64,000 bases of DNA from Streptomyces roseochromogenus subsp. oscitans DS 12.976 (GTDB lineage: Bacteria; Actinomycetota; Actinomycetes; Streptomycetales; Streptomycetaceae). Position numbers and translations under genes: made by a program. The notes beneath the pieces were generated by a model. The model was not told the origin of the DNA, did no database searches, and saw nothing but the letters and a program-made list of their open reading frames with translations. This document shows positions 1-64,000 of this stretch, one piece after another. Within the stretch, counting starts at the first letter, position 1; every line of letters begins with the position of its first letter. The stretch lies in NCBI RefSeq assembly GCF_000497445.1, contig NZ_CM002285.1, positions 1,774,200 through 1,838,199 on the forward strand, written 5' to 3'.

Positions 1-1344
1 GGCCCCGGCGAACCGGGCCCCACGCGGGGTACGGCGCCCGGGCATGTCCGGGGTGTCCGGCAGGGCGGCCTGCGGCACGACGACAGCCTCGGCACCGCCC
101 TCCGCCATCCCGGCGAACCGCGCACTCCCACGCCGACGCTTGCGGGGCTTGACGGGGTCGGCGGGCGGAGGCGACTCGGGGGCTGGGGCTGCCGCGGGGG
201 GTGCGGCCGCTCGGGGGGTACGGGGTGTGGAGGGGGCGGCTTCGGGAGCGGGGGTTAGGGGATACGGGACTGGAGGGGGCGTGGCGGCATACGGGACCTC
301 AGTGGGGCTGTCGGCATCCCGCGACCGGGCAGACGCGCCCGCACGCGGGCCCCCAGCGGGACCGACACCATGCGGGGCCGCAGCGGAGCCATCAACATAC
401 GGCCGCCCGACGGATGTCACGCCCTGCGGGACCGGAGCGGACGAGCCGGATCGCCGAGCGCCAGCGGGCCCATCGAGATCCGGAGCGCGACCAGACACGG
501 CGGCACGCGGGGCCCGAGCCGAGCCATCGCCATACGGGACCCCAGTGGGGCTGTCGGCATCCCGGGACCGGGCAGACGCGCCCACACGCGAGCCCCCAGC
601 GGGACCGACACCATGCGGGGCGCGACCAGACACGGCGGCACGCGGGGCCCGAGCAGAGTCGGCATAGGGGGCCGGGGAGGGCGTCACCGCGTGTGGGTTC
701 TCGGCGGGGGCGGCGATGGCGTCGGGCAGGGAGGGGCGGCCCGGGGTGGGGCGGCTTGTGGTGGGGGCGGGCGTGCGGAAGGGCTCGGCGGCCTGGCGAG
801 CGGTATCGGGGGCGGGGGCGGTAGGCCAGGGTTCCTCCCGGCGCTCCAGTTCCGCCAAGCGGCCACGGAGTTCCGCGCAGCGTGCGGTGGCGCGTGTGTG
901 GTCGTCCTGGGCCCAGGCGAGGTCGAGGCGGAGGGAATCGGCGCCTTCAGGGGAGGCGGGAGCGGAGAGCAGGCGGATCAGTTCGGCCTGGCGCTCCACC
1001 GCGTAGCGCTGTTCGCGGAGCATCGCGTCGAGGCGGTCGACCAGGACGTCCCGCGCGCCGGGCCGGGCGTCGTACGCGATGAGCGCGGCCCGGTGCAGCG
1101 CGCGGGCGCGTTCCCGCTCGGCCGTGGCGGCCGCGGGGCCGTACACACCCGCGAGATCCTCCAGCAGCGCCTCCACCACGTCCCACGGCGGCACCTCGCG
1201 CCCGTCCAGGCAGGCCCGCATGCCGTCGGGGTCGCGCTGCCAGAAGACCCCGCTCCAGCCTCCGCCCTGGTCCAGGCGTGCCAGCAGACCGTCCAGATAG
1301 CTCGCGAACTCCCGTACCCCACCGGGGAGTTGATCCAAGGCCAT
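1..1344 (-). CDS. Repetitive Pro/Ala-rich protein, C-terminus outside the window
   Basis: The open frame starts at an ATG at 1344 and stays open to base 1, so the C-terminus is missing (448 codons seen). The first ~170 residues look globular and partly helical, beginning MALDQLPGGVREFASYLDGL; the rest is low-complexity Pro, Ala, Gly, Arg and Ser with an 81-residue internal duplication. Near the left edge a short RFAG motif recurs. I recall proteins with this N-terminus from Streptomyces next to a small XRE regulator, sometimes labelled UL36-like because of composition alone; that label carries no function. No signal peptide or membrane segment is visible. The N-terminal region may be the only folded part, with the tail disordered. 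Function unknown. Confidence 0.75.
   Translation of the reverse strand, partial: MALDQLPGGVREFASYLDGLLARLDQGGGWSGVFWQRDPDGMRACLDGREVPPWDVVEALLEDLAGVYGPAAATAERERARALHRAALIAYDARPGARDVLVDRLDAMLREQRYAVERQAELIRLLSAPASPEGADSLRLDLAWAQDDHTRATARCAELRGRLAELERREEPWPTAPAPDTARQAAEPFRTPAPTTSRPTPGRPSLPDAIAAPAENPHAVTPSPAPYADSARAPRAAVSGRAPHGVGPAGGSRVGASARSRDADSPTGVPYGDGSARAPRAAVSGRAPDLDGPAGARRSGSSAPVPQGVTSVGRPYVDGSAAAPHGVGPAGGPRAGASARSRDADSPTEVPYAATPPPVPYPLTPAPEAAPSTPRTPRAAAPPAAAPAPESPPPADPVKPRKRRRGSARFAGMAEGGAEAVVVPQAALPDTPDMPGRRTPRGARFAGA
288..621. repeat. In-frame 91-nt direct repeat, 243-nt period, inside the Pro/Ala-rich gene
   Basis: Bases 288-378 and 531-621 are nearly identical (a handful of substitutions) and lie 243 nt, exactly 81 codons, apart. 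A second shorter repeat (about 485-533 against 620-665) is nested in the same block. Because the period is a multiple of three the frame is kept, so the protein tail probably grows and shrinks by in-frame recombination. Confidence 0.85.
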
Positions 1345-1483
1345 CGCTCAGCTCCCACCCGGCCGCCGGCACTCTCGCCCGCCCAGGCAACACCAGCCGT
1401 GTTACGGCTCTGCTACAGAGAGTTTTCCGGCAGTGCGCGGACAGCTCAGCGCGGGACCCCGGCCGCTGCGCGGACCCGGCGCC

Positions 1484-1744
1484 TCATACGGCCACGAGCG
1501 AACACCGCGTGACCAGCTCGTCCATCGACAGCCCGAGGGCCCCGGCCAGCGCGGCCACGGTGAAGAACGCGGGTGTCGGCGCCCGGCCGGTCTCGATCTT
1601 ACGCAGCGTCTCGGCGGAGATGCCCGCCTGCGCGGCGACCTCGACCATGCTCCGGCCACCGCGCGCCTTGCGCAGCAACTGCCCGAGCCGCTGGCCGCGT
1701 TCGCGTTCTTCGGGGGTGAGAGGGGTGCGCACCATGCCAGTCAT
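1484..1744 (-). CDS. Small XRE-family DNA-binding regulator
   Basis: An 86-residue protein that is almost entirely a helix-turn-helix of the Cro/C1 (XRE) type; the recognition region includes AAQAGISAETLRKIETGRAP, followed by a helix ending DELV. I start it at the ATG at 1744 because GAGGGG lies about 9 nt upstream; an in-frame start at 1762 lacks this. The gene follows the same direction as the long protein at 1-1344 and lies 139 bp before it, so the two may be functionally linked. Near-identical 12-mers at its own start suggest autoregulation. The family is known to repress or activate nearby promoters; the target is not evident. Confidence 0.85.
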   Translation of the reverse strand: MTGMVRTPLTPEERERGQRLGQLLRKARGGRSMVEVAAQAGISAETLRKIETGRAPTPAFFTVAALAGALGLSMDELVTRCSLVAV

Positions 1745-1790
1745 TTTAATACCACCCCTCACTCACACTGCCCATTAAAATACCGGTATA
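1742..1790 (-). promoter_or_regulatory. Putative operator of the XRE gene
   Basis: On the minus strand two 12-mers, GGTATTTTAATG (1773-1784) and GGTATTAAAATG (1742-1753), sit 31 bp apart, about three helical turns, and the second includes the start codon. A 10-bp palindrome ATACCGGTAT lies at 1780-1789. The AT-rich block stands out from GC-rich surroundings. Position over the start codon fits repression by the XRE protein; this is inference. Confidence 0.5.
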
Positions 1791-1803
1791 GTTATTGTCG
1801 CGG

Positions 1804-2215
1804 CCGTAGCCCCGCAGTCACCTGCGCCTCCGTGAACGACGCCATCGTGCACGGCACCCCCTCCGGGTACCGGCTCACGGTGGGCCGAGCCCGCCCGGCG
1901 GACCCGCGCCTGATCGAGACGGCCGAGCGGGCGCCGGCGGCCGGCATCGCGGCCGTCGCCGGCAACCGTATCGGCGACATCGCCCACGCCGTCGGCCGGT
2001 CTGCCGTACGGCCTGCCGCGGCATCCCGCACGGCTTCGGCGGCCACGGCGTGTGCCGCCACATGCAGAGGACCCCGAGGTCCCGAACGAGGGCCGCCCCG
2101 GCCGAGGACTTCCGCTCCGTCCCGGCATGGTCCTAGCCATCGAGCCCATGTCGATCACGGAGACTGGTCCAAGGGTTCCTACCGAGCGGCGACAGACCGG
2201 CCAGCCCCATGGGGC
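1804..2215 (+). pseudogene. map: Decayed methionine aminopeptidase
   Basis: Pieces of type I methionine aminopeptidase are readable in all three plus frames: ASVNDAIVHG near 1826, LIETAERAPAAGIAAVAGNR with GDIAHAVG near 1910-1995, a GFGGHGVCRHM segment near 2035-2065, and DPEVPNEGRPGRG followed by GMVLAIEPM near 2070-2150. The region between the first and second pieces, which should carry the two metal-binding aspartates, is missing, and at least two frameshifts separate the rest. The enzyme removes N-terminal Met; this copy cannot. A functional copy must exist elsewhere in the genome. Confidence 0.8.
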
Positions 2216-2310
2216 GAACATGCCCACCCCACCGGATCGTGTCATCGTGGGCATGAACAGCCCCCACCCGGTTACCCGGCGGAGCCAGTCGTCAGCGAAG
2301 GAATCTCGCC

Positions 2311-4920
<2,610 letters not shown>

Positions 4921-4923
4921 AGG

Positions 4924-6726
4924 TTACGGCTCCGGGTCCACCACCATCGCCGAGCCGCCCCCGCGCCGTACCTTCTCTGCGGCTGCCAGCCACTTCCCGC
5001 CCGGCAGCCGTTGCACGCCGGTCGCCGCGCCGATCTCGGGGTTGAGCGAGAAGGAGTGCCCGATGGCCTCCAGCTGTTTCCTCAGGTCGCTGTTGTAGAG
5101 GGCGGGTTCGAGTTCGGTCTTGGCCGCGTTGCGCTGGCTCGCGCGCGGCGCGGCGATGGCGTCGACCAGCGGCAGATGCCGGTCCAGGAACTCGGTGAGG
5201 GTCTGCAGCACGGTGGTGATGATCGTGGCCCCGCCGGGCGAACCGAGCGCCACGACCGGCCGGTTGTGCCGGTCCAGCACGATCGTCGGGGAGATCGAGG
5301 AGCGGGGCCGCTTGCCCGGGCCGGGCAGGTTCGGGTCGTGCACGGCCGGGTTGGCCGGGGTGAAGGAGAAGTCGGTCAGCTCGTTGTTGAGCAGGAAGCC
5401 CCGGCCGGGCACGGTGATGGCGCTGCCGCCGGTCTGCTCGATGGTGAGCGTGTAGGAGACGACGTTGCCCCACTTGTCGGCCACGGTCAGATGCGTGGTG
5501 TTGTCGCCCTCGTACGTGGTCGGGGCCGTCGTACCGCCCTTGCCGCAGGCTGCCGGGTGGCGCGGGTCGCCAGGGGCGAGCGGGCTGGTGAGGACCGCGT
5601 CGTCCTTGATCAGGCAGGCGCGCGAGTCGGCGTACCGCTGCGACAGCAGCTGCCTGGTCGGTACGTCCTCGAAGGCGGGGTCGCCGACCCAGCGCCCTCG
5701 GTCGGCAAAGGCGATCCGGCTGGCCTCGATGAAATGGTGCAGATACTGGACCTCGCTCGCCTTCGAAAGGTCGGTCTTCTCCAGGATGTTGAGCGCCTCC
5801 CCGACCGTGGTGCCGCCGGAGGAGGAGGGGGCGATGGAGTACACGTTCAGGCCCCGGTACGACGTCCTGGTGGGCGCCTGGAACTTGGCCCGGTAGACGG
5901 CGAGGTCTTTCTCGGCCAGCTTGCCGGGGCGGGCTCTCCAGCCGGACGCGGGGTCCACGGGCGGGTGTTCGACGGTCTTGACGATGGCGTCGCCGATGTC
6001 CCCGCGGTAGACGGCATCGGTGCCCTCTCGGGCCAACTCCTCATAGGTGCGGGCCAGTTCGGGGTTCTTGAAGGTGGAGCCCACGACGGGCAGCTGCCCG
6101 TTCGGCAGGAACAGCTTCGCGGTGTCCGGGAAGTAGCGGAACCGGGTTTCGTTGGACGCGGTCTGCGAGCGGAAGGTGTCGTCCACGGTGAAGCCGTCGC
6201 GGGCGATCCGCTCGGCGGGCTTGAGGACCGTGCCGAGCCGTTCGCTGCCCCATGCGTCCAGCGCGGTCTGCCAGGTGGCGGGCGTACCCGGGGTGCCCAC
6301 GCTCAGGCCGCTGCTGACGGCGTCGGCGAAGGCGAGCGGCTTGCCGTTCTCCACGAACAGGTCGGAGTCGGCGCTGAGCGGCGCCGTCTCACGGCCGTCG
6401 ATGGTGTGCACCGTGCGGGACTTGGCGTCGTAGTAGACGAAGTAGCCGCCTCCGCCGATGCCGGAGGAGTAGGGCTCGGTGACGCCGAGCGCGGCGGCGG
6501 TGGCGACGGCCGCGTCGACCGCGTTGCCGCCGTGCCGGAGGACCTCGATGCCGGCGGCGGAGGCGTCGGCGTCGACGCTGGCGACCGCGCCGCCGTAGCC
6601 CACCGCCACGGGAACCTTGGTGACCTTCTCGCTCGTTGTAGCGGCGGGTGGCGCCGCCGCCCCCACCGACACCATGGCGGCCGAGACCGCCAGAACGGCC
6701 AGTTTCCGCATGCCAGGACGATCCAT
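4924..6726 (-). CDS. ggt: Gamma-glutamyltranspeptidase (glutathione hydrolase)
   Basis: A 600-residue precursor of the Ntn-hydrolase GGT family. It cleaves or transfers the gamma-glutamyl group of glutathione-like peptides outside the cytoplasm. The N-terminus has a Sec-type signal (MRKLAVLAVSAAMVSVGAAA). The motif NTTHLTV gives the autoprocessing nucleophile Thr410; small-subunit glycine motifs (SPGGATI, DAIAAPRA) follow. The start at 6726 is chosen because GGGAGG lies 5 nt upstream and the signal peptide begins immediately; the open frame runs further upstream without family similarity. Streptomyces usually use mycothiol rather than glutathione, so the natural substrate may be another gamma-glutamyl compound. 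Confidence 0.95.
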   Translation of the reverse strand: MDRPGMRKLAVLAVSAAMVSVGAAAPPAATTSEKVTKVPVAVGYGGAVASVDADASAAGIEVLRHGGNAVDAAVATAAALGVTEPYSSGIGGGGYFVYYDAKSRTVHTIDGRETAPLSADSDLFVENGKPLAFADAVSSGLSVGTPGTPATWQTALDAWGSERLGTVLKPAERIARDGFTVDDTFRSQTASNETRFRYFPDTAKLFLPNGQLPVVGSTFKNPELARTYEELAREGTDAVYRGDIGDAIVKTVEHPPVDPASGWRARPGKLAEKDLAVYRAKFQAPTRTSYRGLNVYSIAPSSSGGTTVGEALNILEKTDLSKASEVQYLHHFIEASRIAFADRGRWVGDPAFEDVPTRQLLSQRYADSRACLIKDDAVLTSPLAPGDPRHPAACGKGGTTAPTTYEGDNTTHLTVADKWGNVVSYTLTIEQTGGSAITVPGRGFLLNNELTDFSFTPANPAVHDPNLPGPGKRPRSSISPTIVLDRHNRPVVALGSPGGATIITTVLQTLTEFLDRHLPLVDAIAAPRASQRNAAKTELEPALYNSDLRKQLEAIGHSFSLNPEIGAATGVQRLPGGKWLAAAEKVRRGGGSAMVVDPEP

Positions 6727-6854
6727 CCGAACCTCCCGTCGGGACAGTCCGCGCAGCGTAACCAGAGCATCGTCATACCGACAGTACGCCTCGGTGTCCC
6801 GCCACACGAACGTCACACGTCGAACACCGGTACGTAGCCGTCGTCCGGGCCCGC

Positions 6855-6860
6855 TAGCAT
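6855..6860 (+). promoter_or_regulatory. -10 box TAGCAT of a probable leaderless transcript
   Basis: TAGCAT ends 8 nt before the ATG at 6869, which places transcription start at or next to the start codon. No Shine-Dalgarno is present. This arrangement is common for leaderless mRNAs in Streptomyces. No convincing -35 box is seen. Confidence 0.5.
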
Positions 6861-6868
6861 GCGCGGCC

Positions 6869-7618
6869 ATGAACGACGACGTGCGCAACATCGTCCTGGG
6901 CCTGGTGGCGACGGGAATCTCGGCCTCGCTCGGCTGGCTCGCCCGTACGTATCTGTGGCGCCGCAAGCTGCGGCGCAAGCAGGCGTTCTTCGGACTGCCG
7001 GACCACTCCGAGTCGATGCTCGTGGTCAACCGCGCGGCAGGCGGCCCGGAGCTGTCGGTGAAGCGCTACGACGTGTTCGCCCTGCTGGAACTCTCCGCCC
7101 TGATCAAGGACTGCCACGCGCGCGCCCAGGTCGTGGCGCACGACGCGACCCAGCAGGGCTTCGGCGAGCGGACGGAGTTCTGCGTCGGCGGGCCCTACTC
7201 GAACCGCCGGACGGCGGCCCACCTCTCCTCAATGCTGCCGGGCGTGTGGGTCAACACGGACACCGAACCGGTGGCGGAGCGGGGCACGTTCCGGATCGGC
7301 GGGGAGCACTACCGCATGGAACGCGGCCGGAGCGAATACGTCCTGCTCGCCCGGCTCACCGCCGACGAACAGGAGGACTCCCGCCCGGTGTTCCTCTTCT
7401 GCGGTCAGCGGGCCGTCGACAACCAGGCCGCGACCCGCTATCTCGCCCGCCACCACGAACGGCTGCACCGCAAGTACGGCACCGGTTCCTTCGTCCTGCT
7501 GCTGAAGGTGGTCAACTCGCAGGCGTACGGCCCGGATGTGGTCGAGCTGGTGGCGGACGTGACACGGGCGGCGCGGGCGCCGCTTCCGGAGACGGCCTCC
7601 GCCGACACGGCCGCTTAG
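6869..7618 (+). CDS. Membrane-anchored protein of unknown function
   Basis: A 249-residue protein with one N-terminal hydrophobic helix (IVLGLVATGISASLGWLA) followed by a basic stop-transfer cluster WRRKLRRKQ, so the bulk is probably cytoplasmic. The soluble part has motifs such as HAGACARAQ-like positions are absent; what is seen is HSESMLVVNRAAGG, FCVGGPYSNRRTAAHL and LFCGQRAVDNQAATRYLA, which read like an alpha/beta nucleotide- or ligand-binding fold with conserved GGPYSN and CGQ turns. I do not recognise the family with confidence; similar proteins occur in Streptomyces genomes as hypotheticals. The ATG at 6869 is chosen because the hydrophobic anchor begins there and a leaderless promoter precedes it. 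Confidence 0.8.
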   Translation: MNDDVRNIVLGLVATGISASLGWLARTYLWRRKLRRKQAFFGLPDHSESMLVVNRAAGGPELSVKRYDVFALLELSALIKDCHARAQVVAHDATQQGFGERTEFCVGGPYSNRRTAAHLSSMLPGVWVNTDTEPVAERGTFRIGGEHYRMERGRSEYVLLARLTADEQEDSRPVFLFCGQRAVDNQAATRYLARHHERLHRKYGTGSFVLLLKVVNSQAYGPDVVELVADVTRAARAPLPETASADTAA

Positions 7619-7727
7619 CGGTTCAACAATCTTTACCGGTACGTAACTTACCCACGGGTTACTTGCGGTAAGGGGCCACGGTTACCGTCGGGTCACTTTG
7701 CACTGTTGACGAGTGAAGGAGTGACCC

Positions 7728-9296
7728 ATGGGACATGGTCGCGCCCCTCTGCGCACCGCAGCCGCCGGAGCCGTCTCGGCGGCGCTGATCGCCGGTACCG
7801 TCGTCGGTCTGGCGCCCGCCGCCCAGGCCGCCGTCCCGTCCGTCCGTTTCGTCGACATCACCGGCGACGGCGGCACCGTACTGAAGGCGAACGTCGTCAC
7901 ACCCGCCGGCGCGGACGGCTCGCACCACTACCCGCTCATCGTGCTGCCCACGAGCTGGTCCCTTCCCCAGGTGGAGTATCTGGCGCAGGCGCAGAAGCTC
8001 GCCGACGACGGCTATGTGGTGCTCACCTACAACGTGCGCGGTTTCTGGCAGTCCGGCGGCCAGATAGAAGTGGCCGGTCCGCCGGACATAGCGGACGCCT
8101 CCAAGGTCATCGACTGGGCCCTCGCGCACACTCCGGCCGATCCGGCGCACGTCGGCATGGCGGGGGTGTCGTACGGCGCCGGGATCAGTCTGCTCGCCGC
8201 CGCGCACGACAAGCGGATCAAGGCCGTGGCGGCGCTCAGCGGCTGGGCGGACCTGGTCGCCTCGATCTACTCGGGCCGCACCCAGCACGTCCAGGCGCTC
8301 GGCGTGCTGGACGGCGCGGCCACCCTCACCGGCCGGGAGAGCCCCGAACTGCGGGAGATCTTCGACAACCTGTACTCGTCGAACCTGTCCAAGGAACAGG
8401 AGATGATCGACTGGGGGCGGAAACGTTCCGCCGCGACCTATGTCGACCAGTTGAACAAGAACGGCGCGGCCGTCATGCTCGCCAACGCCTGGGGCGACAC
8501 CATCTTCCCGGCGAACCAGTACGCCGACTTCTACCAGAAGCTCAAGGTGCCCAAGCGCCTGGAGCTGCGCCCCGGAGACCACGCCACCGCCGAGCTGACC
8601 GGCCTGTTCGGGCTGCCCAACGACGTCTGGACGGACACCGAGCGCTGGTTCGACCACTATCTGAGGGGCGCCGGCAACGGCATCGACCGCGAGCAGCCGG
8701 TCCAGCTGGAGTCCCGTAGCGCGGGGGGATACGAGGGCTACCCGGACTGGAAGTCGGTCGGCGCCGCGCGCCGGAAGATCGCGCTCGCCGACTCCACCAC
8801 CATCCACGCAGGCGTCGACTCCGGCGCGGACGGCGGGATCGTCTTCCTGTCCAGCATCCTCGACCAGATCGCCCAGCTGCCGCCCATGGCCTCCATCCCG
8901 CTGCTGCCGCGCCGCTGGGCGGCCGTATGGCAGTCGGAGCGGTACGACACCGCCCAGCAGGTGCGCGGCACGGCCACCCTGCACACCACCCTCACCCCGA
9001 CCGCCGAGAGCGGCACCCTCGTCGCCTATCTCTACGACGTCGGGCCTCTCGGCCTCGGCAAGCTGGTCACCCACGCCCCGTACACCTGGCACGGGCGGAC
9101 GCCCGGCGAGCCGTTCGACGTCGACCTGGACCTGTTCTCCACGGCCTACGACGTTCCCGCCGGGCACCGCCTCGCCGTCGTGGTCGACACGGTCGACCCG
9201 CTGTACATCGAGCACAACCCGTCCGGCGCGCAGCTGACCTTCTCCTCGCCCTCGGACGACCCGTCGTACGTGTCCGTCCCCGTGCGCGAGCAGTGA
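7728..9296 (+). CDS. Exported CocE/NonD-type alpha/beta hydrolase (X-Pro dipeptidyl-peptidase-like)
   Basis: A 522-residue protein with a clear signal peptide ending APAAQAA. The N-terminal half is an alpha/beta hydrolase with a nucleophile elbow GVSYGAG (serine near residue 150) and the oxyanion-region RGFWQSGG typical of S15/CocE enzymes; the C-terminal third is the jelly-roll domain of the X-Pro dipeptidyl-peptidase C-terminal type (ATLHTTLTPTAESGTLVAYL onward). It likely hydrolyses a peptide or ester outside the cell. GAAGGAGTG lies just upstream of the ATG. Specificity cannot be assigned between peptidase and esterase. Confidence 0.9.
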   Translation: MGHGRAPLRTAAAGAVSAALIAGTVVGLAPAAQAAVPSVRFVDITGDGGTVLKANVVTPAGADGSHHYPLIVLPTSWSLPQVEYLAQAQKLADDGYVVLTYNVRGFWQSGGQIEVAGPPDIADASKVIDWALAHTPADPAHVGMAGVSYGAGISLLAAAHDKRIKAVAALSGWADLVASIYSGRTQHVQALGVLDGAATLTGRESPELREIFDNLYSSNLSKEQEMIDWGRKRSAATYVDQLNKNGAAVMLANAWGDTIFPANQYADFYQKLKVPKRLELRPGDHATAELTGLFGLPNDVWTDTERWFDHYLRGAGNGIDREQPVQLESRSAGGYEGYPDWKSVGAARRKIALADSTTIHAGVDSGADGGIVFLSSILDQIAQLPPMASIPLLPRRWAAVWQSERYDTAQQVRGTATLHTTLTPTAESGTLVAYLYDVGPLGLGKLVTHAPYTWHGRTPGEPFDVDLDLFSTAYDVPAGHRLAVVVDTVDPLYIEHNPSGAQLTFSSPSDDPSYVSVPVREQ

Positions 9297-9320
9297 TCTC
9301 CGGCTGCCGCCGGACGAGCC

Positions 9321-9357
9321 TGGCCCGAAAACTGCCGCCCCTAGGGTTTCGGGGCCA
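9321..9357. terminator. Bidirectional terminator hairpin between convergent genes
   Basis: TGGCCCGAAAA (9321-9331) pairs with GTTTCGGGGCCA (9346-9357), one mismatch, around the TAG stop of the minus-strand permease gene. The convergent position fits termination from both sides. Confidence 0.7.
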
Positions 9358-10219
9358 TGGGCGGCTCTCCACCCGGCAGCAGTGCCCCAGGCCCGGCCGT
9401 GGCGACTGTCACGGCCTCGGTCTTGGGGCTGCGCTGCTCACGGCGGGACACCCAGCCGGCGAACCACGAGAGCAGCATGCACATCCCGATGTAGATCGGC
9501 GAGATCACCATCACCACAGGGATGAACGGCAAATCGTAGTCGAGGTTGGAGGCGATGAGCTTCCCGGCATGGAGGAACTCCTCGTAGGTGATGAGGTAGC
9601 CGAGGGAGGTGTCCTTCAGGGCGACCACCAACTGGCTGATGATGGCGGGCAGCATGGCGCGTACCGCCTGTGGGACGAGGACGTGCGCCATGACCTGCGT
9701 CTTGCGCATACCGAGCGCGAACGCGGCCTCGCGCTGGCCGCGTTCGACGGCGTTCACCCCGGAGCGGAAGACCTCGGCGAGCACCGAGCCGTTGTAGAGG
9801 GTGAGTCCGGCGACCAGCGCGGGCAGTGGCTGGACCTTCAGCGCCACGAAGATGAAGAAGATCATCACCAGCACGGGCATGGCACGGAAGAACTCCACGA
9901 CGAGCGTGGCCGGCCAGCGCACGGTCCGGTGGTCCGACAGCCGGCCGACGGCCAGCACTCCGCCCAGGGCCAGGGAGAGCACGGCGGCGATACCGAAGGC
10001 CTTGAGCGTGTTGCCGAGGCCGCGCAGCAGCAGTTCCTGGATGCCCTTGTACTCGAACGGCATCCACTTGGTGTAAGTGAACTGCTCGGTGTCGAAGAGG
10101 AGATACAGCACCCAGGCGATCAGGCCGAGGAGGACGGCGACTGCGAGGACGCCGTAGCGGCGGTGCCGCTGCCGGGTGCGGGGTCCGGGAACGTCGTAGA
10201 GGGCGGTGGTGTCGGTCAT
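9341..10219 (-). CDS. gluD: Glutamate-type amino acid ABC transporter permease
   Basis: A 292-residue HisM/GlnP-family integral membrane protein, last gene of the four-gene uptake operon. It has about five to six membrane helices and the EAA cytoplasmic loop (REAAFALGMRKTQVMAHVLV) that contacts the ATPase. The N-terminal cytoplasmic extension and a Pro-rich tail are typical of the actinobacterial GluD. The ATG at 10219 overlaps the stop of the preceding permease by 4 bp (ATGA), so the two are translationally coupled. Gene order ATPase, binding protein, permease, permease matches gluABCD of Corynebacterium and Streptomyces. Confidence 0.92.
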   Translation of the reverse strand: MTDTTALYDVPGPRTRQRHRRYGVLAVAVLLGLIAWVLYLLFDTEQFTYTKWMPFEYKGIQELLLRGLGNTLKAFGIAAVLSLALGGVLAVGRLSDHRTVRWPATLVVEFFRAMPVLVMIFFIFVALKVQPLPALVAGLTLYNGSVLAEVFRSGVNAVERGQREAAFALGMRKTQVMAHVLVPQAVRAMLPAIISQLVVALKDTSLGYLITYEEFLHAGKLIASNLDYDLPFIPVVMVISPIYIGMCMLLSWFAGWVSRREQRSPKTEAVTVATAGPGALLPGGEPPMAPKP

Positions 10220-10860
10220 CGGGCGATTCCCGAGGTGCGCTCCAGCACATGGAACAGCGCGCTGATGGCGAGCGTGATGACCAGGTAGCCGAGGGCGATC
10301 CAGACGAAGGTCCAGACGATGTTGTAGCCGAGTTCGTTGAGGGTCTTGTAGGTGCCGAGCAGTTCGGTGACGCTGAACGCGCCCGCGATGGCGGAGTTCT
10401 TGGCGAGCGCGATGAGGGTGGAGCCGATCGGCGGGATCACCGAGCGGAAGGCCTGCGGCAGGACGACCAGGCTCAGCGTCTGGCCGAAGGTCATGCCGAG
10501 GCTGCGGGCCGCCTCGCCCTGCCCCTTGGGCACGGTGTTGATGCCGGAGCGCAGCGCCTCGCAGATGAACGCCGAGGTGTAGCAGCCCAGGGCGAGGACC
10601 GCGAACACCTTGAAGGGCAGCACGAGTCCGAACCTCGGCAGTCCGAGCAGCACCGCGAAGAAGAGCAGGGTGAGCGGGGTGTTGCGCAGCACGGTGACCC
10701 ACACCGTGCCGAAGACGCGCAGCGAGCCGATGGGCGCGACCCGGAAGGACGCCGTCACGAAGCCCAGGACGAGGGCCAACAGGGAGGAGTAGACGGTCAG
10801 TTCGACCGTGCCGAGGAAACCTTCCCGGTAGGCGGTGAAGTTGTCTGTCAGTACGTTCAT
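10216..10860 (-). CDS. gluC: Glutamate-type amino acid ABC transporter permease
   Basis: A 214-residue HisQ/GlnP-family permease, near the usual GluC length, with EAA loop GEAARSLGMTFGQTLSLVVL and RNTPLTLLFF, the conserved amino-acid permease motif near helix 2. It forms a heterodimer with the downstream GluD-like permease. It lies 10 bp after the binding-protein gene. Confidence 0.92.
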   Translation of the reverse strand: MNVLTDNFTAYREGFLGTVELTVYSSLLALVLGFVTASFRVAPIGSLRVFGTVWVTVLRNTPLTLLFFAVLLGLPRFGLVLPFKVFAVLALGCYTSAFICEALRSGINTVPKGQGEAARSLGMTFGQTLSLVVLPQAFRSVIPPIGSTLIALAKNSAIAGAFSVTELLGTYKTLNELGYNIVWTFVWIALGYLVITLAISALFHVLERTSGIAR

Positions 10861-10870
10861 GCCGTCCTCG

Positions 10871-11782
10871 TCAGCTCGCCGGATAGCGGTCGATCGCGGG
10901 CGGGTTCGGGGCGGGCACGCCGGACAGGCCGAGCGTGGCCTCGTACGCCGTCTTCCAGTCGCCGTTCTTCTCCCGGGCCTCCAGGGCGTCGTCGAGGGCG
11001 AACCGCAGGGCGCTGTCGGCGTGCGGGACGCCGATGCCGTACGGCTCCTTGGAGAAGGGTCTGCCGACGACCTTGAGTTCGCCGGGGGCCTTGGCCGCAT
11101 AACCGATGAGGATGGCGTCGTCGGTGGTGACTGCGTCGACCTGGTAGGTGAGGAGGTTGTCGACGCAGACGGAGTAGGTGTCGTAGGCGACCGGGATCGC
11201 CTTCGGGTAGTCGGCCGTGATGCGCTGGTACGGCGTCGAACCGGCCGCCGAGCAGACGCGTTTACCGTCGAGGTCCCGGGGGCCGTGGATGTCGTTCTCG
11301 TCCTTGCGGACCAGCAGGGACTGGCCGGCCAGGTAGTAGGGGCCGGCGAAGCCGACGAGCTTCTTGCGGTTGGCGTTGATGGTGTAGGTGCCGACGTAGT
11401 AGTCGATCTGGCCGTTCTGCAGGGCGGTCTCGCGGTTGGCGGAGGCGATGGTGCGGAAGCGGAGCGTCCGCGGCGGGAAGCCGAGGGAGGCGGACATCAT
11501 CTTGGCGATCTCGATGTCGAAGCCGGAGTAAGTGCCGGTCGCCGGGTCCTTCTCGCCGAGGTAGGGCTGGTCCTCCTTGGCGCCGACGACGAAGTAGCCG
11601 CGCCGCTTCGCCCGCTGCCAGGTGTCGGACGCGGGCAGGCGGTAGCCCTGGGCCACCTGGTAGTGCGGGAGCTTGTCGGCCGCCGGGCCCTTGCCCGGCG
11701 GGCTGCCCTCCTTGCCGCAGGCGCCGGCGAGCAGCGCGAGGAGGGAGCAGAGGGCGAGGGGCACACGGGTGGTACGGAACAT
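10871..11782 (-). CDS. gluB: Glutamate-type solute-binding lipoprotein
   Basis: A 303-residue type II periplasmic-binding-like lipoprotein. The N-terminus carries a lipobox LLAGAC, so it is anchored to the outer face of the membrane. The two-lobe fold shows PYLGEKDPATGTYSGFDIEI and VTTDDAIL, typical of the SBP_bac_3 polar amino acid family. Ligand is probably glutamate or a related acidic amino acid, judged from gene order and family; sequence alone does not decide. It lies 17 bp after the ATPase gene and 10 bp before the first permease. Confidence 0.92.
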   Translation of the reverse strand: MFRTTRVPLALCSLLALLAGACGKEGSPPGKGPAADKLPHYQVAQGYRLPASDTWQRAKRRGYFVVGAKEDQPYLGEKDPATGTYSGFDIEIAKMMSASLGFPPRTLRFRTIASANRETALQNGQIDYYVGTYTINANRKKLVGFAGPYYLAGQSLLVRKDENDIHGPRDLDGKRVCSAAGSTPYQRITADYPKAIPVAYDTYSVCVDNLLTYQVDAVTTDDAILIGYAAKAPGELKVVGRPFSKEPYGIGVPHADSALRFALDDALEAREKNGDWKTAYEATLGLSGVPAPNPPAIDRYPAS

Positions 11783-11799
11783 GGGTCGCACTCCCCCGC

Positions 11800-12543
11800 T
11801 CAGTGCTTGAGGATCTTGGAGAGGAAGTCCTTGGCGCGCTCGCTGCGCGGGTGAGCGAAGAACTCCTCCGGGGCGCGGTCCTCGACGATCCGGCCGTCGG
11901 CCATGAAGACGACCCGGTTGGCGGAGGCGCGGGCGAAGCCCATCTCGTGGGTGACGACGACCATGGTCATGCCGTCGCGGGCGAGCTGCCGCATGACCTC
12001 CAGCACCTCGTTGATCATCTCCGGGTCGAGGGCGGAGGTGGGTTCGTCGAAGAGCATCGCCTTGGGTTCCATGGCGAGGGCGCGGGCGATGGCCACTCTC
12101 TGCTGCTGGCCGCCGGACAGCTGGGCGGGGTACTTTCCGGCGTGCGTGAGGAGGCCGACCCGTTCGAGGAGTTCCCGGGACCGGCGGTCGGCCTCGTCCT
12201 TCCCGCGTCTTCGTACCTTGACCTGGGCGAGGGAGACGTTCTGCAGGACCGTCTTGTGGGCGAAGAGGTTGAAGGACTGGAAGACCATGCCGACCTCGGC
12301 GCGCAGCCGGGCGAGGGCCCTTCCCTCCTCGGGCAGCGGCTGCCCGTCGAGCGTGATGGTGCCGGACTGGATGGTCTCCAGCCGGTTGATCGTCCTGCAC
12401 AGGGTGGACTTGCCTGACCCCGACGGGCCGACGACCACGACCACCTCTGCCTTGCCGACGGTGAGGTCGATGTCCCTGAGGACGTGCAGCTCTCCGTAGT
12501 ACTTGTTGACGCCCTGCAGCTCGATCAACGGATCGACGGCCAT
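11800..12543 (-). CDS. gluA: Glutamate-type amino acid ABC transporter ATPase
   Basis: A 247-residue ABC ATPase with all motifs: Walker [11 protein letters not shown]-loop, signature [15 protein letters not shown], Walker [13 protein letters not shown] and switch His in VVVTHEMG. It powers uptake through the downstream permeases. ATG at 12543 is preferred because GGGG lies 6 nt upstream; a GTG at 12555 would add four residues. It is the first gene of the operon; 146 bp upstream is non-coding and includes a spaced inverted pair TGTCGT/ACGACA that might be regulatory. Confidence 0.94.
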
Positions 12544-12690
12544 ACGCAGCCCCACTCACTCTCAGCTGTGTCGTGGTTGCCGCAAACTATCCAGACGGTT
12601 GCGGAGTTGAGGGACGACACGCACTTTTCGGGCATAAGCCGTATTTACGCCCACGGGGGGCTGGGCAAGGAGTCAGGGCAGGGGGGCTGC

Positions 12691-13182
12691 TCAGTTCTCG
12701 GCGATCTCCGCGTACAGCTGGGACAGCTCGGGGACACCGCTGGCGGCCCAGTCCCGCCCGGCTCCCGCGACCTCCATCTCACGGCCGGAGGCCAGTCGTA
12801 CGACAGGCTCGCCGTCGGGGCGGATCAGCCAGGCGGCGCCGGGCACCGTGCGCACCACGACCGTGCCCAGGTACAGCCCCGCGTCGTTTCCCAGCCAGGG
12901 CAGGGTCTCGGCGTCGTCGCGCCAGCGCGGGACCAGCTGGTCCAGGGCCTCCAGGGAGGCCGGGGTGTCGTCGAGGCGGACACCCTCCTGAGCCGCCTGC
13001 GAACGGAGCAGTTCACACTCGGAGAGCAGCGCGGCGACGCCCTCGGGGTCGGAGGGGAGCTCCCCCGCGCTCGCCTGCTCCCCGGCTCTCGGCTTCCCCC
13101 GAGCGGGAGGGGCCCCCGCCTCGGGGGCGCCCCCGTCGTCGCCGTTCTTCTTGTGCCGGTGGCCCAGGAACGGAAGGTTCAT
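12691..13182 (-). CDS. Conserved protein of unknown function (DUF6278-like)
   Basis: A 163-residue acidic protein without signal or membrane segment. A charged low-complexity N-terminal ~45 residues is followed by a compact domain with LPWLGNDAGLYLGTVVV and ASGREMEVAGAGRDW. I recall this as a Streptomyces domain of unknown function placed next to exodeoxyribonuclease III. It lies 15 bp after that gene in the same direction, so probably co-transcribed. Function unknown. Confidence 0.75.
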   Translation of the reverse strand: MNLPFLGHRHKKNGDDGGAPEAGAPPARGKPRAGEQASAGELPSDPEGVAALLSECELLRSQAAQEGVRLDDTPASLEALDQLVPRWRDDAETLPWLGNDAGLYLGTVVVRTVPGAAWLIRPDGEPVVRLASGREMEVAGAGRDWAASGVPELSQLYAEIAEN

Positions 13183-13197
13183 GGACCCAGCGTGGCA

Positions 13198-13977
13198 TCA
13201 GACGTCGAGGTCGACCACCACCGGAGCGTGATCGGAGGCACCCTTGCCCTTGCGCTCCTCGCGGTCGACGTAGGCGTCCTTGACGGCCTTCGCGAACGGT
13301 TCGTTGCCGTACACCAGGTCGATGCGCATGCCGCGGTTCTTCGGGAAGCACAGCTGGCGGTAGTCCCAGTAGGTGAACGGATGGTCGTACTTCAGGGGGC
13401 GGGGCACCACGTCGTCCAGGCCCGCCTCGCGAAGAGAGGCCAGGGCGGCGCGCTCGGCGGGGGTGACATGGGTGGAGCCCTCGAAGGCGGCCATGTCATA
13501 GACGTCGTCGTCCGTCGGCGCCACGTTGTAGTCGCCCATCACGGCGAACGGGCGGCTGCCGGAGGCGTCACCGGCGACGGCCGCCTTCAGGGCCTCGAAC
13601 CACTGGAGCTTGTACGCGTAGTGCGGGTGCTCCACCTCGCGGCCGTTCGGCACGTACACCGACCAGACGCGGACCGGGCCGCAGGTCGCCGAGAGGGCGC
13701 GCGGCTCGGTCACGCCGTCGAAACCGGGGTCGCCGGGCAGGCCCTTGACGACGTCCTCGATGCCGACCCGGGAGAGCACCGCCACGCCGTTCCACCGGCC
13801 GGTCGCGTGGACCGCCGACTCATATCCCAGCTCGCGCAGCTGGTCGGACGGGAACTGGTCCTCAGCGACCTTGGCCTCCTGCAGGCAGAGCACATCGGTG
13901 CCGCTGCTCTCCAGCCAGGCCAGCAGTCTCGGAAGGCGGGCGGTGATCGAGTTCACGTTCCAGGTAGCGATGCGCAT
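13198..13977 (-). CDS. xth: Exodeoxyribonuclease III / AP endonuclease
   Basis: A 259-residue enzyme of the ExoIII (EEP) family that incises DNA at abasic sites and removes 3' nucleotides in base-excision repair. Motifs in order: MRIATWNVNS, CLQEAKV with the metal-binding Glu, GDYNVAP with catalytic Asp and Asn, and the C-terminal ASDHAP with the catalytic Asp-His. Length is normal. The start is the first Met of the universal NVNS motif. It probably heads a two-gene unit with the gene at 12691-13182. Confidence 0.95.
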   Translation of the reverse strand: MRIATWNVNSITARLPRLLAWLESSGTDVLCLQEAKVAEDQFPSDQLRELGYESAVHATGRWNGVAVLSRVGIEDVVKGLPGDPGFDGVTEPRALSATCGPVRVWSVYVPNGREVEHPHYAYKLQWFEALKAAVAGDASGSRPFAVMGDYNVAPTDDDVYDMAAFEGSTHVTPAERAALASLREAGLDDVVPRPLKYDHPFTYWDYRQLCFPKNRGMRIDLVYGNEPFAKAVKDAYVDREERKGKGASDHAPVVVDLDV

Positions 13978-14087
13978 GCCTCACAACCTACCCGGAGGGT
14001 GTGACAACCGGTCCCGGCCCGGAGTACGGGGACCGGTGTCCCGGCCCGGGAGTTCGGCGACCGGTTCCGGGCTCACACCTTGCGGGC

Positions 14088-14723
14088 TCACACCTCGGTG
14101 GAGGCTCCCGGGGTCAGCCGCTGGTGGTCCGTGCCGCCGAGGGCGCCGATCTGGCGGTCGTAGATCGGGCGGGCGAGGTCGGTGAGCAGGGCGTCGTGGA
14201 CGTCGTAGGCGCGCTGCGGCTTCACCTCCCGGACGTAGTCGATGACCTCGGAGATCTTGTTCCACGGGGCCATCACCGGGAGCATCAGCGTCTCCACCGG
14301 CTGGTCGGGGACGGTGAGGGCGTCGCCGGGGTGGAAGACCCGGCCGCCGTCGATCAGATAGCCGACGTTGGTGATACGCGGGATGTCCGGGTGGATCACC
14401 GCGTGCAGCTCGCCGTGGACCTGCACGTCGAAGCCGGCCGCGGTGAAGGTGTCGCCGTGGCCGACGGTGTGCACCCGGCCCGGGAAGGCCGCCGTGATCC
14501 GGTCGGCGACGGACCTCAGCGTCCAGATCCGGGCCACCGGGTTGTTCTCCATGGCGGCCCGGAGCCGGAACTCGTCGAAGTGGTCCGGGTGCTCGTGCGT
14601 GATCAGGATGGCGTCCGCGCCGAGCGCGGCGTCCTCCTCGCTGAACCCTCCGGGGTCGATGACGAGGGTCTGCCCGTTCTTCTCCAGGCGGACGCAGGCG
14701 TGGGACTTCTTCGTGAGCTTCAT
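14088..14723 (-). CDS. Metallo-beta-lactamase-fold hydrolase (UlaG/L-ascorbate lactonase-like)
   Basis: A 211-residue MBL-fold protein with metal-binding motif THEHPDHFDEF and later metal ligands in HGELHAVIHPD and FHPGDAL. The short form beginning MKLTKKSHACVRLEKNGQ is the YtnP/UlaG-like group of metal-dependent hydrolases. No signal peptide. The substrate is unknown. It lies 35 bp downstream of the decarboxylase fusion gene, in the same direction, so it may share its transcript. Confidence 0.88.
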   Translation of the reverse strand: MKLTKKSHACVRLEKNGQTLVIDPGGFSEEDAALGADAILITHEHPDHFDEFRLRAAMENNPVARIWTLRSVADRITAAFPGRVHTVGHGDTFTAAGFDVQVHGELHAVIHPDIPRITNVGYLIDGGRVFHPGDALTVPDQPVETLMLPVMAPWNKISEVIDYVREVKPQRAYDVHDALLTDLARPIYDRQIGALGGTDHQRLTPGASTEV

Positions 14724-14758
14724 GTCACACCATCCTGCCGCGCGCGGCGGCGCGCCGC

Positions 14759-16048
14759 TCACTCGGAGGGGGTGGTCTCCTCCCGGATGACCTGCCGGGC
14801 CACCCGGAACGCGCTGCGTGCGGCCGGCACCCCGCAGTACACGGCCGCCTGCAGCAGCACTTCCTTGATCTCGTCCGGGGTGAGCCCGTTGCGCAGGGCG
14901 GCCCGGGTATGCAGGGCCAGCTCCTCCAGATGGCCGCCCGCGACCAGCGCGGTCAGCGTGATGCAGCTGCGGGTACGGCGGTCCAGGCCCGGCCGGTCCC
15001 ATATCTCGCCCCAGGCGTAGCGGGTGACGAGCTCCTGGAAGTCCCCGGAGAATCCGTCGGACTGCGCCAGCTCCCCGTCCACGTACGCGTCGCCCAGCAC
15101 CTCCCGGCGGATCTTGAGCCCGCTCTCGTACCGGTCGGGCCGCACGGCCGGCTGCGCGGGTACGGCGACCGGGGCTATCTCGGCGCGAGGCACGGGCGGC
15201 GGCGCCACCGCGGGGACCGGCGGGGCCGACGCCGTCGGCAGGACCGTCTGACCGGTGTCGTAGGGCTGCTGCCAGGCGGTGGAGAAGTGGTGCACCAGCA
15301 GGTCGGTGACGGCCGCCGGCTGCTCGACCGGGACCAGGTGGGAGGCGCCGGGGACGACCGCGAGCCGCGCGTCCGGTATGCCCGCGACCAGGGTGCGGGC
15401 CTCGGCGGGCCCGGTGACCTGGTCGTCGGAGCCGACGAGCACGAGCGTCGGCGCGCCGACCCGGCCCAGCTCGGGCCGTACGTCGAATGCGGCGAGCGCC
15501 TCACAGGCGGCGATGTAGCAGCCGGGGTCGGTGGTGCGGACCATCTGCACCGCCCACTCGGTGATCGCCGGCTGGGCCGCGGCGAACCCCCCGGTGAACC
15601 AGCGGTCCGGCGCGGTCCGGGCGATCGGGTCGAGGCCGTTGGTGCGGACGATGACCCCGCGCTGCCGGAACTCGTCGGCGGTCCCGAACCGGGGCGAGGT
15701 GGCGACCAGCGCCAGCGAGGCGAGCCGCTCGGGGTGGCGCAGGGCCAGCTCGATGCCGATCGCACCGCCCAGCGCGCAGCCCGCGTAGCCAAACCGCTGC
15801 ACGCCCAGCGAGTCCAGTGTGGCCAGCAGCCGGGTGGTCAGTTCGGCGACGGAACCGGCCGGGTGGGCGGGGGCGCCGCCGTGGCCGGGCAGGTCGAACC
15901 GGAAGACCCGCCAGTGCTTGGTCAGCTCCGGGACCTGGCGGTCCCACATGTGCCATGTGGTACCCAGTGAGGGACCCAAGATCAGGACCGGAGCGTCTTC
16001 TGGCCCGTCAAAGCGGTATTGCAGGGTGTTCGGTGGTGTCTCACTCAC
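14759..16048 (-). CDS. Enol-lactonase / carboxymuconolactone decarboxylase fusion (PcaL-like), altered nucleophile
   Basis: A 429-residue two-domain protein. Residues ~1-270 are an alpha/beta hydrolase of the 3-oxoadipate enol-lactonase (PcaD) type; ~300-429 are a carboxymuconolactone decarboxylase (PcaC) domain, joined by a Pro/Ala/Val linker. The fusion order matches actinobacterial PcaL in the beta-ketoadipate pathway. The nucleophile elbow reads G90-C91-A92-L93-G94 where G-x-S-x-G is expected, so the catalytic Ser is Ala; the PcaC half looks intact. No other pca genes are adjacent, so it may serve another route. GTG at 16048 is the first start after the region upstream loses similarity. 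An IS110 element begins 27 bp upstream and may separate it from its promoter. Confidence 0.85.
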   Translation of the reverse strand: MSETPPNTLQYRFDGPEDAPVLILGPSLGTTWHMWDRQVPELTKHWRVFRFDLPGHGGAPAHPAGSVAELTTRLLATLDSLGVQRFGYAGCALGGAIGIELALRHPERLASLALVATSPRFGTADEFRQRGVIVRTNGLDPIARTAPDRWFTGGFAAAQPAITEWAVQMVRTTDPGCYIAACEALAAFDVRPELGRVGAPTLVLVGSDDQVTGPAEARTLVAGIPDARLAVVPGASHLVPVEQPAAVTDLLVHHFSTAWQQPYDTGQTVLPTASAPPVPAVAPPPVPRAEIAPVAVPAQPAVRPDRYESGLKIRREVLGDAYVDGELAQSDGFSGDFQELVTRYAWGEIWDRPGLDRRTRSCITLTALVAGGHLEELALHTRAALRNGLTPDEIKEVLLQAAVYCGVPAARSAFRVARQVIREETTPSE

Positions 16049-16079
16049 GCCCCAGACCCTCTCACGTCTCACGATGCCC

Positions 16080-17177
16080 CTATAACAGGGGGACGCTGGA
16101 TACCGTCCTGACCAGGTTGAAGACCTCTCGGGCGGCATATCGCTTGAGGCATCGGATGATCTCGCGTCGGGTCTTGCCATCCTGGGTGCGGCGCTCGTAG
16201 TACGCCCGGGTGCGCGGGTCATGGCGCAGCCGAGTGAACACGATGCGGTGTAGGGCGGCGTTCGCCTGCCGGTCGCCGCCGTGGTTGAGCCGTCGCGTGA
16301 TTCGCCGCCCAGAGGAGTACTCGATTGGACTGACTCCGCAAAGGGCTGCAAAGGACGCCTCGGTGTTCAGTCGCTCGGGGTTGTCTCCCGTGGTGATCAG
16401 GAGAGTGACAGCGCTGTCCGGGCCGATGCCCACCGGTACGAGCAGCTGCGGGGCGTGGTGTTCGACGAGCCGGGTCAGGCGTTGGTTCAGCTCATTGATC
16501 TGCGCGGTGAGCTGTTCGATGCGCTCGGCGAGCATGCGTAGCGTCAGGTGGGTGGCCTGGGCCACCGCGTTCTCGTCTCCCTCGCTGTCGAGTGGGCTGA
16601 GGCGCGCGCAGGTGCGGAACAGCTCGGCGTTGCCGAGGCTGGACAGTCGTTCCCGCAGGGCGGGGTCGGCGATGACCAGGACGGCTTTGAGCTGGTTGAT
16701 CGCCTGGGTACGGGCCTTGACCGCGGAGTCCTTGGCGAGTTTGTAGATCCGGGCGCTGTGCACGGGGCCGTCGCCGGACTTGGCCTGAGCCCGGGTGCGT
16801 CCGCTGGGCACGGCTCGCGCGGCGGCCTGAGCGTCGAGCGGGTCCGACTTCCCGAGCAGCCGGCGAGCCGTCCGGTCGGGCCGGTTCACTTCGAAGACCT
16901 GAATTTGCTGGGCCAACAGGTAGCGGGACAGGCCCGCGCCGAAGGTGCCGGTGCCCTCCACGCCGGCCCGGCGCACCGTCCCCCGCTTGCGGGCCCAGAC
17001 AAGAAGCTGCCGATAACCGGTCGCCGTCGCCGGAAAGGACTCGGTTCCCAGGACCTTGCCGAGCGGGGAGATCACGGCGGCGACATGCACCTCGCCGTGC
17101 GTGTCCACGCCCAGGACGACCTCGCGCCGAACGGGCGGATCCGTGCTCGAGGAGGTGCTGCGCTGTCGGGTCGTCAT
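16080..17177 (-). CDS. IS110-family transposase (DEDD recombinase)
   Basis: A 365-residue protein with the N-terminal RuvC-like DEDD domain (VLGVDTHGEVHVAA, GVEGTGTFGAGLSRYL, KSDPLDAQAAARAV) and the C-terminal transposase_20 domain with the catalytic serine region (FAALCGVSPIEYSSGR). It excises and inserts the element by a serine/DEDD mechanism guided in this family by a structured RNA from the element's non-coding end. Length and motifs look intact. Start at 17177 has GGGAGG 9 nt upstream; an upstream ATG at 17204 does not. Confidence 0.93.
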   Translation of the reverse strand: MTTRQRSTSSSTDPPVRREVVLGVDTHGEVHVAAVISPLGKVLGTESFPATATGYRQLLVWARKRGTVRRAGVEGTGTFGAGLSRYLLAQQIQVFEVNRPDRTARRLLGKSDPLDAQAAARAVPSGRTRAQAKSGDGPVHSARIYKLAKDSAVKARTQAINQLKAVLVIADPALRERLSSLGNAELFRTCARLSPLDSEGDENAVAQATHLTLRMLAERIEQLTAQINELNQRLTRLVEHHAPQLLVPVGIGPDSAVTLLITTGDNPERLNTEASFAALCGVSPIEYSSGRRITRRLNHGGDRQANAALHRIVFTRLRHDPRTRAYYERRTQDGKTRREIIRCLKRYAAREVFNLVRTVSSVPLL

Positions 17178-17277
17178 GATGGTCCGCCTCCCACGAGGTG
17201 ACATGCTGAGTGGACGGCACCGGCCCGCTCGGGCGGTCTGAACCGTGATGGCGCCTGAAACTCGGCAAGGCCCCTAT
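17178..17277 (-). other. Non-coding leader of the IS110 element, candidate guide-RNA segment
   Basis: About 100 nt lie between the transposase start and the terminal 8-mer. The segment resembles the same region of the degenerate copy near 45238-45335 (shared ATAGGGGCCT, GACCGCC, GGCCGGTGCCG-like blocks) and can fold GCCCG/CGGGC. In IS110-group elements the bridge RNA comes from the end upstream of the transposase. This leader is shorter than the best-studied example, so RNA coding is only a hypothesis. Confidence 0.3.
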
Positions 17278-17782
17278 TGAGACACGCCCTGTGGCTCGGT
17301 ACCAGCAGGCGCCCTCCCGCAACGACAGTCGACAAGCCAGTGACTGGACACTTCGGTCATAGATCTCATGAGTCAGACCCCAGTCCGGGACGGCACTCCG
17401 CAACAGTCCCACTGGTCCCGGCACAACGGCCTGACACGACCGCAGCCGGATAGCTTCGTCCGAACCGTCGCTCAACATGGCCTGGACGGACTGACAACGA
17501 GTCGAAATTAGTCCACTCGTGACCCGCATCGAAGGACAGCCGTGTGGCCCGCCGTACCGGCCGTCCTTCGTCGGCCATGGCACGAACGGCCCGAGGAACG
17601 CTCGACAGGGCTGACCCAGCGCTGCGAAGGACGCCTACTTCACCGGCATCACCCACTGGATCCGCGGCAACCTCGACTGGAGCCGCACCGCGAGCCGCTA
17701 CAGCGCCGGGCCAAACGCCACGGACCTCCGAACCTTCGGCGAATGAGGGCCCGAACGCCTTCCGGGCTCTTGCCTTCGAGTA
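17278..17782. other. Intergenic, no gene recognised
   Basis: No frame here has a convincing start, ribosome site or family motif. A plus-strand stretch near 17620-17745 reads KDAYFTGITHWIRGN and may be a remnant of an unidentified gene. The region separates the IS110 element from the following accessory genes. Confidence 0.4.
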
Positions 17783-18127
17783 ATGGGGTTTCGCGCTAGC
17801 TTTCGGGCGTGGCACATGACGAGGCAAGGCAGATGGACGTGGCATCGTCCCGGGGATCCGCCGGCGCCGCCGCTGCATGTACGAGTGGACGACGAGGTCG
17901 CCATCACCCTGTACGGATCAGCTGCCTACGGGTGGACGCCGGTCGAGGTGGTCACAGGGCCCTTGACGCTGGTCGCGGCGGAAGCGACAGACGGAACCGT
18001 AAGGGTCACGGTCAGGGCGGTCGGTGCGGGCGAGGCGGAGCTGCGGTCGACGTCGTTTTTCCGCGGTGATCGGTTCGGGCCGCAGACGCGGCTGTGGCGG
18101 CTGCTGGTCCGCGTCGAGCCGTCGTAG
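17783..18127 (+). CDS. Small hypothetical protein, possible chagasin-like inhibitor fragment
   Basis: 114 codons. From about residue 32 the sequence follows the pattern of the I42/chagasin inhibitor fold: a VDDEVAITL strand, an AAYGWTPVEV turn where the family has GYxW, a GAGEAELRS loop, and LWRLLVRV at the end. The expected exported N-terminus is absent, the start has no ribosome site, and the first 30 residues look non-native, so it is probably a truncated gene. The family assignment rests on spacing and a few residues only. Confidence 0.4.
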   Translation: MGFRASFRAWHMTRQGRWTWHRPGDPPAPPLHVRVDDEVAITLYGSAAYGWTPVEVVTGPLTLVAAEATDGTVRVTVRAVGAGEAELRSTSFFRGDRFGPQTRLWRLLVRVEPS

Positions 18128-18479
18128 GCGTACAGCCGTAACGGGACCACAGTGAGCGTCAGTTGCCAGGCCCTGGAGGGTGGACCGTGTGGGTCGGGGG
18201 TGTAGGTGTCGGCCGAGCTGAGTATGGCGGTGCCCGGGGAGCCGGCGCGTGCGGCGGCGGACCGGGTGCCGTCGGGTGCGGTGCGGTCGTCAAGCACGGT
18301 GACCGCATCCTGGTTCGAGCTCCTCACCTGATCGAGCGGCTGGACCTCGCCCGTCAAGCCAGACACCGAGCCCTCGAACACCTTCACCGAGGACCATCGC
18401 GTCGGCGCCGAGCCACCTGTCGGTCGTCGCCACAGGGAAGTTCGCGGGGAATCCCTATGCCGTAACAAGGGATCCCCTC

Positions 18480-18518
18480 CGAAAGCGGGTGTCGCAGGTT
18501 CGAATCCTGCCGGGGGCA
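18480..18518 (+). pseudogene. 3' fragment of a tRNA gene (T-arm and acceptor strand), possible attachment-site remnant
   Basis: GCAGG TTCGAAT CCTGC at 18494-18510 is a perfect T-arm, followed by CGGGGGC and A at 18511-18518, the 3' acceptor strand of a tRNA. The matching GCCCCCG 5' strand, D-arm and anticodon arm are not present upstream. Integrases of actinobacterial elements recombine in the 3' half of tRNA genes and leave such fragments. No integrase gene and no second att copy were found in the window. Confidence 0.65.
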
Positions 18519-18523
18519 CAATA

Positions 18524-18745
18524 CATTACTGCTCTGACCTGGGGCTTCTCCCCCAGGGAGGGGTCTAATCGGCCTCGGACATCTCATCCGGGGCGGTTTG
18601 CGTGAGCGGACGGACAGTTGATCTCCCGGACATCGCCCGACGGATCAGCATCGTCCGGCATGGACTCCGGGCGGGGCTTCTCCGTACCGCCGGGCTCAGG
18701 CTTCACTTCAGGTGCGTTCTCGGAGGCGGCGCGGGCGCGGTAAAC
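18524..18745. repeat. Post-tRNA remnant block, copy 1
   Basis: About 220 bp starting ATTACTGCTCTGACCTGGGG that is clearly related, at roughly three bases in four, to 24148-24362. On the minus strand both copies encode the decayed acidic end of the same unidentified protein (GTEKPRPESMPDDADPSGD here). A 20-nt core GTTCTCGGAGGCGGCGCGGG at its right end also occurs near 23390. See the second copy for interpretation. Confidence 0.7.
18538..18557 (+). terminator. Terminator-like hairpin after the tRNA fragment
   Basis: CCTGGGG (18538-18544) pairs with CCCCAGG (18551-18557) around a 6-nt loop. It lies 20 bp after the tRNA 3' end, where tRNA terminators usually sit. The hairpin is preserved in weaker form in the copy at 24148. 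Confidence 0.6.
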
Positions 18746-18802
18746 GCGGCCGAATGTGATCGCGGCCCCGTTACACGCCTGGGAAGGGGTCGTTGAGGAG
18801 TC

Positions 18803-19708
18803 ATGAGCGATCCATACGACTCTCGTATTGCCATCACTGGGCGCGACGACTCGAACGAGGCCGTTGTGACAGCCGTACGACAGCTCTCCCGCAGCACGGT
18901 GTGGACGCTGCAGGGCAAGGTGCCGTTCGACTTCGCCGCCCACCACCCCCAGGGCATCACCCGCGGTCACGACCATCGACTCTACGTGTCGACTGCGGAG
19001 ATCGTCGAAGCAACAAGGCCGTACGACAGGCCCGTGGACGGCTACGACCGCACGCCTGGTCGTGGCGTCGGGCATGTGTTCGTCACGGACAGCGAGGGCG
19101 CGGCGCTGGGGCACGTCACGGTGGGCGAGGACACGGTCTACCACCCCGGCGGCATCGACTTCGACGGTGAATCCCTCTGGGTCCCGACCGCGGAGTACCG
19201 GCCCGACTCCCGTTCCATCGTCTACCGCGTGGACCCCGACACTCTGGCCGTTACCGAGGCGTTCCGCTTCGACGACCACATCGGGGGCATCGTCCGCGAC
19301 CGCGAGACCGGCCTGCTGCATGCCGTGACGTGGGGATCCCGGCGGCTGCTCACCTTCACCACCGAAGGGCGGCTCGTCCACCGGGTCGACAACAAGAGCC
19401 ACTTCGTCGACTACCAGACCTGCGTCACGGCCGGCGGCGGCCACATGGTGTGCACCGGCATCGCCGAGTACCCGCTGGCGGGTACCGGCGTCTTCAGTCT
19501 CGGCGGTATCGCTGTCGTCGACACCGAGTCGGGCCGGATCGAGCACGAGGCTCCGGTGACCACCCTGTCTCCTGCCGGCCGCGTCGTCACTTACAACGCG
19601 GTCCATCTGGAGATCGACGGGAGCACCCTGCGGATGTTCGCCGCACCGGACGACGGCGAAGCGGCGGGTGGCTCCCATCTGCTCACGCTTGAGACACCAC
19701 TTGCCTGA
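18803..19708 (+). CDS. Beta-propeller-like protein of unknown function (DUF6454-like)
   Basis: A 301-residue soluble protein with repeated strand patterns of a propeller (GITRGHDHRLYVST, YHPGGIDFDGESLWVP, GIVRDRETGLLHAVTWGSR, GIAVVDTESGRIEHE). The HPGGIDFDG motif resembles a SMP-30/gluconolactonase-like metal site, but spacing does not let me name that family. No signal peptide. It starts 58 bp after the remnant block. Function unknown. Confidence 0.75.
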   Translation: MSDPYDSRIAITGRDDSNEAVVTAVRQLSRSTVWTLQGKVPFDFAAHHPQGITRGHDHRLYVSTAEIVEATRPYDRPVDGYDRTPGRGVGHVFVTDSEGAALGHVTVGEDTVYHPGGIDFDGESLWVPTAEYRPDSRSIVYRVDPDTLAVTEAFRFDDHIGGIVRDRETGLLHAVTWGSRRLLTFTTEGRLVHRVDNKSHFVDYQTCVTAGGGHMVCTGIAEYPLAGTGVFSLGGIAVVDTESGRIEHEAPVTTLSPAGRVVTYNAVHLEIDGSTLRMFAAPDDGEAAGGSHLLTLETPLA

Positions 19709-19726
19709 CCCGTCGGGCCTCGCTGG

Positions 19727-20314
19727 TCAGGCGCGTACCGCCAGGAAGTAGCGCCCGCGGTACATCAGTTCACCGTCCAGTTCCATGCTCAGGCTTTCGG
19801 GGGTGAAGCGGCGCCGGAAGATCGGGTAGGTGGTCCCGTCGACGGTCCGCAGCTCCGTCTGCTCCTCGTGCAGGTCGCCGTCACTGCGCAGGTCGATCAC
19901 GATCAGCTCGCGGGCCGTACGCCGCGCTTCGGCGAGGAAGACGGCCCGCTCAGGCGGTCTGAGCAGCCCGTAGAAGTTGCCCGTGACGATGCGGTCCAGG
20001 CCGCCTGTGGCAAAGGGCAGCGGCGGAAACAGTGCCCGCACCAGCCGGGCCCGCGGCACCCGGGCGCGCGTCAACTCCAGCATCTCCGCGCTCTGGTCCA
20101 GGGCGACGATGTCGCCGCGCAGGAACTGGGTCCACACGCCCGTTCCGCAGGCGACATCCGCCGCCCTCCCCTCCGGCAGGGTATTGAGCAGCTTCCCGAT
20201 CTCCGCCGTCTCCCGGTCCAGCCCGGCGTTCACCACCTCGTCCCCGCGATAGCTGGTCTCGTCGTAGACCGGGGCGCGATGCCGGTAGTACTGCTCCCGC
20301 ACTAAGTCACGCAT
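19727..20314 (-). CDS. SAM-dependent class I methyltransferase
   Basis: A 195-residue methyltransferase with motif I ADVACGTGVWTQFL, an acidic end of strand 2 (VALDQSAEML) and motif II/III GLDRIVTGNFYGLL. It is short, with little substrate-binding domain. It converges with the preceding propeller gene and lies 290 bp from the isoprenoid locus, oriented away from it. A role in tailoring that product is possible but not shown by the sequence. Confidence 0.85.
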   Translation of the reverse strand: MRDLVREQYYRHRAPVYDETSYRGDEVVNAGLDRETAEIGKLLNTLPEGRAADVACGTGVWTQFLRGDIVALDQSAEMLELTRARVPRARLVRALFPPLPFATGGLDRIVTGNFYGLLRPPERAVFLAEARRTARELIVIDLRSDGDLHEEQTELRTVDGTTYPIFRRRFTPESLSMELDGELMYRGRYFLAVRA

Positions 20315-20604
20315 GGCGCGAGAGCTACCCCCGAGTGAACACAGCGCAAACCGCGAGCCGTTACCCCAGGATTGGAATCAGCCGACTCCGCTGGTCCGTG
20401 CGCGGGCAACCTGTGGCACCGGGGAAGGCCCGCCGACCGCTGGAGCTGTCTGACCTGCGGCCGGGCTCAGATCGCAAACCCGTTCATGTGATCACTCGAT
20501 GCGGTAATGCGGGCAAAGCGGAGTGATCGCGCAGTCATCCTGTGATCAGCAGCGCCGCGAGCCGGCGTGTGCCGCATCCGACCGACAACACAGGGGGAAT
20601 CGGT

Positions 20605-20889
20605 ATGACATCTGCTCCGCATAGCGGCCGGGGTCTGGAAGAGCAGGCGGTGCTACTCGTCGCGGGTCTGGCGGACTTGGCGGTGAGCGCCGTAGGCTCG
20701 GCCGCCGGAACCGTGCAGCAACTGCTGCGCCGGTCTGACGGGCCCGAACTCGCACGGGATGCGCAGCAGGACCTGATGGCCCGCGGCCGTATCGCCCTGG
20801 ATCGCGCCGCATCTGCTCCCCCGGCCCACCTGGAGGTGCTGGCCCAGAACGCCGTAGCCCGGCAGTCGGCGTCCGGCAGCGATGTCTGA
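20605..20889 (+). CDS. Small protein translationally coupled to polyprenyl synthase
   Basis: 94 residues, with a hydrophobic, Ala/Val/Leu-rich helix (AVLLVAGLADLAVSAVGSAA) and a charged second half. AGGGGG lies 8 nt before the ATG at 20605. Its stop overlaps the start of the polyprenyl synthase frame by 8 bp, so the two are almost certainly co-translated. No family recognised; it may be a small subunit or membrane tether for the synthase. Confidence 0.7.
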   Translation: MTSAPHSGRGLEEQAVLLVAGLADLAVSAVGSAAGTVQQLLRRSDGPELARDAQQDLMARGRIALDRAASAPPAHLEVLAQNAVARQSASGSDV

Positions 20890-21935
20890 CCGCTGGGATC
20901 CGGCCGGATTCAAAGACCGTATCGACGCCCTTCTGGCCGACTTCCTGGCAGGCGAAGCCGAACAGCTTCTCGCGATCGACGACGCTCTGGAGCCGGTCGC
21001 CGATCAGTTGCAGGCGGCCGCGCGGCACGGCAAGCGGCTGAGGGCGGCTTTCTGCTACTGGGGGTGGCGTGCGGCCGGCCAGCCGGACAACGATGCCCTG
21101 ATGCGTGCGGCTGCCTCCATGGAGCTCGTCCATGCCGCGGCGATCGTCCACGACGACATCATCGACGGCAGCCCACTGCGTCATCACCTACCCACCGTTC
21201 ACATCGCCCTGCAGGCCCCCCCTCGCCGGGCGTCCGCAGGCACGCGCCGCCGCCCGGTCGCTGGCCATGCTGGTCGGGGACCACCTGATGGCGCTGGCCG
21301 GGCAGCTGTTCGCCACCAGCGGCCTGCCCGCCGCCTACCTGGCCAGGGCCCGGCCGATGTGGGCGGAACTCGCGCGGGAACTGATCGCGGGCGAATGCCT
21401 GGAGATCCTGACCACGGGCGCCCACCCGGACCCGGACGTGTCGATGAAAGTCGTGCGATACAAGACGGCCAAGTACACCGTCGAGCAGCCCCTGCTCATC
21501 GGTGCCCTGCTCGCGGGCGCCTCCCCGCAACTGCGGGCCACCTTGTCCGCGTACGGGCTTCCGCTGGGGGAGGCATTCCAGCTGCGCGACGACCTGCTGG
21601 GCCTGTTCGGCGAACCGGAGCGCACGGGCAAGGCCGGCCTGGACGACATCCGCGGCCGCCGACCCACCGCCCTGCTGGCCAAGACCTGGCAGGCCGCCCT
21701 TCCCGCACAGCGTGAGCAGCTTGCCGGCGTGCTGGGACGCCGTGACCTCAACGAGAAGCACCTTCGGGACGTACGCGAGCTGATGGTCACGCTCAAGGCC
21801 CCGGAACAAGTGGAAAACATGATCGCCTCCCGGGTGCAGGAAGCCGTCGGTCACCTGGGCGGGCTCGACACGTCTCAGCAAGCGCGGCGGGCCCTGACCG
21901 CCCTCGCCCACTCCGCCACCGACCGCCGCAACTGA
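20882..21935 (+). pseudogene. Polyprenyl diphosphate synthase with a frameshift in a C7 run
   Basis: Two frames join to give one trans-isoprenyl diphosphate synthase of ~350 residues. Frame 2 supplies residues 1-111, including KRLRAAFCYWGWRA and the first Asp-rich motif VHDDIIDGS; frame 3 supplies the rest, including LVGDHLMALAGQLF, the KTAKYTVEQPLLIG lysine motif and the second Asp-rich motif FQLRDDLLGLFGEPE with TGKAG. The switch lies at seven Cs at 21216-21222; six Cs would restore the frame. Such enzymes condense IPP units into C10-C20 or longer prenyl diphosphates. All motifs are otherwise intact, so this is either a very recent lesion or a sequencing error. Confidence 0.88.
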
Positions 21936-22026
21936 CCCGCTCCGCGAAACGGCCACCGCACACCACCGCACGCCACCGTGCAGCCTGTCGAGAAGGACTG
22001 CTGACACGACCTACACCGAAGCCTCG

Positions 22027-23169
22027 ATGAACGCCCTGCGCCAGTCGGGCGACGAACTCGCCGACGCCGTCGTGGCCACACTGTTCGAGCGGGGGGAGGT
22101 CGGCAAGTTCAACACCCTGATGCGCTACGTCTCCACCGCCGGCTCACCCCTGCCCGACGGACTGCCCGAGGTCGCCCGCGAGTACCTCCGGACCACCAGC
22201 GTGCCCCCGTCCTGGGTGGACTGGGGCGAGATGGAGAAGGCCCGGCTGTTCTTCATCGACAACAACGTGCACATCTCCACCGCTCTGTCCTTCGCCTCCA
22301 TGCCCGCCTGCTACGTCGTGCCGCACGTCGCGAAGCTGCTGTCCGCCACGCACGGGCTGAACTACCCGTCCAAACGGATGGCAGAGACCGGCCAGTTCAC
22401 CGTCTACCTGATGCAGCCCGACGCCTTTGAAGCAGGCAGCCGCTTCATCCCCGCCGCGCAGAAGGTCCGCCTCCTGCACGCCTCCATCCGCCACCACCTC
22501 AAGCGCGAGAACCGCTGGGACACCGAGGCCATGGGGACGCCGATCTGCCAGGAGGACATGATCGGCGGGCAGATGTTGTTCTCCCTCCTCGTCCTGGACA
22601 GCCTGCACCGGCTCGGAATCCACATGTCCACCGAAGGCGCCGAAGCGTACTTCTACGCATGGCGCGTGGTCGGCGCCATCCTCGGGGTCGACCAGGACGC
22701 CGTACCCAAAACCCTGGAAGAGGCCCGGCAGTTCCTCGACCTGTACATGATCCGCCACATGGGCCCTTCGGAAGAGGGCGCCCATCTGACCCGACAGCTG
22801 ATCGACCTCTACGAGGAGGTCGTCCCCGGCACCTTCTTCGACCCCATCGTCTCCGCCCTCCTCCGCTATCTCGTCGGCGACACCTGCGCCGACTGGCTCC
22901 AAGTCCCCCGCACCGCCTGGGACACCGTGGTCAAGATCGTGCCCAGCCTGCTCGGCGTACTGGAGACCATCGAGGACAGCTCACCGCTGGGCGCCTGGGC
23001 CCTGGACCGCCTCGGCCACCTCACCACCGTCTTCGAGCTGTCCTCCCTCACCCGCGGCCGCGTCATGCACTACGCCATCCCCGAACAGTTGAAGAAGGAC
23101 TTCGGTGTCAGCGGCACCGTGCCCCGCACCCACCGCTGGACTCCTCCCGCACCCACCGTCGCATGCTGA
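22027..23169 (+). CDS. MpaB-like oxygenase (rubber oxygenase / DUF2236 family)
   Basis: A 380-residue protein of the b-type-haem oxygenase family that includes latex-clearing protein and fungal MpaB, enzymes that cleave prenyl chains oxidatively. Visible family features: RLLHASIRHHL with the haem-side histidines, GGQMLFSLLVLDSL and YMIRHMGPSEEGAHLT. It follows the polyprenyl synthase by 91 bp, so an isoprenoid substrate is likely. ATG at 22027 has no ribosome site, whereas GAGAAGGA sits 8 nt before an in-frame ACG at 22006; ACG may be a mutated ATG, giving an original start MTYTEASMNAL. If so, expression now depends on a weak internal start. Confidence 0.85.
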   Translation: MNALRQSGDELADAVVATLFERGEVGKFNTLMRYVSTAGSPLPDGLPEVAREYLRTTSVPPSWVDWGEMEKARLFFIDNNVHISTALSFASMPACYVVPHVAKLLSATHGLNYPSKRMAETGQFTVYLMQPDAFEAGSRFIPAAQKVRLLHASIRHHLKRENRWDTEAMGTPICQEDMIGGQMLFSLLVLDSLHRLGIHMSTEGAEAYFYAWRVVGAILGVDQDAVPKTLEEARQFLDLYMIRHMGPSEEGAHLTRQLIDLYEEVVPGTFFDPIVSALLRYLVGDTCADWLQVPRTAWDTVVKIVPSLLGVLETIEDSSPLGAWALDRLGHLTTVFELSSLTRGRVMHYAIPEQLKKDFGVSGTVPRTHRWTPPAPTVAC

Positions 23170-23573
23170 CGGCGCCGCTGCAGAAGGCAAGCACACGACC
23201 AGCCGACCCCGCACCGGAGAGGCGCCCCGGCCAGAACGCAGCCAGCACACATGAGGCCGGGAACCTCGTGAACATGTGAGAACTACGGAGGTGGTTTCCC
23301 GGGCCAGTCACCCCTAAGCGGCTTTCGCATAGGTCTCAACCCCAAAGAGGTGCTCAGTTGGTCTCGGGCTCCGCTTTGGGGGGCCGTGTTCTCGGAGGCG
23401 GCGCGGGCACGCGGACGATCTTCTGTCAGGAATTATCGCATGAATAGGAAGTAGCACCATTACAGGTATTTCCCGCCAAATGATGCGCTTCGCCGTCCTG
23501 TCAGTTGCGCGGCGGCTACGGTGATCACCGGTCATCGCACCACTTCATAACCGCTGCCCCGAAGGAGCGCTGA
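23170..23573. other. Intergenic with a third short copy of the remnant block
   Basis: No gene recognised. GTTCTCGGAGGCGGCGCGGG near 23390-23409 is identical to the right end of the remnant block at 18524-18745. An AT-rich patch (23430-23520) precedes the next gene and may hold its promoter. Confidence 0.5.
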
Positions 23574-24005
23574 GTGCGCCGTAAACCCCGTATCGCTGGC
23601 CTGGTCGCTGCAGCTGTCGCTGTCCTGGCCGTGCCGCTCGTAGCCTCGCCCGCGCAGGCCGACACCGTCCGGGCGAAGCCGTATTACGAATCCGGCAATT
23701 ACGCCGTGCAGTTCCTCGGTACCGTCAGCTCCGACGGCGCCGGCAAGTACCGGATCCAAGGTACGCTCTACGCCACCTGCCCGAGCAGTATTGTTCCCCC
23801 CGAAGTCACACTGGGCTACGGCGCGAACAGCGGCGGATGGCACTACGAGACCTTCGCCTGTAACGGCGACAAGATCCCCGCGACCATCGACATCACCGGT
23901 GACCGGCCCAGCGGGGACAAGGTCGATCTGATCGTCGGCGCCGCCGGAGGAATCCTGCACACGTGGGGGTACGGCAAGAAGGTCATCGTCGACCCCGGCG
24001 TCTGA
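23574..24005 (+). CDS. Small exported protein of unknown function
   Basis: 143 residues with a strong Sec signal peptide cleaved after ASPAQA. The mature ~115 residues contain two cysteines (TCPSS, FACNGD), enough for one disulfide, and are rich in Gly, Tyr and Ile in a beta-like pattern. GTG start at 23574 has GAAGGAG 7 nt upstream. A hairpin terminator follows. I do not recognise the family; small secreted beta proteins of this kind are common in Streptomyces. Confidence 0.8.
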   Translation: MRRKPRIAGLVAAAVAVLAVPLVASPAQADTVRAKPYYESGNYAVQFLGTVSSDGAGKYRIQGTLYATCPSSIVPPEVTLGYGANSGGWHYETFACNGDKIPATIDITGDRPSGDKVDLIVGAAGGILHTWGYGKKVIVDPGV

Positions 24006-24021
24006 TCTCCGGCCGTACGAA

Positions 24022-24051
24022 GCCCCCGCTGGAGCACCTTCCGGCGGGGGC
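24022..24051 (+). terminator. Rho-independent-type hairpin after the exported protein gene
   Basis: GCCCCCGC (24022-24029) pairs perfectly with GCGGGGGC (24044-24051) 17 bp after the stop codon. There is no strong T run, as usual in Streptomyces. Confidence 0.8.
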
Positions 24052-24147
24052 CTTCCGCATGGAGGTGCCGACGGCGCTGGTTGTTGCAGCCCTTCCCCTG
24101 ACAGGTGTGCCTCGGGCGTCCCTCCTGGGGTGTGGGGACCCAACGAA

Positions 24148-24362
24148 TTACTGCTCTGGCCTGGGATTTATCGCCCAGTGCGGGGTCCTAGTCGGTCGGA
24201 CGTCTCGTCCGGGGCCGTTTGCGTGAGCGGTGCGTGAATGGACGGGGAGTTGTCTCCCTGCCATCGTCCGACGGATCAGCATCATCCGGTACGGACTCCG
24301 GACCGGGCTTCTCGGCGTCATCGGGCTCCGGCTCCGCTTCAAGAGCGGGTGCCGGGGTGCGC
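24148..24362. repeat. Post-tRNA remnant block, copy 2
   Basis: Related throughout to 18524-18745, including the ATTACTGCTCTG start and a weaker form of the hairpin (CTGGG/CCCAG). On the minus strand it carries a better preserved protein end: EKPGPESVPDDADPSDDGRE followed by a basic tail HRSRKRPRTRRPTD and a stop. The pair brackets the isoprenoid locus (18.7-24.1 kb), as duplicated flanks of an inserted segment would, though divergence is too high for a recent insertion. Confidence 0.65.
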
Positions 24363-24377
24363 GGTTAGCGTGGCGGC

Positions 24378-24701
24378 ATGGCATACGACGAAGTGCTGGC
24401 GGAGCGGATCAAGGAACGGCTTGAGCCCTCGGGGGTGACCGCGAAGAAGATGTTCGGCGGGATCACCTTCCTTCTTCAGGGCAATGCGCTGGCCAATCTG
24501 TACGACGAGGGTCTGATGGTGCGGGTCGGGCCTGACGGGATGGACGAGGCGCTGTCCCGTCCCGGCACCAAGCAGCTGGTGTTCCGCGGCAAGGAGTAGA
24601 AGGGCTGGGTGGTCCTGGCGGAGGAGACCCTCGACGACGACGTGCTGGACGACTGGCTGAAGTGGGCCGTGGACGTCACAGCGGAACTCCCGCCCAAGTG
24701 A
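24378..24701 (+). pseudogene. TfoX N-terminal-domain protein with in-frame TAG
   Basis: A small TfoX/Sxy N-domain protein (MAYDEVLAERIKERLEP, KKMFGGITFLLQGN) of the type common in actinobacteria. The frame hits TAG at 24597-24599 after residue 73 but continues in the same frame as KGWVVLAEETLDDDVLDDWL to a TGA at 24699, which is the normal family end. A Met codon is the likely ancestral residue at the stop. Either a nonsense mutation or a sequence error; the 73-residue product would lack the last helix. Confidence 0.8.
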
Positions 24702-24732
24702 TCCGACCCGCCAGTCCACCTGCGTCCCAGCT

Positions 24733-24825
24733 GACCTCGTCACCTTCTACGACAGCATCGGCGACGTCACCTGGGCGGACGTCGGCGACGGCTACTTTCA
24801 CATCACCGTGAGACCAGGCATGTAG
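24733..24825 (+). pseudogene. Fragment resembling a SUKH/SMI1-KNR4 immunity protein
   Basis: A 30-codon open stretch ending in TAG reads LVTFYDSIGDVTWADVGDGY, a pattern I know from actinobacterial SMI1/KNR4-type proteins (W-x-D-V-G-x-G-Y-F). No start or upstream portion is present. If correct it is debris of a polymorphic-toxin immunity locus. Confidence 0.4.
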
Positions 24826-24855
24826 CTGGACCCACGGTGATCGCACCACAGTTCA

Positions 24856-25581
24856 TCAGGGCCGGCAGGACGGCCGGACGCTGAGCAGCTCGGTCCGCAG
24901 CACGGGCGTGCCGTCGACAGGCGCCGGGTCCTGCGTAGTTGGCTCGATGCCGCCAGCAGCGATCTTGTCGAGCGTCTTCAGGCCGGCGGTACCGACCGTG
25001 CCGAACACCGTGTAGTTCGGTCGCAGCGCGGAGTCTTCGTAGACGACGAAGAACTGCGAACCGTTCGTGTTCGGCCCGGCGTTGGCCATCGCCAGCACAC
25101 CGCGCCCGTAAAGGCGACGGACGCCGGTCGGATCGCTCGGTGCCGGCGGCAGGTCCACCGGCAGCTCGTCCTTGTACTCGTACCCCGGCCCACCCTCACC
25201 GGTGCCGGTCGGATCGCCACACTGCAGGACCTTCAGCGTCGGATACGCCGTCAGCCGATGGCACACCGTACGGTCGTAGAACCGGTGCCGCGCCAGGTGC
25301 ACGAAGCTCTGGACCGTGCACGGCGCCTTCGCCCGGTCCAGACGCAGCGGGAGCGGGCCCTGGCTGGTCGGGACAGCCATATCGACCGTGCCGTGGCTGG
25401 GGGTGTGCCGCGGATCGGGCGGGAGGGGAACCGGCCGCGCCGCCGGCTCGTCCGGGGTCTGGGTGTACTGGCAAGGACCGTGCGTGGTTCGCGGCGGGGC
25501 ATCGGAAGCGGAGGCGGCGGTGCTGCCCCCGGACACGACCAACTCTGTGGCCGCCAATGCGGTCATGAGAGCCCGGTTCAT
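24856..25581 (-). CDS. Exported cyclophilin-type peptidyl-prolyl isomerase
   Basis: A 241-residue cyclophilin with a signal region (MNRALMTALAATELVVSGGS). The cyclophilin core shows SFVHLARHRFYDRTVCHRL, VLAMANAGPNTNGSQFFVVY and the late LRPNYTVFGTV; the GSQFF segment carries the conserved active-site residues. It accelerates cis-trans isomerisation at Xaa-Pro outside the membrane, helping exported proteins to fold. GGAGGG lies 9 nt upstream of the ATG at 25581. Two long cysteine-bearing insertions relative to the minimal bacterial form are visible. Confidence 0.92.
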   Translation of the reverse strand: MNRALMTALAATELVVSGGSTAASASDAPPRTTHGPCQYTQTPDEPAARPVPLPPDPRHTPSHGTVDMAVPTSQGPLPLRLDRAKAPCTVQSFVHLARHRFYDRTVCHRLTAYPTLKVLQCGDPTGTGEGGPGYEYKDELPVDLPPAPSDPTGVRRLYGRGVLAMANAGPNTNGSQFFVVYEDSALRPNYTVFGTVGTAGLKTLDKIAAGGIEPTTQDPAPVDGTPVLRTELLSVRPSCRP

Positions 25582-25889
25582 CCTGCACACCCTCCAAAAG
25601 ATCGCCAGACTTCGGAGCGGTCGCAGTCTAGAGCGCGGCCCGGCGGGCGAGAACCCGCCCGCAAGCCACATCCGCGTCCCAGCCTTCGCCCCGCGGCAGC
25701 AGGCCACTTCCTTCGGATGCGGCACAGCGTCGGCTGGCCGATCAGGGCGTCCACCCGGTGCACGACGGATGCTCCCCGAACCCGGTCGAGCGGCCTCCCC
25801 AGTCCACGCAGTGGCCCTCACCGAACGCTGCGTGCGCGTGCGGTGATCTCACCGGGGTGCCGCTGTTGAGACTGACGGTGCCGCTGCCG

Positions 25890-26949
25890 TCATCTCGGGT
25901 CACTCTGGTGGAAGGCGTCGCCGGTCGGCCAGCGTTCCGGCAGACCGAGAGCGGTGTGGACGGAGCGAATCGCGGGCTGGCGCTCGACCTGGATCCCAGC
26001 CAGTTGCGCGGTTGCCCAGGTAGGGAAGATAGGGGCAGGCAGCGAGGCGGGATCCGGGCTTTGCCAGAGAACGGGAGTGTTTTTCGTCCAGGTCCAGGGT
26101 GCTGGGTTGTTCACGACGAGCACGCCGCTGACACGGCTGTGGGCATGGTCGTAGGTGGCAGTCCAGTAGCCATCGGGCTTTCGGCTGAAGGTCGATCCGC
26201 TGTCGTAGGCGTACTCGACCGTACTCCCGTACAGCGCTCTCTCGATGTCCTCATCTTCGGGGAAGTCGGCTGCATGGCCTACCGCCACGATGAACGGCAG
26301 CTCCAGGTCACCATACTTCCCACCCTTGTGTGTGACGGCGTCGAGCACTCGCTCCGATCCGTCCTCGACCGACCATGCCGAGAGGTAGACGCCGATTGTC
26401 CTGCTGGATGGATTGCCACGTTTGCCTGGGCTGCGGGGGATCACTTGAAACCTGAGGCACCAGCCAGCCTCTTGCCAAGTGTGACTGGGAAGCGGCACCT
26501 TGCGCTCATGGTCGGCGATGACCTGGTCGGGGTCCAAGCTTTCAAGCCATCGCGTCAGCCCGGACTTCAGCCGTCTCTGTGGCGGCGTTGCCGTACCGGC
26601 GCTGTGGAGTTCGCACGATACGAAGAAATTCGGACTCGGCCAAGCGATCGATGGCATCGCTCAACTGCGGTGGGAGCGAGTAAGACCCAGCGTCACGCTT
26701 CTGAGCCTTCCAGATCGCCTCGACGACGAACTGCTCGTTGCCGCGCGTAACCAAGAAGTCGGGCTTATAGCCACCCGTTCCCGTCTGCCGCTCAACCTCC
26801 ACGCTGCAACCTGAACCGAGCAACATCTGGTGCAGGTACAACTCCCACAGCGCGGAGTAGACGTTCGTGGCGGAGTTTCGATCCCGCAGTCGGCTGAGAA
26901 GGGCGGGTTGAGCCTGGTCAGGGAAGCGCGACCACCATTCGTTGATCAC
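25890..26949 (-). pseudogene. Frameshifted protein with a nuclease-like N-terminal segment
   Basis: Two minus frames join near 26625-26640. The upstream one (from ATG 26949) gives INEWWSRFPDQAQPALLSRL, YSALWELYLHQMLL and GYKPDFLVTRGNEQFVVEA; the downstream one continues FFVSCELHSAGTATPPQRRL, ERKVPLPSHTWQEAGWCL and WSVEDGSERVL to a stop at 25890, together ~350 residues. The PDF...VVEA spacing resembles a PD-(D/E)XK nuclease core, but the lysine is not where expected, so activity is doubtful. One base lost or gained explains the split. Base composition here is lower in GC than its neighbours, suggesting transfer. Confidence 0.6.
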
Positions 26950-27270
26950 GTCCCGAACCTGGTCCCGAAGAACTCGGCCTGTGGCTCGGCCGCCCGCTTC
27001 GGCGCCGCATCCGTCCGATTCCGGCTCGCGTATACACCCATGACAGACGATCGTAGGTCGCTCCGCGGGCCATTCTCATTCCATTTCCACTGCGTCCCGA
27101 CGACCGCAGGGCTCAACCGAGCCAGCCGTTCTCACACCTTCCGGGCCCCTGTTGAAGTGGCCGACCCGAGGAAGTGCCCACAGGCCGGTTTGGCCTCCAC
27201 CGGGGGCACAGGTGCGAGATGCACGAGGCTCAGATCAAGACCGGCCGGCCGGGGGGGATCGCCGGAGCGC
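26950..27270. other. Intergenic, no gene recognised
   Basis: No frame has both a credible start and family resemblance. A plus-strand stretch near 27060-27170 (GPFSFHFHCVPTTAG) has an amino-acid make-up that could be a gene remnant but I cannot place it. Confidence 0.4.
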
Positions 27271-27417
27271 TCAGCCCTCGATGTGATAGCGGCTCTGGGA
27301 CACGACGGCTTGGCGGATCTTGGTGGTGAAGTCGGCCGTACGGGCGATCCGGCCCACCCCGCCGACCTTGTTACGGCGCAGGACGCTCTTGAAGTTCTGC
27401 TCCAGCGTTCCTGCCAT
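27271..27417 (-). CDS. Short open frame, 48 residues
   Basis: Reads MAGTLEQNFKSVLRRNKVGG and ends SQSRYHIEG. It has a balanced, soluble, basic composition unlike the shadow frames around it, so it may be a real small gene or the tail of a larger lost one. No ribosome site of good quality precedes the ATG. Family not recognised. Confidence 0.35.
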   Translation of the reverse strand: MAGTLEQNFKSVLRRNKVGGVGRIARTADFTTKIRQAVVSQSRYHIEG

Positions 27418-27697
27418 TCGGATCATCAAGTCATCGCCTGAGCTGGTCGAGATCGAGGTTGAGGAGGTCCCGCGGCGACGGCTGCCCTAGCCGTGTGAGG
27501 GTGTAGGCAGGCAGGATCGACGATGATGCGTCGACAGGCACGGTCTTCCACCCGGATCACAGAGTGTCGAGAACTCCTCGACCTTGGAAGCCCGCGCCTG
27601 TCACGTTCCCGGAACCCGCCGAGCCGACAGATCATCACGGGCGGGATGCTCTGCGACCACGCCGAAGCCTGTGCACAACTCCACTTCGAGGCGCTGG
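27418..27697. other. Intergenic between fragments
   Basis: No gene recognised. GCCGAGCCGACAGATCATC near 27620 resembles GCCGAGCAGACAGATCGTC near 29673, a short repeated motif of unknown meaning. Confidence 0.35.
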
Positions 27698-27910
27698 TCA
27701 CAGCCACTCATTGATGGCTGCGACCAGCACTGTTGCTTCGTAGTGGACCGCGAGTTCACAGTCGTGTCTCGTGGCTACCGCGCGGTGACGCTTGAGGAGG
27801 TTGGTGCCGCACTCCACGGCGTGGCGCTCACGGTAGTCGGCCTTGTCGAACCCTTCGGTGCAAGAGACAGCCTGCGAGCAATTCTCTGCGAGAGCGGGCC
27901 ATTGCTGCCC
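27698..27910 (-). pseudogene. C-terminal fragment of an IS5-family transposase
   Basis: Reads [20 protein letters not shown], then [20 protein letters not shown] and ends VAAINEWL. This is the YRxRxxVExxxxxLKxxRxxATR signature with the catalytic Glu of the DDE domain in IS5-group transposases. The N-terminal two-thirds and the inverted repeats are missing. Confidence 0.8.
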
Positions 27911-27930
27911 GTAAGTCCTGCTGGAGTCTG

Positions 27931-28395
27931 CTACACGGCTGCGATGGTGTAGCTGTTTCCGCCGGCACACTGCCACACGTTGGTATGGATCGCTGTAATG
28001 ACCCACCCCGACGGGATCGGCGAGTTGTCACAGACACCCATGGGACTGACCGGCGTCTGGATGGTGTAGCTGTTTCCGCCGGCACACTGCCACACGTTGG
28101 TATGGATCGCTGTAATGACCCACCCCGACGGGATCGGCGAGTTGTCACAGACACCCATGGGACTGACCGGCGTCTGGATGGTGTAGCTGGAGCCGCCGCA
28201 CTGCCAGGCGTTGGTGTTGATGGCTGTGATGACCCATCCCGACGGAACAGGTGAGGTGGAGCAGATGGTGGTGACGCTCGCGGGGTGCACGGTCGCGGGC
28301 GCGGCCTGCGCTGCGGAAGCCGTGGCCACGACTCCGCCGATGAGCAGGGCTAATACCGTCAAGAACTTTGCGAGTCTACCGCCGATGGTCTTCAT
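27931..28395 (-). CDS. Exported protein of three tandem 39-residue repeats
   Basis: 154 residues: a signal peptide (to about TASAAQA) then three repeats, each of the form C-x8[17 protein letters not shown]3[13 protein letters not shown]. Each repeat holds two cysteines, so one disulfide per unit is likely. The second and third repeats are identical at DNA level; the first is diverged. Similar short modules with PSGWVxTxI occur in other small Streptomyces secreted proteins, but I know no function. It diverges from the ArsR-like gene at 28638. Its stop lies about 20 bp from the IS5 fragment. Confidence 0.85.
27944..28177. repeat. Two perfect 117-bp tandem repeats inside the exported-protein gene
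   Basis: 27944-28060 and 28061-28177 appear identical base for base; the third, diverged unit begins at 28178. The unit is exactly 39 codons. Confidence 0.92.
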
Positions 28396-28503
28396 TCAGT
28401 CTCCCTGTCTGTGCGTCATGCTCACTTGAGAAGGCGAACTGATCCCGATGGGCGCTGCACCGGCCCCTAGGAGTCCCGTGTGGATCAGCTGTCGGGCTGC
28501 ACC

Positions 28504-28567
28504 AATGGTTGCGAAACAGGCGTTCGATGGTCCAGCTGTTCGGCGCTGGACCTAATAGTTGCGAAAC
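28504..28567. promoter_or_regulatory. Direct repeat pair and inverted repeat upstream of the ArsR-like gene
   Basis: AATGGTTGCGAAAC (28504-28517) and AATAGTTGCGAAAC (28554-28567) are 50 bp apart and differ at one base. Between them GGTCCAGC (28529-28536) and GCTGGACC (28545-28552) form a perfect inverted repeat. The block lies in the divergent region between the repeat protein and the regulator, where an operator would be expected. Confidence 0.55.
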
Positions 28568-28637
28568 CACCCAAAGGTCTGTCGCGTCCATGGCATCATC
28601 GCGGGCTCGGGGTTCATCAGAACGACTGGGGGTAACT

Positions 28638-29651
28638 GTGCTCGAACTCGGCTTCGGCGTAGCCGACATGGCGAATATCCGATTCGGCGTCTCGCCCATG
28701 GCCCATGTGATCTGCGGCGTCGCGGGAGCGGAGCACCCCTGCGTCGGCGCCTCGGTCAACCATGATCGCTGGTGGCGCCAAGTGAAGCGGCATGTGCCGT
28801 CCCAAGCCGCCCCGGTGTTCGAGCTCGTCAACGCCAGCTTCAAAGGCGTCCCCACGTTCATCCAGGAGACCGACAGCCAGCGGCTCACCGACGAACTCGA
28901 CGCCATCCTCGCCGTTTCCGAAACCGATTTCTACGAAGACCTCGCCTTCTACGACGAGGAACCGGAACTACCACGCATCGTCGCCGAGCTGCGCGACGGA
29001 GGCACGCGACAGCTGCCGCGATTCACCAACAGCGTCTGGTTACTGTTCCAGGCCTGCATCGCTCCGCACTGGCCCGACATCCAGCGCCTCCTGCAGGCCG
29101 ACATCGCGCACCGCGCGCGGACCGCGGCCGAAGCCGGGGCCGGCGCCATGCTGAATCAGGTACACCAGAAGCTTGCCTGGCGTGAAGAAGGCGCCCTCCA
29201 GTACATAACACCTGAATGGGACGCCAGCTTAAGTCTCGGCGGACGGGGGCTCGAACTGCGCCCCAACTTCTTCCTCCAGGACGGCATCGCAGCCGTCCCC
29301 ACCGAACATGGCCCGACCACGCTGAATTACCCGATCGGCCCGCGGAGACCCGAACACCCGTCAACCCCACGAACGGACGGGTTGGCCTACCTCATCGGCT
29401 CCGCTCGGGCCCGAGCCCTGCGCGCGATCGGCCAGGGCTCCTGCACAACCGCCCAATTGGCCAAACGCCTCCGCATCACCGCCCCCTCCGCCTCCGCACA
29501 TGCCACCGCCCTACGCACAGCCGGCGCGATCACAACGGAGCGTGAAGGGCGGCAAGTACGCCACGCTCTCACCCAACTAGGCCACGACCTGCTGCGCAGC
29601 AACCCGGCGGAACACCACGCAATCCCCCCACAAGGAGACGGGACTGTTTGA
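28638..29651 (+). CDS. ArsR-type winged-helix regulator with a TTA codon
   Basis: 337 residues. The long N-terminal domain starts LELGFGVADMANIRFGVSP, a form common in Streptomyces ArsR-like regulators, and the C-terminal ~90 residues are a winged helix (RARALRAIGQGSCTTAQLAK, RITAPSASAHATALRTAGAI, REGRQVRHAL). GTG at 28638 is chosen because GGGGGT lies 4-5 nt upstream and homologues start at this motif. Leu135 is encoded by TTA (29040-29042), so translation should depend on the bldA tRNA and be delayed in development. Ligand and targets unknown; the adjacent divergent secreted-protein gene is the obvious candidate target. Confidence 0.85.
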   Translation: MLELGFGVADMANIRFGVSPMAHVICGVAGAEHPCVGASVNHDRWWRQVKRHVPSQAAPVFELVNASFKGVPTFIQETDSQRLTDELDAILAVSETDFYEDLAFYDEEPELPRIVAELRDGGTRQLPRFTNSVWLLFQACIAPHWPDIQRLLQADIAHRARTAAEAGAGAMLNQVHQKLAWREEGALQYITPEWDASLSLGGRGLELRPNFFLQDGIAAVPTEHGPTTLNYPIGPRRPEHPSTPRTDGLAYLIGSARARALRAIGQGSCTTAQLAKRLRITAPSASAHATALRTAGAITTEREGRQVRHALTQLGHDLLRSNPAEHHAIPPQGDGTV

Positions 29652-29780
29652 CCTGCGCCCCATCTCCGAGCTTGCCGAGCAGACAGATCGTCACGAACCG
29701 GGCGACACACGACTACGCCGAAACCCTGGTTGTTTCCCTGTGACAACCGTGACGGCGTAGATGCAGGGAGGGCCTCGCGG

Positions 29781-30371
29781 ATGAACGGGCCGATAGATCA
29801 ACGGACCGCACTGCTCGTGCTCGTTGGTTGCGGCATCGTGTACGTCGCCTTCGAGCACCCGCCGTTCGGCACCGCCCTCGTCGTTGGTGTTGCCGTGGTG
29901 ACACTGCTCCACCTTGTTATGCGAGGGCGCCAACCCTCATGCCGCTCAACTTCGACGGCGGGCGCTCACGGTCCGCGCCATGCCTATGAGGCTCCTGCGT
30001 CACCGCTGAGCGTCGCCCTGTGCCCCGCTTCGCACGGCCTCGCTACAGCCACGCGCGCCTCGCAGTCCGGAACAGCGAACCGGAATCCGGCAAGCGCCTG
30101 CCGTTCCTCCGCCGTGAAGGGATGGGTGGCGGCATCCGCGGGCGTGGGGAAGGGAATCTCGCTCAGACCTCTCGAAGCGTCCGCAGACCCGGTAGCCCGT
30201 CCCGATGGGGGTGGCGACCGCGGTGCGGCCGAGGTCGAGGCCGTCGGAGTAGAAGAGCCGGTGGGCGTGCAGACCTCGCAGCGAGCAAAAGCCGATGGCG
30301 AAGGTCCTGCCGGGCTCGCCTCGCCCCAGTCGGCGCGGTGGCAGGTGGCGGCCCGGGCCGTCCACAAGTAG
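29781..30371 (+). CDS. Small two-helix membrane protein, C-terminus replaced by read-through
   Basis: GGGAGGG 8 nt before the ATG marks a real start. The first ~55 residues have two membrane helices (ALLVLVGCGIVYVAF, GTALVVGVAVVTLLHLV), the size of a typical small Streptomyces membrane protein. Beyond about 29945 the frame continues to 30371 only because it runs antisense over fragments of a monooxygenase and a regulator; that 140-residue tail is not native. The ancestral stop has probably been lost at the junction. Confidence 0.5.
   Translation: MNGPIDQRTALLVLVGCGIVYVAFEHPPFGTALVVGVAVVTLLHLVMRGRQPSCRSTSTAGAHGPRHAYEAPASPLSVALCPASHGLATATRASQSGTANRNPASACRSSAVKGWVAASAGVGKGISLRPLEASADPVARPDGGGDRGAAEVEAVGVEEPVGVQTSQRAKADGEGPAGLASPQSARWQVAARAVHK
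30070..30170 (-). pseudogene. Fragment of an LLM-class monooxygenase
   Basis: Reads GLSEIPFPTPADAATHPFTA then EERQALAGFR, almost the same as an internal segment of the intact monooxygenase at 53536-54522. Only ~34 codons remain, with no catalytic residues. It abuts the regulator fragment at 30171. Confidence 0.75.
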
Positions 30372-30480
30372 AGCTGTCCAACCGGCATTTCGGCGATCTG
30401 CACGTGGATGCGTCCAGGGGCGGCGAACGCCTCATAGACGTTCCGCAGCGGGCAGGTGCCGACATCCCCGGATCGTGAAG
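30171..30480 (-). pseudogene. Remnant of a RamB/PrpR-like XRE regulator C-terminal domain, copy 1
   Basis: Two frames give GTCPLRNVYEAFAAPGRIHV, QIAEMPVGQLYLWTARAA and then GEPGRTFAIGF, HAHRLFYSDGLDLGR, the Cys-containing C-terminal domain (DUF2083 type) of short-chain fatty-acyl-responsive XRE regulators. Helix-turn-helix and middle domain are absent. The same piece recurs at 45370-45640. On the plus strand, 30473-30545 also reads EEELRAADVASAARLTKALG, like the start of an ArsR gene. Confidence 0.65.
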
Positions 30481-30573
30481 AGGAGTTGCGGGCGGCGGAT
30501 GTGGCGTCGGCGGCCCGGCTGACCAAGGCGCTTGGAGACCCGTTGCCGTGTTGCAGGCCGTTAGCCTGTCGGT

Positions 30574-31917
30574 ATGTCAGAGCGTGTCATGCCCGGTCGC
30601 ACGGACGGCCTGATCACCCTGGGTGCCGCGGACGCTCTGTGGGTCGATCTGACGGCCGGCAGTGCTGTGCCGACGGCTTCTGGGGCATTCACCTGCTCTC
30701 CTGCCCATGCCCAGGTGGGGTACGTCCTGCTCGGCGGCCAGGTGGTGGCGACGGTGAGGGCGAGCGGCGGTCAGTGGAGTGTTCGCGAGGTTGCAGTGCG
30801 CCGGGCGACCGCGGAACTGAACGCGGTGGGGATGGATCGGCAGGACCTGGTCCGCATCGGTCCGTTTCGTGGGGTGTCGCGGCAGGAGTGCACCGAGGAA
30901 ACGCCGCTGCGTTGGCGCCGGCGCATCGCGGGGGAACTGCAGGAGCTGGGCGGCCCCGAGCGGGCAGCACGACGTGAAGTCGGCCGGCCGTACCATCTGG
31001 CGGGGATTGACTGGCGGCAGATGCTCGTTGAGCAGACCCGCGACGGGACGCAGCCGATGTGGTGGCTGCCGCGCGCTGTGGTCAGGCTGCTGGATGCGGC
31101 CGAGCACGCCGAAACGCAGTGGGTGCACGCCGCGCGGACCCGCCGGGCAAGCGCTGCCGACGCCGAGCCGCCCTCCCTCCCCCGGCAGGCCCGAGCCGCC
31201 GACGGCCGGCAGACGACGAGCCCCGAGGTCCCCACCGTCTCGCTGCGCCCATACAACGGGGAGTTGGAGGGCCGGCTGTACTCGGTGCTCAGCAGGAAGC
31301 CCGGTACCTCCCGCAGGGTGGCTGGTTGGGTGTGCGCCGTCTGCGGCACTGCGCCCGCCACCGTGCTCGACCATTGCCACGAACACGGCTACGTCCGCGC
31401 CCCCGTCTGCCAGTCCTGCAACACACAGGAACGCCCCGACCACCTGTACAGCAACGACATCCGCGTGGCAAACCACTACACACGCCTCTTCGACACCGAC
31501 ACCGACGACTGGCTGCGCCACTGGCACCGCTGCCCCGGCTGCCGCGCCCGCACCACCCTCCCGTTGCCGCACCTCGCCGCGTGGACCGCCCACATAGCCT
31601 GCCGGTCACTGCGCCCGACCCACCGCGCCTCCCGCGGGCGCAAGCCCTGCGGTGTCCTGCGCGTGTCCTGGACAGGCAGTCAGAACGCGCCCCGTTCCTG
31701 CCTGCTCACGGTCACCGTCGACTTCTGCCCCTCCGGCGAGCACCGCGTCCTGGCACAAGTCCCCTACCGCGAAGCCGCCGAGCGGTTTCGCGTCTGGTTG
31801 GCCGAGACAGCCCCTGCCGTGGCCGCCGCGGCCGGTCCTGACCGCTTGGACGGCCTCCCTGCCCAGTTCCGGCCAGTCATCGCGGACACCAGCGGCGAGG
31901 GCCTGGAACTGTTCTGA
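30574..31917 (+). CDS. HNH protein of the recombination endonuclease VII type
   Basis: 447 residues. Residues ~250-300 form an endonuclease VII domain: CAVCGTA, then VLDHCHEHGYVRAPVCQSCN, giving a Cys4 zinc site around the HNH-like DHCH catalytic motif. A second Cys pair (HRCPGC) follows at ~310. The first ~150 residues and the C-terminal ~100 residues have no family I recognise. Endonuclease VII of phage T4 resolves branched DNA; stand-alone actinobacterial versions are found in plasmids, phages and accessory islands and may act in defence or element maintenance. It is flanked by gene debris, consistent with a mobile origin. Confidence 0.8.
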   Translation: MSERVMPGRTDGLITLGAADALWVDLTAGSAVPTASGAFTCSPAHAQVGYVLLGGQVVATVRASGGQWSVREVAVRRATAELNAVGMDRQDLVRIGPFRGVSRQECTEETPLRWRRRIAGELQELGGPERAARREVGRPYHLAGIDWRQMLVEQTRDGTQPMWWLPRAVVRLLDAAEHAETQWVHAARTRRASAADAEPPSLPRQARAADGRQTTSPEVPTVSLRPYNGELEGRLYSVLSRKPGTSRRVAGWVCAVCGTAPATVLDHCHEHGYVRAPVCQSCNTQERPDHLYSNDIRVANHYTRLFDTDTDDWLRHWHRCPGCRARTTLPLPHLAAWTAHIACRSLRPTHRASRGRKPCGVLRVSWTGSQNAPRSCLLTVTVDFCPSGEHRVLAQVPYREAAERFRVWLAETAPAVAAAAGPDRLDGLPAQFRPVIADTSGEGLELF

Positions 31918-32110
31918 GCGGGCACCGGGAGACCTGACACCCCAACACCACCTCGCAGTTCCTGGCCCCCCCGACACGGTCACCCCGCACATCCCAGCGA
32001 AATGCGCAGCAGAGATACCTCGGACCCCGCTCCGCACTGATTTCCCAGATGAGAAGCGAGTGGGGACAGGAGCCGTGCGATCGTGCTCCTTCGCCGCTGC
32101 TCGCCTGCTC
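31918..32110. other. Convergent intergenic
   Basis: 193 bp between convergent genes; no gene or clear hairpin seen. Confidence 0.4.
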
Positions 32111-33988
32111 TCATGATCGCTCGGCGAGTACGACGACCGCGTCCTTCTCGGTCAGCACCAGCGGCTGTGTCCTGGACGGGTTGAGGAAGATCCCGTACTC
32201 GGGCGGCTCGTCGCCGCGGCGTGCCAGACGGTAGCCGATGGCTGTCTCTCCTCGACGACGTGCCGCCTCGATCACTGTGGCGAAGTTGGCCTCAGCTTCC
32301 GGAACGAGGTAGTCGGCCGCCGGCTTGAGGTAGATCTCCGAGCCCTCGGGATCCAAAAGGTCGGTGAAAACGGCGTACAGATGCCGGTTCTCCGTCAGTT
32401 GGGTCAGTACGAGGCTGATCACCTTGGTGCTGACGATGAAGTCGTCTGCCCTGGTGACCTGGGCGACCTCTCGGTTCGCGTCGTCATTCATCTCGGTGAC
32501 GATCGAGTACGGGTACCCGAGGCGGTCTTGGATGTCGCGGAGGTGGAGCAGCGTCACCAGTGTCCGGTCGTCCGCCGGGCCTGGGCTGATGCTGTCGTCC
32601 GCGAGGACGACGACGTGCCGGTAGCCGCCCAGGTCCAGGGCCTTCAGCGATGATCGGCGAGTCGGCTCGCAGCGCTTGTGACCCACCGTGAGGTTCTCAA
32701 GGCCCTCCCGCACGCCCTGCGCCGGTGGCCGTGGCGAGGCGATGTCCAGAACCGAGCCCGGCTCCACAAAGCCGTCCAGGAGTTTGACGAGCTTCGGCGC
32801 ACGGGAGTTGGTGCCGATCAGGAGAGTGCGGTCGGGTTCCGGCGGCGGGCCGAGGGCCGAAGTGATCGCTGATTCGACGATGGCCGGCGGGGTCTGGGCC
32901 AGCCGGATCACCAGGTCGTCCTCCGCAAGCAGGATCATCTGGTCGCCGGAGCCGATGACGGTGTCCATCGCGGGGTTGATCAATACCTTTCCGTTGCTTC
33001 GGCGCAGACCGACAGGGACTCCGAGGTCATAGGCATGAAGGGCCTCGCCGAAGGCCAACCCGACCAGAGCGGCCTCCTGTCGCATGTAGAACTCGTTACG
33101 GATGAAACTCAGCAATTCGTTGAAGACGGTGGACAGGCCCGTCTGCCGGTGGGCCTGCGCGACGAGGCGGACAGTGATGTCGTCGGCGTCGATGACCAGG
33201 GCGTTTTCACCTGCCGCCAGCCGAGCGGCGGCGACGTTCTCCGAATCCTGCACCGCAGCCACGACGGTGGGGCGCGTGCCGCTCCAGGTCCGGCTGTTCA
33301 GCAGCAGCAGGATCTTGATGACATTGATGTCGTTGTCGTCGCCGACCGGGGGCAGCACCATGATCGACTTGGCGGTGTCCGGGCTGACCAGTTCCAGGTC
33401 CGACCGCACGAGAGGGCTGCCCGAGCGGCAGATGACGCGGGTGTGGCCGGTGTCGGGGATCCGGGAGCGGATCGCGTCGTCCATGTCGACCTTGTCCTGG
33501 TCGGCGAGGACGACCACGCACGAGCGGCGCTCACTCTGGTTCGCCTCGACCAGCTCCGCGATCACCGTGAAGACCTGGTCCGACCAGCCCAGCACGATCG
33601 TGTGCCCACGCTCGATCAGCCGTGACCGGCCCTTGCGCAGCTCCTGGATCCGGTGATCCAGGCCCGTGGTCAGGACACCGATGAGCGCACTGACGATGAA
33701 GATCCCGCCGACGGTCACCGTCAGCATCAGGGCCAGGAACACCGGCCCGCCGGTGTCCGCCCCCATGGTGCCCGGGTCCAGGGCGCGCAGCAGACTCATC
33801 CACGCCACGCCCCGCCAGCCGCCGTTGCGTTCGGATTCGGTTCTGGTGAGCGTCACCACCAGGGTCGTGACCAGCACGATGAGCACAACCGAGGCAAGCG
33901 CGAGCCAACTGATCAGCGCCGGTGTTCCCCGGTCCATCGTGCCGTCGAACCAGTACCGAAACCGCTCCCGCAGTCTGCCGCGCCCCAC
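32111..33988 (-). CDS. CASTOR/POLLUX-like ion channel protein with two RCK (TrkA-N-like) domains
   Basis: 625 residues. N-terminal membrane helices (LISWLALASVVLIVLVTTLV; VFLALMLTVTVGGIFIVSAL) surround a short pore loop region, followed by two nucleotide-binding-like RCK modules (GHTIVLGWSDQVFTVIAELV; TLLIGTNSRAPKLVKLLDGF) and a C-terminal TrkA-C-like end. This matches bacterial relatives of the plant CASTOR/POLLUX channels, which form tetrameric cation channels gated by cytoplasmic ligand binding. GTG at 33988 follows GAGGGA by 6 nt and yields the usual ~620 residues; the longer frame upstream lacks similarity. Confidence 0.88.
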   Translation of the reverse strand: MGRGRLRERFRYWFDGTMDRGTPALISWLALASVVLIVLVTTLVVTLTRTESERNGGWRGVAWMSLLRALDPGTMGADTGGPVFLALMLTVTVGGIFIVSALIGVLTTGLDHRIQELRKGRSRLIERGHTIVLGWSDQVFTVIAELVEANQSERRSCVVVLADQDKVDMDDAIRSRIPDTGHTRVICRSGSPLVRSDLELVSPDTAKSIMVLPPVGDDNDINVIKILLLLNSRTWSGTRPTVVAAVQDSENVAAARLAAGENALVIDADDITVRLVAQAHRQTGLSTVFNELLSFIRNEFYMRQEAALVGLAFGEALHAYDLGVPVGLRRSNGKVLINPAMDTVIGSGDQMILLAEDDLVIRLAQTPPAIVESAITSALGPPPEPDRTLLIGTNSRAPKLVKLLDGFVEPGSVLDIASPRPPAQGVREGLENLTVGHKRCEPTRRSSLKALDLGGYRHVVVLADDSISPGPADDRTLVTLLHLRDIQDRLGYPYSIVTEMNDDANREVAQVTRADDFIVSTKVISLVLTQLTENRHLYAVFTDLLDPEGSEIYLKPAADYLVPEAEANFATVIEAARRRGETAIGYRLARRGDEPPEYGIFLNPSRTQPLVLTEKDAVVVLAERS

Positions 33989-34433
33989 CCCAGCTCCCTC
34001 ACATTCCTCTTGCCGAGCCCGTTGCCCGGAGCCCGCACACTTCCTGGCACACCCGTGAGCAGCACAGTCGCAGGTGCTCAACCGCGCTCGCCCGCCCCGA
34101 GCAGGCCGCGGAGAAGATCGCTCGTACGCCCGCCGCCGCTGTGCCGGCGCCGTAGTCGGCCCCTCTTCCTCGAAGTGCACGGCCGGTTCAGTGCGTCACG
34201 ACGAGCGGTGGGACCGCGCTCAGCCAGTGCCCTGGCAGACAACGTTTGCCGGTCAAGGAGCGGCGTCCGGTGCGTGCTCTGGGGTCCCCGGCAGAAGGCT
34301 GGAGGAGTGCCGGCCGGAAGCCGTACTCGATGGGCTGGGCGTACGTGGGCTTTCGGCCGGTGCGGCGAGTGGGGGTGCCCCCTCTGGGGGAGTGCCGGGC
34401 GTCGCGACGGGGCGAACGTTGCCTGTCGGGGCA
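33989..34433. other. Intergenic, no gene recognised
   Basis: A CCCCC-TCT-GGGGG hairpin at 34378-34390 lies 44 bp from the stop of the flavin monooxygenase gene and could terminate it. No other support for features. Confidence 0.45.
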
Positions 34434-35831
34434 CTAGGTGCCGCGCGACCGCGCCCGCGCCGGGGCGGGCGCAGCGTTCCGCGTCCGGCCCTTGGCCGGC
34501 TGCGCGGTCAGGACCTTCAGCGCCACTACTGGGTGGAACAGTACGGCCGGCGAGGCCACCATGTTCACCACCCGCACGAATCTCGCCCACACGCCGGTGT
34601 CCCTCACCGCCACGTGAAGCAGACGCGCGTTGTACCAGTGCGCGAAACGCGCCGCGAGCGGCTGCCCCTCCGGGTTCCACATCAGGTCGCAGTTGGTGGA
34701 AAGTGTCCAGGGGCCAAGCACCAGGCGGCCCACCTTCTTCTGGAAACCGGCAGCGAGACCGTCCAGCTGCCCGGACGCGCCGCGCCGGGCCAGCATGCCC
34801 TGGAGCACTTCCGCCTCCACCGCGGCCATCGTCAGACCCTGGCCGTAGACGGGGTTGAACACGCAGACGGCGTCGCCGACGGCGACAAGCCGGTCCGGCC
34901 AGTTCTTGACCGCGTGGTAGAGCCGCCACTGGTTGTCGACGTTGGTGCAGCAACGGGTGTGCTCCTGCACGGTGCGCCGGCCGAGCTGCTGGGCCAGGCG
35001 CGGATTGTCCAGGCTCTCGGCGAACGCCAGGTAACCCGCGTCGTCGGTCGGCGGCTGATCCTGGAAGGCGAACAGCGAGCAGGTCCACCGGTTGCGCTCC
35101 ACGGCGAGCAGGACCCCGGCCCGGGGCACGCCGGGAGCGAACAACATCTGGTAGGCGATGTGGAAGTCCGGATGGCCGGGGTCGCTCTTCTCCAGCTGGC
35201 CGAAGATCATCGACGTGAACGTGACTTTCGCCTTCACCGTGCGCGTCGGCGGCACGGTGACGCCCATCAAGCCCAGCCAGTGGGCCAGGGAGCTGGACCA
35301 CCCGGAGGCGTCGACGACGAGATCGGCGGTGATCCCGATGGATTCCGCGCCCTGCGGCCGGCACGTCACCCCGCCCACCCGGCCCGACGGATTCCTGGTC
35401 AGGCCCGTGCACTGGGTGGACGCCATGAGTGCGACGCCGGGCAGCGCGAGCACCTTACGGCGCAGCCGGCGCTCCAGCTCGTGACGAGTGAAGCTCTGGA
35501 TCCGCACACCCGTACGGTTGCGGGGTGCGAGCCCGACGGGCAGCAGGAAGTCGACGCCCTCCCCGTAGTCGAAAACCGGCGCCCCCGCCTGTCTCAACTC
35601 CTCGCGTATCCCCGGAAACAGCCGCTCCAGGATCTCCCCGCCACGCGCCAGCAGGGCATGCGCGTGGTGGCCCTGCGGGACGCCCGGATGCACGCCGGTG
35701 TCCACGTCCACGGCATCCCGCTCCACAAGGACGACCTCATCGAAGAAGCCCGCCAGCACCCGCGCGGTCACCAGCCCCGCGTAGCTGCCGCCGATGACAA
35801 CAGCCCTGCCCCAAGGATGATCTGCTCCCAT
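34434..35831 (-). CDS. FAD-dependent monooxygenase / oxidoreductase (PHBH fold)
   Basis: 465 residues. N-terminal Rossmann motif VIGGSYAGLVTARVL for the ADP part of FAD, an acidic end of strand 2 (VLVERD), a GHHAHAL motif and the distal FAD motif VGDAVCVFNPVYGQGLT. The sequence is of the group that acts on large lipophilic or polyketide substrates rather than small phenols. GGGAG lies 7 nt before ATG 35831. The two multidrug-type exporters downstream (37-40 kb) lie on the opposite strand, so any link to a metabolite pathway is only suggestive. Confidence 0.88.
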   Translation of the reverse strand: MGADHPWGRAVVIGGSYAGLVTARVLAGFFDEVVLVERDAVDVDTGVHPGVPQGHHAHALLARGGEILERLFPGIREELRQAGAPVFDYGEGVDFLLPVGLAPRNRTGVRIQSFTRHELERRLRRKVLALPGVALMASTQCTGLTRNPSGRVGGVTCRPQGAESIGITADLVVDASGWSSSLAHWLGLMGVTVPPTRTVKAKVTFTSMIFGQLEKSDPGHPDFHIAYQMLFAPGVPRAGVLLAVERNRWTCSLFAFQDQPPTDDAGYLAFAESLDNPRLAQQLGRRTVQEHTRCCTNVDNQWRLYHAVKNWPDRLVAVGDAVCVFNPVYGQGLTMAAVEAEVLQGMLARRGASGQLDGLAAGFQKKVGRLVLGPWTLSTNCDLMWNPEGQPLAARFAHWYNARLLHVAVRDTGVWARFVRVVNMVASPAVLFHPVVALKVLTAQPAKGRTRNAAPAPARARSRGT

Positions 35832-35929
35832 GCCATCTCCCACACGTGACCGGGCCAGCGCGTCCACGCCAAGTCAACGACACCGCTGAAGCGCCCGGCA
35901 CCGGGCTCGGGAAGCACTCGGGTAGCGCG

Positions 35930-36214
35930 TTACAGCACAGGCCAGCTGGCAACCAGCGCTTGCACCACATCAAGGTGTGACTCACGGGCCACGGTGCCTT
36001 CCCCAAGTGCGCGGTGCAGCAGGGCCCACGTCGATCCGTCCCGGAGCTGCCGGCAGCTGCCGTCCACCCAGGCCGTGCGGATGGTGGGGTGGGCCGCAGC
36101 CGCCTGGTCGACCAAGTGGGTGCCGACGACGGAGTTTCGCACGCTCGCGACCGTGACCAGCACTGCGAGCAGCAGTCCGAGGGTATCGGTGACAATGCTT
36201 CGCTTGCGGCCCAC
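35930..36214 (-). pseudogene. Internal fragment of an IS5-family transposase
   Basis: Reads GRKRSIVTDTLGLLLAVLVT, THLVDQAAAAHPTIRTAWVD, the middle of the DDE domain including a catalytic Asp region (WVDG). Start, C-terminal Glu region and inverted repeats are missing. It cuts off the 3' end of the gene at 36215-36747. Confidence 0.82.
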
Positions 36215-36747
36215 GAACTCCCCGCCGCGTCCGTGCCCGGCCCGGTGGCCGGGACACTGGCGCAGGTCTTCGCGGCCTGGGCGTCGATCGTGAAGCTCAC
36301 CCGGAACTCACCGGCCTGGTGTTCCATGCGAAGCGGCACACTGACCACGGTGAATTTGCCGAACGCGTTGTCTTTGGGATTCCCGTGCGACTGGTAGCGT
36401 CCGAACTGATGCTGATAGGCCGTCCACACCTTCGCGAGTGCGTCTGGTGGCAGCTGTTTGCGCATCGTCGCGTCGAAGTGGGCTGTGGCCGCGGCGAAGC
36501 TGCCATGCACGATGTCGTCGAGAGTCTCCAGGGCGAACCGGTCGCTCTGAGTCTCGGCCTGGCTCTAGCCGCGGCTGAGGCCCGTGACCTGCGCGGTGCC
36601 GGGGGCCTGCGCCGCGGCCGGCGCGGAATCGGCAGCCGACACCAGCGCGCTTGAGGTCAGCGCGGCCGTGACTACTGCCTGGACGACTCGCCTCTTGCTG
36701 CTGAACGGTGCTTCTTTCTCGGACACCAGGACCACGGCCTCCTGCAA
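36215..36747 (-). pseudogene. Exported DUF3887-like protein, broken by a stop and a transposase fragment
   Basis: From ATG 36747: signal-like VVQAVVTAALTSSALVSAAD, then a TAG in frame at 36565-36567, then in the same frame SDRFALETLDDIVHGSFAAA, DATMRKQLPPDALAKVWTAY and VSVPLRMEHQAGEFRVSFTI. The last part matches the DUF3887 pattern of small exported proteins often fused to peptidases. The family's final strand is replaced by the IS5 fragment. Confidence 0.65.
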
Positions 36748-37033
36748 TTTGGTGGGTGCCGGGTAATTTCATCTTGCTCCATTCGCTCTTCCTTCGCATT
36801 GCAGGTGGGCTACGAGGGATTTTGGCAGCCTGCTCAAACGGAAGGGCGGGGTAGTAGGACTTCCCGGGATGGTGCTCGTCGGACAGGGAGCGAGCGATGG
36901 GCTGGAGGCAGGCGGCGCGGAGGAGGTTTCGGGGCGGTTCGCGGTGGCGGGAGTCAGGCCGCGGTGCGGGCCGGTTCGAGGCGAGGTGGACGTCCCGTCG
37001 GGACGGCTTGCGGTCGAGGCCGGCGGGCGAGCG

Positions 37034-38491
37034 GTGAGTGCCGTGCGGGTCGGGCGTCGTCGACGTGGGGCGCTGGCGGTCCTGCTGACTGCCGCTTTCA
37101 TGGGGATCCTTGATGTGCTGATCGTGAACGTCGCGGCTCCGTCCATCCAGCGTGACCTTCGGGCAGGCTTCAGTGACATCCAGCTCGTCGTCAGCGGCTA
37201 TGTGCTGGCGTATGCCGTCGCCCTGACGTCGGGAGGTCGGCTGGGTGATTCGCTGGGCAGACGACGGGTTTTCCTCACCGGGTTGCTGGCGTTCGTGGTG
37301 TGCAGCGCGGGATGCGCGCTGGCGCCGTCGGTCGGGGTGCTGATCGGACTGCGAGTCGCGCAGGGGCTGGCGGCGGCGCTGATGCTGCCGCAAGTGCTCT
37401 CCGTCATCCAGGATGTATTCCCTCGTCAGGAGCGGCCGCGGGCTCTGGCCCTGTACGGCGCGACGATGGGGATGGGGGCGGTGGTCGGACAGATCGTCGG
37501 TGGCGCGCTCATCCGCGCCGACGTACTTGGGCTGGGCTGGCGCTCGGTGTTCTGGGTGAACGTGCCGATCGGCCTCGCCGCGGCCGCCTGCGTCCCCTTC
37601 GTGCTCCCGCGCAGCCGGCCGGTGCGACGACCGGCGGACGCCCCCGGCCTGCTCCTCACCGCCGTGGCGATGCCCCTGTTCATCTACCCGCTGATCCGGG
37701 GCGGCGCTGGCGGATGGACGTGGTGGGTGTGGCCGGCGTTCGCCGGAGCGGCCCTGGCCCTGGCGGCGTTGTGGTCCGTCGAGCGGCGCCGGGAAAGCGC
37801 GGGCCGCGCACCGCTGATCGCTCCGTCGCTCTTCCACGGCAGGGGATTCACGACCGGGCTGGGAGCGGCGTTGGTTTTCTCCTGCGGCAACTACGGGCTG
37901 TTCCTGCTGCTGGCCTACGTCTTCCAGGAGGGACTGCACCTGTCGCCGCTCGCGTCGGGGGTGGGCTTTCTGCCGCTGGGGCTGGGCTTCGCAGCGGCCT
38001 CGCTCGCCGGACGACGGCCGGCTGTCCGGCACGGAAACCGTCTCCTCACGTCGGGCGCGGGCACGATGGTCCTCGGTTATCTGGTCCTGGCGGCCACCCT
38101 GGCCCGGGGTCCGGCCGCTTCCGCCGGCATGCAGGCCCTGGCCATGGCACCGGCGTTGCTGATCGAGGGAGTGGGTCAGGGGCTGGTCGCGGCCCCGCTG
38201 ATCGGGGTCATCCTCGCCACGGTGCCACCCGACGAGGCGGGATCGGCCTCCGGAGTCGTCCTGACGATCAATCAGCTCGCCAGCTCCCTCGGCGTGGCCG
38301 CATTCGGTGCGCTCTTCGTCGCGCTCCTCGGCGCCGATCCCCAGCAGACATCCGCCCGCCTCACGGCCCACGACTTCACCGACGCCCTGCTGGGATGCGC
38401 GTGGGCCTTTCTGGCGCTGGCGGTGGCCACCGGCCTGCTGGCCTGGCGCCTGCCTCCTCCCGCACAGCCTGCCACGGACACCACACGCTGA
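37034..38491 (+). CDS. MFS exporter, DHA2 type
   Basis: About 485 residues with ~14 membrane helices. Motif A GGRLGDSLGRRR follows helix 2 and the motif-C region reads GMGAVVGQIVGGAL. The N-terminal ILDVLIVNVAAPSIQRDL is typical of the EmrB/QacA drug:H+ antiporters. GTG at 37034 is preferred because the membrane part begins about 15 residues later; an ATG at 36869 would add a 55-residue tail without similarity. No regulator gene adjoins, but the next gene is a second exporter in the same direction. Confidence 0.85.
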   Translation: MSAVRVGRRRRGALAVLLTAAFMGILDVLIVNVAAPSIQRDLRAGFSDIQLVVSGYVLAYAVALTSGGRLGDSLGRRRVFLTGLLAFVVCSAGCALAPSVGVLIGLRVAQGLAAALMLPQVLSVIQDVFPRQERPRALALYGATMGMGAVVGQIVGGALIRADVLGLGWRSVFWVNVPIGLAAAACVPFVLPRSRPVRRPADAPGLLLTAVAMPLFIYPLIRGGAGGWTWWVWPAFAGAALALAALWSVERRRESAGRAPLIAPSLFHGRGFTTGLGAALVFSCGNYGLFLLLAYVFQEGLHLSPLASGVGFLPLGLGFAAASLAGRRPAVRHGNRLLTSGAGTMVLGYLVLAATLARGPAASAGMQALAMAPALLIEGVGQGLVAAPLIGVILATVPPDEAGSASGVVLTINQLASSLGVAAFGALFVALLGADPQQTSARLTAHDFTDALLGCAWAFLALAVATGLLAWRLPPPAQPATDTTR

Positions 38492-38593
38492 AGCGGCCGC
38501 CACCCCAACGGGCGCACATGGCGGCCAAGCGGCAAGGGAACACTGACATCTGCCCCCCACCCGCCGCCCCGACCACGAGGCGCAGCCCCCTCC

Positions 38594-39994
38594 ATGACCG
38601 CCCAACCCACCGCACCGCGGACCGGAATCTCCGAGCGGGCACACCGTCGCTGGGTCCTGGCGGCGATGAGCGGCGCTCTGGCGATGACCTTCATCGACGA
38701 GACCGGCGTCGGCGTGGCCCTGGCGGTCATCCACCGCGAACTGCACACCAGCCGGGCGGGCACGCACTGGGTGATGAACGCCTACATGCTCACGCTCGCC
38801 GCCCTCGTGGCCGCCGGCGGCCGCCTCTCCGACCTCTACGGCCGCCGCCGCACCTTCGCCGCCGGCCTGACCGTCTTCGGTCTCGGCTCACTGCTCTGCG
38901 CCACGGCCCCGGGGCTGACCTGGCTGATCACCTGGCGGGCCGTGCAAGGGTGCGGCGCGGCCCTGCTCATCCCCACCGCACTGGCGATCGTCTCGCAGAC
39001 CTTCCCACCCGCCGAACGCGGCCGCGCCGTCGGCGCCTACATCGGCGCCGCCAGCGTCTTCTACGTCATCGGCCCAGTGCTCACCGGAGCCCTGGTCGAC
39101 CAGATCAGCTGGCGGGCCGTCTTCTGGATCAACGTGCCGATCGCCTGCGCGGTCGGCGTCATCGTCGCCGCCGTCATCCCTCGTGACATTCGGTCCCCGC
39201 GCCGCGAGCGCCTGGACCTGCCCGGTCTTGCCACGAGCGCGGCGGGACTCGCCGCGCTCGTGATCGCCCTGATGCAGGGCCCCTCCTGGGGCTGGTCGTC
39301 GCTGCCGACCGTGCTGCTGTACGTCGCCGCAGTGGTACTGTCCGCCGCCTTCACCCTCACCGAACTTCGCCGCCCGGCGCCCCTGTTCAACCTGGCGATC
39401 CTGCGCGATACCGTCTTCGCCGGCGCGGTCGCCATGGTCTTCCTGGTGTACGTGGTCTACCTCGGCCTGATCGTCTTCGCGCCCTTGTTCCTGCAACACG
39501 AAGCCGGGCTACGACCGCTCATGGCCGGCCTGGCCCTCGCCGTGGCACTCGGCCCGATCATCGCCGTCGCCCCGCTCACCGGTCGCGTCGTCGACCGCGC
39601 CGGACCCCGCCGCCCGGCCCTGATCACCGGCCTCACCGCGATCGCCGCCTTCTCCTGGCTCGCCATCGCCGCCCCTGCCCGCTCCCTCCCGTGGACCGTC
39701 CCCGCACTGCTGCTGTACGGGATCTCTGTCCCCGCCGTGTACAACTGCGCCGTCACCGCCGCGCAAAACCGAGTAACGGATGAACAACGCGGCCAAGCTT
39801 CCGGCATCATCACCAGCGCCGCCCAGACGGGCGCCACCATCGGCGTCGCAGTCATCGGCGCGGTCGTTGCCCCCGTCTCGGACTCGGCCGACTACACCAC
39901 CACCGGCTTCCAGGCGGGCTTCACCACCTGCGCCGGCTTCTCAGCGCTCCTCGCCCTTCTCGCCCTGGCCCTGCCGCGCACACCCTCGCCGTGA
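38594..39994 (+). CDS. MFS exporter, DHA2 type (second copy)
   Basis: 466 residues, 14 predicted helices, motif A GGRLSDLYGRRR, helix 1 FIDETGVGVALAVIHREL where the family usually has LDxTIVNVALP, and motif C GAASVFYVIGPVLTGAL. It is 103 bp downstream of the first exporter and only distantly similar to it, so this is not a recent duplication. The unusual D-E-T-G in helix 1 may change proton coupling or substrate. Substrate unknown. Confidence 0.88.
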   Translation: MTAQPTAPRTGISERAHRRWVLAAMSGALAMTFIDETGVGVALAVIHRELHTSRAGTHWVMNAYMLTLAALVAAGGRLSDLYGRRRTFAAGLTVFGLGSLLCATAPGLTWLITWRAVQGCGAALLIPTALAIVSQTFPPAERGRAVGAYIGAASVFYVIGPVLTGALVDQISWRAVFWINVPIACAVGVIVAAVIPRDIRSPRRERLDLPGLATSAAGLAALVIALMQGPSWGWSSLPTVLLYVAAVVLSAAFTLTELRRPAPLFNLAILRDTVFAGAVAMVFLVYVVYLGLIVFAPLFLQHEAGLRPLMAGLALAVALGPIIAVAPLTGRVVDRAGPRRPALITGLTAIAAFSWLAIAAPARSLPWTVPALLLYGISVPAVYNCAVTAAQNRVTDEQRGQASGIITSAAQTGATIGVAVIGAVVAPVSDSADYTTTGFQAGFTTCAGFSALLALLALALPRTPSP

Positions 39995-40072
39995 CCCGGC
40001 AACCACTGACGGCGATCCCCTACGCCGAGGCGCGCCATGGCCGACCTCGAAGCTCAGGCAACTCCTAGACGA

Positions 40073-40490
40073 ATGAGTCCGATGTCTGGGCTGGCTCGGA
40101 CAGCATGTCGCTGACGGACGCAGGCACATACCTCGGCATGCCCCCGTCCTGGATCAGTGCCTGGGGCAGGTTCCGCCCCCTGGAAGAACGGCTCTACGGG
40201 CGTCGAGCAGATCTGCCCGTGCTTGTTCCAGCGCCTCGCCGAACACGTTGCCCAGCAGTCGCCCACGGACTACTACGACCGACGGCAGCGCTTTGCCAAC
40301 TGGACACCCCCCGCATCGGACATACAGGAGATCATCGAGAGCTACACGGGCCGGAGCCGACGCATCGCCGCTGGCTCGCGGAACGGCGAACGCCTCGGTT
40401 CCAGAACCCGGTCGGTACCAAGCATGTGGTCGTGATCCGCATGGGCTGTCCCGACACCGTCGGCACGACCCTGCCCCTGACCTCGTCCTG
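40073..40490 (+). pseudogene. Frameshifted remnant, possibly a TniQ-like or HTH protein
   Basis: Pieces in different frames: SMSLTDAGTYLGMPPSWISA, then WKNGSTGVEQICPCLFQRLA with DYYDRRQRFANWTPP, then WLAERRTPRFQ. The pieces join with two single-base shifts. The first segment resembles a helix-turn-helix. I recall similar sequences in actinobacterial TniQ-type or unknown proteins but cannot fix the family. Confidence 0.4.
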
Positions 40491-40829
40491 CAACTGAGCT
40501 GTGGGGCGCAGCCGGCTGGACGGGGAACGCCTCCGACGGCAAGACCTGACTCGACTGCGGTCGGGCACGCGCAGGAGGGCGTCGAACCAGGACATCTCGG
40601 TGAGGCCGCAGGAACGGAGTCCTCCAGCCGCCCGTGACGTTCACCACGGCCAGGTTCGACTCCGCCGTCGGCGCGTTCAGGGCCACGCCTCACTCCACGG
40701 ATCTCGTATCGCGGCGTCGGCCGTGCCGCGGTCGGCGAGGAGCCGTGCGAGGCGGCCTCCACTGCTCGTCGAGCGATGCCCGCGGATCGGTCGTGACGAG
40801 ATCGATCGAGCGCACCCCCGATTGGCAGA

Positions 40830-41049
40830 ACGCCTTCCGCGCACCCACGCCTGGCAGAACGCTTCACACCGGATCGCGTGCTGCTACGAACGGCGGGTCA
40901 CCGTCATCGAAGCCGCCTTCGACCTCACCGACGCGATCATCACCGTCGGCGCCTGATCCACCGAGCCTGGACCATCCACCGCTGCGACGCACGCCCACGA
41001 CACCGACCATCACCGGTCGCCCGTTTGCGCGGCCGGTCGTACGTGCCTA
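40830..41049 (+). pseudogene. C-terminal fragment of an IS5-family transposase
   Basis: Reads HAWQNASHRIACCYERRVTV and AAFDLTDAIITV, then in another frame LIHRAWTIHRCDARPRHRPS. This is the normal order CYERR...FFDLADTIIT...LIRRAWTTHRWDxRP of one Streptomyces IS5 subgroup, with one frameshift near 40955. Confidence 0.65.
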
Positions 41050-41119
41050 GCGAGTCACAGTTGAGTAACGCCCACCCCGAAGATGGTATGTGATATTGCA
41101 CATGCCACATGATGCCTCC

Positions 41120-42730
41120 ATGACAAAAGCTAGAGCCCTGTTATCGGTCGTCGCCGTCATCGGCGGAGTCTGCGCGGGTATCACCCCTGCTTCGGCTTCC
41201 TCGGCTGCGCCAGAGGGCACGGGGCAGGGAAAACTCATCTGGAGTTCCTGTAACGATGCGACCACTCCTGCGCTGCAGTGCGCCATGCTCGAAGTGCCGC
41301 TGGACTACACACAGCCGAACGGCGCCAAAATCAAGATCAAGGTGAACCGGCTCCCGGCCACCGCGCCCGAGAGCAAACGGCAGGGGCCCATCCTGCTGAA
41401 TCCCGGCGGCCCCGGCGACTCCGGTCTGTGGATGCCCGCTTACGTCTCCGGAAAGATTCCCCAGGCCGTGGCCTCGACCTACGACTGGATCGGCTTCGAC
41501 CCCCGCGGCACCAACGCCAGCGAACCCCACGTCACCTGCGACGCACACTACTTCGACGCCGAGCGGCCGGACTACCAGGTCAGCCAGGGCACGTCGCAGG
41601 CATGGCTGGAGAGGTCGGCCGCGTACGCCGCCGACTGCGCCGCGAACTGGAGCTGGTTCCTGCCGCACATGACCACCGTCGACAACGCGCGCGACATGGA
41701 CAGCATCCGGCGGGCGCTCGGCGTCCAGAAGATCAACTTCTACGGAGGCTCGTGGGGCACCTCGCTGGGCTCGACGTACGGCCAGCTCTTCCCTTCGCAC
41801 GTGCGCCGGATGGTGCTCGACAGCATCGTCGGGCCCACCATCAGCTGGTACGACCACAACATCCTGCAGGACAAGGAACACCAGCGCCGGTTCGACGCCT
41901 TCGCGGCGTGGACCGCCAAGGCCGACTCGGTCTACCACCTGGGCACGGACGCTTCCACTGTGGAGCAGAAGTACTACCAGGTCGAAGCCGCGTTGCGTAC
42001 CAGCCCGGTAGCCGCCGCGCCGGCCCCCGGCAAGATCGGCCCCGCAGAGTTCGAGGACACCTTCTACGGTGGCGGCTACAACTTCCTGCGCTGGCCGCAG
42101 ATGGCCACCGTGCTGTCGGCCTACCTCACCAAGAACGACACCCGCCCGCTGCAGAGCGCCTATAATCGCTATGCCGCCCCGGGTGCCGACGACGGCACCT
42201 TCCCGGCGTACAACGCGGTCCAGTGCACCGAGAACAACTGGCCGCGCGACTGGGAGTTCTGGAAGAGGGACCAGGCAACGGTCAACGCCGTCGCACCCTT
42301 CTATACCTACAACAACATGTGGTACAACGCCTCCTGCATGTTCTGGCCCTACCAGGGCAACCCGGCCGGCCGGCTGAAGATCACCGACAAGGGCCTGCCG
42401 CCGGTCCTGCTCTTCCAGGCCACAGAGGACGCCGCCACCCCTTACTCGGGTGCCCTCGCCATGCACAAGGCACTGCCCGGATCCAAGCTGGTCGTCCAGA
42501 ACGGCGGCAGCTTCCACGAAATCCTCTTCCACGGCAACGCCTGCCTGGACGACACCTTCACCGACTACCTGCGAGACGGCCGCCTCCCCGCAGGCAAAGG
42601 CGTCATCGCCAAGACGTGCGCACCCGAACCCGACCCCACCCCGGTCTATGTGACACCGCCCCCCGCCACCGTGAAAGCCGAGCCCGCCCTGCCAGTCACA
42701 GACCCCCAGGCCATCCACGGCGCCAGGTAG
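41120..42730 (+). CDS. Secreted tripeptidyl aminopeptidase (Tap/S33 family) with a TTA codon
   Basis: 536 residues. Signal peptide (LLSVVAVIGGVCAGITPASA), alpha/beta-hydrolase core with GGPGDSG oxyanion motif, nucleophile elbow GGSWGTSLG, and a C-terminal TAP-like domain with the catalytic His in NGGSFHEI. It removes N-terminal tripeptides or similar from peptides outside the cell. Codon 8 is TTA (41141-41143), so expression should need bldA tRNA. ATG at 41120 gives the normal signal peptide; ATG at 41102 is an in-frame alternative. No good ribosome site precedes either. A Pro-rich tail follows the catalytic domain. Confidence 0.9.
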   Translation: MTKARALLSVVAVIGGVCAGITPASASSAAPEGTGQGKLIWSSCNDATTPALQCAMLEVPLDYTQPNGAKIKIKVNRLPATAPESKRQGPILLNPGGPGDSGLWMPAYVSGKIPQAVASTYDWIGFDPRGTNASEPHVTCDAHYFDAERPDYQVSQGTSQAWLERSAAYAADCAANWSWFLPHMTTVDNARDMDSIRRALGVQKINFYGGSWGTSLGSTYGQLFPSHVRRMVLDSIVGPTISWYDHNILQDKEHQRRFDAFAAWTAKADSVYHLGTDASTVEQKYYQVEAALRTSPVAAAPAPGKIGPAEFEDTFYGGGYNFLRWPQMATVLSAYLTKNDTRPLQSAYNRYAAPGADDGTFPAYNAVQCTENNWPRDWEFWKRDQATVNAVAPFYTYNNMWYNASCMFWPYQGNPAGRLKITDKGLPPVLLFQATEDAATPYSGALAMHKALPGSKLVVQNGGSFHEILFHGNACLDDTFTDYLRDGRLPAGKGVIAKTCAPEPDPTPVYVTPPPATVKAEPALPVTDPQAIHGAR

Positions 42731-43199
42731 CGCAACGCAATCGCACCTACAGTGGTGCCAGCAACTTAGGCAGGTCACTGTCCGTGTTGGTCCCCGTTCG
42801 ACTGTCAGTCCGGTGCTCTGCCGACAGCAGCGAAGCTCCTCGGCTACGACTGGTGATTGTCGAGGTCAACCAGGTAGGCGAGGAGCATCGTTGGCTGGTC
42901 ATGGTGCCATGGGCCCGGGCTGGTCTTCCAGCATGGGCCAGTTGTTGAACGGCGTCGGGGGTGGCGTACTGGCCAGCGACGTTTCCGGCGCTGCCGTCGC
43001 GGCTGGGTAACTACTACGTTCTGGCGTTATGCCCGTTTAGCGCCGCAGGCTACGGGAGCGTGATCGCCAAAGTGGTCGCGGGGTGTAGGGGCGGGCTCGG
43101 GCCGCGGGCTGGTGCCTTCCGTCAACGACGGCACTGACCAAACCGCGTCGCCGTCTGGGGGCGGCTCCGTTCGAGCTGCTGTTCCGGCGCCTTTCGGGC
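42731..43199. other. Intergenic, no gene recognised
   Basis: No frame with start, ribosome site and family motif. Composition is ordinary; the stretch is probably decayed coding DNA. Confidence 0.4.
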
Positions 43200-43470
43200 T
43201 CGTCAGTGTGCCGCAGTACACCGTGGTCGCACGCGTTCGGGCTCGCAGGCCGAGTACATCGTTCTCGACGCGGACGCGGTCGCCGCCGTGCCGCACGGAA
43301 CGGACCTGATGACCGCGGCAGCCGAACGGTTGGCGGCAGCGCGGTACAGCTCGTCGCGAGCGCCGGCGTACGGGTCGTAGCAGTGGCGGGTCCGGCGCGG
43401 CTCCAGTGCCACCGTCGCGGATCGGTCGACGAGGCCCTTACTCGCCGCGGTCACCGGGCCCGTACGCGCC
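43200..43470 (+). pseudogene. Remnant of a zinc-type alcohol dehydrogenase / quinone oxidoreductase
   Basis: AEYIVLDADAVAAVPHGTDL followed by MTAAAE in one frame and GGSAVQLVASAGVRVVAVAG in another. These are the catalytic-domain end and the nucleotide-binding start of MDR-family reductases. The NADP motif is joined with a deletion and frame change. Confidence 0.6.
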
Positions 43471-43882
43471 GACCTCGGTGGTGAGTGCCGCCGCGCCGTC
43501 CAGTTGGCGTTGCTCTAGCCGGTCTCGTCGAGTAGCAGGCAGTGAAGAGGATCGATCGCAACGAGCAGCGAGCCGAGGAGCGTTGACCCGGCAGGGTGTC
43601 TCGCCGCTCGATCAGGTGGTTTGCCGCGTAGCGCCAGCGGTAGGGGGATGTGGGCTAGGGCCGCCTCGACGCAGTGCGCCGACTCAGATATCGAGCTCCG
43701 TCAAACAAGTACTCGTCCGCTAAGGCTTGTTCCGCAGACTGCCTGCTCAGGGCCTGATGGCGTGATCAACGCCGCTGCGTTATGGCGTAAGCGCGCAGGT
43801 CAAGGGGGTTGAACGAGGCAATGGGACGCCTGTAGATCACAACGATCGGCGAAGAAAGTCGATCACAAGCACAGGGGTCCCG
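43471..43882. other. Intergenic, no gene recognised
   Basis: No gene or hairpin that I can support. It includes the probable left end of the truncated IS4 element. Confidence 0.35.
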
Positions 43883-44459
43883 TTGCAGGAGAAGTCTGTC
43901 ATCACACGGGTGGTCGCGGTAGCGGCGCGGGTGTTCACGCCGGGGCACCCGGGAGAGCTGCCCCAGGTCGTGGACTTCGCGCTGGTGGATGCGGTGCTGG
44001 CCAAGACCAAAGCGGTGCAACGCCGGATACGGCTGCTGCCCGCGCGGGTCGTGGTGTACTTCGTCCTCGCGCTGGCGCTGTTCGAGGATTGCGGCTACCG
44101 GGCCGTGTGGGACAAGCTCACCGCGGGCCTGGCCGGGCTCGCCCCGGTGCGCCCGCAGTCCTCCTCGCTCTCACGAGCCCGCCGCCGGCTGGGATTGAAG
44201 CCGCTGCGGGCCCTGTTCGAGGTACGTTCCTCCGCCCGTCGCCGCCCCACCATCTGGCGGCGGCTGTCCGACGGCTCCTATCTGACCCGCTTGTCCGCCC
44301 CCTTATCGGGCCAGGCGCGGCTACGGAATACTGACCCTCCGCGTGATCGAGGCGTGGATCACCGTCACCCTGGCCGACGGGACCGTCCGCCGGGAGCAGT
44401 GGCGGCTGGTCACCAGCCTCACGGACCCGGCCCGTCACCCCGCCGACCGCCTCATGACA
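43883..44459 (+). pseudogene. Truncated IS4-family transposase
   Basis: An intact N-terminal IS4 transposase domain (FALVDAVLAKTKAVQRRIRL; VVVYFVLALALFEDCGYRAV; SSSLSRARRRLGLKPLRALF) runs to ~44225. After a deletion the frame changes and VIEAWITVTLADGTVRREQW and TSLTDPARHPADRLM follow. The gene is cut at 44461 where the second IS110 element begins, and nothing of it reappears on the far side. Confidence 0.82.
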
Positions 44460-44461
44460 CA

Positions 44462-45335
44462 GCCCCTATGAGCGGGGTCCTGACTGTAGCTGTCTGACCA
44501 GGTGGAAGACTTCCCAGGCCGCGTAGCGTTTGACGCATCGGACGATTTCGCGCCAGGTCTTGCCCTCCTTGATCCGGCGCGCTCGACAGGACCGACCCCG
44601 CACAGCGCAGCGAAGGACGCCTCACTGTCCAGGCGTTCCAGGTTGTCCCCCATCGTGATCAGCAAGGCGACGGCCGTGTCCGGACCGATCCCCACCACGT
44701 CCAGCAGCTGCGGGGCATGACACTTGACGAGGCGGGTCAGACGAGCGCCCACATGGCGGATCTGCTCGGAGAGCTGGCCGATCCGGTGGGCCAGCAGACC
44801 CAGCGTGATCCGAGTGGCCTGCAGCACCGCCTCGTCACCGACCTCCTCGTGACCGCTCACGTCGGTGAACCGCCCGCAGGTGCGGAAGAGTTCGGCATCG
44901 CCCAGTCCCCGATCTGCACTGGCCCGTCGCCCGCTTTCGCCCGGGCGCGGGCCCGCCCGCTCAGCACGGCTCGCGCCGCGTTCTGGGCATCGAGCGGATC
45001 CGATTTACCGCGCCGACGACGATCTGCCCGGTCCATCCGAATCACGTCGAACACCTCTAAGCCCTGGGCCAGCAGATAGCGGGACAGAGACGCCCCGTAG
45101 GAACCAGTCCCCTCCACCCCGGCCCGCATCACGGCTCCCCACTTTCTGGCCGGCTTCAGCAGATCGCGGTATCCCGCCGCGGTGGCCGGGAACTCGCCGG
45201 TGGCAAGCACCGTCCCCATCACTCTGGACATGCCCATCCCCCTTCCGGTCCGGTGGCACGTCGCGTTGCCGGCACCGGGCCACGGCAGGCGGTCAGAATC
45301 GTGTGGACGCACAACAACAATCGGCAGGCCCCTAT
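44462..45335 (-). mobile_element. Degenerate IS110-family element, same ends as the element at 16-17 kb
   Basis: Bounded by GCCCCTAT at 44462-44469 and 45328-45335. It is ~330 bp shorter than the intact relative because of internal deletions. It sits directly against the truncated IS4 transposase, so it either inserted in that gene or recombined with it. Confidence 0.78.
44466..45237 (-). pseudogene. IS110-family transposase with internal deletions
   Basis: Reads GTVLATGEFPATAAGYRDLL, GVEGTGSYGASLSRYLLAQG, KSDPLDAQNAARAVLSGRAR, then after a deletion LTRLVKCHAPQLLDVVGIGP and FAALCGVGPVERAGS, then in another frame CVKRYAAWEVFHLVRQL to a TAG overlapping the end 8-mer. The first ~35 codons of the DEDD domain with its first catalytic Asp and the segment between the two large pieces are missing. 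Clearly homologous to, but not a recent copy of, the transposase at 16080. Confidence 0.85.
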
Positions 45336-45369
45336 CGGGACACGCTCCGCCGGCCCGGCACCGACAAAA

Positions 45370-45640
45370 AGCGTCCTCAGATCCGGTAGCCCATCCCGAT
45401 GAGGGTGGCGACCACGGTGGGCCGAGTTCGAGGCCGTCGGGGTAGAAGAGCCGGTGAGCGTAGCGGACCTCGCAGCCAAGACCGATGGCGAAGGTCTTGC
45501 CGGGCTCACCCCAGATTGCGGCCCGGGCGGTCCACAAGTAGAGCTGTCCGTCCGGCATTTCGGCGCTGCACGTGGATGCGTCCTGGGGCAGCGAACGCCT
45601 CATAAACGTTCCACAGCGGGCAGGTGCCGCCGGAGTGGGA
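45370..45640 (-). pseudogene. Remnant of a RamB/PrpR-like XRE regulator C-terminal domain, copy 2
   Basis: HFSHSGGTCPLWNVYEAFAA with APGRIHVQ in one frame and MPDGQLYLWTARAAIWGEPG, KTFAIGLGCEVRYAHRLFYP in another. Same protein region as copy 1 at 30171, but each copy keeps residues the other has lost, so they decayed independently from related parents. It adjoins the degenerate IS110 element. Confidence 0.65.
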
Positions 45641-46068
45641 GAAGTGGAAGCCGGTTGTCAACGATGACGTGTGCGCATTGAACTGCACGAGCCTGAGCCC
45701 TAGCAGCAGTCTGTGGCTGTCCTCGCCATCGCTGACTAAAAGAAGGTCTTGGGGCTCACCGAGTGACACGCGTGGGGTGGCCTGAAGGAGCCGCCCCACG
45801 CAGTCGCCCACTGTGCCTGCCGCTTCACGTACGCGACTGCGGTCATGCCAGGGGAATGGCTGACTTTTGAATGACCTTCCCGTCAACCATTCACGCGCCG
45901 GATAGTTGATTCCCTTTCAGGCTGTTATCACATGAGGGCACTTCCGGCCCATTGGTGAATTTTTTGGCTGGAAGGTGTCAGTTCATCTCTTGCGATTCTG
46001 GTCCGATGAGGACAGTATCTCGGTGCTCGGCAATTCCCCTTTCGGTTCAACCTCCGAGGAGTTGCTTC
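45641..46068. other. Upstream region of the ricin-fold gene
   Basis: A minus-strand frame up to 45886 (DLLLVSDGEDSHRLLLGL) has a coding-like make-up but no family. 45900-46060 is AT-richer than its surroundings and probably carries the promoter of the next gene. Confidence 0.35.
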
Positions 46069-46590
46069 ATGAAGTTCCTGAACGTTCCGCTCGCGGTCGC
46101 GGGTGCCGGTGTTCTGGGCCTTTTGGCTCTCGGTGCCCCTGCCGCACATGCTCAAGAAATCCTCCCGGGTGCGCGGGCGGATAGCGGGTACAGTGTCCTG
46201 TCGAACGACTCAAGTCCTCAGCAGGTTCTCGACGCCTACGGTTTCGGCACGGCGAGTGGGACTCCGGTGGTCACCTGGGCTGCCAACGGTGGAGTCAACC
46301 AGAGGTGGTCTTTGCTTGATCAACCGGATGAGACCGTGGCCATCGTGGGTGCGCAGAGCGGAATGTGTGTTGCTCCTTCCGGCTCGCACGGGGTTGTCAC
46401 GCTGCAGGGGTGCAGCAGTGCGCAGTTCGGTCAGCGCTGGTACAAGGAACGGCGTCCCGGGGGCCGCATCATCTTCGAGAACGCTTTGTTCGAGGGGCAG
46501 TGCCTGGACATGGCGGGAAGCTACAGCCAGGCCGTGGTCAGGGACTGCAATGGAAGCGTGAGCCAGAATTGGCGGCTCTTTGCTTCGTAG
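46069..46590 (+). CDS. Exported ricin-type lectin-domain protein
   Basis: 173 residues: signal peptide ending GAPAAHAQ, then a single beta-trefoil RICIN domain with repeated Q-x-W motifs (VNQRWSL, FGQRWY, VSQNWRLF) and paired cysteines (MCVAPSG...LQGCSS; QCLDM...VRDCN). Such domains bind sugars; here there is no attached enzyme, so it may be a stand-alone lectin. GAGGAG lies 8 nt before ATG 46069. A perfect hairpin 150 bp downstream may end the transcript. Confidence 0.88.
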   Translation: MKFLNVPLAVAGAGVLGLLALGAPAAHAQEILPGARADSGYSVLSNDSSPQQVLDAYGFGTASGTPVVTWAANGGVNQRWSLLDQPDETVAIVGAQSGMCVAPSGSHGVVTLQGCSSAQFGQRWYKERRPGGRIIFENALFEGQCLDMAGSYSQAVVRDCNGSVSQNWRLFAS

Positions 46591-47096
46591 ACGTCACTGC
46601 GGTCCCTGCTGTTTTTATTCCGGGTGACAGTCTCGCGCTCGTGGTTACCGGGCATGTTCCCTGCCCGGTACTCGGACAGCTTTCCGTGTCTGGCCTCCGG
46701 TAAAAGACTGTGAGTTCGGATTTCGGTGGGGCCTCGTCTTCTCTGCTGCGACCGTCCGCAGCAGAGAAGACATGGGCAGTCGGCGGGCATCGCTGTCCGA
46801 CGTGCAGCGCCAGCAGCGCCGGCCTTGGCCTGGGATGGGCAATGACCGACACCGCGGTGGCTGGGAGCCGTATCCAGTGACGCTCAGGGCCGGGGAGGCG
46901 AGGTGTGAGAGCAGGCGTCACGCCGACCACCACGAGCGGGACGCGATCTACGGCAGACAGCAGCCCCCTCGGAACTCCCGCTGCACGGACTGGCCCGCCA
47001 AGTGCGCTGCTCCGCCTCGCCCCTCAGCCCCGGCACGCGGGATTGCCTGCAGCCGACCCAGCCATCGGATCCTGGCCCTGCGGCACTGGTCAGTCG
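46591..47096. other. Convergent intergenic region
   Basis: About 500 bp between convergent genes. It holds the strong hairpin listed separately. A plus-strand stretch near 46900-47060 might be decayed coding sequence; no family recognised. Confidence 0.4.
46738..46769. terminator. Perfect 13-bp hairpin
   Basis: CTTCTCTGCTGCG (46738-46750) pairs without mismatch to CGCAGCAGAGAAG (46757-46769) across a 6-nt loop. It lies between convergent genes and is the strongest hairpin I noticed in the window. Confidence 0.8.
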
Positions 47097-47654
47097 TCAT
47101 TCCGAGGGACAGTTGTCCCACAGCCGGGAAAGCTCTTTGGGGATTCCGACGCAGCCGCCGCTGAACGGGGCGGCGCTGTGGCTGTAAGCCCAGGGCTGCC
47201 CGTTCCGGAGGATGAAGTACTTGCGCGCGCTGCCGTCGTCCTGGATGCCGACCTGCTCCTGGTGCGTCGCGCCCGGGGTGAGTTCGAAGGCGGTCGCGGC
47301 GTACCGCGTGTCCCCGCACTGCCCGTACAGGAACTGGCCCGGGCGCGGCTTGATGTGGCGGAAAAGGGAGTTGTGGCTGGTGTACGCGCGGGTGACCGCC
47401 GTTTTGACCGCCGCGGTCGCGACCAGGTTCCGGCAGCCGGTGCTCTTCTCAGACGCAGCCGTCACTGTCTGACCATCGCCTGCAGCCGCGGTGGCCGCCG
47501 GCTGAGCCCCGCCCGGAGCCGCTGCAGCCGAACCGCCCGCATGAACCGAACCAGAACCAGAGCCAGAACCGGTACTACTGCACGCGCCGAGCAGAAACAC
47601 GGCGGAGAACGTGACAGCGGCCGAAGCCATCGCGCGAGGCATAGTGGAACGCAT
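47097..47654 (-). CDS. Lipoprotein of unknown function
   Basis: 185 residues. Lipobox FLLGAC at Cys~25, then a Ser/Gly and Ala/Pro-rich linker and a ~120-residue domain with CRNLVATAAVKTAVTRAYTS, KPRPGQFLYGQCGDTRYAAT and SGGCVGIPKELSRLW. Four cysteines suggest two disulfides. GGGGGG lies 10 nt before ATG 47654. Anchored to the outer face of the membrane; family not recognised. Confidence 0.82.
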   Translation of the reverse strand: MRSTMPRAMASAAVTFSAVFLLGACSSTGSGSGSGSVHAGGSAAAAPGGAQPAATAAAGDGQTVTAASEKSTGCRNLVATAAVKTAVTRAYTSHNSLFRHIKPRPGQFLYGQCGDTRYAATAFELTPGATHQEQVGIQDDGSARKYFILRNGQPWAYSHSAAPFSGGCVGIPKELSRLWDNCPSE

Positions 47655-47814
47655 CAGAACTGATCCCCCCAGAAAGAGCAGATGATGTGGAGACAGGCAG
47701 GTCATGCCTGTGTCCCGTGCATGCCATCCTTTCGGCCGTTCTCGACAACAATCTCCCCGTCCCGTCACAGCCCTGCAATAACAAACCGTCCATCCTGGAG
47801 CCGACCGCCCCCAG

Positions 47815-47926
47815 CCGCGTGACCGAACGTCTGCTGGAAAGCTCTTTCCTGCTGGCCCAGCTCGCCTGCCTGGGCGCCAACCTCTGCTACGGCATCGGCT
47901 TCGTCCTCAGCCGCCGCCTACGGTTC
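47815..47926 (+). pseudogene. Short fragment resembling an EamA/DMT transporter helix
   Basis: About 35 codons (LAQLACLGANLCYGIGFVLS followed by RR) look like one helix pair of an EamA-type transporter. Nothing else of it is present. Confidence 0.3.
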
Positions 47927-47939
47927 CCTCGGCGTGATC

Positions 47940-48257
47940 GCGTCGGCGGCCGCCTTCTCAGCTGGACGAAGACGCGGCCGCCCTCCTCGTGGACCGCGTC
48001 GGTCAGGCCCCGCCAGCCGGTCACGTGGGCGTCGGTGTGCAGCCCGGGGTGAAGGGGTAGCCCGCCGCCTCGGGGGAGATGGTGGTGGAGCCCGCGATGA
48101 TCAGGCCCGCGGTGGCTCGCTGCCGATAGTCGGTGATCACCAGCGGGGGAACGCACCCGTCGGTGTCGGCGCGGTTGCGGGTCATCGGGGCCATCACCAA
48201 CCGGTTGGCGAGCTTGAGGTCACCCAGGTCGAACGGCGCGAACAGGTCGAGGCGCAT
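47940..48257 (-). pseudogene. Truncated old-yellow-enzyme family oxidoreductase
   Basis: From ATG 48257: MRLDLFAPFDLGDLKLANRL, then VMAPMTRNRAD, YRQRATAGLIIAGSTTISPE in one frame and, after a shift near 48060, HTDAHVTGWRGLTDAVHEEG with GRVFVQL. This is the N-terminal third of an OYE-type FMN barrel (NADH:flavin oxidoreductase). The rest is absent and replaced by the transporter fragment. Confidence 0.8.
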
Positions 48258-48419
48258 ACGGAGCTCCAGCGTTGCGGCGAGCATCGTAGGACAGCCGCCC
48301 TAGAGCGCCGTCACGCCAGGTCGCCCGCGTTGGTGGTGTCAACGGCTTGACGATCTAGGACAGTCGACCTGCGTCGTGGCTCTAGGCCGACTGTCCTACG
48401 ACATCGGAAGGGGATCACC

Positions 48420-48716
48420 ATGACTGCTGTGGCGACCCGTGAACAGATCGTGGCGGCAGCCGACCGGCTCTTCTACCAGCTACTACCACCACTTCAAGTC
48501 GAGATCGTGCTGACCAACCGCGCCGACATCCAGGACTACGGCTGCCCCGTGGGCACCTTGACCACGGAGCTGGCCAAGCTGGAGCACGCCATGCTCGGCA
48601 GGGCCAGCCGCCTGTTCGCCCCGTTCCGCACATGGCTCCGCGAGCAGTTCGCGCCGCTCGGACCGGCCGACCAGGCCGACCAGGCCGACGAGCTGGCCAT
48701 GCACGTTATCCGATAA
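48420..48716 (+). pseudogene. TetR-family regulator with an internal deletion
   Basis: TREQIVAAADRLFYQ is a TetR N-terminus, but the helix-turn-helix that should follow is deleted; the frame jumps to LTNRADIQDYGCPVGTLTTE and ELAKLEHAMLGRAS, the ligand-domain pattern of the same family, and stops soon after. Divergent from the OYE remnant, the usual arrangement for a TetR repressor and its OYE target. It cannot bind DNA. Confidence 0.75.
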
Positions 48717-48966
48717 CAAGGCCGCCGCCGGCCAGCACATGGCCGGCCACCAGGAGTGGATCAAGCGCGGCCTGGACGACGGGGTCTTCCTGCTGGTCGG
48801 CAGCATCCAGCCGGGCCTCGGCGGCGCGGTCCTCGCCCACAACACCTCGCGCGAGGTGCTGCAGAAGCGCGTCGACGACCCGTTCGTCGCCCAGGACGTC
48901 GTCACGGCGGAGATCATCGGGATCGCGCCGGCGATGGCGGACGAGCGGCTGAGCTTCCTCCTGTGA
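48707..48966 (+). pseudogene. N-terminally truncated YciI-like protein
   Basis: HMAGHQEWIKRGLDDGVFLL, GSIQPGLGGAVLAHNTSREV and DPFVAQDVVTAEIIGIAPAM follow the YCII family (small dimeric enzymes or accessory proteins with a His-Asp pair). The first strand of the domain is missing where the TetR remnant ends. ATG 48739 could start a 75-residue product; no ribosome site. Confidence 0.65.
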
Positions 48967-49253
48967 CGGCGCCGTTCCTCGGCCCCGACGGCGCGAAGCC
49001 CACGACGAGCAGCGGGCACGGGAGGTGGCCGGCCGCTACGAAAGCGACGTCATGAACCTCGACATCCGCAGCGACGGCGCTCACCCTGGCCGTCGGGATC
49101 AAGCCGGAGATCCGCGCCGCCTCGGACGTCGGCATGCCGGCCGACTACCCTGCCGCAGCTGCACTCCGGGCTCCCCTTCCGCTGTTCGGTGCGTGCGGCT
49201 GACCGCGCTCAACGGCAGGGGCCCCGGGAATTCGCCGATCCGGGCCCTTGCCG
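48967..49253. other. Intergenic, no gene recognised
   Basis: 287 bp of probable decayed sequence between the YciI remnant and the end of the matB-like gene. Confidence 0.4.
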
Positions 49254-51401
49254 TCAGCCCCGCGCCCCCGTTGCCGGTGACAGCGGGGGTTCCTGGTGGG
49301 AGCCGTAGCGCTCCATGCGCTGCCAGCGCAGGCGGCTGCCGGACAGGGCCGTGGCGACCGACTGGACCACCACGAGGTACATCAGCTGGCGGTAGACGAA
49401 CTGCTGCAACGGCAGGCTCCACAGCGGTCCGAGCCGTTCGCCGTCGAGGCGGAACGCATAGGCCCCGGTGACGACCTGGATGAGCAGGAACGAGCACCAC
49501 AGCAGCAGTACGTGGACGGGGTCGAGGAAGATCAGCCCGTACACGCTCAGCACATCGACCAAGGGTGCGAACAGCGGCAGCAGCACCTGGAACAGCAACA
49601 GGAAGAGCAGCCCGCGACGGCCGAAGGTGCCGGCCGCTCCGCTCTGGCGAACGGCGCCGCGGTGCTTCCACATCGCCTGCAGAGTCCCGTAGCACCAGCG
49701 GTAACGCTGCCGCCACAGGGCGCCGAGGGAAGCGGGAGCCTCGGTCCAGGCGATGGCCCTCTCCTCGTAGACCACGCGCCAGCCGTCACGCCAGAACGCC
49801 ATGGTGAGGTCGGTGTCCTCGGCCAGTGTCGCCTCGGAGACACCGCCGACGCGTACCAGCGCGGCCCGGCGCCAGGCACCGATCGCACCCGGCACCGTCG
49901 GCATGCACCGGGCCAGGTCGAACAGCCGCCGGTCCAGGTTGAAGCCGACGACGTACTCGATGTGCTGCCAACGGCCCAGCAGACCGCTCCGGTTGACGAC
50001 CTTGGCGTTGCCGGAGACCGCTCCGATCCCCGGGTCGGAGAACGGCTGGACCAGCTGGCGCACCGCATCCGGCTCGAAGACCGTGTCGCCGTCCATCATC
50101 ACCACGATCTCGTGCGAGGCGGCGGCGATCCCCGTGTTGAGGGCGGCGGGCTTGCCCGCGTTCCGCTGGCGGATCACCCGTACGCCCGGCAGACCGAGTG
50201 CCTCGACGATGTCGGCAGTGCCGTCGGTGGAACCGTCGTCCACGACGATGATCTCGACGGGGTGGTCGGATGCGACCAGGGACCGGACGGTCGCCTCGAT
50301 GCCGGCCGACTCGTTGTAGGCCGGGACGATCACCGACACCGGTTCGGTGACCGGCGCTCCCCACGCCGTCCTGGCATGCCGCCGGTGCCTGGCAGCGGCG
50401 ATCATGGAGATCACGGCGCGCAGGATGCCCAGCAGTCCGGCGAAGAGCAGCAGCAGGTCGAGTCCGTCGAGGCCCCAGACCGCCCCCTTGAGCAGCCACA
50501 GCAGCCCTACGCCGAGCAGGTGCTGACCGGTGGAGGCCGGGCGGTTGGCGTCGGTGAGGTGGAAAGCCTGGCTGACCGTCTGGAAGCGGTAGCCGCGCGC
50601 CTCCAGGCGCGGAATCAGTGCGTCCAGCGCGGCCACGGTCTGTGCGCGGTCGCCGCCGGCGTCGTGGAAGAGGATCACCTGGCCGGCGGACCCGGGAGGG
50701 GTGGCGTTGCGGATGATCCGCCGCACGCCCGGCTTCTGCCAGTCCTCGCTGTCCTGGGTGACGAGCACGGTCAGGTAGCCCTGCTTGCCGAGCTGTCGCA
50801 TCGTGGCCCAGTCGGCGTTGCCCACCGCGTCGGCGCTGGACGAGTACGGCGGGCGGAAGAGGCTGCTGGTGACACCCGCGGCGCCGGCCACCGCGAGCTG
50901 GTCCTCCCGCATCTCCAGCGTGCGCTGCCAGCCGGGCAGGCTGGGCAGATAGGGGTGGGTGAAGCTGTGCAGGCCGAGTTCGTCGTGATCCTCCGCCATC
51001 CGCGCGACCAGTTCGGGGTGGGTGGCCACGCCGGTGCCCACGAGGAAGAAGGTCGCGGGCACGTGGTGCCGTTCCAGCGTCGCCAGGACCTTGGGGGTCC
51101 AGGTCGGGTCCGGGCCGTCGTCGAAGGTGAGCACCACGGTGCGCGCCGGTGGGGTGAGTGAGACCGGTGTGGATCCGCTGGACGAGATCACCGGGCCGCC
51201 GTTCTCGATCGAAGGCGGCACCTGGTCGACGGGTCCCTGCGGAGGGTTCCCGCCGTCGTCCTGGAAGCCGAACATGTGCTGCGTGTAACCCTCGATGAGC
51301 AGCGTGAGGGTGAGGGTCAACACCATGGTCACCAGCAGCACCCAGTGGGTGCGTACTGGAGTTTCGCGGGCGCTACGGCCACGCCGTGGGGAAGAGCTCA
51401 C
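49254..51401 (-). CDS. matB: Bifunctional polysaccharide deacetylase / GT2 synthase (MatB-like)
   Basis: 715 residues. N-terminal helix (VLLVTMVLTLTLTLLIEGYT), NodB-type deacetylase domain (~85-270: VVLTFDDGPDPTWTPKVLAT with metal/catalytic Asp, LGLHSFTHPYL with metal His, FRPPYSSS, VILFHDAGG), membrane helices ~310-340, then a family-2 glycosyltransferase (VIVPAYNES, VDDGSTDGTADIV, MMDGDTVF, TLAEDTDL, QRYRWCYG = QxxRW) and C-terminal helices. This is the layout of Streptomyces MatB, which with MatA makes an extracellular poly-GlcNAc-like polymer that causes pellet formation. It lies 81 bp downstream of the matA-like gene. Confidence 0.9.
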   Translation of the reverse strand: MSSSPRRGRSARETPVRTHWVLLVTMVLTLTLTLLIEGYTQHMFGFQDDGGNPPQGPVDQVPPSIENGGPVISSSGSTPVSLTPPARTVVLTFDDGPDPTWTPKVLATLERHHVPATFFLVGTGVATHPELVARMAEDHDELGLHSFTHPYLPSLPGWQRTLEMREDQLAVAGAAGVTSSLFRPPYSSSADAVGNADWATMRQLGKQGYLTVLVTQDSEDWQKPGVRRIIRNATPPGSAGQVILFHDAGGDRAQTVAALDALIPRLEARGYRFQTVSQAFHLTDANRPASTGQHLLGVGLLWLLKGAVWGLDGLDLLLLFAGLLGILRAVISMIAAARHRRHARTAWGAPVTEPVSVIVPAYNESAGIEATVRSLVASDHPVEIIVVDDGSTDGTADIVEALGLPGVRVIRQRNAGKPAALNTGIAAASHEIVVMMDGDTVFEPDAVRQLVQPFSDPGIGAVSGNAKVVNRSGLLGRWQHIEYVVGFNLDRRLFDLARCMPTVPGAIGAWRRAALVRVGGVSEATLAEDTDLTMAFWRDGWRVVYEERAIAWTEAPASLGALWRQRYRWCYGTLQAMWKHRGAVRQSGAAGTFGRRGLLFLLLFQVLLPLFAPLVDVLSVYGLIFLDPVHVLLLWCSFLLIQVVTGAYAFRLDGERLGPLWSLPLQQFVYRQLMYLVVVQSVATALSGSRLRWQRMERYGSHQEPPLSPATGARG

Positions 51402-51482
51402 ATCGATGATTTCTGGGATGGGTGAAGAGTTCTGGAACGGAACTGCGGGCGTGGACCAGGGGACGGGAGTCCTGACAGACCG

Positions 51483-52154
51483 TTAGAGCCCGAGCGTGCC
51501 CTGGGTGGGCGAGGCGGAGGGCGCCGCGGTCGGGGTCCGCTTCGGGTGCGGGAACGGCTTGTGCCCCTTGGGCCGCGTCGGACTCGGGGACGGCGTCGCG
51601 GTCGGGGACGGATTCACCGTCGGGGACGGTTTCGCCGTCGGGGACGATTTCACCGTCGAGGGCGACTTCGCCTTGGCGCTCGCGCCGCCGGCGGTCTGCG
51701 TCACGGGCGTCGCCAGGCCCGAGCTCCGGTGCCGCTGGGCGGTGGCCGCCGCGGCCGTCGGGGATGTCCCGGCCCGGGGCGCCTCGTGCGCGTGCTCGGC
51801 GGCGGGGCCCGGCTTGGGCCGCAGGGGGTGCGGCAGCAGCGCCGGCAGGGTCGGGCCGCCCAGGAAGGTGCTGACGAGCAGGGCGACGTAGGCCGCTGCC
51901 GGAGTCACCAGCGCGGCCACCAGGATGCGCAGCCGCCTGCGGCGGCCTCCTGACATGTCGACGAAGATGGGTTTGGGGGTGGGGCGTCGTACCGGCAGGC
52001 CACTCAGGCCCGGTGTGCCGGCGGTGGGCTCGGCCGGGGAACCAGCCACAGCAGGCCCCTGGGTCGGCTCCTGAATGGGGACATCGGGAGACGGTGACGC
52101 GTCACACGTCACGCTGTCCCCGGCGGGCGCCGAGCCCTCCGGAATGGTCTGCAC
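51483..52154 (-). CDS. matA: Single-pass membrane protein with Pro/Thr/Lys-rich tail (MatA-like)
   Basis: 223 residues: a cytoplasmic Pro-rich ~75 residues, one membrane helix after a basic cluster (GRRRRLRILVAALVTPAAAY), then an exported low-complexity tail of SPT-K-PSPT-type repeats that could bind the wall or anionic polymers. Position directly upstream of the matB-like gene supports MatA; sequence conservation in such tails is weak, so identity rests mainly on context. GTG start at 52154 has only a poor ribosome site. Confidence 0.65.
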   Translation of the reverse strand: MQTIPEGSAPAGDSVTCDASPSPDVPIQEPTQGPAVAGSPAEPTAGTPGLSGLPVRRPTPKPIFVDMSGGRRRRLRILVAALVTPAAAYVALLVSTFLGGPTLPALLPHPLRPKPGPAAEHAHEAPRAGTSPTAAAATAQRHRSSGLATPVTQTAGGASAKAKSPSTVKSSPTAKPSPTVNPSPTATPSPSPTRPKGHKPFPHPKRTPTAAPSASPTQGTLGL

Positions 52155-52268
52155 AAGATCCGGACACTAGTGGCTCAAAACTGCTTGCAGGATAGAAAAC
52201 GTTGAAGCTCGCGGAAAAAGTCCGCAAAGCACATGAGCGGGTCGGTGTGGCGGGTACCGTGAAGTACG

Positions 52269-53147
52269 TCAGTCCTGCGGCCTGCTGATGGTCAGTTCGA
52301 AGTCGGCTCCCACGGTCAGCGGAGCCTTCAGATCCCACTCGCCGCGGTCCGCGAGCTCCTGCAGAGCCTGCGACCGGTCGACCGCCTGCGGCCAGTCGTT
52401 CTCGCGGCCGGCAGTGCAGGGTTGCTTCATGTGCTGCCTGCGGACGGTGTTGAACCGGGCCAGCCACGTCGCCTCGTTCACACCGGAGGCCGGGTTGCCC
52501 CCGAGCAACTTGTCGGTCTCGTGGGCGATCTTCAGCATGCCGTCGCAGTCGTCGGAAGTCTGGCCCATCATCAGGGCGGTGTCGTAGAGGTTCTCCAGAC
52601 CCAGCTCGCTCTTCACCCCCTCTCGCGCGCCCAGCTGCATGGCAGGGGCGAGGTACGTGTCGTGTCCCACCTGGATCTGCAGCCTCCGGAAGGCCGGATC
52701 CAGGGCGGCCTTCTTCCAGTCGCGCACGAACGCCTCGCCCAGCGCGCTGGTGTCGTCACTTCCCGAGTCGGCCAGTCGCTGAAGGACGGCGGTGTACTGC
52801 GCGAGCACGTTGTGTGGTGCGATGGCGTTGTACCTCTTGACCAGCCCGAGCATGTCGCCACTCTGGCTGCAGAACCCGATCCACCCCGCCGTGTAGCCAC
52901 AGCCGTCGTGCAGATCGGTGATGTAGGCGTACCGCGGAACGGTGGCACCGTTTTCGAACACCGCGGTGATGTCATCCATCATCAGGATTGCCGCAGGCCC
53001 CGCCGCGGGCGTCGCCGGAGCACCGGCCGTACCGCCGGCCTGACCGGCCCTGTCAGCCTTACCTGCCGTACCGGACGTGCAGCCACCCACGGTGAGCACG
53101 GCGCCGAGGACGACGAACAGGGTGCGACGTATCCCGGTCAACTCCAC
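52269..53147 (-). CDS. GH46 chitosanase-like lipoprotein upstream of matAB
   Basis: 292 residues. The signal ends in a lipobox VGGC (Cys23), then a Gly/Ala/Pro linker, then a glycoside hydrolase family 46 domain. ENGATVPRYAYITDLHDGCG aligns with the chitosanase N174 segment carrying catalytic Glu22 and Asp40: here Glu65 and Asp81 are kept, as is Thr86 in GYTAG, but the Arg42 equivalent is Cys83. WIGFCSQSGDMLGLVKRYNA and FVRDWKKAALDPAFRRLQIQ extend the match. GH46 enzymes cut GlcN-rich polymers. The family is usually freely secreted; here it is membrane anchored. GGAGCG lies before GTG 53147. Same strand as matA and matB, 114 bp upstream, so probably one operon. Confidence 0.87.
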   Translation of the reverse strand: MELTGIRRTLFVVLGAVLTVGGCTSGTAGKADRAGQAGGTAGAPATPAAGPAAILMMDDITAVFENGATVPRYAYITDLHDGCGYTAGWIGFCSQSGDMLGLVKRYNAIAPHNVLAQYTAVLQRLADSGSDDTSALGEAFVRDWKKAALDPAFRRLQIQVGHDTYLAPAMQLGAREGVKSELGLENLYDTALMMGQTSDDCDGMLKIAHETDKLLGGNPASGVNEATWLARFNTVRRQHMKQPCTAGRENDWPQAVDRSQALQELADRGEWDLKAPLTVGADFELTISRPQD

Positions 53148-53535
53148 GAACCGCTCCGGCCTGCTCCTTGCTGACTGCACCGTCTCACTGAAGAGCCTCC
53201 TGCTCGCAGAGAAACCGCGAGCAGGCGGCTTGATCAATTACCGCTCACTTCTCGCCCTGGGTCTTGACCTGGATCTTAGCGTGCTGGGTTTTACTGGTCA
53301 GGGTGTTGGGCGCGTGCGCCGGAGAGGTCGACGTCGGCTGCTGTCGAGCGGCTTCGGACGGACCAGGGACGGCCCGGCCCTGCCCCTGGGGTTCGACGGC
53401 GGGCACTCTCCGTGCGGCTCATTTGAGCCTAAGCCGACGACAGACAGTTGTGACGGTGGCTTGAGTTGGCGGACGAGGTACGTGGCCCCGACGGGGCGGG
53501 CAGGACGGACGGTTCGGTGCGGCGCGGCGCGGTTG
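53148..53535. other. Intergenic, no gene recognised
   Basis: 388 bp between the monooxygenase gene stop and the chitosanase-like gene start. It should contain the promoter for the putative chitosanase-matAB operon; no distinct box or hairpin is evident. Confidence 0.4.
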
Positions 53536-54522
53536 TCACGGTGCTTTCGTGGCCTCGCAGTGCTTCTTGATGAGGTCGTAGGAGCGCACGCGGGCGTCAA
53601 GGTCGTAGACAGGTGTGGTCAGCATGAGTTCGTCTGCTCCGGTATCGGCGGCCAGCTGCGCGAGCCGGCGTACGACGGTCTCGGGCGTCCCGCACGCCTG
53701 TTGTGCACGGAAACCGGCAAGCGCCTGCCGCTCCTGTGCCGTGAAGGGATGGGTGGCGGCGTCCGCGGGTGTGGGGAAGGGAATCTCGCTCAGACCTTTG
53801 AGCAGCCCGGCCTTGACGACGTCCATGGGCCCGGCTCGCCACGCCGCTTCCTGCTCCGTCTCAGCGCATATCGCCTCCACGCACACCAGAACCCGGGGCT
53901 GCTCGCACCAGCGGGACGGGATGAACTCCGCACGGTAGCGCTCCAGCACTGTGAAGGTGTTGTCGGGCCGGATGTGGTGTGCGACGGCGATCGGCAGGCC
54001 GAGTCGCGCGGCGAGGGCGGCACCTGCGGTACTGGAGCACAGCAGCCATGGCTCCGGCAGCGGGCCGAGTGCCACTTCGTCGACCAGAAAGGTCAGGATC
54101 GCAGCGACGTCGTCGTGGTACTGCGCGTCCGTCGCCGGTCCGGCTCCGCGGCGCAATTCCCGCGCGGTGGCCTCGTCGAAGGTGCCGGGGCCGCGGCCGA
54201 TACCCAGGTCGATGCGGTCCGCGTGCAACGCGGCCAGTGTTCCGAACTGCTCCGCCAGCATGATGGGCGCATGGTTGGGCGCCAGTACTCCGCCCGACCC
54301 GAGCCGGATGGCTGAGGTCGAGGCCGCCGCATGAGCGATCAGCACCACGGGTGGGAACGCGCCGATCGCGGGCGAATGGTGGTGCTCGGCGTACCAGATC
54401 CGGTGATACCCCAGTAGTTCGAGCTTGCGAGCGAAGGTGGCGGTGTCACGCAGGGTCTCCACGCCACGGGTCCCTGATTCGACCACCGCGACTTCCAGCG
54501 CTGAAATCGGCACATCGATCAT
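53536..54522 (-). CDS. LLM-class (luciferase-like) flavin monooxygenase
   Basis: 328 residues of the bacterial-luciferase-like TIM-barrel family: VPISALEVAVVESG start, GYHRIWYAEHHHSPAIG with the flavin-side His cluster, RLGSGGVLAPNHAP, RIDLGIGRGPGT. Uses reduced FMN or F420 to oxidise an unknown substrate. ATG at 54522 begins the conserved motif. A 34-codon fragment of the same protein type lies at 30070-30170. It lies 334 bp downstream of the SARP gene on the same strand. Confidence 0.92.
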   Translation of the reverse strand: MIDVPISALEVAVVESGTRGVETLRDTATFARKLELLGYHRIWYAEHHHSPAIGAFPPVVLIAHAAASTSAIRLGSGGVLAPNHAPIMLAEQFGTLAALHADRIDLGIGRGPGTFDEATARELRRGAGPATDAQYHDDVAAILTFLVDEVALGPLPEPWLLCSSTAGAALAARLGLPIAVAHHIRPDNTFTVLERYRAEFIPSRWCEQPRVLVCVEAICAETEQEAAWRAGPMDVVKAGLLKGLSEIPFPTPADAATHPFTAQERQALAGFRAQQACGTPETVVRRLAQLAADTGADELMLTTPVYDLDARVRSYDLIKKHCEATKAP

Positions 54523-54856
54523 GCCGTCAGCATAGGGATCGGTGTGCGCCTCAGGTGCGGCGGTCCCCACCGCCACGGTGCTCGGGCCGGTGGGTGAGGT
54601 CCGTGCGCCAGTCGCCTCCGGTTGCCTCCGGTCCGCGATCGCCAGACCGGTCGACCGCGTCAGTCGCTACGTCCGCCTCGTCCCACTGCCCGACAGGCAC
54701 GGCGCCGAAGCCGTCCGTGGACCACGTGTGCTTGAAATCGGGCGGGGTTGCGCCTCATGCGGCTGACGGCCTGGAGGGTGCGGACAGAGCGGACGCCGTT
54801 CAGGTGGTCGAGCGCCTGGTGCCAGGGCGCGTACGCATGCTCGATGCGGACGCGCT
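54523..54856. other. Intergenic, no gene recognised
   Basis: The minus strand near 54640-54740 reads WSTDGFGAVPVGQWDEADVA, which looks like coding debris of a protein I cannot name. No start or ribosome site. Confidence 0.35.
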
Positions 54857-57790
54857 TCACGGCGACGATGGTCGCGCTGGAGTATTCGTCTGGTTCATTT
54901 CGCCGATCATCTGCCACAGCCGCAGCGCCCGGCTTCGGTGTTGGTGCGCCATGTGGTGGAGGCCGGCGGCGGCGTCCAGGTCGCCGATCAGTTGCCAGCA
55001 TGTGGCCTCGTCCTGGCGGTCGCCGTGCCGGTGGAACAGGCCCGCCGCGCGCTCCAACGCCGGGCTCGCCTGGTCCCGGTCGTCTTGACCGGCGTGCACG
55101 CGGCCGACTTCCAGCAGCGTGTACGCGGCGCACCGCTCGTCGGCCAGTTTCTCGAAGGTGGCCAGCGCCTGCCCCAGGCAGCGCAGCGCCTCGTCCGGAT
55201 CACCGCGCCGATCGTGCAACCGGCTGAACCGCCTCAGCACGACGGCCACGCGGTGCTCGTCGTCAAGCTCTCTGGCCAGGCGCAGGGCTCCGGTGAACCA
55301 GGACTCCGCCTCTTCGAGTTGACCTTGCATGAGTCGCATCACGGCCATGGAGCAGGACAGCTGCGCTTCGATGTGCCGGTCGCCTTCGCCGACCGCGATG
55401 GCCAGCGCTTGCTCCACACGTTCGAGCGCTTCGTCGTCACGGCCCTGCACCCGGCTGACCGTACTGAGCGTCGCCACCGACAACGCCTCGCCGAGCTTGT
55501 CCCCACCGTCCCGGCACAGCTCGATGGAGGACTCCAGGGCGCGGGTGGCTCGGTCGAATTCGTCTTGGTAGATGTGCAGCTGGCCAAGTCCGCGTAGCAG
55601 CACCGACGCCCCGCGCACGTTGCCGGCGGCCTCGGCCGCGCCCAACGCGAGCCGGTGCCCGTGCTGCCAGTCCTGATACAGACACCGGTGGTCGTAGTAG
55701 GTCGCCGTGCCGGCCGCCAGCTCCCAGGCCAACTCGTCCAGGCCCCAGTCCACGGCCAGTTTCACGGCGCCGAGCAGGTTGTCGCGTTCCGCGTCGAACC
55801 AGCCGAACGGATCGGCCATGAGCCGGTCCACGACCGCATCGGGCAGCGATCGGCGCGGTGCCGAACCGGGCGCAGCGGCCAGCAGTCCGCCCGGCAGCCG
55901 GTCGGTGCCGCGCCTGACCAGATCGAGCCAGACGGAGAGCACCCGGACGATCGCGTCCCGCTTGTCCGCCGTCGGCAGCGGGGCGGCGATCTCCATGGCA
56001 CAGGTCCTGATCAGGTCGTGCAGCCGGTAGCGCGGCTGGCCGATGGCGTCGGTGGCGGTCAGCCGCACCAGGCTGGCGTCGACGAGGGTGTCCAGCACTT
56101 CTTCCCCGTCCGAGCGGTCCAGCAGCGGGCCGACCACCCAGCCGGGCAGGGTGTAGGCGCCGAGCAGACCCAGCAGGCTCAGCGCGCGCACCGCGTCGGC
56201 CGGCAGCAGCCGCAGGCTCAGATCGACGCTGGCGCGCACGCTGAGATCCCCGATCCTCAGCTCGGCCAGCCGCCGGGACTCGTCCTCGATCCGTTCCCGC
56301 AGCACCCGCAGCGACCAGGCCGGGCGGCCGGTGAGCTTGGCGCTGGCGATCCGGATCGCCAGCGGCAGGTTGCCGCAGCAGTCGAGGATCGCGTCGGCCT
56401 CCGCCGGTTCCCGCTCGACCCGCCGTCGCCCGATGATGCCCGTGAACAACTCCCGTGCCTCTGCCGGGCTCAGCACGTCCAGGTCGATGTGCCGGGCGCC
56501 GGGAAGTTGCGTCAGCAGAGTGCGGCTGGTGATCAACACGGCACAACCGTCGGCCCCGGGCAACAACGGCAGCACTTGATCGGCGTGACCGGCATCGTCC
56601 AGCACCACCAGCATCTGGCGGTCCGCCAGCAACGAACGGTAGAGCGCGGCCCGTTCGGACAGGCCGTTCGGGATCGCGCTGCCGGCGATCGACAGTGCAC
56701 GCAGCGCTTCGGCCAGCATCAGAGCCGGGTCCCGCGGCTCGTCCGATGTCCCGGCGAGGTTGAGGTAGAGCTGGCCGTCGGGGAAGAGTGCGCTCGCCAG
56801 CCGCGCGGCGTGCGTCACCAGACAGGACTTGCCGACACCTGGACCGCCCACGATGACGGCCACCGGAGCCCGGTTCGGCGCCGACACGTCGAGTAATCGG
56901 GCGACCTCGGCCAGCGCGTCGGCTCGGCCCACGAAGTCGGGGACATCGAACGGCAGTTGGCGCACCGGCATCGCCATTGCCGGCCCCGGGGCCGCCGGGG
57001 CGGGGCTCTCCGGTGGCGTGGCCGAGGGGCCATTTGCTGGGATCGTAGCCGCCAGGGCGGGATCTGCGGTCAGGATGCGCTGATGCAGCGCCTGCAGCGG
57101 CGGGGTGGGGTCGACACCGAGTTCGTCGGCCAGTGTCCGGCGCAGCCGCTCGTACACCTGCAGCGCCTCGCCTTGTCTTCGGCACCGGTAGAGGGCGACC
57201 ATCAGGTGTTCGGCGACCTGCTCGTCGTAGGGGTGCTCGCGGAGCAGAGCGGTCAGTTCATCGATGACCTCTCGATGACGCCCCAGGTCGAGTTCGATGG
57301 CCAGGCACTGTTTGTGCGTGGCCGCGCGTTTCTCGTTCAGCCGTGCCGCATCGATCTCCAGGGCTTGGCTGGGGGTGTCGGCCAGGGCGTTTCCGCGCCA
57401 GCAAGCGAGCGCCCGCCGCAGCGCGACTGCCGTCTCGAACGGGGTCGTGTGCTGTTCGGCGAGGTGTCGCTGGTGGTCGAACTCCAGCAGGTCGAGCTGA
57501 TCTTGAGCCAGGTGGATCTCGTAGCCGCCGCGCCGCGTGCTGATCAGCGTGCCGGGTGCTCCGCGGGCGACGAGGTTACGGCGCAGCCCGGAGACAGCGT
57601 CCTGGACCTGGCGGACCGCGGTGGCGGGCGCGTTCGTGTCCCACATCACGGCGACGAGCCGTTCCATGGCGACGATGTTGTTGGCGTCGATCAGAAGTGC
57701 TGCCAGCATCTTGGCCTGCCGCGGCCCGTTCAACGGGACCGTGCGTCCGGCGATCTGGGCGTGTAACGGCCCCAGTAAGCCGAATCTCAT
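54857..57790 (-). CDS. Large SARP-family transcriptional activator (AfsR-like) with three TTA codons
   Basis: 977 residues. N-terminal OmpR-type winged helix (MRFGLLGPLHAQIAGRTVPL; RQVQDAVSGLRRNL), bacterial transcriptional activation domain (~95-245), NB-ARC ATPase with P-loop VIVGGPGVGKSCLV and VVLDDAGHADQVLPLLPG, then a C-terminal TPR-like helical array. This is the AfsR/SARP architecture; such proteins activate secondary-metabolite or developmental genes by binding direct repeats. Leucines 5, 9 and 299 are TTA codons (57776-57778, 57764-57766, 56894-56896), a strong sign of bldA control. The gene diverges from the exported protein at 58058, with a run of GCCGCAC repeats between. Confidence 0.94.
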   Translation of the reverse strand: MRFGLLGPLHAQIAGRTVPLNGPRQAKMLAALLIDANNIVAMERLVAVMWDTNAPATAVRQVQDAVSGLRRNLVARGAPGTLISTRRGGYEIHLAQDQLDLLEFDHQRHLAEQHTTPFETAVALRRALACWRGNALADTPSQALEIDAARLNEKRAATHKQCLAIELDLGRHREVIDELTALLREHPYDEQVAEHLMVALYRCRRQGEALQVYERLRRTLADELGVDPTPPLQALHQRILTADPALAATIPANGPSATPPESPAPAAPGPAMAMPVRQLPFDVPDFVGRADALAEVARLLDVSAPNRAPVAVIVGGPGVGKSCLVTHAARLASALFPDGQLYLNLAGTSDEPRDPALMLAEALRALSIAGSAIPNGLSERAALYRSLLADRQMLVVLDDAGHADQVLPLLPGADGCAVLITSRTLLTQLPGARHIDLDVLSPAEARELFTGIIGRRRVEREPAEADAILDCCGNLPLAIRIASAKLTGRPAWSLRVLRERIEDESRRLAELRIGDLSVRASVDLSLRLLPADAVRALSLLGLLGAYTLPGWVVGPLLDRSDGEEVLDTLVDASLVRLTATDAIGQPRYRLHDLIRTCAMEIAAPLPTADKRDAIVRVLSVWLDLVRRGTDRLPGGLLAAAPGSAPRRSLPDAVVDRLMADPFGWFDAERDNLLGAVKLAVDWGLDELAWELAAGTATYYDHRCLYQDWQHGHRLALGAAEAAGNVRGASVLLRGLGQLHIYQDEFDRATRALESSIELCRDGGDKLGEALSVATLSTVSRVQGRDDEALERVEQALAIAVGEGDRHIEAQLSCSMAVMRLMQGQLEEAESWFTGALRLARELDDEHRVAVVLRRFSRLHDRRGDPDEALRCLGQALATFEKLADERCAAYTLLEVGRVHAGQDDRDQASPALERAAGLFHRHGDRQDEATCWQLIGDLDAAAGLHHMAHQHRSRALRLWQMIGEMNQTNTPARPSSP

Positions 57791-57951
57791 GCTCCCCCTG
57801 GTACGTGACGATGAGCGCCGTTCCCCCTGGTCGACCTCGCACTAGGACGAATCTAGGACGGCCGACGGATCTGTGTCCATAGCGTCTCCGCAGCACGGCT
57901 CGCCGAGGACGCCTGGGCAGGCGATGGGTGCGGAGGGTGCCTTCGCCCGGT

Positions 57952-58015
57952 GCCGCACACGCACCGCCGCACAGTCCACGCGCACCGCCGCACGGCTCCA
58001 TACGTACCGCCGCAC
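57952..58015 (+). promoter_or_regulatory. GCCGCAC direct repeats, probable SARP operator
   Basis: GCCGCAC occurs at 57952, 57966, 57987 and 58009. The last three sit in a longer identical ACCGCCGCAC starting at 57963, 57984 and 58006, 21 and 22 bp apart, that is two helical turns. SARPs bind heptamer repeats spaced by 11 or 22 bp just upstream of the -10 region. The last repeat ends 42 bp before the ATG at 58058. Confidence 0.6.
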
Positions 58016-58057
58016 CACTTCCGATCGGCAAAACGACAGAAGGAGCACTGATCAACC

Positions 58058-58459
58058 ATGCTTCGCAACTGGAAGGCCTTCGGCGCACTGGCAGTCGCAG
58101 GTTGCTGCGCCACGATCGGCCTCACCACGGGCACCGCTGAGGCGCAGACGCAAATAAAGACCAGCAACGTCACGGAACTCGGTTCGTACAACGACAACGG
58201 AAGAACCGGCAACTACCAGTTCGTGGCGAACAATTGGGACAGCCGCTACCAGCGCTACCAGCAGTCGCTCGTCTGGGTGTCCGGGCAGGACGGCGGCAAG
58301 GACATGGCCCACTGCCTACGGGGCAACGGCGGGGCAAACTGGTACGAATCCTCGATCGTCGCGCGCAACGGTACGAACTCCTCGCACTACGACTGCACCA
58401 ACAACGGCACCTACAACCAGGGGTTCGACCAGGTGGGCGTCGACCTGAGCAACTGGTGA
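58058..58459 (+). CDS. Small exported protein of unknown function
   Basis: 133 residues with signal peptide ending GTAEAQ. The mature ~105 residues are rich in Asn, Gly, Tyr and Ser, with two cysteines (HCLRGNGG, YDCTNNG). AGAAGGAG lies 13 nt before the ATG. It sits directly behind the putative SARP operator, so it is the likely direct target. Family not recognised; the Asn/Gly-rich beta pattern resembles small secreted binding proteins. Confidence 0.82.
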   Translation: MLRNWKAFGALAVAGCCATIGLTTGTAEAQTQIKTSNVTELGSYNDNGRTGNYQFVANNWDSRYQRYQQSLVWVSGQDGGKDMAHCLRGNGGANWYESSIVARNGTNSSHYDCTNNGTYNQGFDQVGVDLSNW

Positions 58460-58545
58460 CAGGTGCCTGAGCAGGCAGCGGACGCCCTGGTGTGCCCCGT
58501 TCGGAGCGCACCAGGGCACACCAGTCGAAGGAGGAGGCCCGGACG

Positions 58546-59388
58546 ATGCTGGGCAGACACAAGACCCTTGCGGTCGCGCTGGCCGTGATCATTGCCGCGA
58601 TGGTCGCGGCGGGGTTCGCGCATTTCCCGTCCGACGACGGCCAGACGGCCCGGGCGACGGCCAACACCCGCCGTTTCGTGCTGGTCCTGGCAGGTGCTTC
58701 CGGCCAGTCGGAGTCGGAAGAATTCGACCTTGAGGTTGCCGCTCGCACGGAGGCCCTGACATCCACATGCATGAAGTCGCACGGCTTCCAGTACCTGCCC
58801 AAGAACCCGCACAGCGTGGTTGATGTCGAGGACGCATCAGACTTTTCGAGCCTCGACTACGCGCGCAAGCACGGGTTCGGAATATCGGTGTTTCCCCACT
58901 TCGCCCCTGAGGCCAAGGCAGCCAAGAGCTACCTGAAGACCCTTTCCGCTGCTTCCCTCAAGGCTTACGATGCGGCTCTTCCCGGATGCGTCGACAGCTC
59001 ACAGCGTACGACTGAAAAGGAATACGGCATCCCGGAGGCGAACTCCGAGTGGGCTCGGGTGGACGGTGAGGTGCAACACGACAGACGTTACCAATCGGCA
59101 CTTGAGACGTGGAGATCCTGTGCGGCGGCGGCCGGTCATCCGGCGCAATCCCGTCTCGCGCTCATCACGAACCTGCGCAAGGAATACACGTCCGTAATGG
59201 CCGGCATTCAGAGTGGGGACCGAGTGCTGCCCCAGGACCAATTGGCGGCGCTGGCCGCTCAGAATCCTTCGTGGCGGAAGTTCCATCAATCGGAACTCTA
59301 TGCCGCCGTGGCGACATTTCCCTGCTCGCAAGCCACCGATCGGACATATGTGTCTATATTCCTCCAGTACCTGAACCGGAACAGTTGA
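58546..59388 (+). CDS. Membrane-anchored exported protein of unknown function
   Basis: 280 residues with one N-terminal hydrophobic segment (TLAVALAVIIAAMVAAGFAH) and a helical, charged remainder. Cysteines at CMKSHGFQYLP, PGCVDSS, WRSCAAAAGH and FPCSQAT could form two disulfides. The CMxxHGF...P pattern and helical periodicity recall a family of Streptomyces exported proteins without known function. GAAGGAGG lies 10 nt before ATG 58546. It follows the small exported protein by 86 bp in the same direction and may share its transcript. Confidence 0.82.
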   Translation: MLGRHKTLAVALAVIIAAMVAAGFAHFPSDDGQTARATANTRRFVLVLAGASGQSESEEFDLEVAARTEALTSTCMKSHGFQYLPKNPHSVVDVEDASDFSSLDYARKHGFGISVFPHFAPEAKAAKSYLKTLSAASLKAYDAALPGCVDSSQRTTEKEYGIPEANSEWARVDGEVQHDRRYQSALETWRSCAAAAGHPAQSRLALITNLRKEYTSVMAGIQSGDRVLPQDQLAALAAQNPSWRKFHQSELYAAVATFPCSQATDRTYVSIFLQYLNRNS

Positions 59389-59460
59389 GGGCGGTGCGCC
59401 AGAGGGAGCCGCCGACGGCACGGCCCGACGGCCCGAGAGGCGGACGGGTCCCACCCGCGT

Positions 59461-59990
59461 GTGCAGGTGTCGGGCGGTGGCAGCCGGGTCGCCTCGCAGG
59501 CCAGCGGGGTCTTGCCGGCGGAGGCAGCTCGCCGTACGGGCCTGGCCGCCGGGTTGTCGGCAGCGCTCGCGCCCTGGCGCAAGCCCAGAGCGGTGCACGA
59601 TCCCGGCAAGGTCCTGCCGGACATCGCACTCGCCGTGGCTCTGGGCGGCGACCGCCTGGCCGGCACCGGCCTTCTGCGGGCCGAGCCCGCGGTCTTCGGA
59701 CCGGTGGCGCCCGACCCGACCGCCGCCCGCCTCCCGCCTCGTCGACACTCCGGCCACAGCCGGTCCGCGCGCGCTCACGGCCATACAACGGGGTGGAGCG
59801 AAGTCCGATACTAAGTCCGGGAGTTGGCTGACCGGGCGGTCGCGGACGCGGGCGGCGAGGTGGTCGTGGACATCGACAAGGTCCTGGTCCTGGCGCACCC
59901 CGAGAAGGAGGACGCGGCCGCGACCTGGCAGAAGACCTTCAACCACCACTCGCTGTTCGCGTTCGTCGACCACAGCCCGGGCGGGGCCGC
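59461..59990 (+). pseudogene. IS1380-family transposase fragment
   Basis: RTGLAAGLSAALAPWRKPRA, DIALAVALGGDRLAGTGLLR and SRLVDTPATAGPRALTAI are the N-terminal part, and GGEVVVDIDKVLVLAHPEKE with TWQKTFNHHSLFAFVDHSPG the first catalytic-Asp region of IS1380 transposases. Two frame changes and a deletion separate the parts; the C-terminal half is absent. Confidence 0.8.
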
Positions 59991-59994
59991 TGCG

Positions 59995-60325
59995 GCCCCC
60001 CGTGGCGGCCCGGCGCACCTTCGCCAACCACGAGGCCAACCCGCTCGACCCGGCCAACCTCGTGGACCTGCAGAAGCGGGTACCGACCGAGGGCGCCGAC
60101 CTCGGCATCGCCTTCGACGAGGACGCCGACCGCTGCTTCGTCGTGGACGAGCACGGTGACCCGGTCTCCCCGTCCGCGGTCACCGCCCTGGTCGCCGCGC
60201 GCGAACTCGCCCGCAACGGCGGCGAGGGCACGATCATCCACAACCTGATCACATCCCGTACGGTCCCGGAGGTCGTGCAGGAGAACGGCGGCACCCCGGT
60301 CCGCACCCTGACTGGCCGTGATGCC
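59995..60325 (+). pseudogene. manB: Fragment of phosphomannomutase/phosphoglucomutase
   Basis: FANHEANPLDPANLVDLQKR, GADLGIAFDEDADRCFVVDE and ELARNGGEGTIIHNLITSRT form the metal-binding (DxDxD: DEDAD) and sugar-phosphate middle part of ManB-type mutases. The active-site serine region and the C-terminal domain are absent. It is joined to the IS1380 fragment without a gap. Confidence 0.82.
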
Positions 60326-60328
60326 CGG

Positions 60329-60425
60329 GGAAATTCGTGCCGCGCGGCCCCTGCTGGAGCAACTCGCCATCCAGGAACACACGCCGGACGCGATCGCTGC
60401 GGCAATCGCGAAGCGCTTTCCGTGA
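60329..60425 (+). pseudogene. Unidentified C-terminal tail
   Basis: A 31-codon stretch reading MPGEIRAARPLLEQLAIQEH and ending AIAAAIAKRFP at a TGA. The make-up is clearly protein-like and unrelated to the mutase fragment, so it is the end of another gene. The parent is not recognised. Confidence 0.4.
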
Positions 60426-60428
60426 GTT

Positions 60429-61289
60429 TCAGTCAGCCCACACACGGGCCAGGCACCGGTGGGCGCTCGGGTCGGGCGGGTCGGTGAACTCGGTGCGGCC
60501 GTGCAGCACGACGGTGTTGTCCAGCCAGAGAAGGTCTCCCGGCTGCAGGGAGATACGCAGGACCGTGCGCCGGTCGGACAGGATCTGGTCGACTGCGTCG
60601 AGGACCGCCCGCTCGTCGGGGGTCAGGGGGACACCGGCTTCGTGCTGGGCACGTTCGATCCCGCGCCTGTTGTAGTGCACGCGCAGGTCGGCGCCGTGCC
60701 ACTGGAAGACGGGGCGGAGCCGGTCGAAACCGGTCCCCCGGCCGAAGTGGAAGTCCTGGTAGAGGCGGGGGAGAGCCCAGGGGTGCTCGGTGAGCAGTCT
60801 GTTGTGTACGGCATGGCCGCTGGCCAGGAGCGTCTCCCCGCCTTGTGCTGCCTGTCGCAGGCACAACAGCCCCAGCAGTCTTGGCGGATGGGGTGCCGGG
60901 GTCCGGTCGGTGTGCAGCGCCAGCGCGAGGTTCGTCTTGCTCAGTCCGGCGTTACCGGCCACGGTGACGAAGCCCCCGGAGTCCACCGGCCTCGGAGTGC
61001 CCAGCGCGGCGGCGAGTTGCCGGCACAGTGAGGCGCACTCCTGGTCGGTGCGGCCGGCTACGGGAAGGCCCCGGATCACGACGAACCCGCGGCCGTTGCG
61101 CACGCGGTGTGCGACACGCGTGGCCAGCGCCGCCCCGGGAGGTGCTCCAGTGGGTCCCGGGTCTGCTCCCCGGCCCGGGCTGTCCAGTGCGCGTGAGCAG
61201 GCGGGCGGTAAGTCGATCAGCCAGTCCGCCTCGCAGAGGGCGTGGCCGTGCCACGCCGTGAGTGCGTCGACGGGTGCGGGCTCGGGCAT
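60429..61289 (-). CDS. TauD/clavaminate-synthase-like Fe(II)/2-oxoglutarate dioxygenase
   Basis: 286 residues with the facial triad ALHTDRT (H-x-D) and the distal VVLHGRTEF His, plus a 2-oxoglutarate-binding Arg near CLARVWAD. The CAS-like core hydroxylates amino acids free or bound; hydroxylating a diamine or amino-acid building block is the likely job in a siderophore locus. Starts 13 bp after the stop of the IucA/IucC-like gene, so co-transcribed with it. Substrate not evident from sequence. Confidence 0.88.
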   Translation of the reverse strand: MPEPAPVDALTAWHGHALCEADWLIDLPPACSRALDSPGRGADPGPTGAPPGAALATRVAHRVRNGRGFVVIRGLPVAGRTDQECASLCRQLAAALGTPRPVDSGGFVTVAGNAGLSKTNLALALHTDRTPAPHPPRLLGLLCLRQAAQGGETLLASGHAVHNRLLTEHPWALPRLYQDFHFGRGTGFDRLRPVFQWHGADLRVHYNRRGIERAQHEAGVPLTPDERAVLDAVDQILSDRRTVLRISLQPGDLLWLDNTVVLHGRTEFTDPPDPSAHRCLARVWAD

Positions 61290-61302
61290 CGTGCCTCCTT
61301 CT

Positions 61303-62802
61303 TCACAAGGGGGAGGAAGCCAAGGGGTTGGGCAGGAGCGCCCACTGCTCGCCGTCCGATGACAGCCGCATCAGCGTCAGTGCCCTGACGGGAAGGTCCT
61401 GCGTCCGCAGTGCCCGCATGTCCGGGGTCGGGGGGAGGTCGCGGGTGGCGGCGTCGAGCAGGGTGCCCAGCGTCGTGGTGCTCCCGGCCAGAGGGCCCAG
61501 CGCGCCGGTGATCAGGCAGCCGAGAACCTTGCGGCGCAGGACGGCAGGGTCGTCGTTGAGGAGTCGGCCGGTCAGCGGCGGTGCCGGGAAGCCGTGCCGG
61601 ACCAGTCGGGCGGGGCTCACGCGGATGTCGGCGAGGTCCCGGTAGACGAGCCGCCGGGGCCACCCCTCCTTGTCGACAACCGCGAGGAGATTCTGCCCAT
61701 GCGCCTCCAGGGCCACCCCCAGGTCGAGCAGGTCCAGGCAGACGCCGAAGGCCAGCCGCGCGAACTCGGTGATGCGCGCCAGTCGTTCGTGACGGCTGTG
61801 GGTGGCGAAGTGCCGGGGCAACTCGGCCACGGGTACCACCTGCTCCGCCGTCCCGGCGTGGACGTACGGTGACTCGCGCAGGACCGCCGCCAGGTCCGGC
61901 GTGCCCGCCCCCGCCGCCGTCAGCGTGCGCGCGATGTGCAGACGGCCGCCCAGCCGGTCCGCGACCCGCTCTGTCAGTTCGGACGTGGCCAGGGCATGGT
62001 CCACCGAATAGGCCGATATGTCCCGCACTTGGGAGGTGAGTCGGGTACTCAGCGCGGTCTTCACGTGGACCTGGTTGTCGAAGGCGAGCGTGCGCAGGGA
62101 GAGCAGCGGATGGGCCGGAGGCCCGGGCAGCACCCGCCGGCTGCCGAGGACGTGCTCGGCCTGCCAGGGATGCACCGGGAGCAGTACGGCGTTCCCGTCC
62201 CGCCAGTGTGCGGGCCACGGTCCGTACACCGTCGCTCCCGTCACGGGCACGAGCTGCAGAGCCACCACCGGCCGGTGCTCGGGCGCATAGGCCAGCTGCT
62301 CGGCGGCCGAGAAGCCGGGCCGGGAGCGGCAGGTGGGGTGGTACGGGTGGCCGTCCGGTGACTGCTGCTCCCACTCCCAGGGCTCCACCGGCGGCCCGGC
62401 CGGCGGAGGAGCCGTCCGGGACAGCGCCAACGAGGCAACGTCATGGTCGAGTTCGGCGGAGAATGCCGCGCCGCCGGGTACTCGCAGCGCCGCCATCAGC
62501 AGGGCGGGATGGTCGTACGCGACGCCGTCCAGCTCCACGGCGGCAACCGCTGTCCCCGTCGCCCACGGGTCCGACGGCGGACCGTGCAGCCGTCGCCCGT
62601 CGACCAGCCGCAGGGCGATCCCGTCACGCCCGCGGGCGCGGGCCGCGATCCAGGGCAGCGGTTCATGGACCAGCCCGCGCCACAGCCGCGCCAGCACCGT
62701 TGCCCGGGCCCCGGACAGCGCAGCGAGATAGGCAGACACCAACTCGGGGCGAAAGCTCGCCAGTTCCTCGGCAAGATCGCGCTCGGCGGGTGTGTCGCGC
62801 AC
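61303..62802 (-). CDS. NIS siderophore synthetase (IucA/IucC family)
   Basis: About 499 residues of the ATP-dependent NIS synthetase fold. ATP/substrate-binding segments: LLPVHPWQAEHVL, LAFDNQVHVKTALSTRLTSQ, SPYVHAGTAEQ and the FhuF-like C-terminus with AHGQNLLAVVDKEGWPRRLV and YRDLADIRVS. Such enzymes join a carboxylate (often citrate or a dicarboxylate) to an amine or hydroxylamine. GTG at 62802 is chosen; an upstream TTG at 62808 is possible. It diverges from the second synthetase with only 48 bp between, so the promoters overlap. No obvious DmdR/IdeR iron box was seen there. Confidence 0.9.
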   Translation of the reverse strand: MRDTPAERDLAEELASFRPELVSAYLAALSGARATVLARLWRGLVHEPLPWIAARARGRDGIALRLVDGRRLHGPPSDPWATGTAVAAVELDGVAYDHPALLMAALRVPGGAAFSAELDHDVASLALSRTAPPPAGPPVEPWEWEQQSPDGHPYHPTCRSRPGFSAAEQLAYAPEHRPVVALQLVPVTGATVYGPWPAHWRDGNAVLLPVHPWQAEHVLGSRRVLPGPPAHPLLSLRTLAFDNQVHVKTALSTRLTSQVRDISAYSVDHALATSELTERVADRLGGRLHIARTLTAAGAGTPDLAAVLRESPYVHAGTAEQVVPVAELPRHFATHSRHERLARITEFARLAFGVCLDLLDLGVALEAHGQNLLAVVDKEGWPRRLVYRDLADIRVSPARLVRHGFPAPPLTGRLLNDDPAVLRRKVLGCLITGALGPLAGSTTTLGTLLDAATRDLPPTPDMRALRTQDLPVRALTLMRLSSDGEQWALLPNPLASSPL

Positions 62803-62850
62803 ACGCAAGTTCTACCGCCGGCGAACGCACGCCACACATACTGGTGATCG

Positions 62851-64000
62851 ATGAATACTTTCGCCCGCGAAGCCGATGCACTGGCCATGGCGCCCTTGCT
62901 CAACTGCCTGCTGAGGGAAGCATCCCTGGCGGCCGGGGAACCGGTCGCCGGTCGCTCCCTCCACCGCCTGCGCGCAACCGGCCGGCTGCTGAGCGTCCGC
63001 ACCGGTCACCGGCCCGGCGCACCCGAGCTCTGGACCGGCACCAGCTGGCAACCCGTGCGCCACAGCGGCCTCATCGACCTCGCTGCCCAGGAGATGCGTG
63101 CCGTCACCGGTCGCTCCAATGCCGCACTGGCCGCCGAGATGACCGCCGGCCGCGAGGTCTTGGAGGCCCTGCTCGCCGCCCGTGCCCGGGCCGCCCCACC
63201 CGACCACCCGTGGCTGCGCTCCGAACAGGCCCTGATCATGGGGCACTCCCACCACCCGGCCCCCAAGGCCCGCACCGGGGGCGGCCCGCCCGGCGTCTGG
63301 CTGCGCTACGCGCCGGAGACCTATGCCCGCTTCCCTCTCGTCCTGCTGGGTGTGCGCGAGGACACTGTGGTCGACGACGGCGACACCCGTGCCCTCGACA
63401 CCCTGGGCCAGGCACCCGACGGCTATCGACTGCTACCCGTCCATCCCTGGCAGCTCGACCTCACCCACCACCTGCCAGCCGTGCGCGCCGCCTTCGCCGC
63501 CGGCCGTCTCGTCCAACTGGGCCACACGCCCTGGGACGCCCGGGCCACGGCCTCGGTGCGCACGGTCCACGTCCCCGGCGGCCCCGAACGCCCCGGAGCG
63601 TCCGGGGACCTGTTCCTGAAGTTCAGCCTGGAAGTACAGATCACCAACGACGTCCGGCGGATCCGCCGGCACGAACTGCGCCATGTGCGCCACACCGACC
63701 CGCTGGTCACCGCGGCCTTCCGGGCCATGGACGGCCCGGCGGCATGGTTGAGCGAACGCGGGCACCGCACAGTTCGTGGCCTCGACGAGACCTTCCCCGT
63801 CCTCGTCCGTGACGGCCTGGACGACCATGTGCTCCCGGGCGCCACCGCAACGCTGGCCGCAGCCCTCACCGAGGGCTTCGACGGCGATCCACTCGATCGC
63901 CTCACCGACCCGCTGCCGTGGTGGGCGGCCTACCTGAACTGCGTCGTCCCACCCGTGCTGGAGGTCTACGCCCGCCACGGCATCGCGATCGAGTGTCACC
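62851..64000 (+). CDS. Second NIS siderophore synthetase, C-terminus outside the window
   Basis: At least 383 residues; the frame is open to the last base. IucA/IucC motifs: HPWLRSEQALIMGHSHHPAP with the Lys-binding KARTG that follows, YRLLPVHPWQLDLTHHLPA, LFLKFSLEVQITNDVRRIRR and AIECH at the edge, where the C-terminal FhuF-like domain should start. It is only distantly similar to the first synthetase, as expected for enzymes making the two ends of one siderophore. ATG 62851 has no clear ribosome site; the GTG/TTG starts nearby are less convincing. Confidence 0.9.
   Translation, partial: MNTFAREADALAMAPLLNCLLREASLAAGEPVAGRSLHRLRATGRLLSVRTGHRPGAPELWTGTSWQPVRHSGLIDLAAQEMRAVTGRSNAALAAEMTAGREVLEALLAARARAAPPDHPWLRSEQALIMGHSHHPAPKARTGGGPPGVWLRYAPETYARFPLVLLGVREDTVVDDGDTRALDTLGQAPDGYRLLPVHPWQLDLTHHLPAVRAAFAAGRLVQLGHTPWDARATASVRTVHVPGGPERPGASGDLFLKFSLEVQITNDVRRIRRHELRHVRHTDPLVTAAFRAMDGPAAWLSERGHRTVRGLDETFPVLVRDGLDDHVLPGATATLAAALTEGFDGDPLDRLTDPLPWWAAYLNCVVPPVLEVYARHGIAIECH

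Follow-up and report, generated by a model that had tools for sequence, protein, structure and literature searches.

Two described systems come close to the locus analysed here. The matAB genes of Streptomyces lividans and S. coelicolor (PMC4391728, PMC5972031) encode a MatA-like membrane protein followed by MatB, a fusion of a CE4 deacetylase with a GT2 synthase. According to PMC5972031, the S. lividans MatAB proteins make beta-1,6 PNAG, as judged by antibody and dispersin B, with no calcofluor (beta-1,4) signal, and the acyltransferase gene SCO2961 is a neighbour of matB. In PNAG operons of Gram-negative bacteria, PgaB combines a deacetylase with a GH153 endo-hydrolase, which is described as cutting only deacetylated PNAG (PMC5933820). 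GH46 enzymes, in turn, are known as beta-1,4 chitosanases (PMC4663542), and the roles of their catalytic acids, of a water-orienting Thr and of an Asp at subsite -2 are treated in PMC3848431 and PMC5635096.

The window, a stretch of 64,000 nucleotides from Streptomyces roseochromogenus subsp. oscitans DS 12.976, carries on its (-) strand a GH46 gene (52269-53147, 292 aa), a matA-like gene (51483-52154, 223 aa) and matB (49254-51401, 715 aa), in this order of transcription. For the GH46 gene we chose the GTG start common to all eight cassettes described below; the mechanical open reading frame extends to a TTG at 53237. A sequence-only reading had recognised, upstream of matA and matB on the same strand, a GH46 gene with both catalytic acids, the Thr and a lipobox, and had assigned both a synthase and a deacetylase to MatB; all of this was borne out, with the GH46 gene immediately before matA. 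As in the operons with PgaB, a synthase-deacetylase is accompanied by its own putative endo-hydrolase, but here the hydrolase belongs to another family, is a separate putative lipoprotein and is found in a monoderm. In keeping with the same reading, the listings and abstracts of PubMed Central (subscription literature being outside this scope) yielded no account of a GH46-matA-matB cassette or of a chitosanase as part of matAB.

Pfam model PF01374 (Glyco_hydro_46) matches residues 60-277 of the GH46 protein at E 8.5e-69, with 231.8 bits against a curated cut-off of 27. The GH46 fold is present, and in fold and sequence the protein is nearest to chitosan hydrolases. Alignment to the structures 1chk and 7c6c puts both catalytic acids in place. 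Glu65 (codon 52953-52955; all codons on the (-) strand) corresponds to Glu19 of 7c6c, the residue mutated in the E19A entry 7c6d, while Asp81 (52905-52907), Thr86 (52890-52892) and Asp98 (52854-52856) correspond to Asp40, Thr45 and what we take to be Asp57 of CsnN174 (1chk), so that the catalytic Glu and Asp, the water-orienting Thr and the subsite -2 Asp are all present. The site of CsnN174 Arg42 is occupied by Cys83 (52899-52901). This exchange had been noticed from the sequence alone and is confirmed, but the residue lies two positions after Asp81 (D-G-C-G) rather than beside it. Compared with CsnN174, 7c6c/7c6d and 6lwu, the window protein also has Met194 in place of the subsite -3 His (CsnN174 His150, OU01 His153), two extra conserved cysteines (Cys201 and Cys244) and a lipobox. 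The latter, VGGC with Cys23 (53079-53081), is a motif match that makes the protein a putative lipoprotein. We rejected the reading of this gene as a pseudogene: no stop interrupts it in any of the eight cassettes, and its dN/dS is about 0.45.

The exchange at the Arg42 site is no minor matter. According to PMC3848431, all 19 replacements of Arg42 in CsnN174 lower activity considerably, R42E and R42K retaining 1.7 and 2.6%, and the preference of these two mutants for highly over sparsely deacetylated chitosan falls from 9-fold to 2-fold. On chitosan with fewer deacetylated units the two mutants thus lose comparatively less activity, which favours the reading that we consider best and hold with moderate confidence, namely that the anchored, altered GH46 protein cuts the partly deacetylated MatB polymer. 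MatB would polymerise N-acetylglucosamine with the assistance of MatA, and its outer CE4 domain would deacetylate part of the chain. The GH46 protein, exported and fixed by a lipid on the outer face of the membrane, would cut the emerging, partly deacetylated chain there, and this would set chain length or free chains that jam the exit. Loss of Arg42 and of the subsite -3 His may have retuned the donor side of the cleft, away from chitosan with a high degree of deacetylation and towards the product of a GT2-CE4 protein, in which few units are deacetylated. Given the residual activities of R42E and R42K, the cassette enzyme may be weak.

A protein search at E 1e-10 gave 63 relatives, which were aligned with the window protein in 64 rows. 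Asp81, Cys83, Cys93 and Asp98 are each present in every row, Glu65 in 61 and Thr86 in 57, with Lys in the remaining seven. Cys201 and Cys244 occur in 62 rows, and 62 rows carry all four cysteines; the second pair is missing from P0062 and P0063 in the alignment, and from L128, the sequence of which was read by eye. This co-occurrence suggests disulfide pairs Cys83-Cys93 and Cys201-Cys244. Ordinary GH46 genes in the loci read across the genus have Arg at the Arg42 site in 27 of 27 cases, including L002, the second GH46 gene of the window's own genome, whereas the subfamily matches that show the motif have Cys in 9 of 9 (L095 and L101 among them being one gene). Cys83 is, beyond chance, the mark of a rare subfamily and not a single substitution. 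An order-wide search (293 genomes, E 1e-60) found matches in 4 genomes, and a class-wide search with P0025 as query (394 genomes, E 1e-45) found a match in its own genome only. P0062 and P0063, one of them from Streptomyces fungicidicus, carry Cys83 yet cluster in the tree with ordinary cluster-A-like chitosanases, so that the change from Arg42 to Cys seems to have occurred at least two times. Elsewhere in the tree, a branch with long N-termini, including a protein of Kutzneria sp. CA-103260, forms a seven-row group on one long branch (P0047, P0049, P0051, P0055, P0058, P0060 and P0061). The seven rows with Lys for Thr are taken to be these same rows; the Lys was seen directly in P0055.

These patterns bear on the idea that the GH46 protein has lost most of its catalysis and works as a polymer-binding tether, anchored by its lipid, that keeps what MatB makes at the cell surface; we regard this as rather unlikely. 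Arg42 is needed for full activity of CsnN174, and the thermal shifts of R42E and R42K on binding chitosan are reported to be 3-4 times larger than those of the wild type (PMC3848431). The subsite -3 His is replaced by Met here and in 53 of 64 relatives, and the GH46 protein changes faster than MatB. However, both catalytic acids and the Thr that orients the water are retained in the mat branch, although a protein that only binds would have no use for them, and the related branch with Lys for Thr (7 of 64 rows) shows that the Thr site can be lost.

The mat branch comprises the window protein and P0001-P0013, a single clade of 14 rows with support 100/100; gene neighbours were read for eight of its genomes. 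A lipobox, called by a regular expression over the first 45 residues, is found in 14 of 14 rows of this branch, in none of the 12 rows nearest to it (P0014-P0025) and in 9 of the 50 rows outside the branch. The lipobox therefore goes with the link to matAB. Away from matB we found six distinct C-type genes, that is, members of the Cys83 subfamily: L095 (with an identical region in L122), L096, L097, L098, L099 (partial) and L130. These secreted proteins share 48-70% identity with the window GH46 but, unlike it, are without a lipobox and without MatB in the stretches read. In three of the six a PL14 polysaccharide lyase gene adjoins the GH46 gene (L095:10805-11665, L096:10878-11750 and L130:8387-9049); one neighbour gene each was scanned in L097-L099. 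This suggests that secreted C-type members attack polymers accompanied by uronic-acid chains.

The matA-like gene is open in all eight cassettes, encodes 204-224 aa and starts 111-114 bp past the GH46 stop. Its product consists of a core PKPIFVD-SGGRRRRLR and one hydrophobic stretch, matches no Pfam or NCBIfam family, and shows weak similarity to the protein encoded ahead of MatB elsewhere (E 5e-18 to 2e-24 in other mat loci; composition correction was off, and the protein is of low complexity and rich in Pro, Ser and Thr). MatB matches PF01522 and PF13641. It keeps the CE4 motifs TFDDGP (92), HSFTHP (145), DSEDW (217) and LFHD (244) and the GT2 motifs DGDT (437), EDTDL (528) and QRYRW (565), which we take to be the catalytic motifs of the two domains. 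The best NCBIfam GT2 model for the window MatB is PgaC_IcaA, at 185.6 bits and under its cut-off of 422.3. The same model ranks first in all eight MatB proteins tried (the window's and seven others, 173-195 bits, all below 422.3), with NodC at 62-80, and it is best both in the cassette branch and in the branch taken below to hold the S. lividans and S. coelicolor MatB. The sequence accordingly gives no sign of a change of linkage in the cassette class.

In a MatB tree of 54 rows, which omits mat loci L085, L086 and L088 and in which bootstrap had not settled, the cassette proteins form a clade of eight (100/99), sister to 26 rows of a class with 66-69% identity; three rows with disagreeing identity labels were classed by tree position. 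The remaining 20 rows form a separate group. We presume that the characterised MatB belongs here, since the member L083 (the same gene as L060) precedes an acyltransferase gene, as reported for SCO2961; the canonical branch was recognised by such neighbour genes, with the SCO2962 sequence outside the comparison. The cassette MatB would then lie outside the characterised branch. The cassette also differs from the S. lividans and S. coelicolor matAB genes in the GH46 gene in front and in its variable chromosomal place, and six open reading frames scanned beside its matB (44.4-49.0 kb) include no icaC-like acyltransferase. In the 66-69% class, a transglycosylase-transpeptidase (PBP) gene follows matB in both loci scanned (L074:2149-4497 and L080:5618-7873), and N-termini resembling that of the PBP also follow matB in L077 and L079. 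Genome G146 has two MatB genes of different classes (L120 / L078, contig C1), and the window's genome has one full-length MatB.

The PBP gene beside the sister MatB class is one of several observations that would fit a different substrate, either peptidoglycan with deacetylated GlcNAc or another beta-1,4 wall glycan, so that the cassette would remodel the wall instead of making an outer polymer. A beta-1,4 linkage suits GH46; the CE4 domain of the characterised MatB is reported to resemble PgdA and NodB, both of them enzymes for 1,4-linked substrates (PMC5972031); and DslA, a lipoprotein of the lysozyme superfamily, is described as acting on deacetylated peptidoglycan (PMC7511926). We nevertheless consider this substrate unlikely. 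In the Pfam scan the GH46 protein showed no domain that binds peptidoglycan, its fold and sequence are nearest to chitosan hydrolases, the nearest GT2 model is a PNAG synthase, and the PBP observation comes from just two sister loci.

The association of GH46 with matAB was followed in 392 genomes of the genus. The GH46 gene was found at E 1e-50 in six of them, and MatB at E 1e-290 in 29, at 30 places, of which five show 93-100% identity (the cassette class) and 25 show 66-69%. The cassette-class MatB is confined to five of the 392 genomes, and by coordinates the GH46 gene adjoins it in all five places. In G286, the sixth genome with a GH46 match, the protein is a secreted relative, and a MatB of the other class is encoded on a different contig. 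Two peptide patterns run against named genomes picked up 11 loci, of which five are without MatB and six carry the three-gene unit: Streptomyces sp. IMTB 2501, MspMP-M5, CT34, S. albospinus, S. noursei and sp. CB02959. Counting the window and G311, there are eight distinct blocks, and in all eight the 4.1-kb block GH46-matA-matB is intact. In contrast, a GH46 gene is absent from all 17 other mat loci read over 14-20 kb each and from all 44 read over about 3-5 kb (a set that overlaps the 17). We therefore reject GH46 as a general part of matAB, and conservation of the block at six unrelated places rejects a chance neighbour. The proposal that the three genes form a unit is supported to this extent: they belong together as one cassette, and the co-occurrence expected from the sequence-only reading is tighter, but much narrower, than it had claimed.

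Conservation of the block also weighs against an ordinary chitosanase, serving in feeding or in protection from chitosan, that stands beside matAB by chance. GH46 genes are common in the genus, with matches at E 1e-5 in 147 of 199 genomes, which is what would make such a coincidence conceivable. However, the window's genome carries, apart from this gene, an ordinary GH46 gene with Arg at the Arg42 site (L002), the mat-linked gene keeps its neighbours at the six unrelated places, lipobox and Cys83 set it apart, and cassette-class matB without GH46 was not found among the 392 genus genomes (five of five have it). We hold this explanation to be very improbable.

Comparison by blastn of window positions 44001-60000 with the seven other cassettes (85-94% identity) shows where the block is bounded. 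Shared DNA ends at 49195-49251 on the left and at 53168-53374 on the right, so that the outermost limits are 49195-53374 on the (-) strand; it begins 21-227 bp ahead of GH46 and runs 3-59 bp beyond the stop codon of matB. When the flanks were compared over 9 kb, genes in common (at least 50% identity) were found only among S. albospinus, S. noursei and CB02959, and the other five blocks share no flanks with those three or with each other, which gives the six unrelated places. Between the window and G191, G175 and G311, dS (NG86) is 0.124-0.169 for matB and 0.155-0.212 for GH46, against 0.439-0.501 for xthA and 0.575-0.614 for a Clp gene, these two genes, both from this window, being the core comparison. 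The three genes thus appear to travel together. In the two core genes, G144 and G286 diverge less from the window (0.375-0.418), yet they are without the block. In the close relative G146, core dS is 0.043 and 0.108, while its block, at another place, has 0.128 and 0.150. Lateral transfer of the whole block is the simplest reading; for the pair of window and G146, duplication with loss is possible.

At the site of the window's cassette, G146 (L143) is without a 37.3-kb segment (16222-53493) that has the cassette at its right edge: window positions 9211-16221 there adjoin 53494-54730. The difference may be either an insertion in the window's genome or a deletion in G146. A decayed 3' end of a cassette-class matB on contig C64 of G146 (L144:9281-9744) carries flanking DNA that is found downstream of the window's matB, and the intact G146 cassette is on another contig; G146 may therefore once have had a copy related to that of the window. 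An IS110-family transposase gene (16080-17204) spans the left end of the segment, and IS110 remnants also lie at 44.4-44.9 kb. The window has no tRNA as an integration site. A plasmid-borne cassette was rejected, since none of the 29 matching plasmid records covers over 80% of the query.

A possible GH46 promoter (53273-53301, (-) strand), read by eye, consists of CTGACC (53296-53301), a spacer of 17 nt and TAAGAT (53273-53278). A similar pair can be recognised in the upstream alignment in the window, L089, L090, L091, L092 and L121, and partly in L093. Likewise read by eye, TAGTGT (52164-52169, (-) strand) is a possible -10 box of matA that stands 9 nt before the GTG start, a position it occupies in all eight cassettes in the intergenic alignment; a leaderless matA transcript is possible. 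A scanner for promoters and terminators reported none over 51300-53500. On these grounds, separate promoters for GH46 and matA would be as likely as one operon.

Returning to the cutting of the MatB polymer by the GH46 protein, support comes from the joint occurrence of the three genes at six unrelated places, the lipobox of the mat branch, the kept catalytic residues, the absence of stops in eight of eight cassettes and the dN/dS of 0.45, and PgaB is a precedent for a hydrolase that needs the deacetylase of the same protein. Against it stand the dN/dS of matB (0.215), about half that of GH46, the many mat loci without GH46 and the possible separate promoters. The chief objection is linkage. 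The sequence-only reading had expected GlcN stretches in the MatB product that GH46 enzymes cut, but this does not follow where the characterised polymer is beta-1,6 PNAG without a beta-1,4 signal, and the cassette GT2 domain scores best with the model of a beta-1,6 synthase, as do all seven others. We know of no GH46 enzyme that cuts beta-1,6 PNAG. To resolve the conflict, either the GH46 subfamily has switched to another linkage or substrate, or the polymer of the cassette is a different one, or the protein acts on another glycan or only binds. We put forward tentatively, as a possibility well short of probable, that C-type GH46, having given up Arg42, cuts partly deacetylated beta-1,6 PNAG or that this MatB class makes a bacterial beta-1,4 chitosan-like coat with its own chitosanase; either way, the cassette would be a mobile synthase-deacetylase-hydrolase unit for an amino-sugar polymer of the cell surface.

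Pellet formation by MatAB limits industrial Streptomyces fermentation, and in the literature of PubMed Central we met no description of how the MatAB polymer is cut or released. A built-in anchored hydrolase, if true, would be a handle on this polymer. Since mutagenesis calls Arg42 essential, a GH46 subfamily in which another residue is fixed at this site makes it possible to test directly how such enzymes select an acetylation pattern or a linkage, and the cassette also bears on the question whether the coats of some Streptomyces are linked beta-1,4 or beta-1,6.
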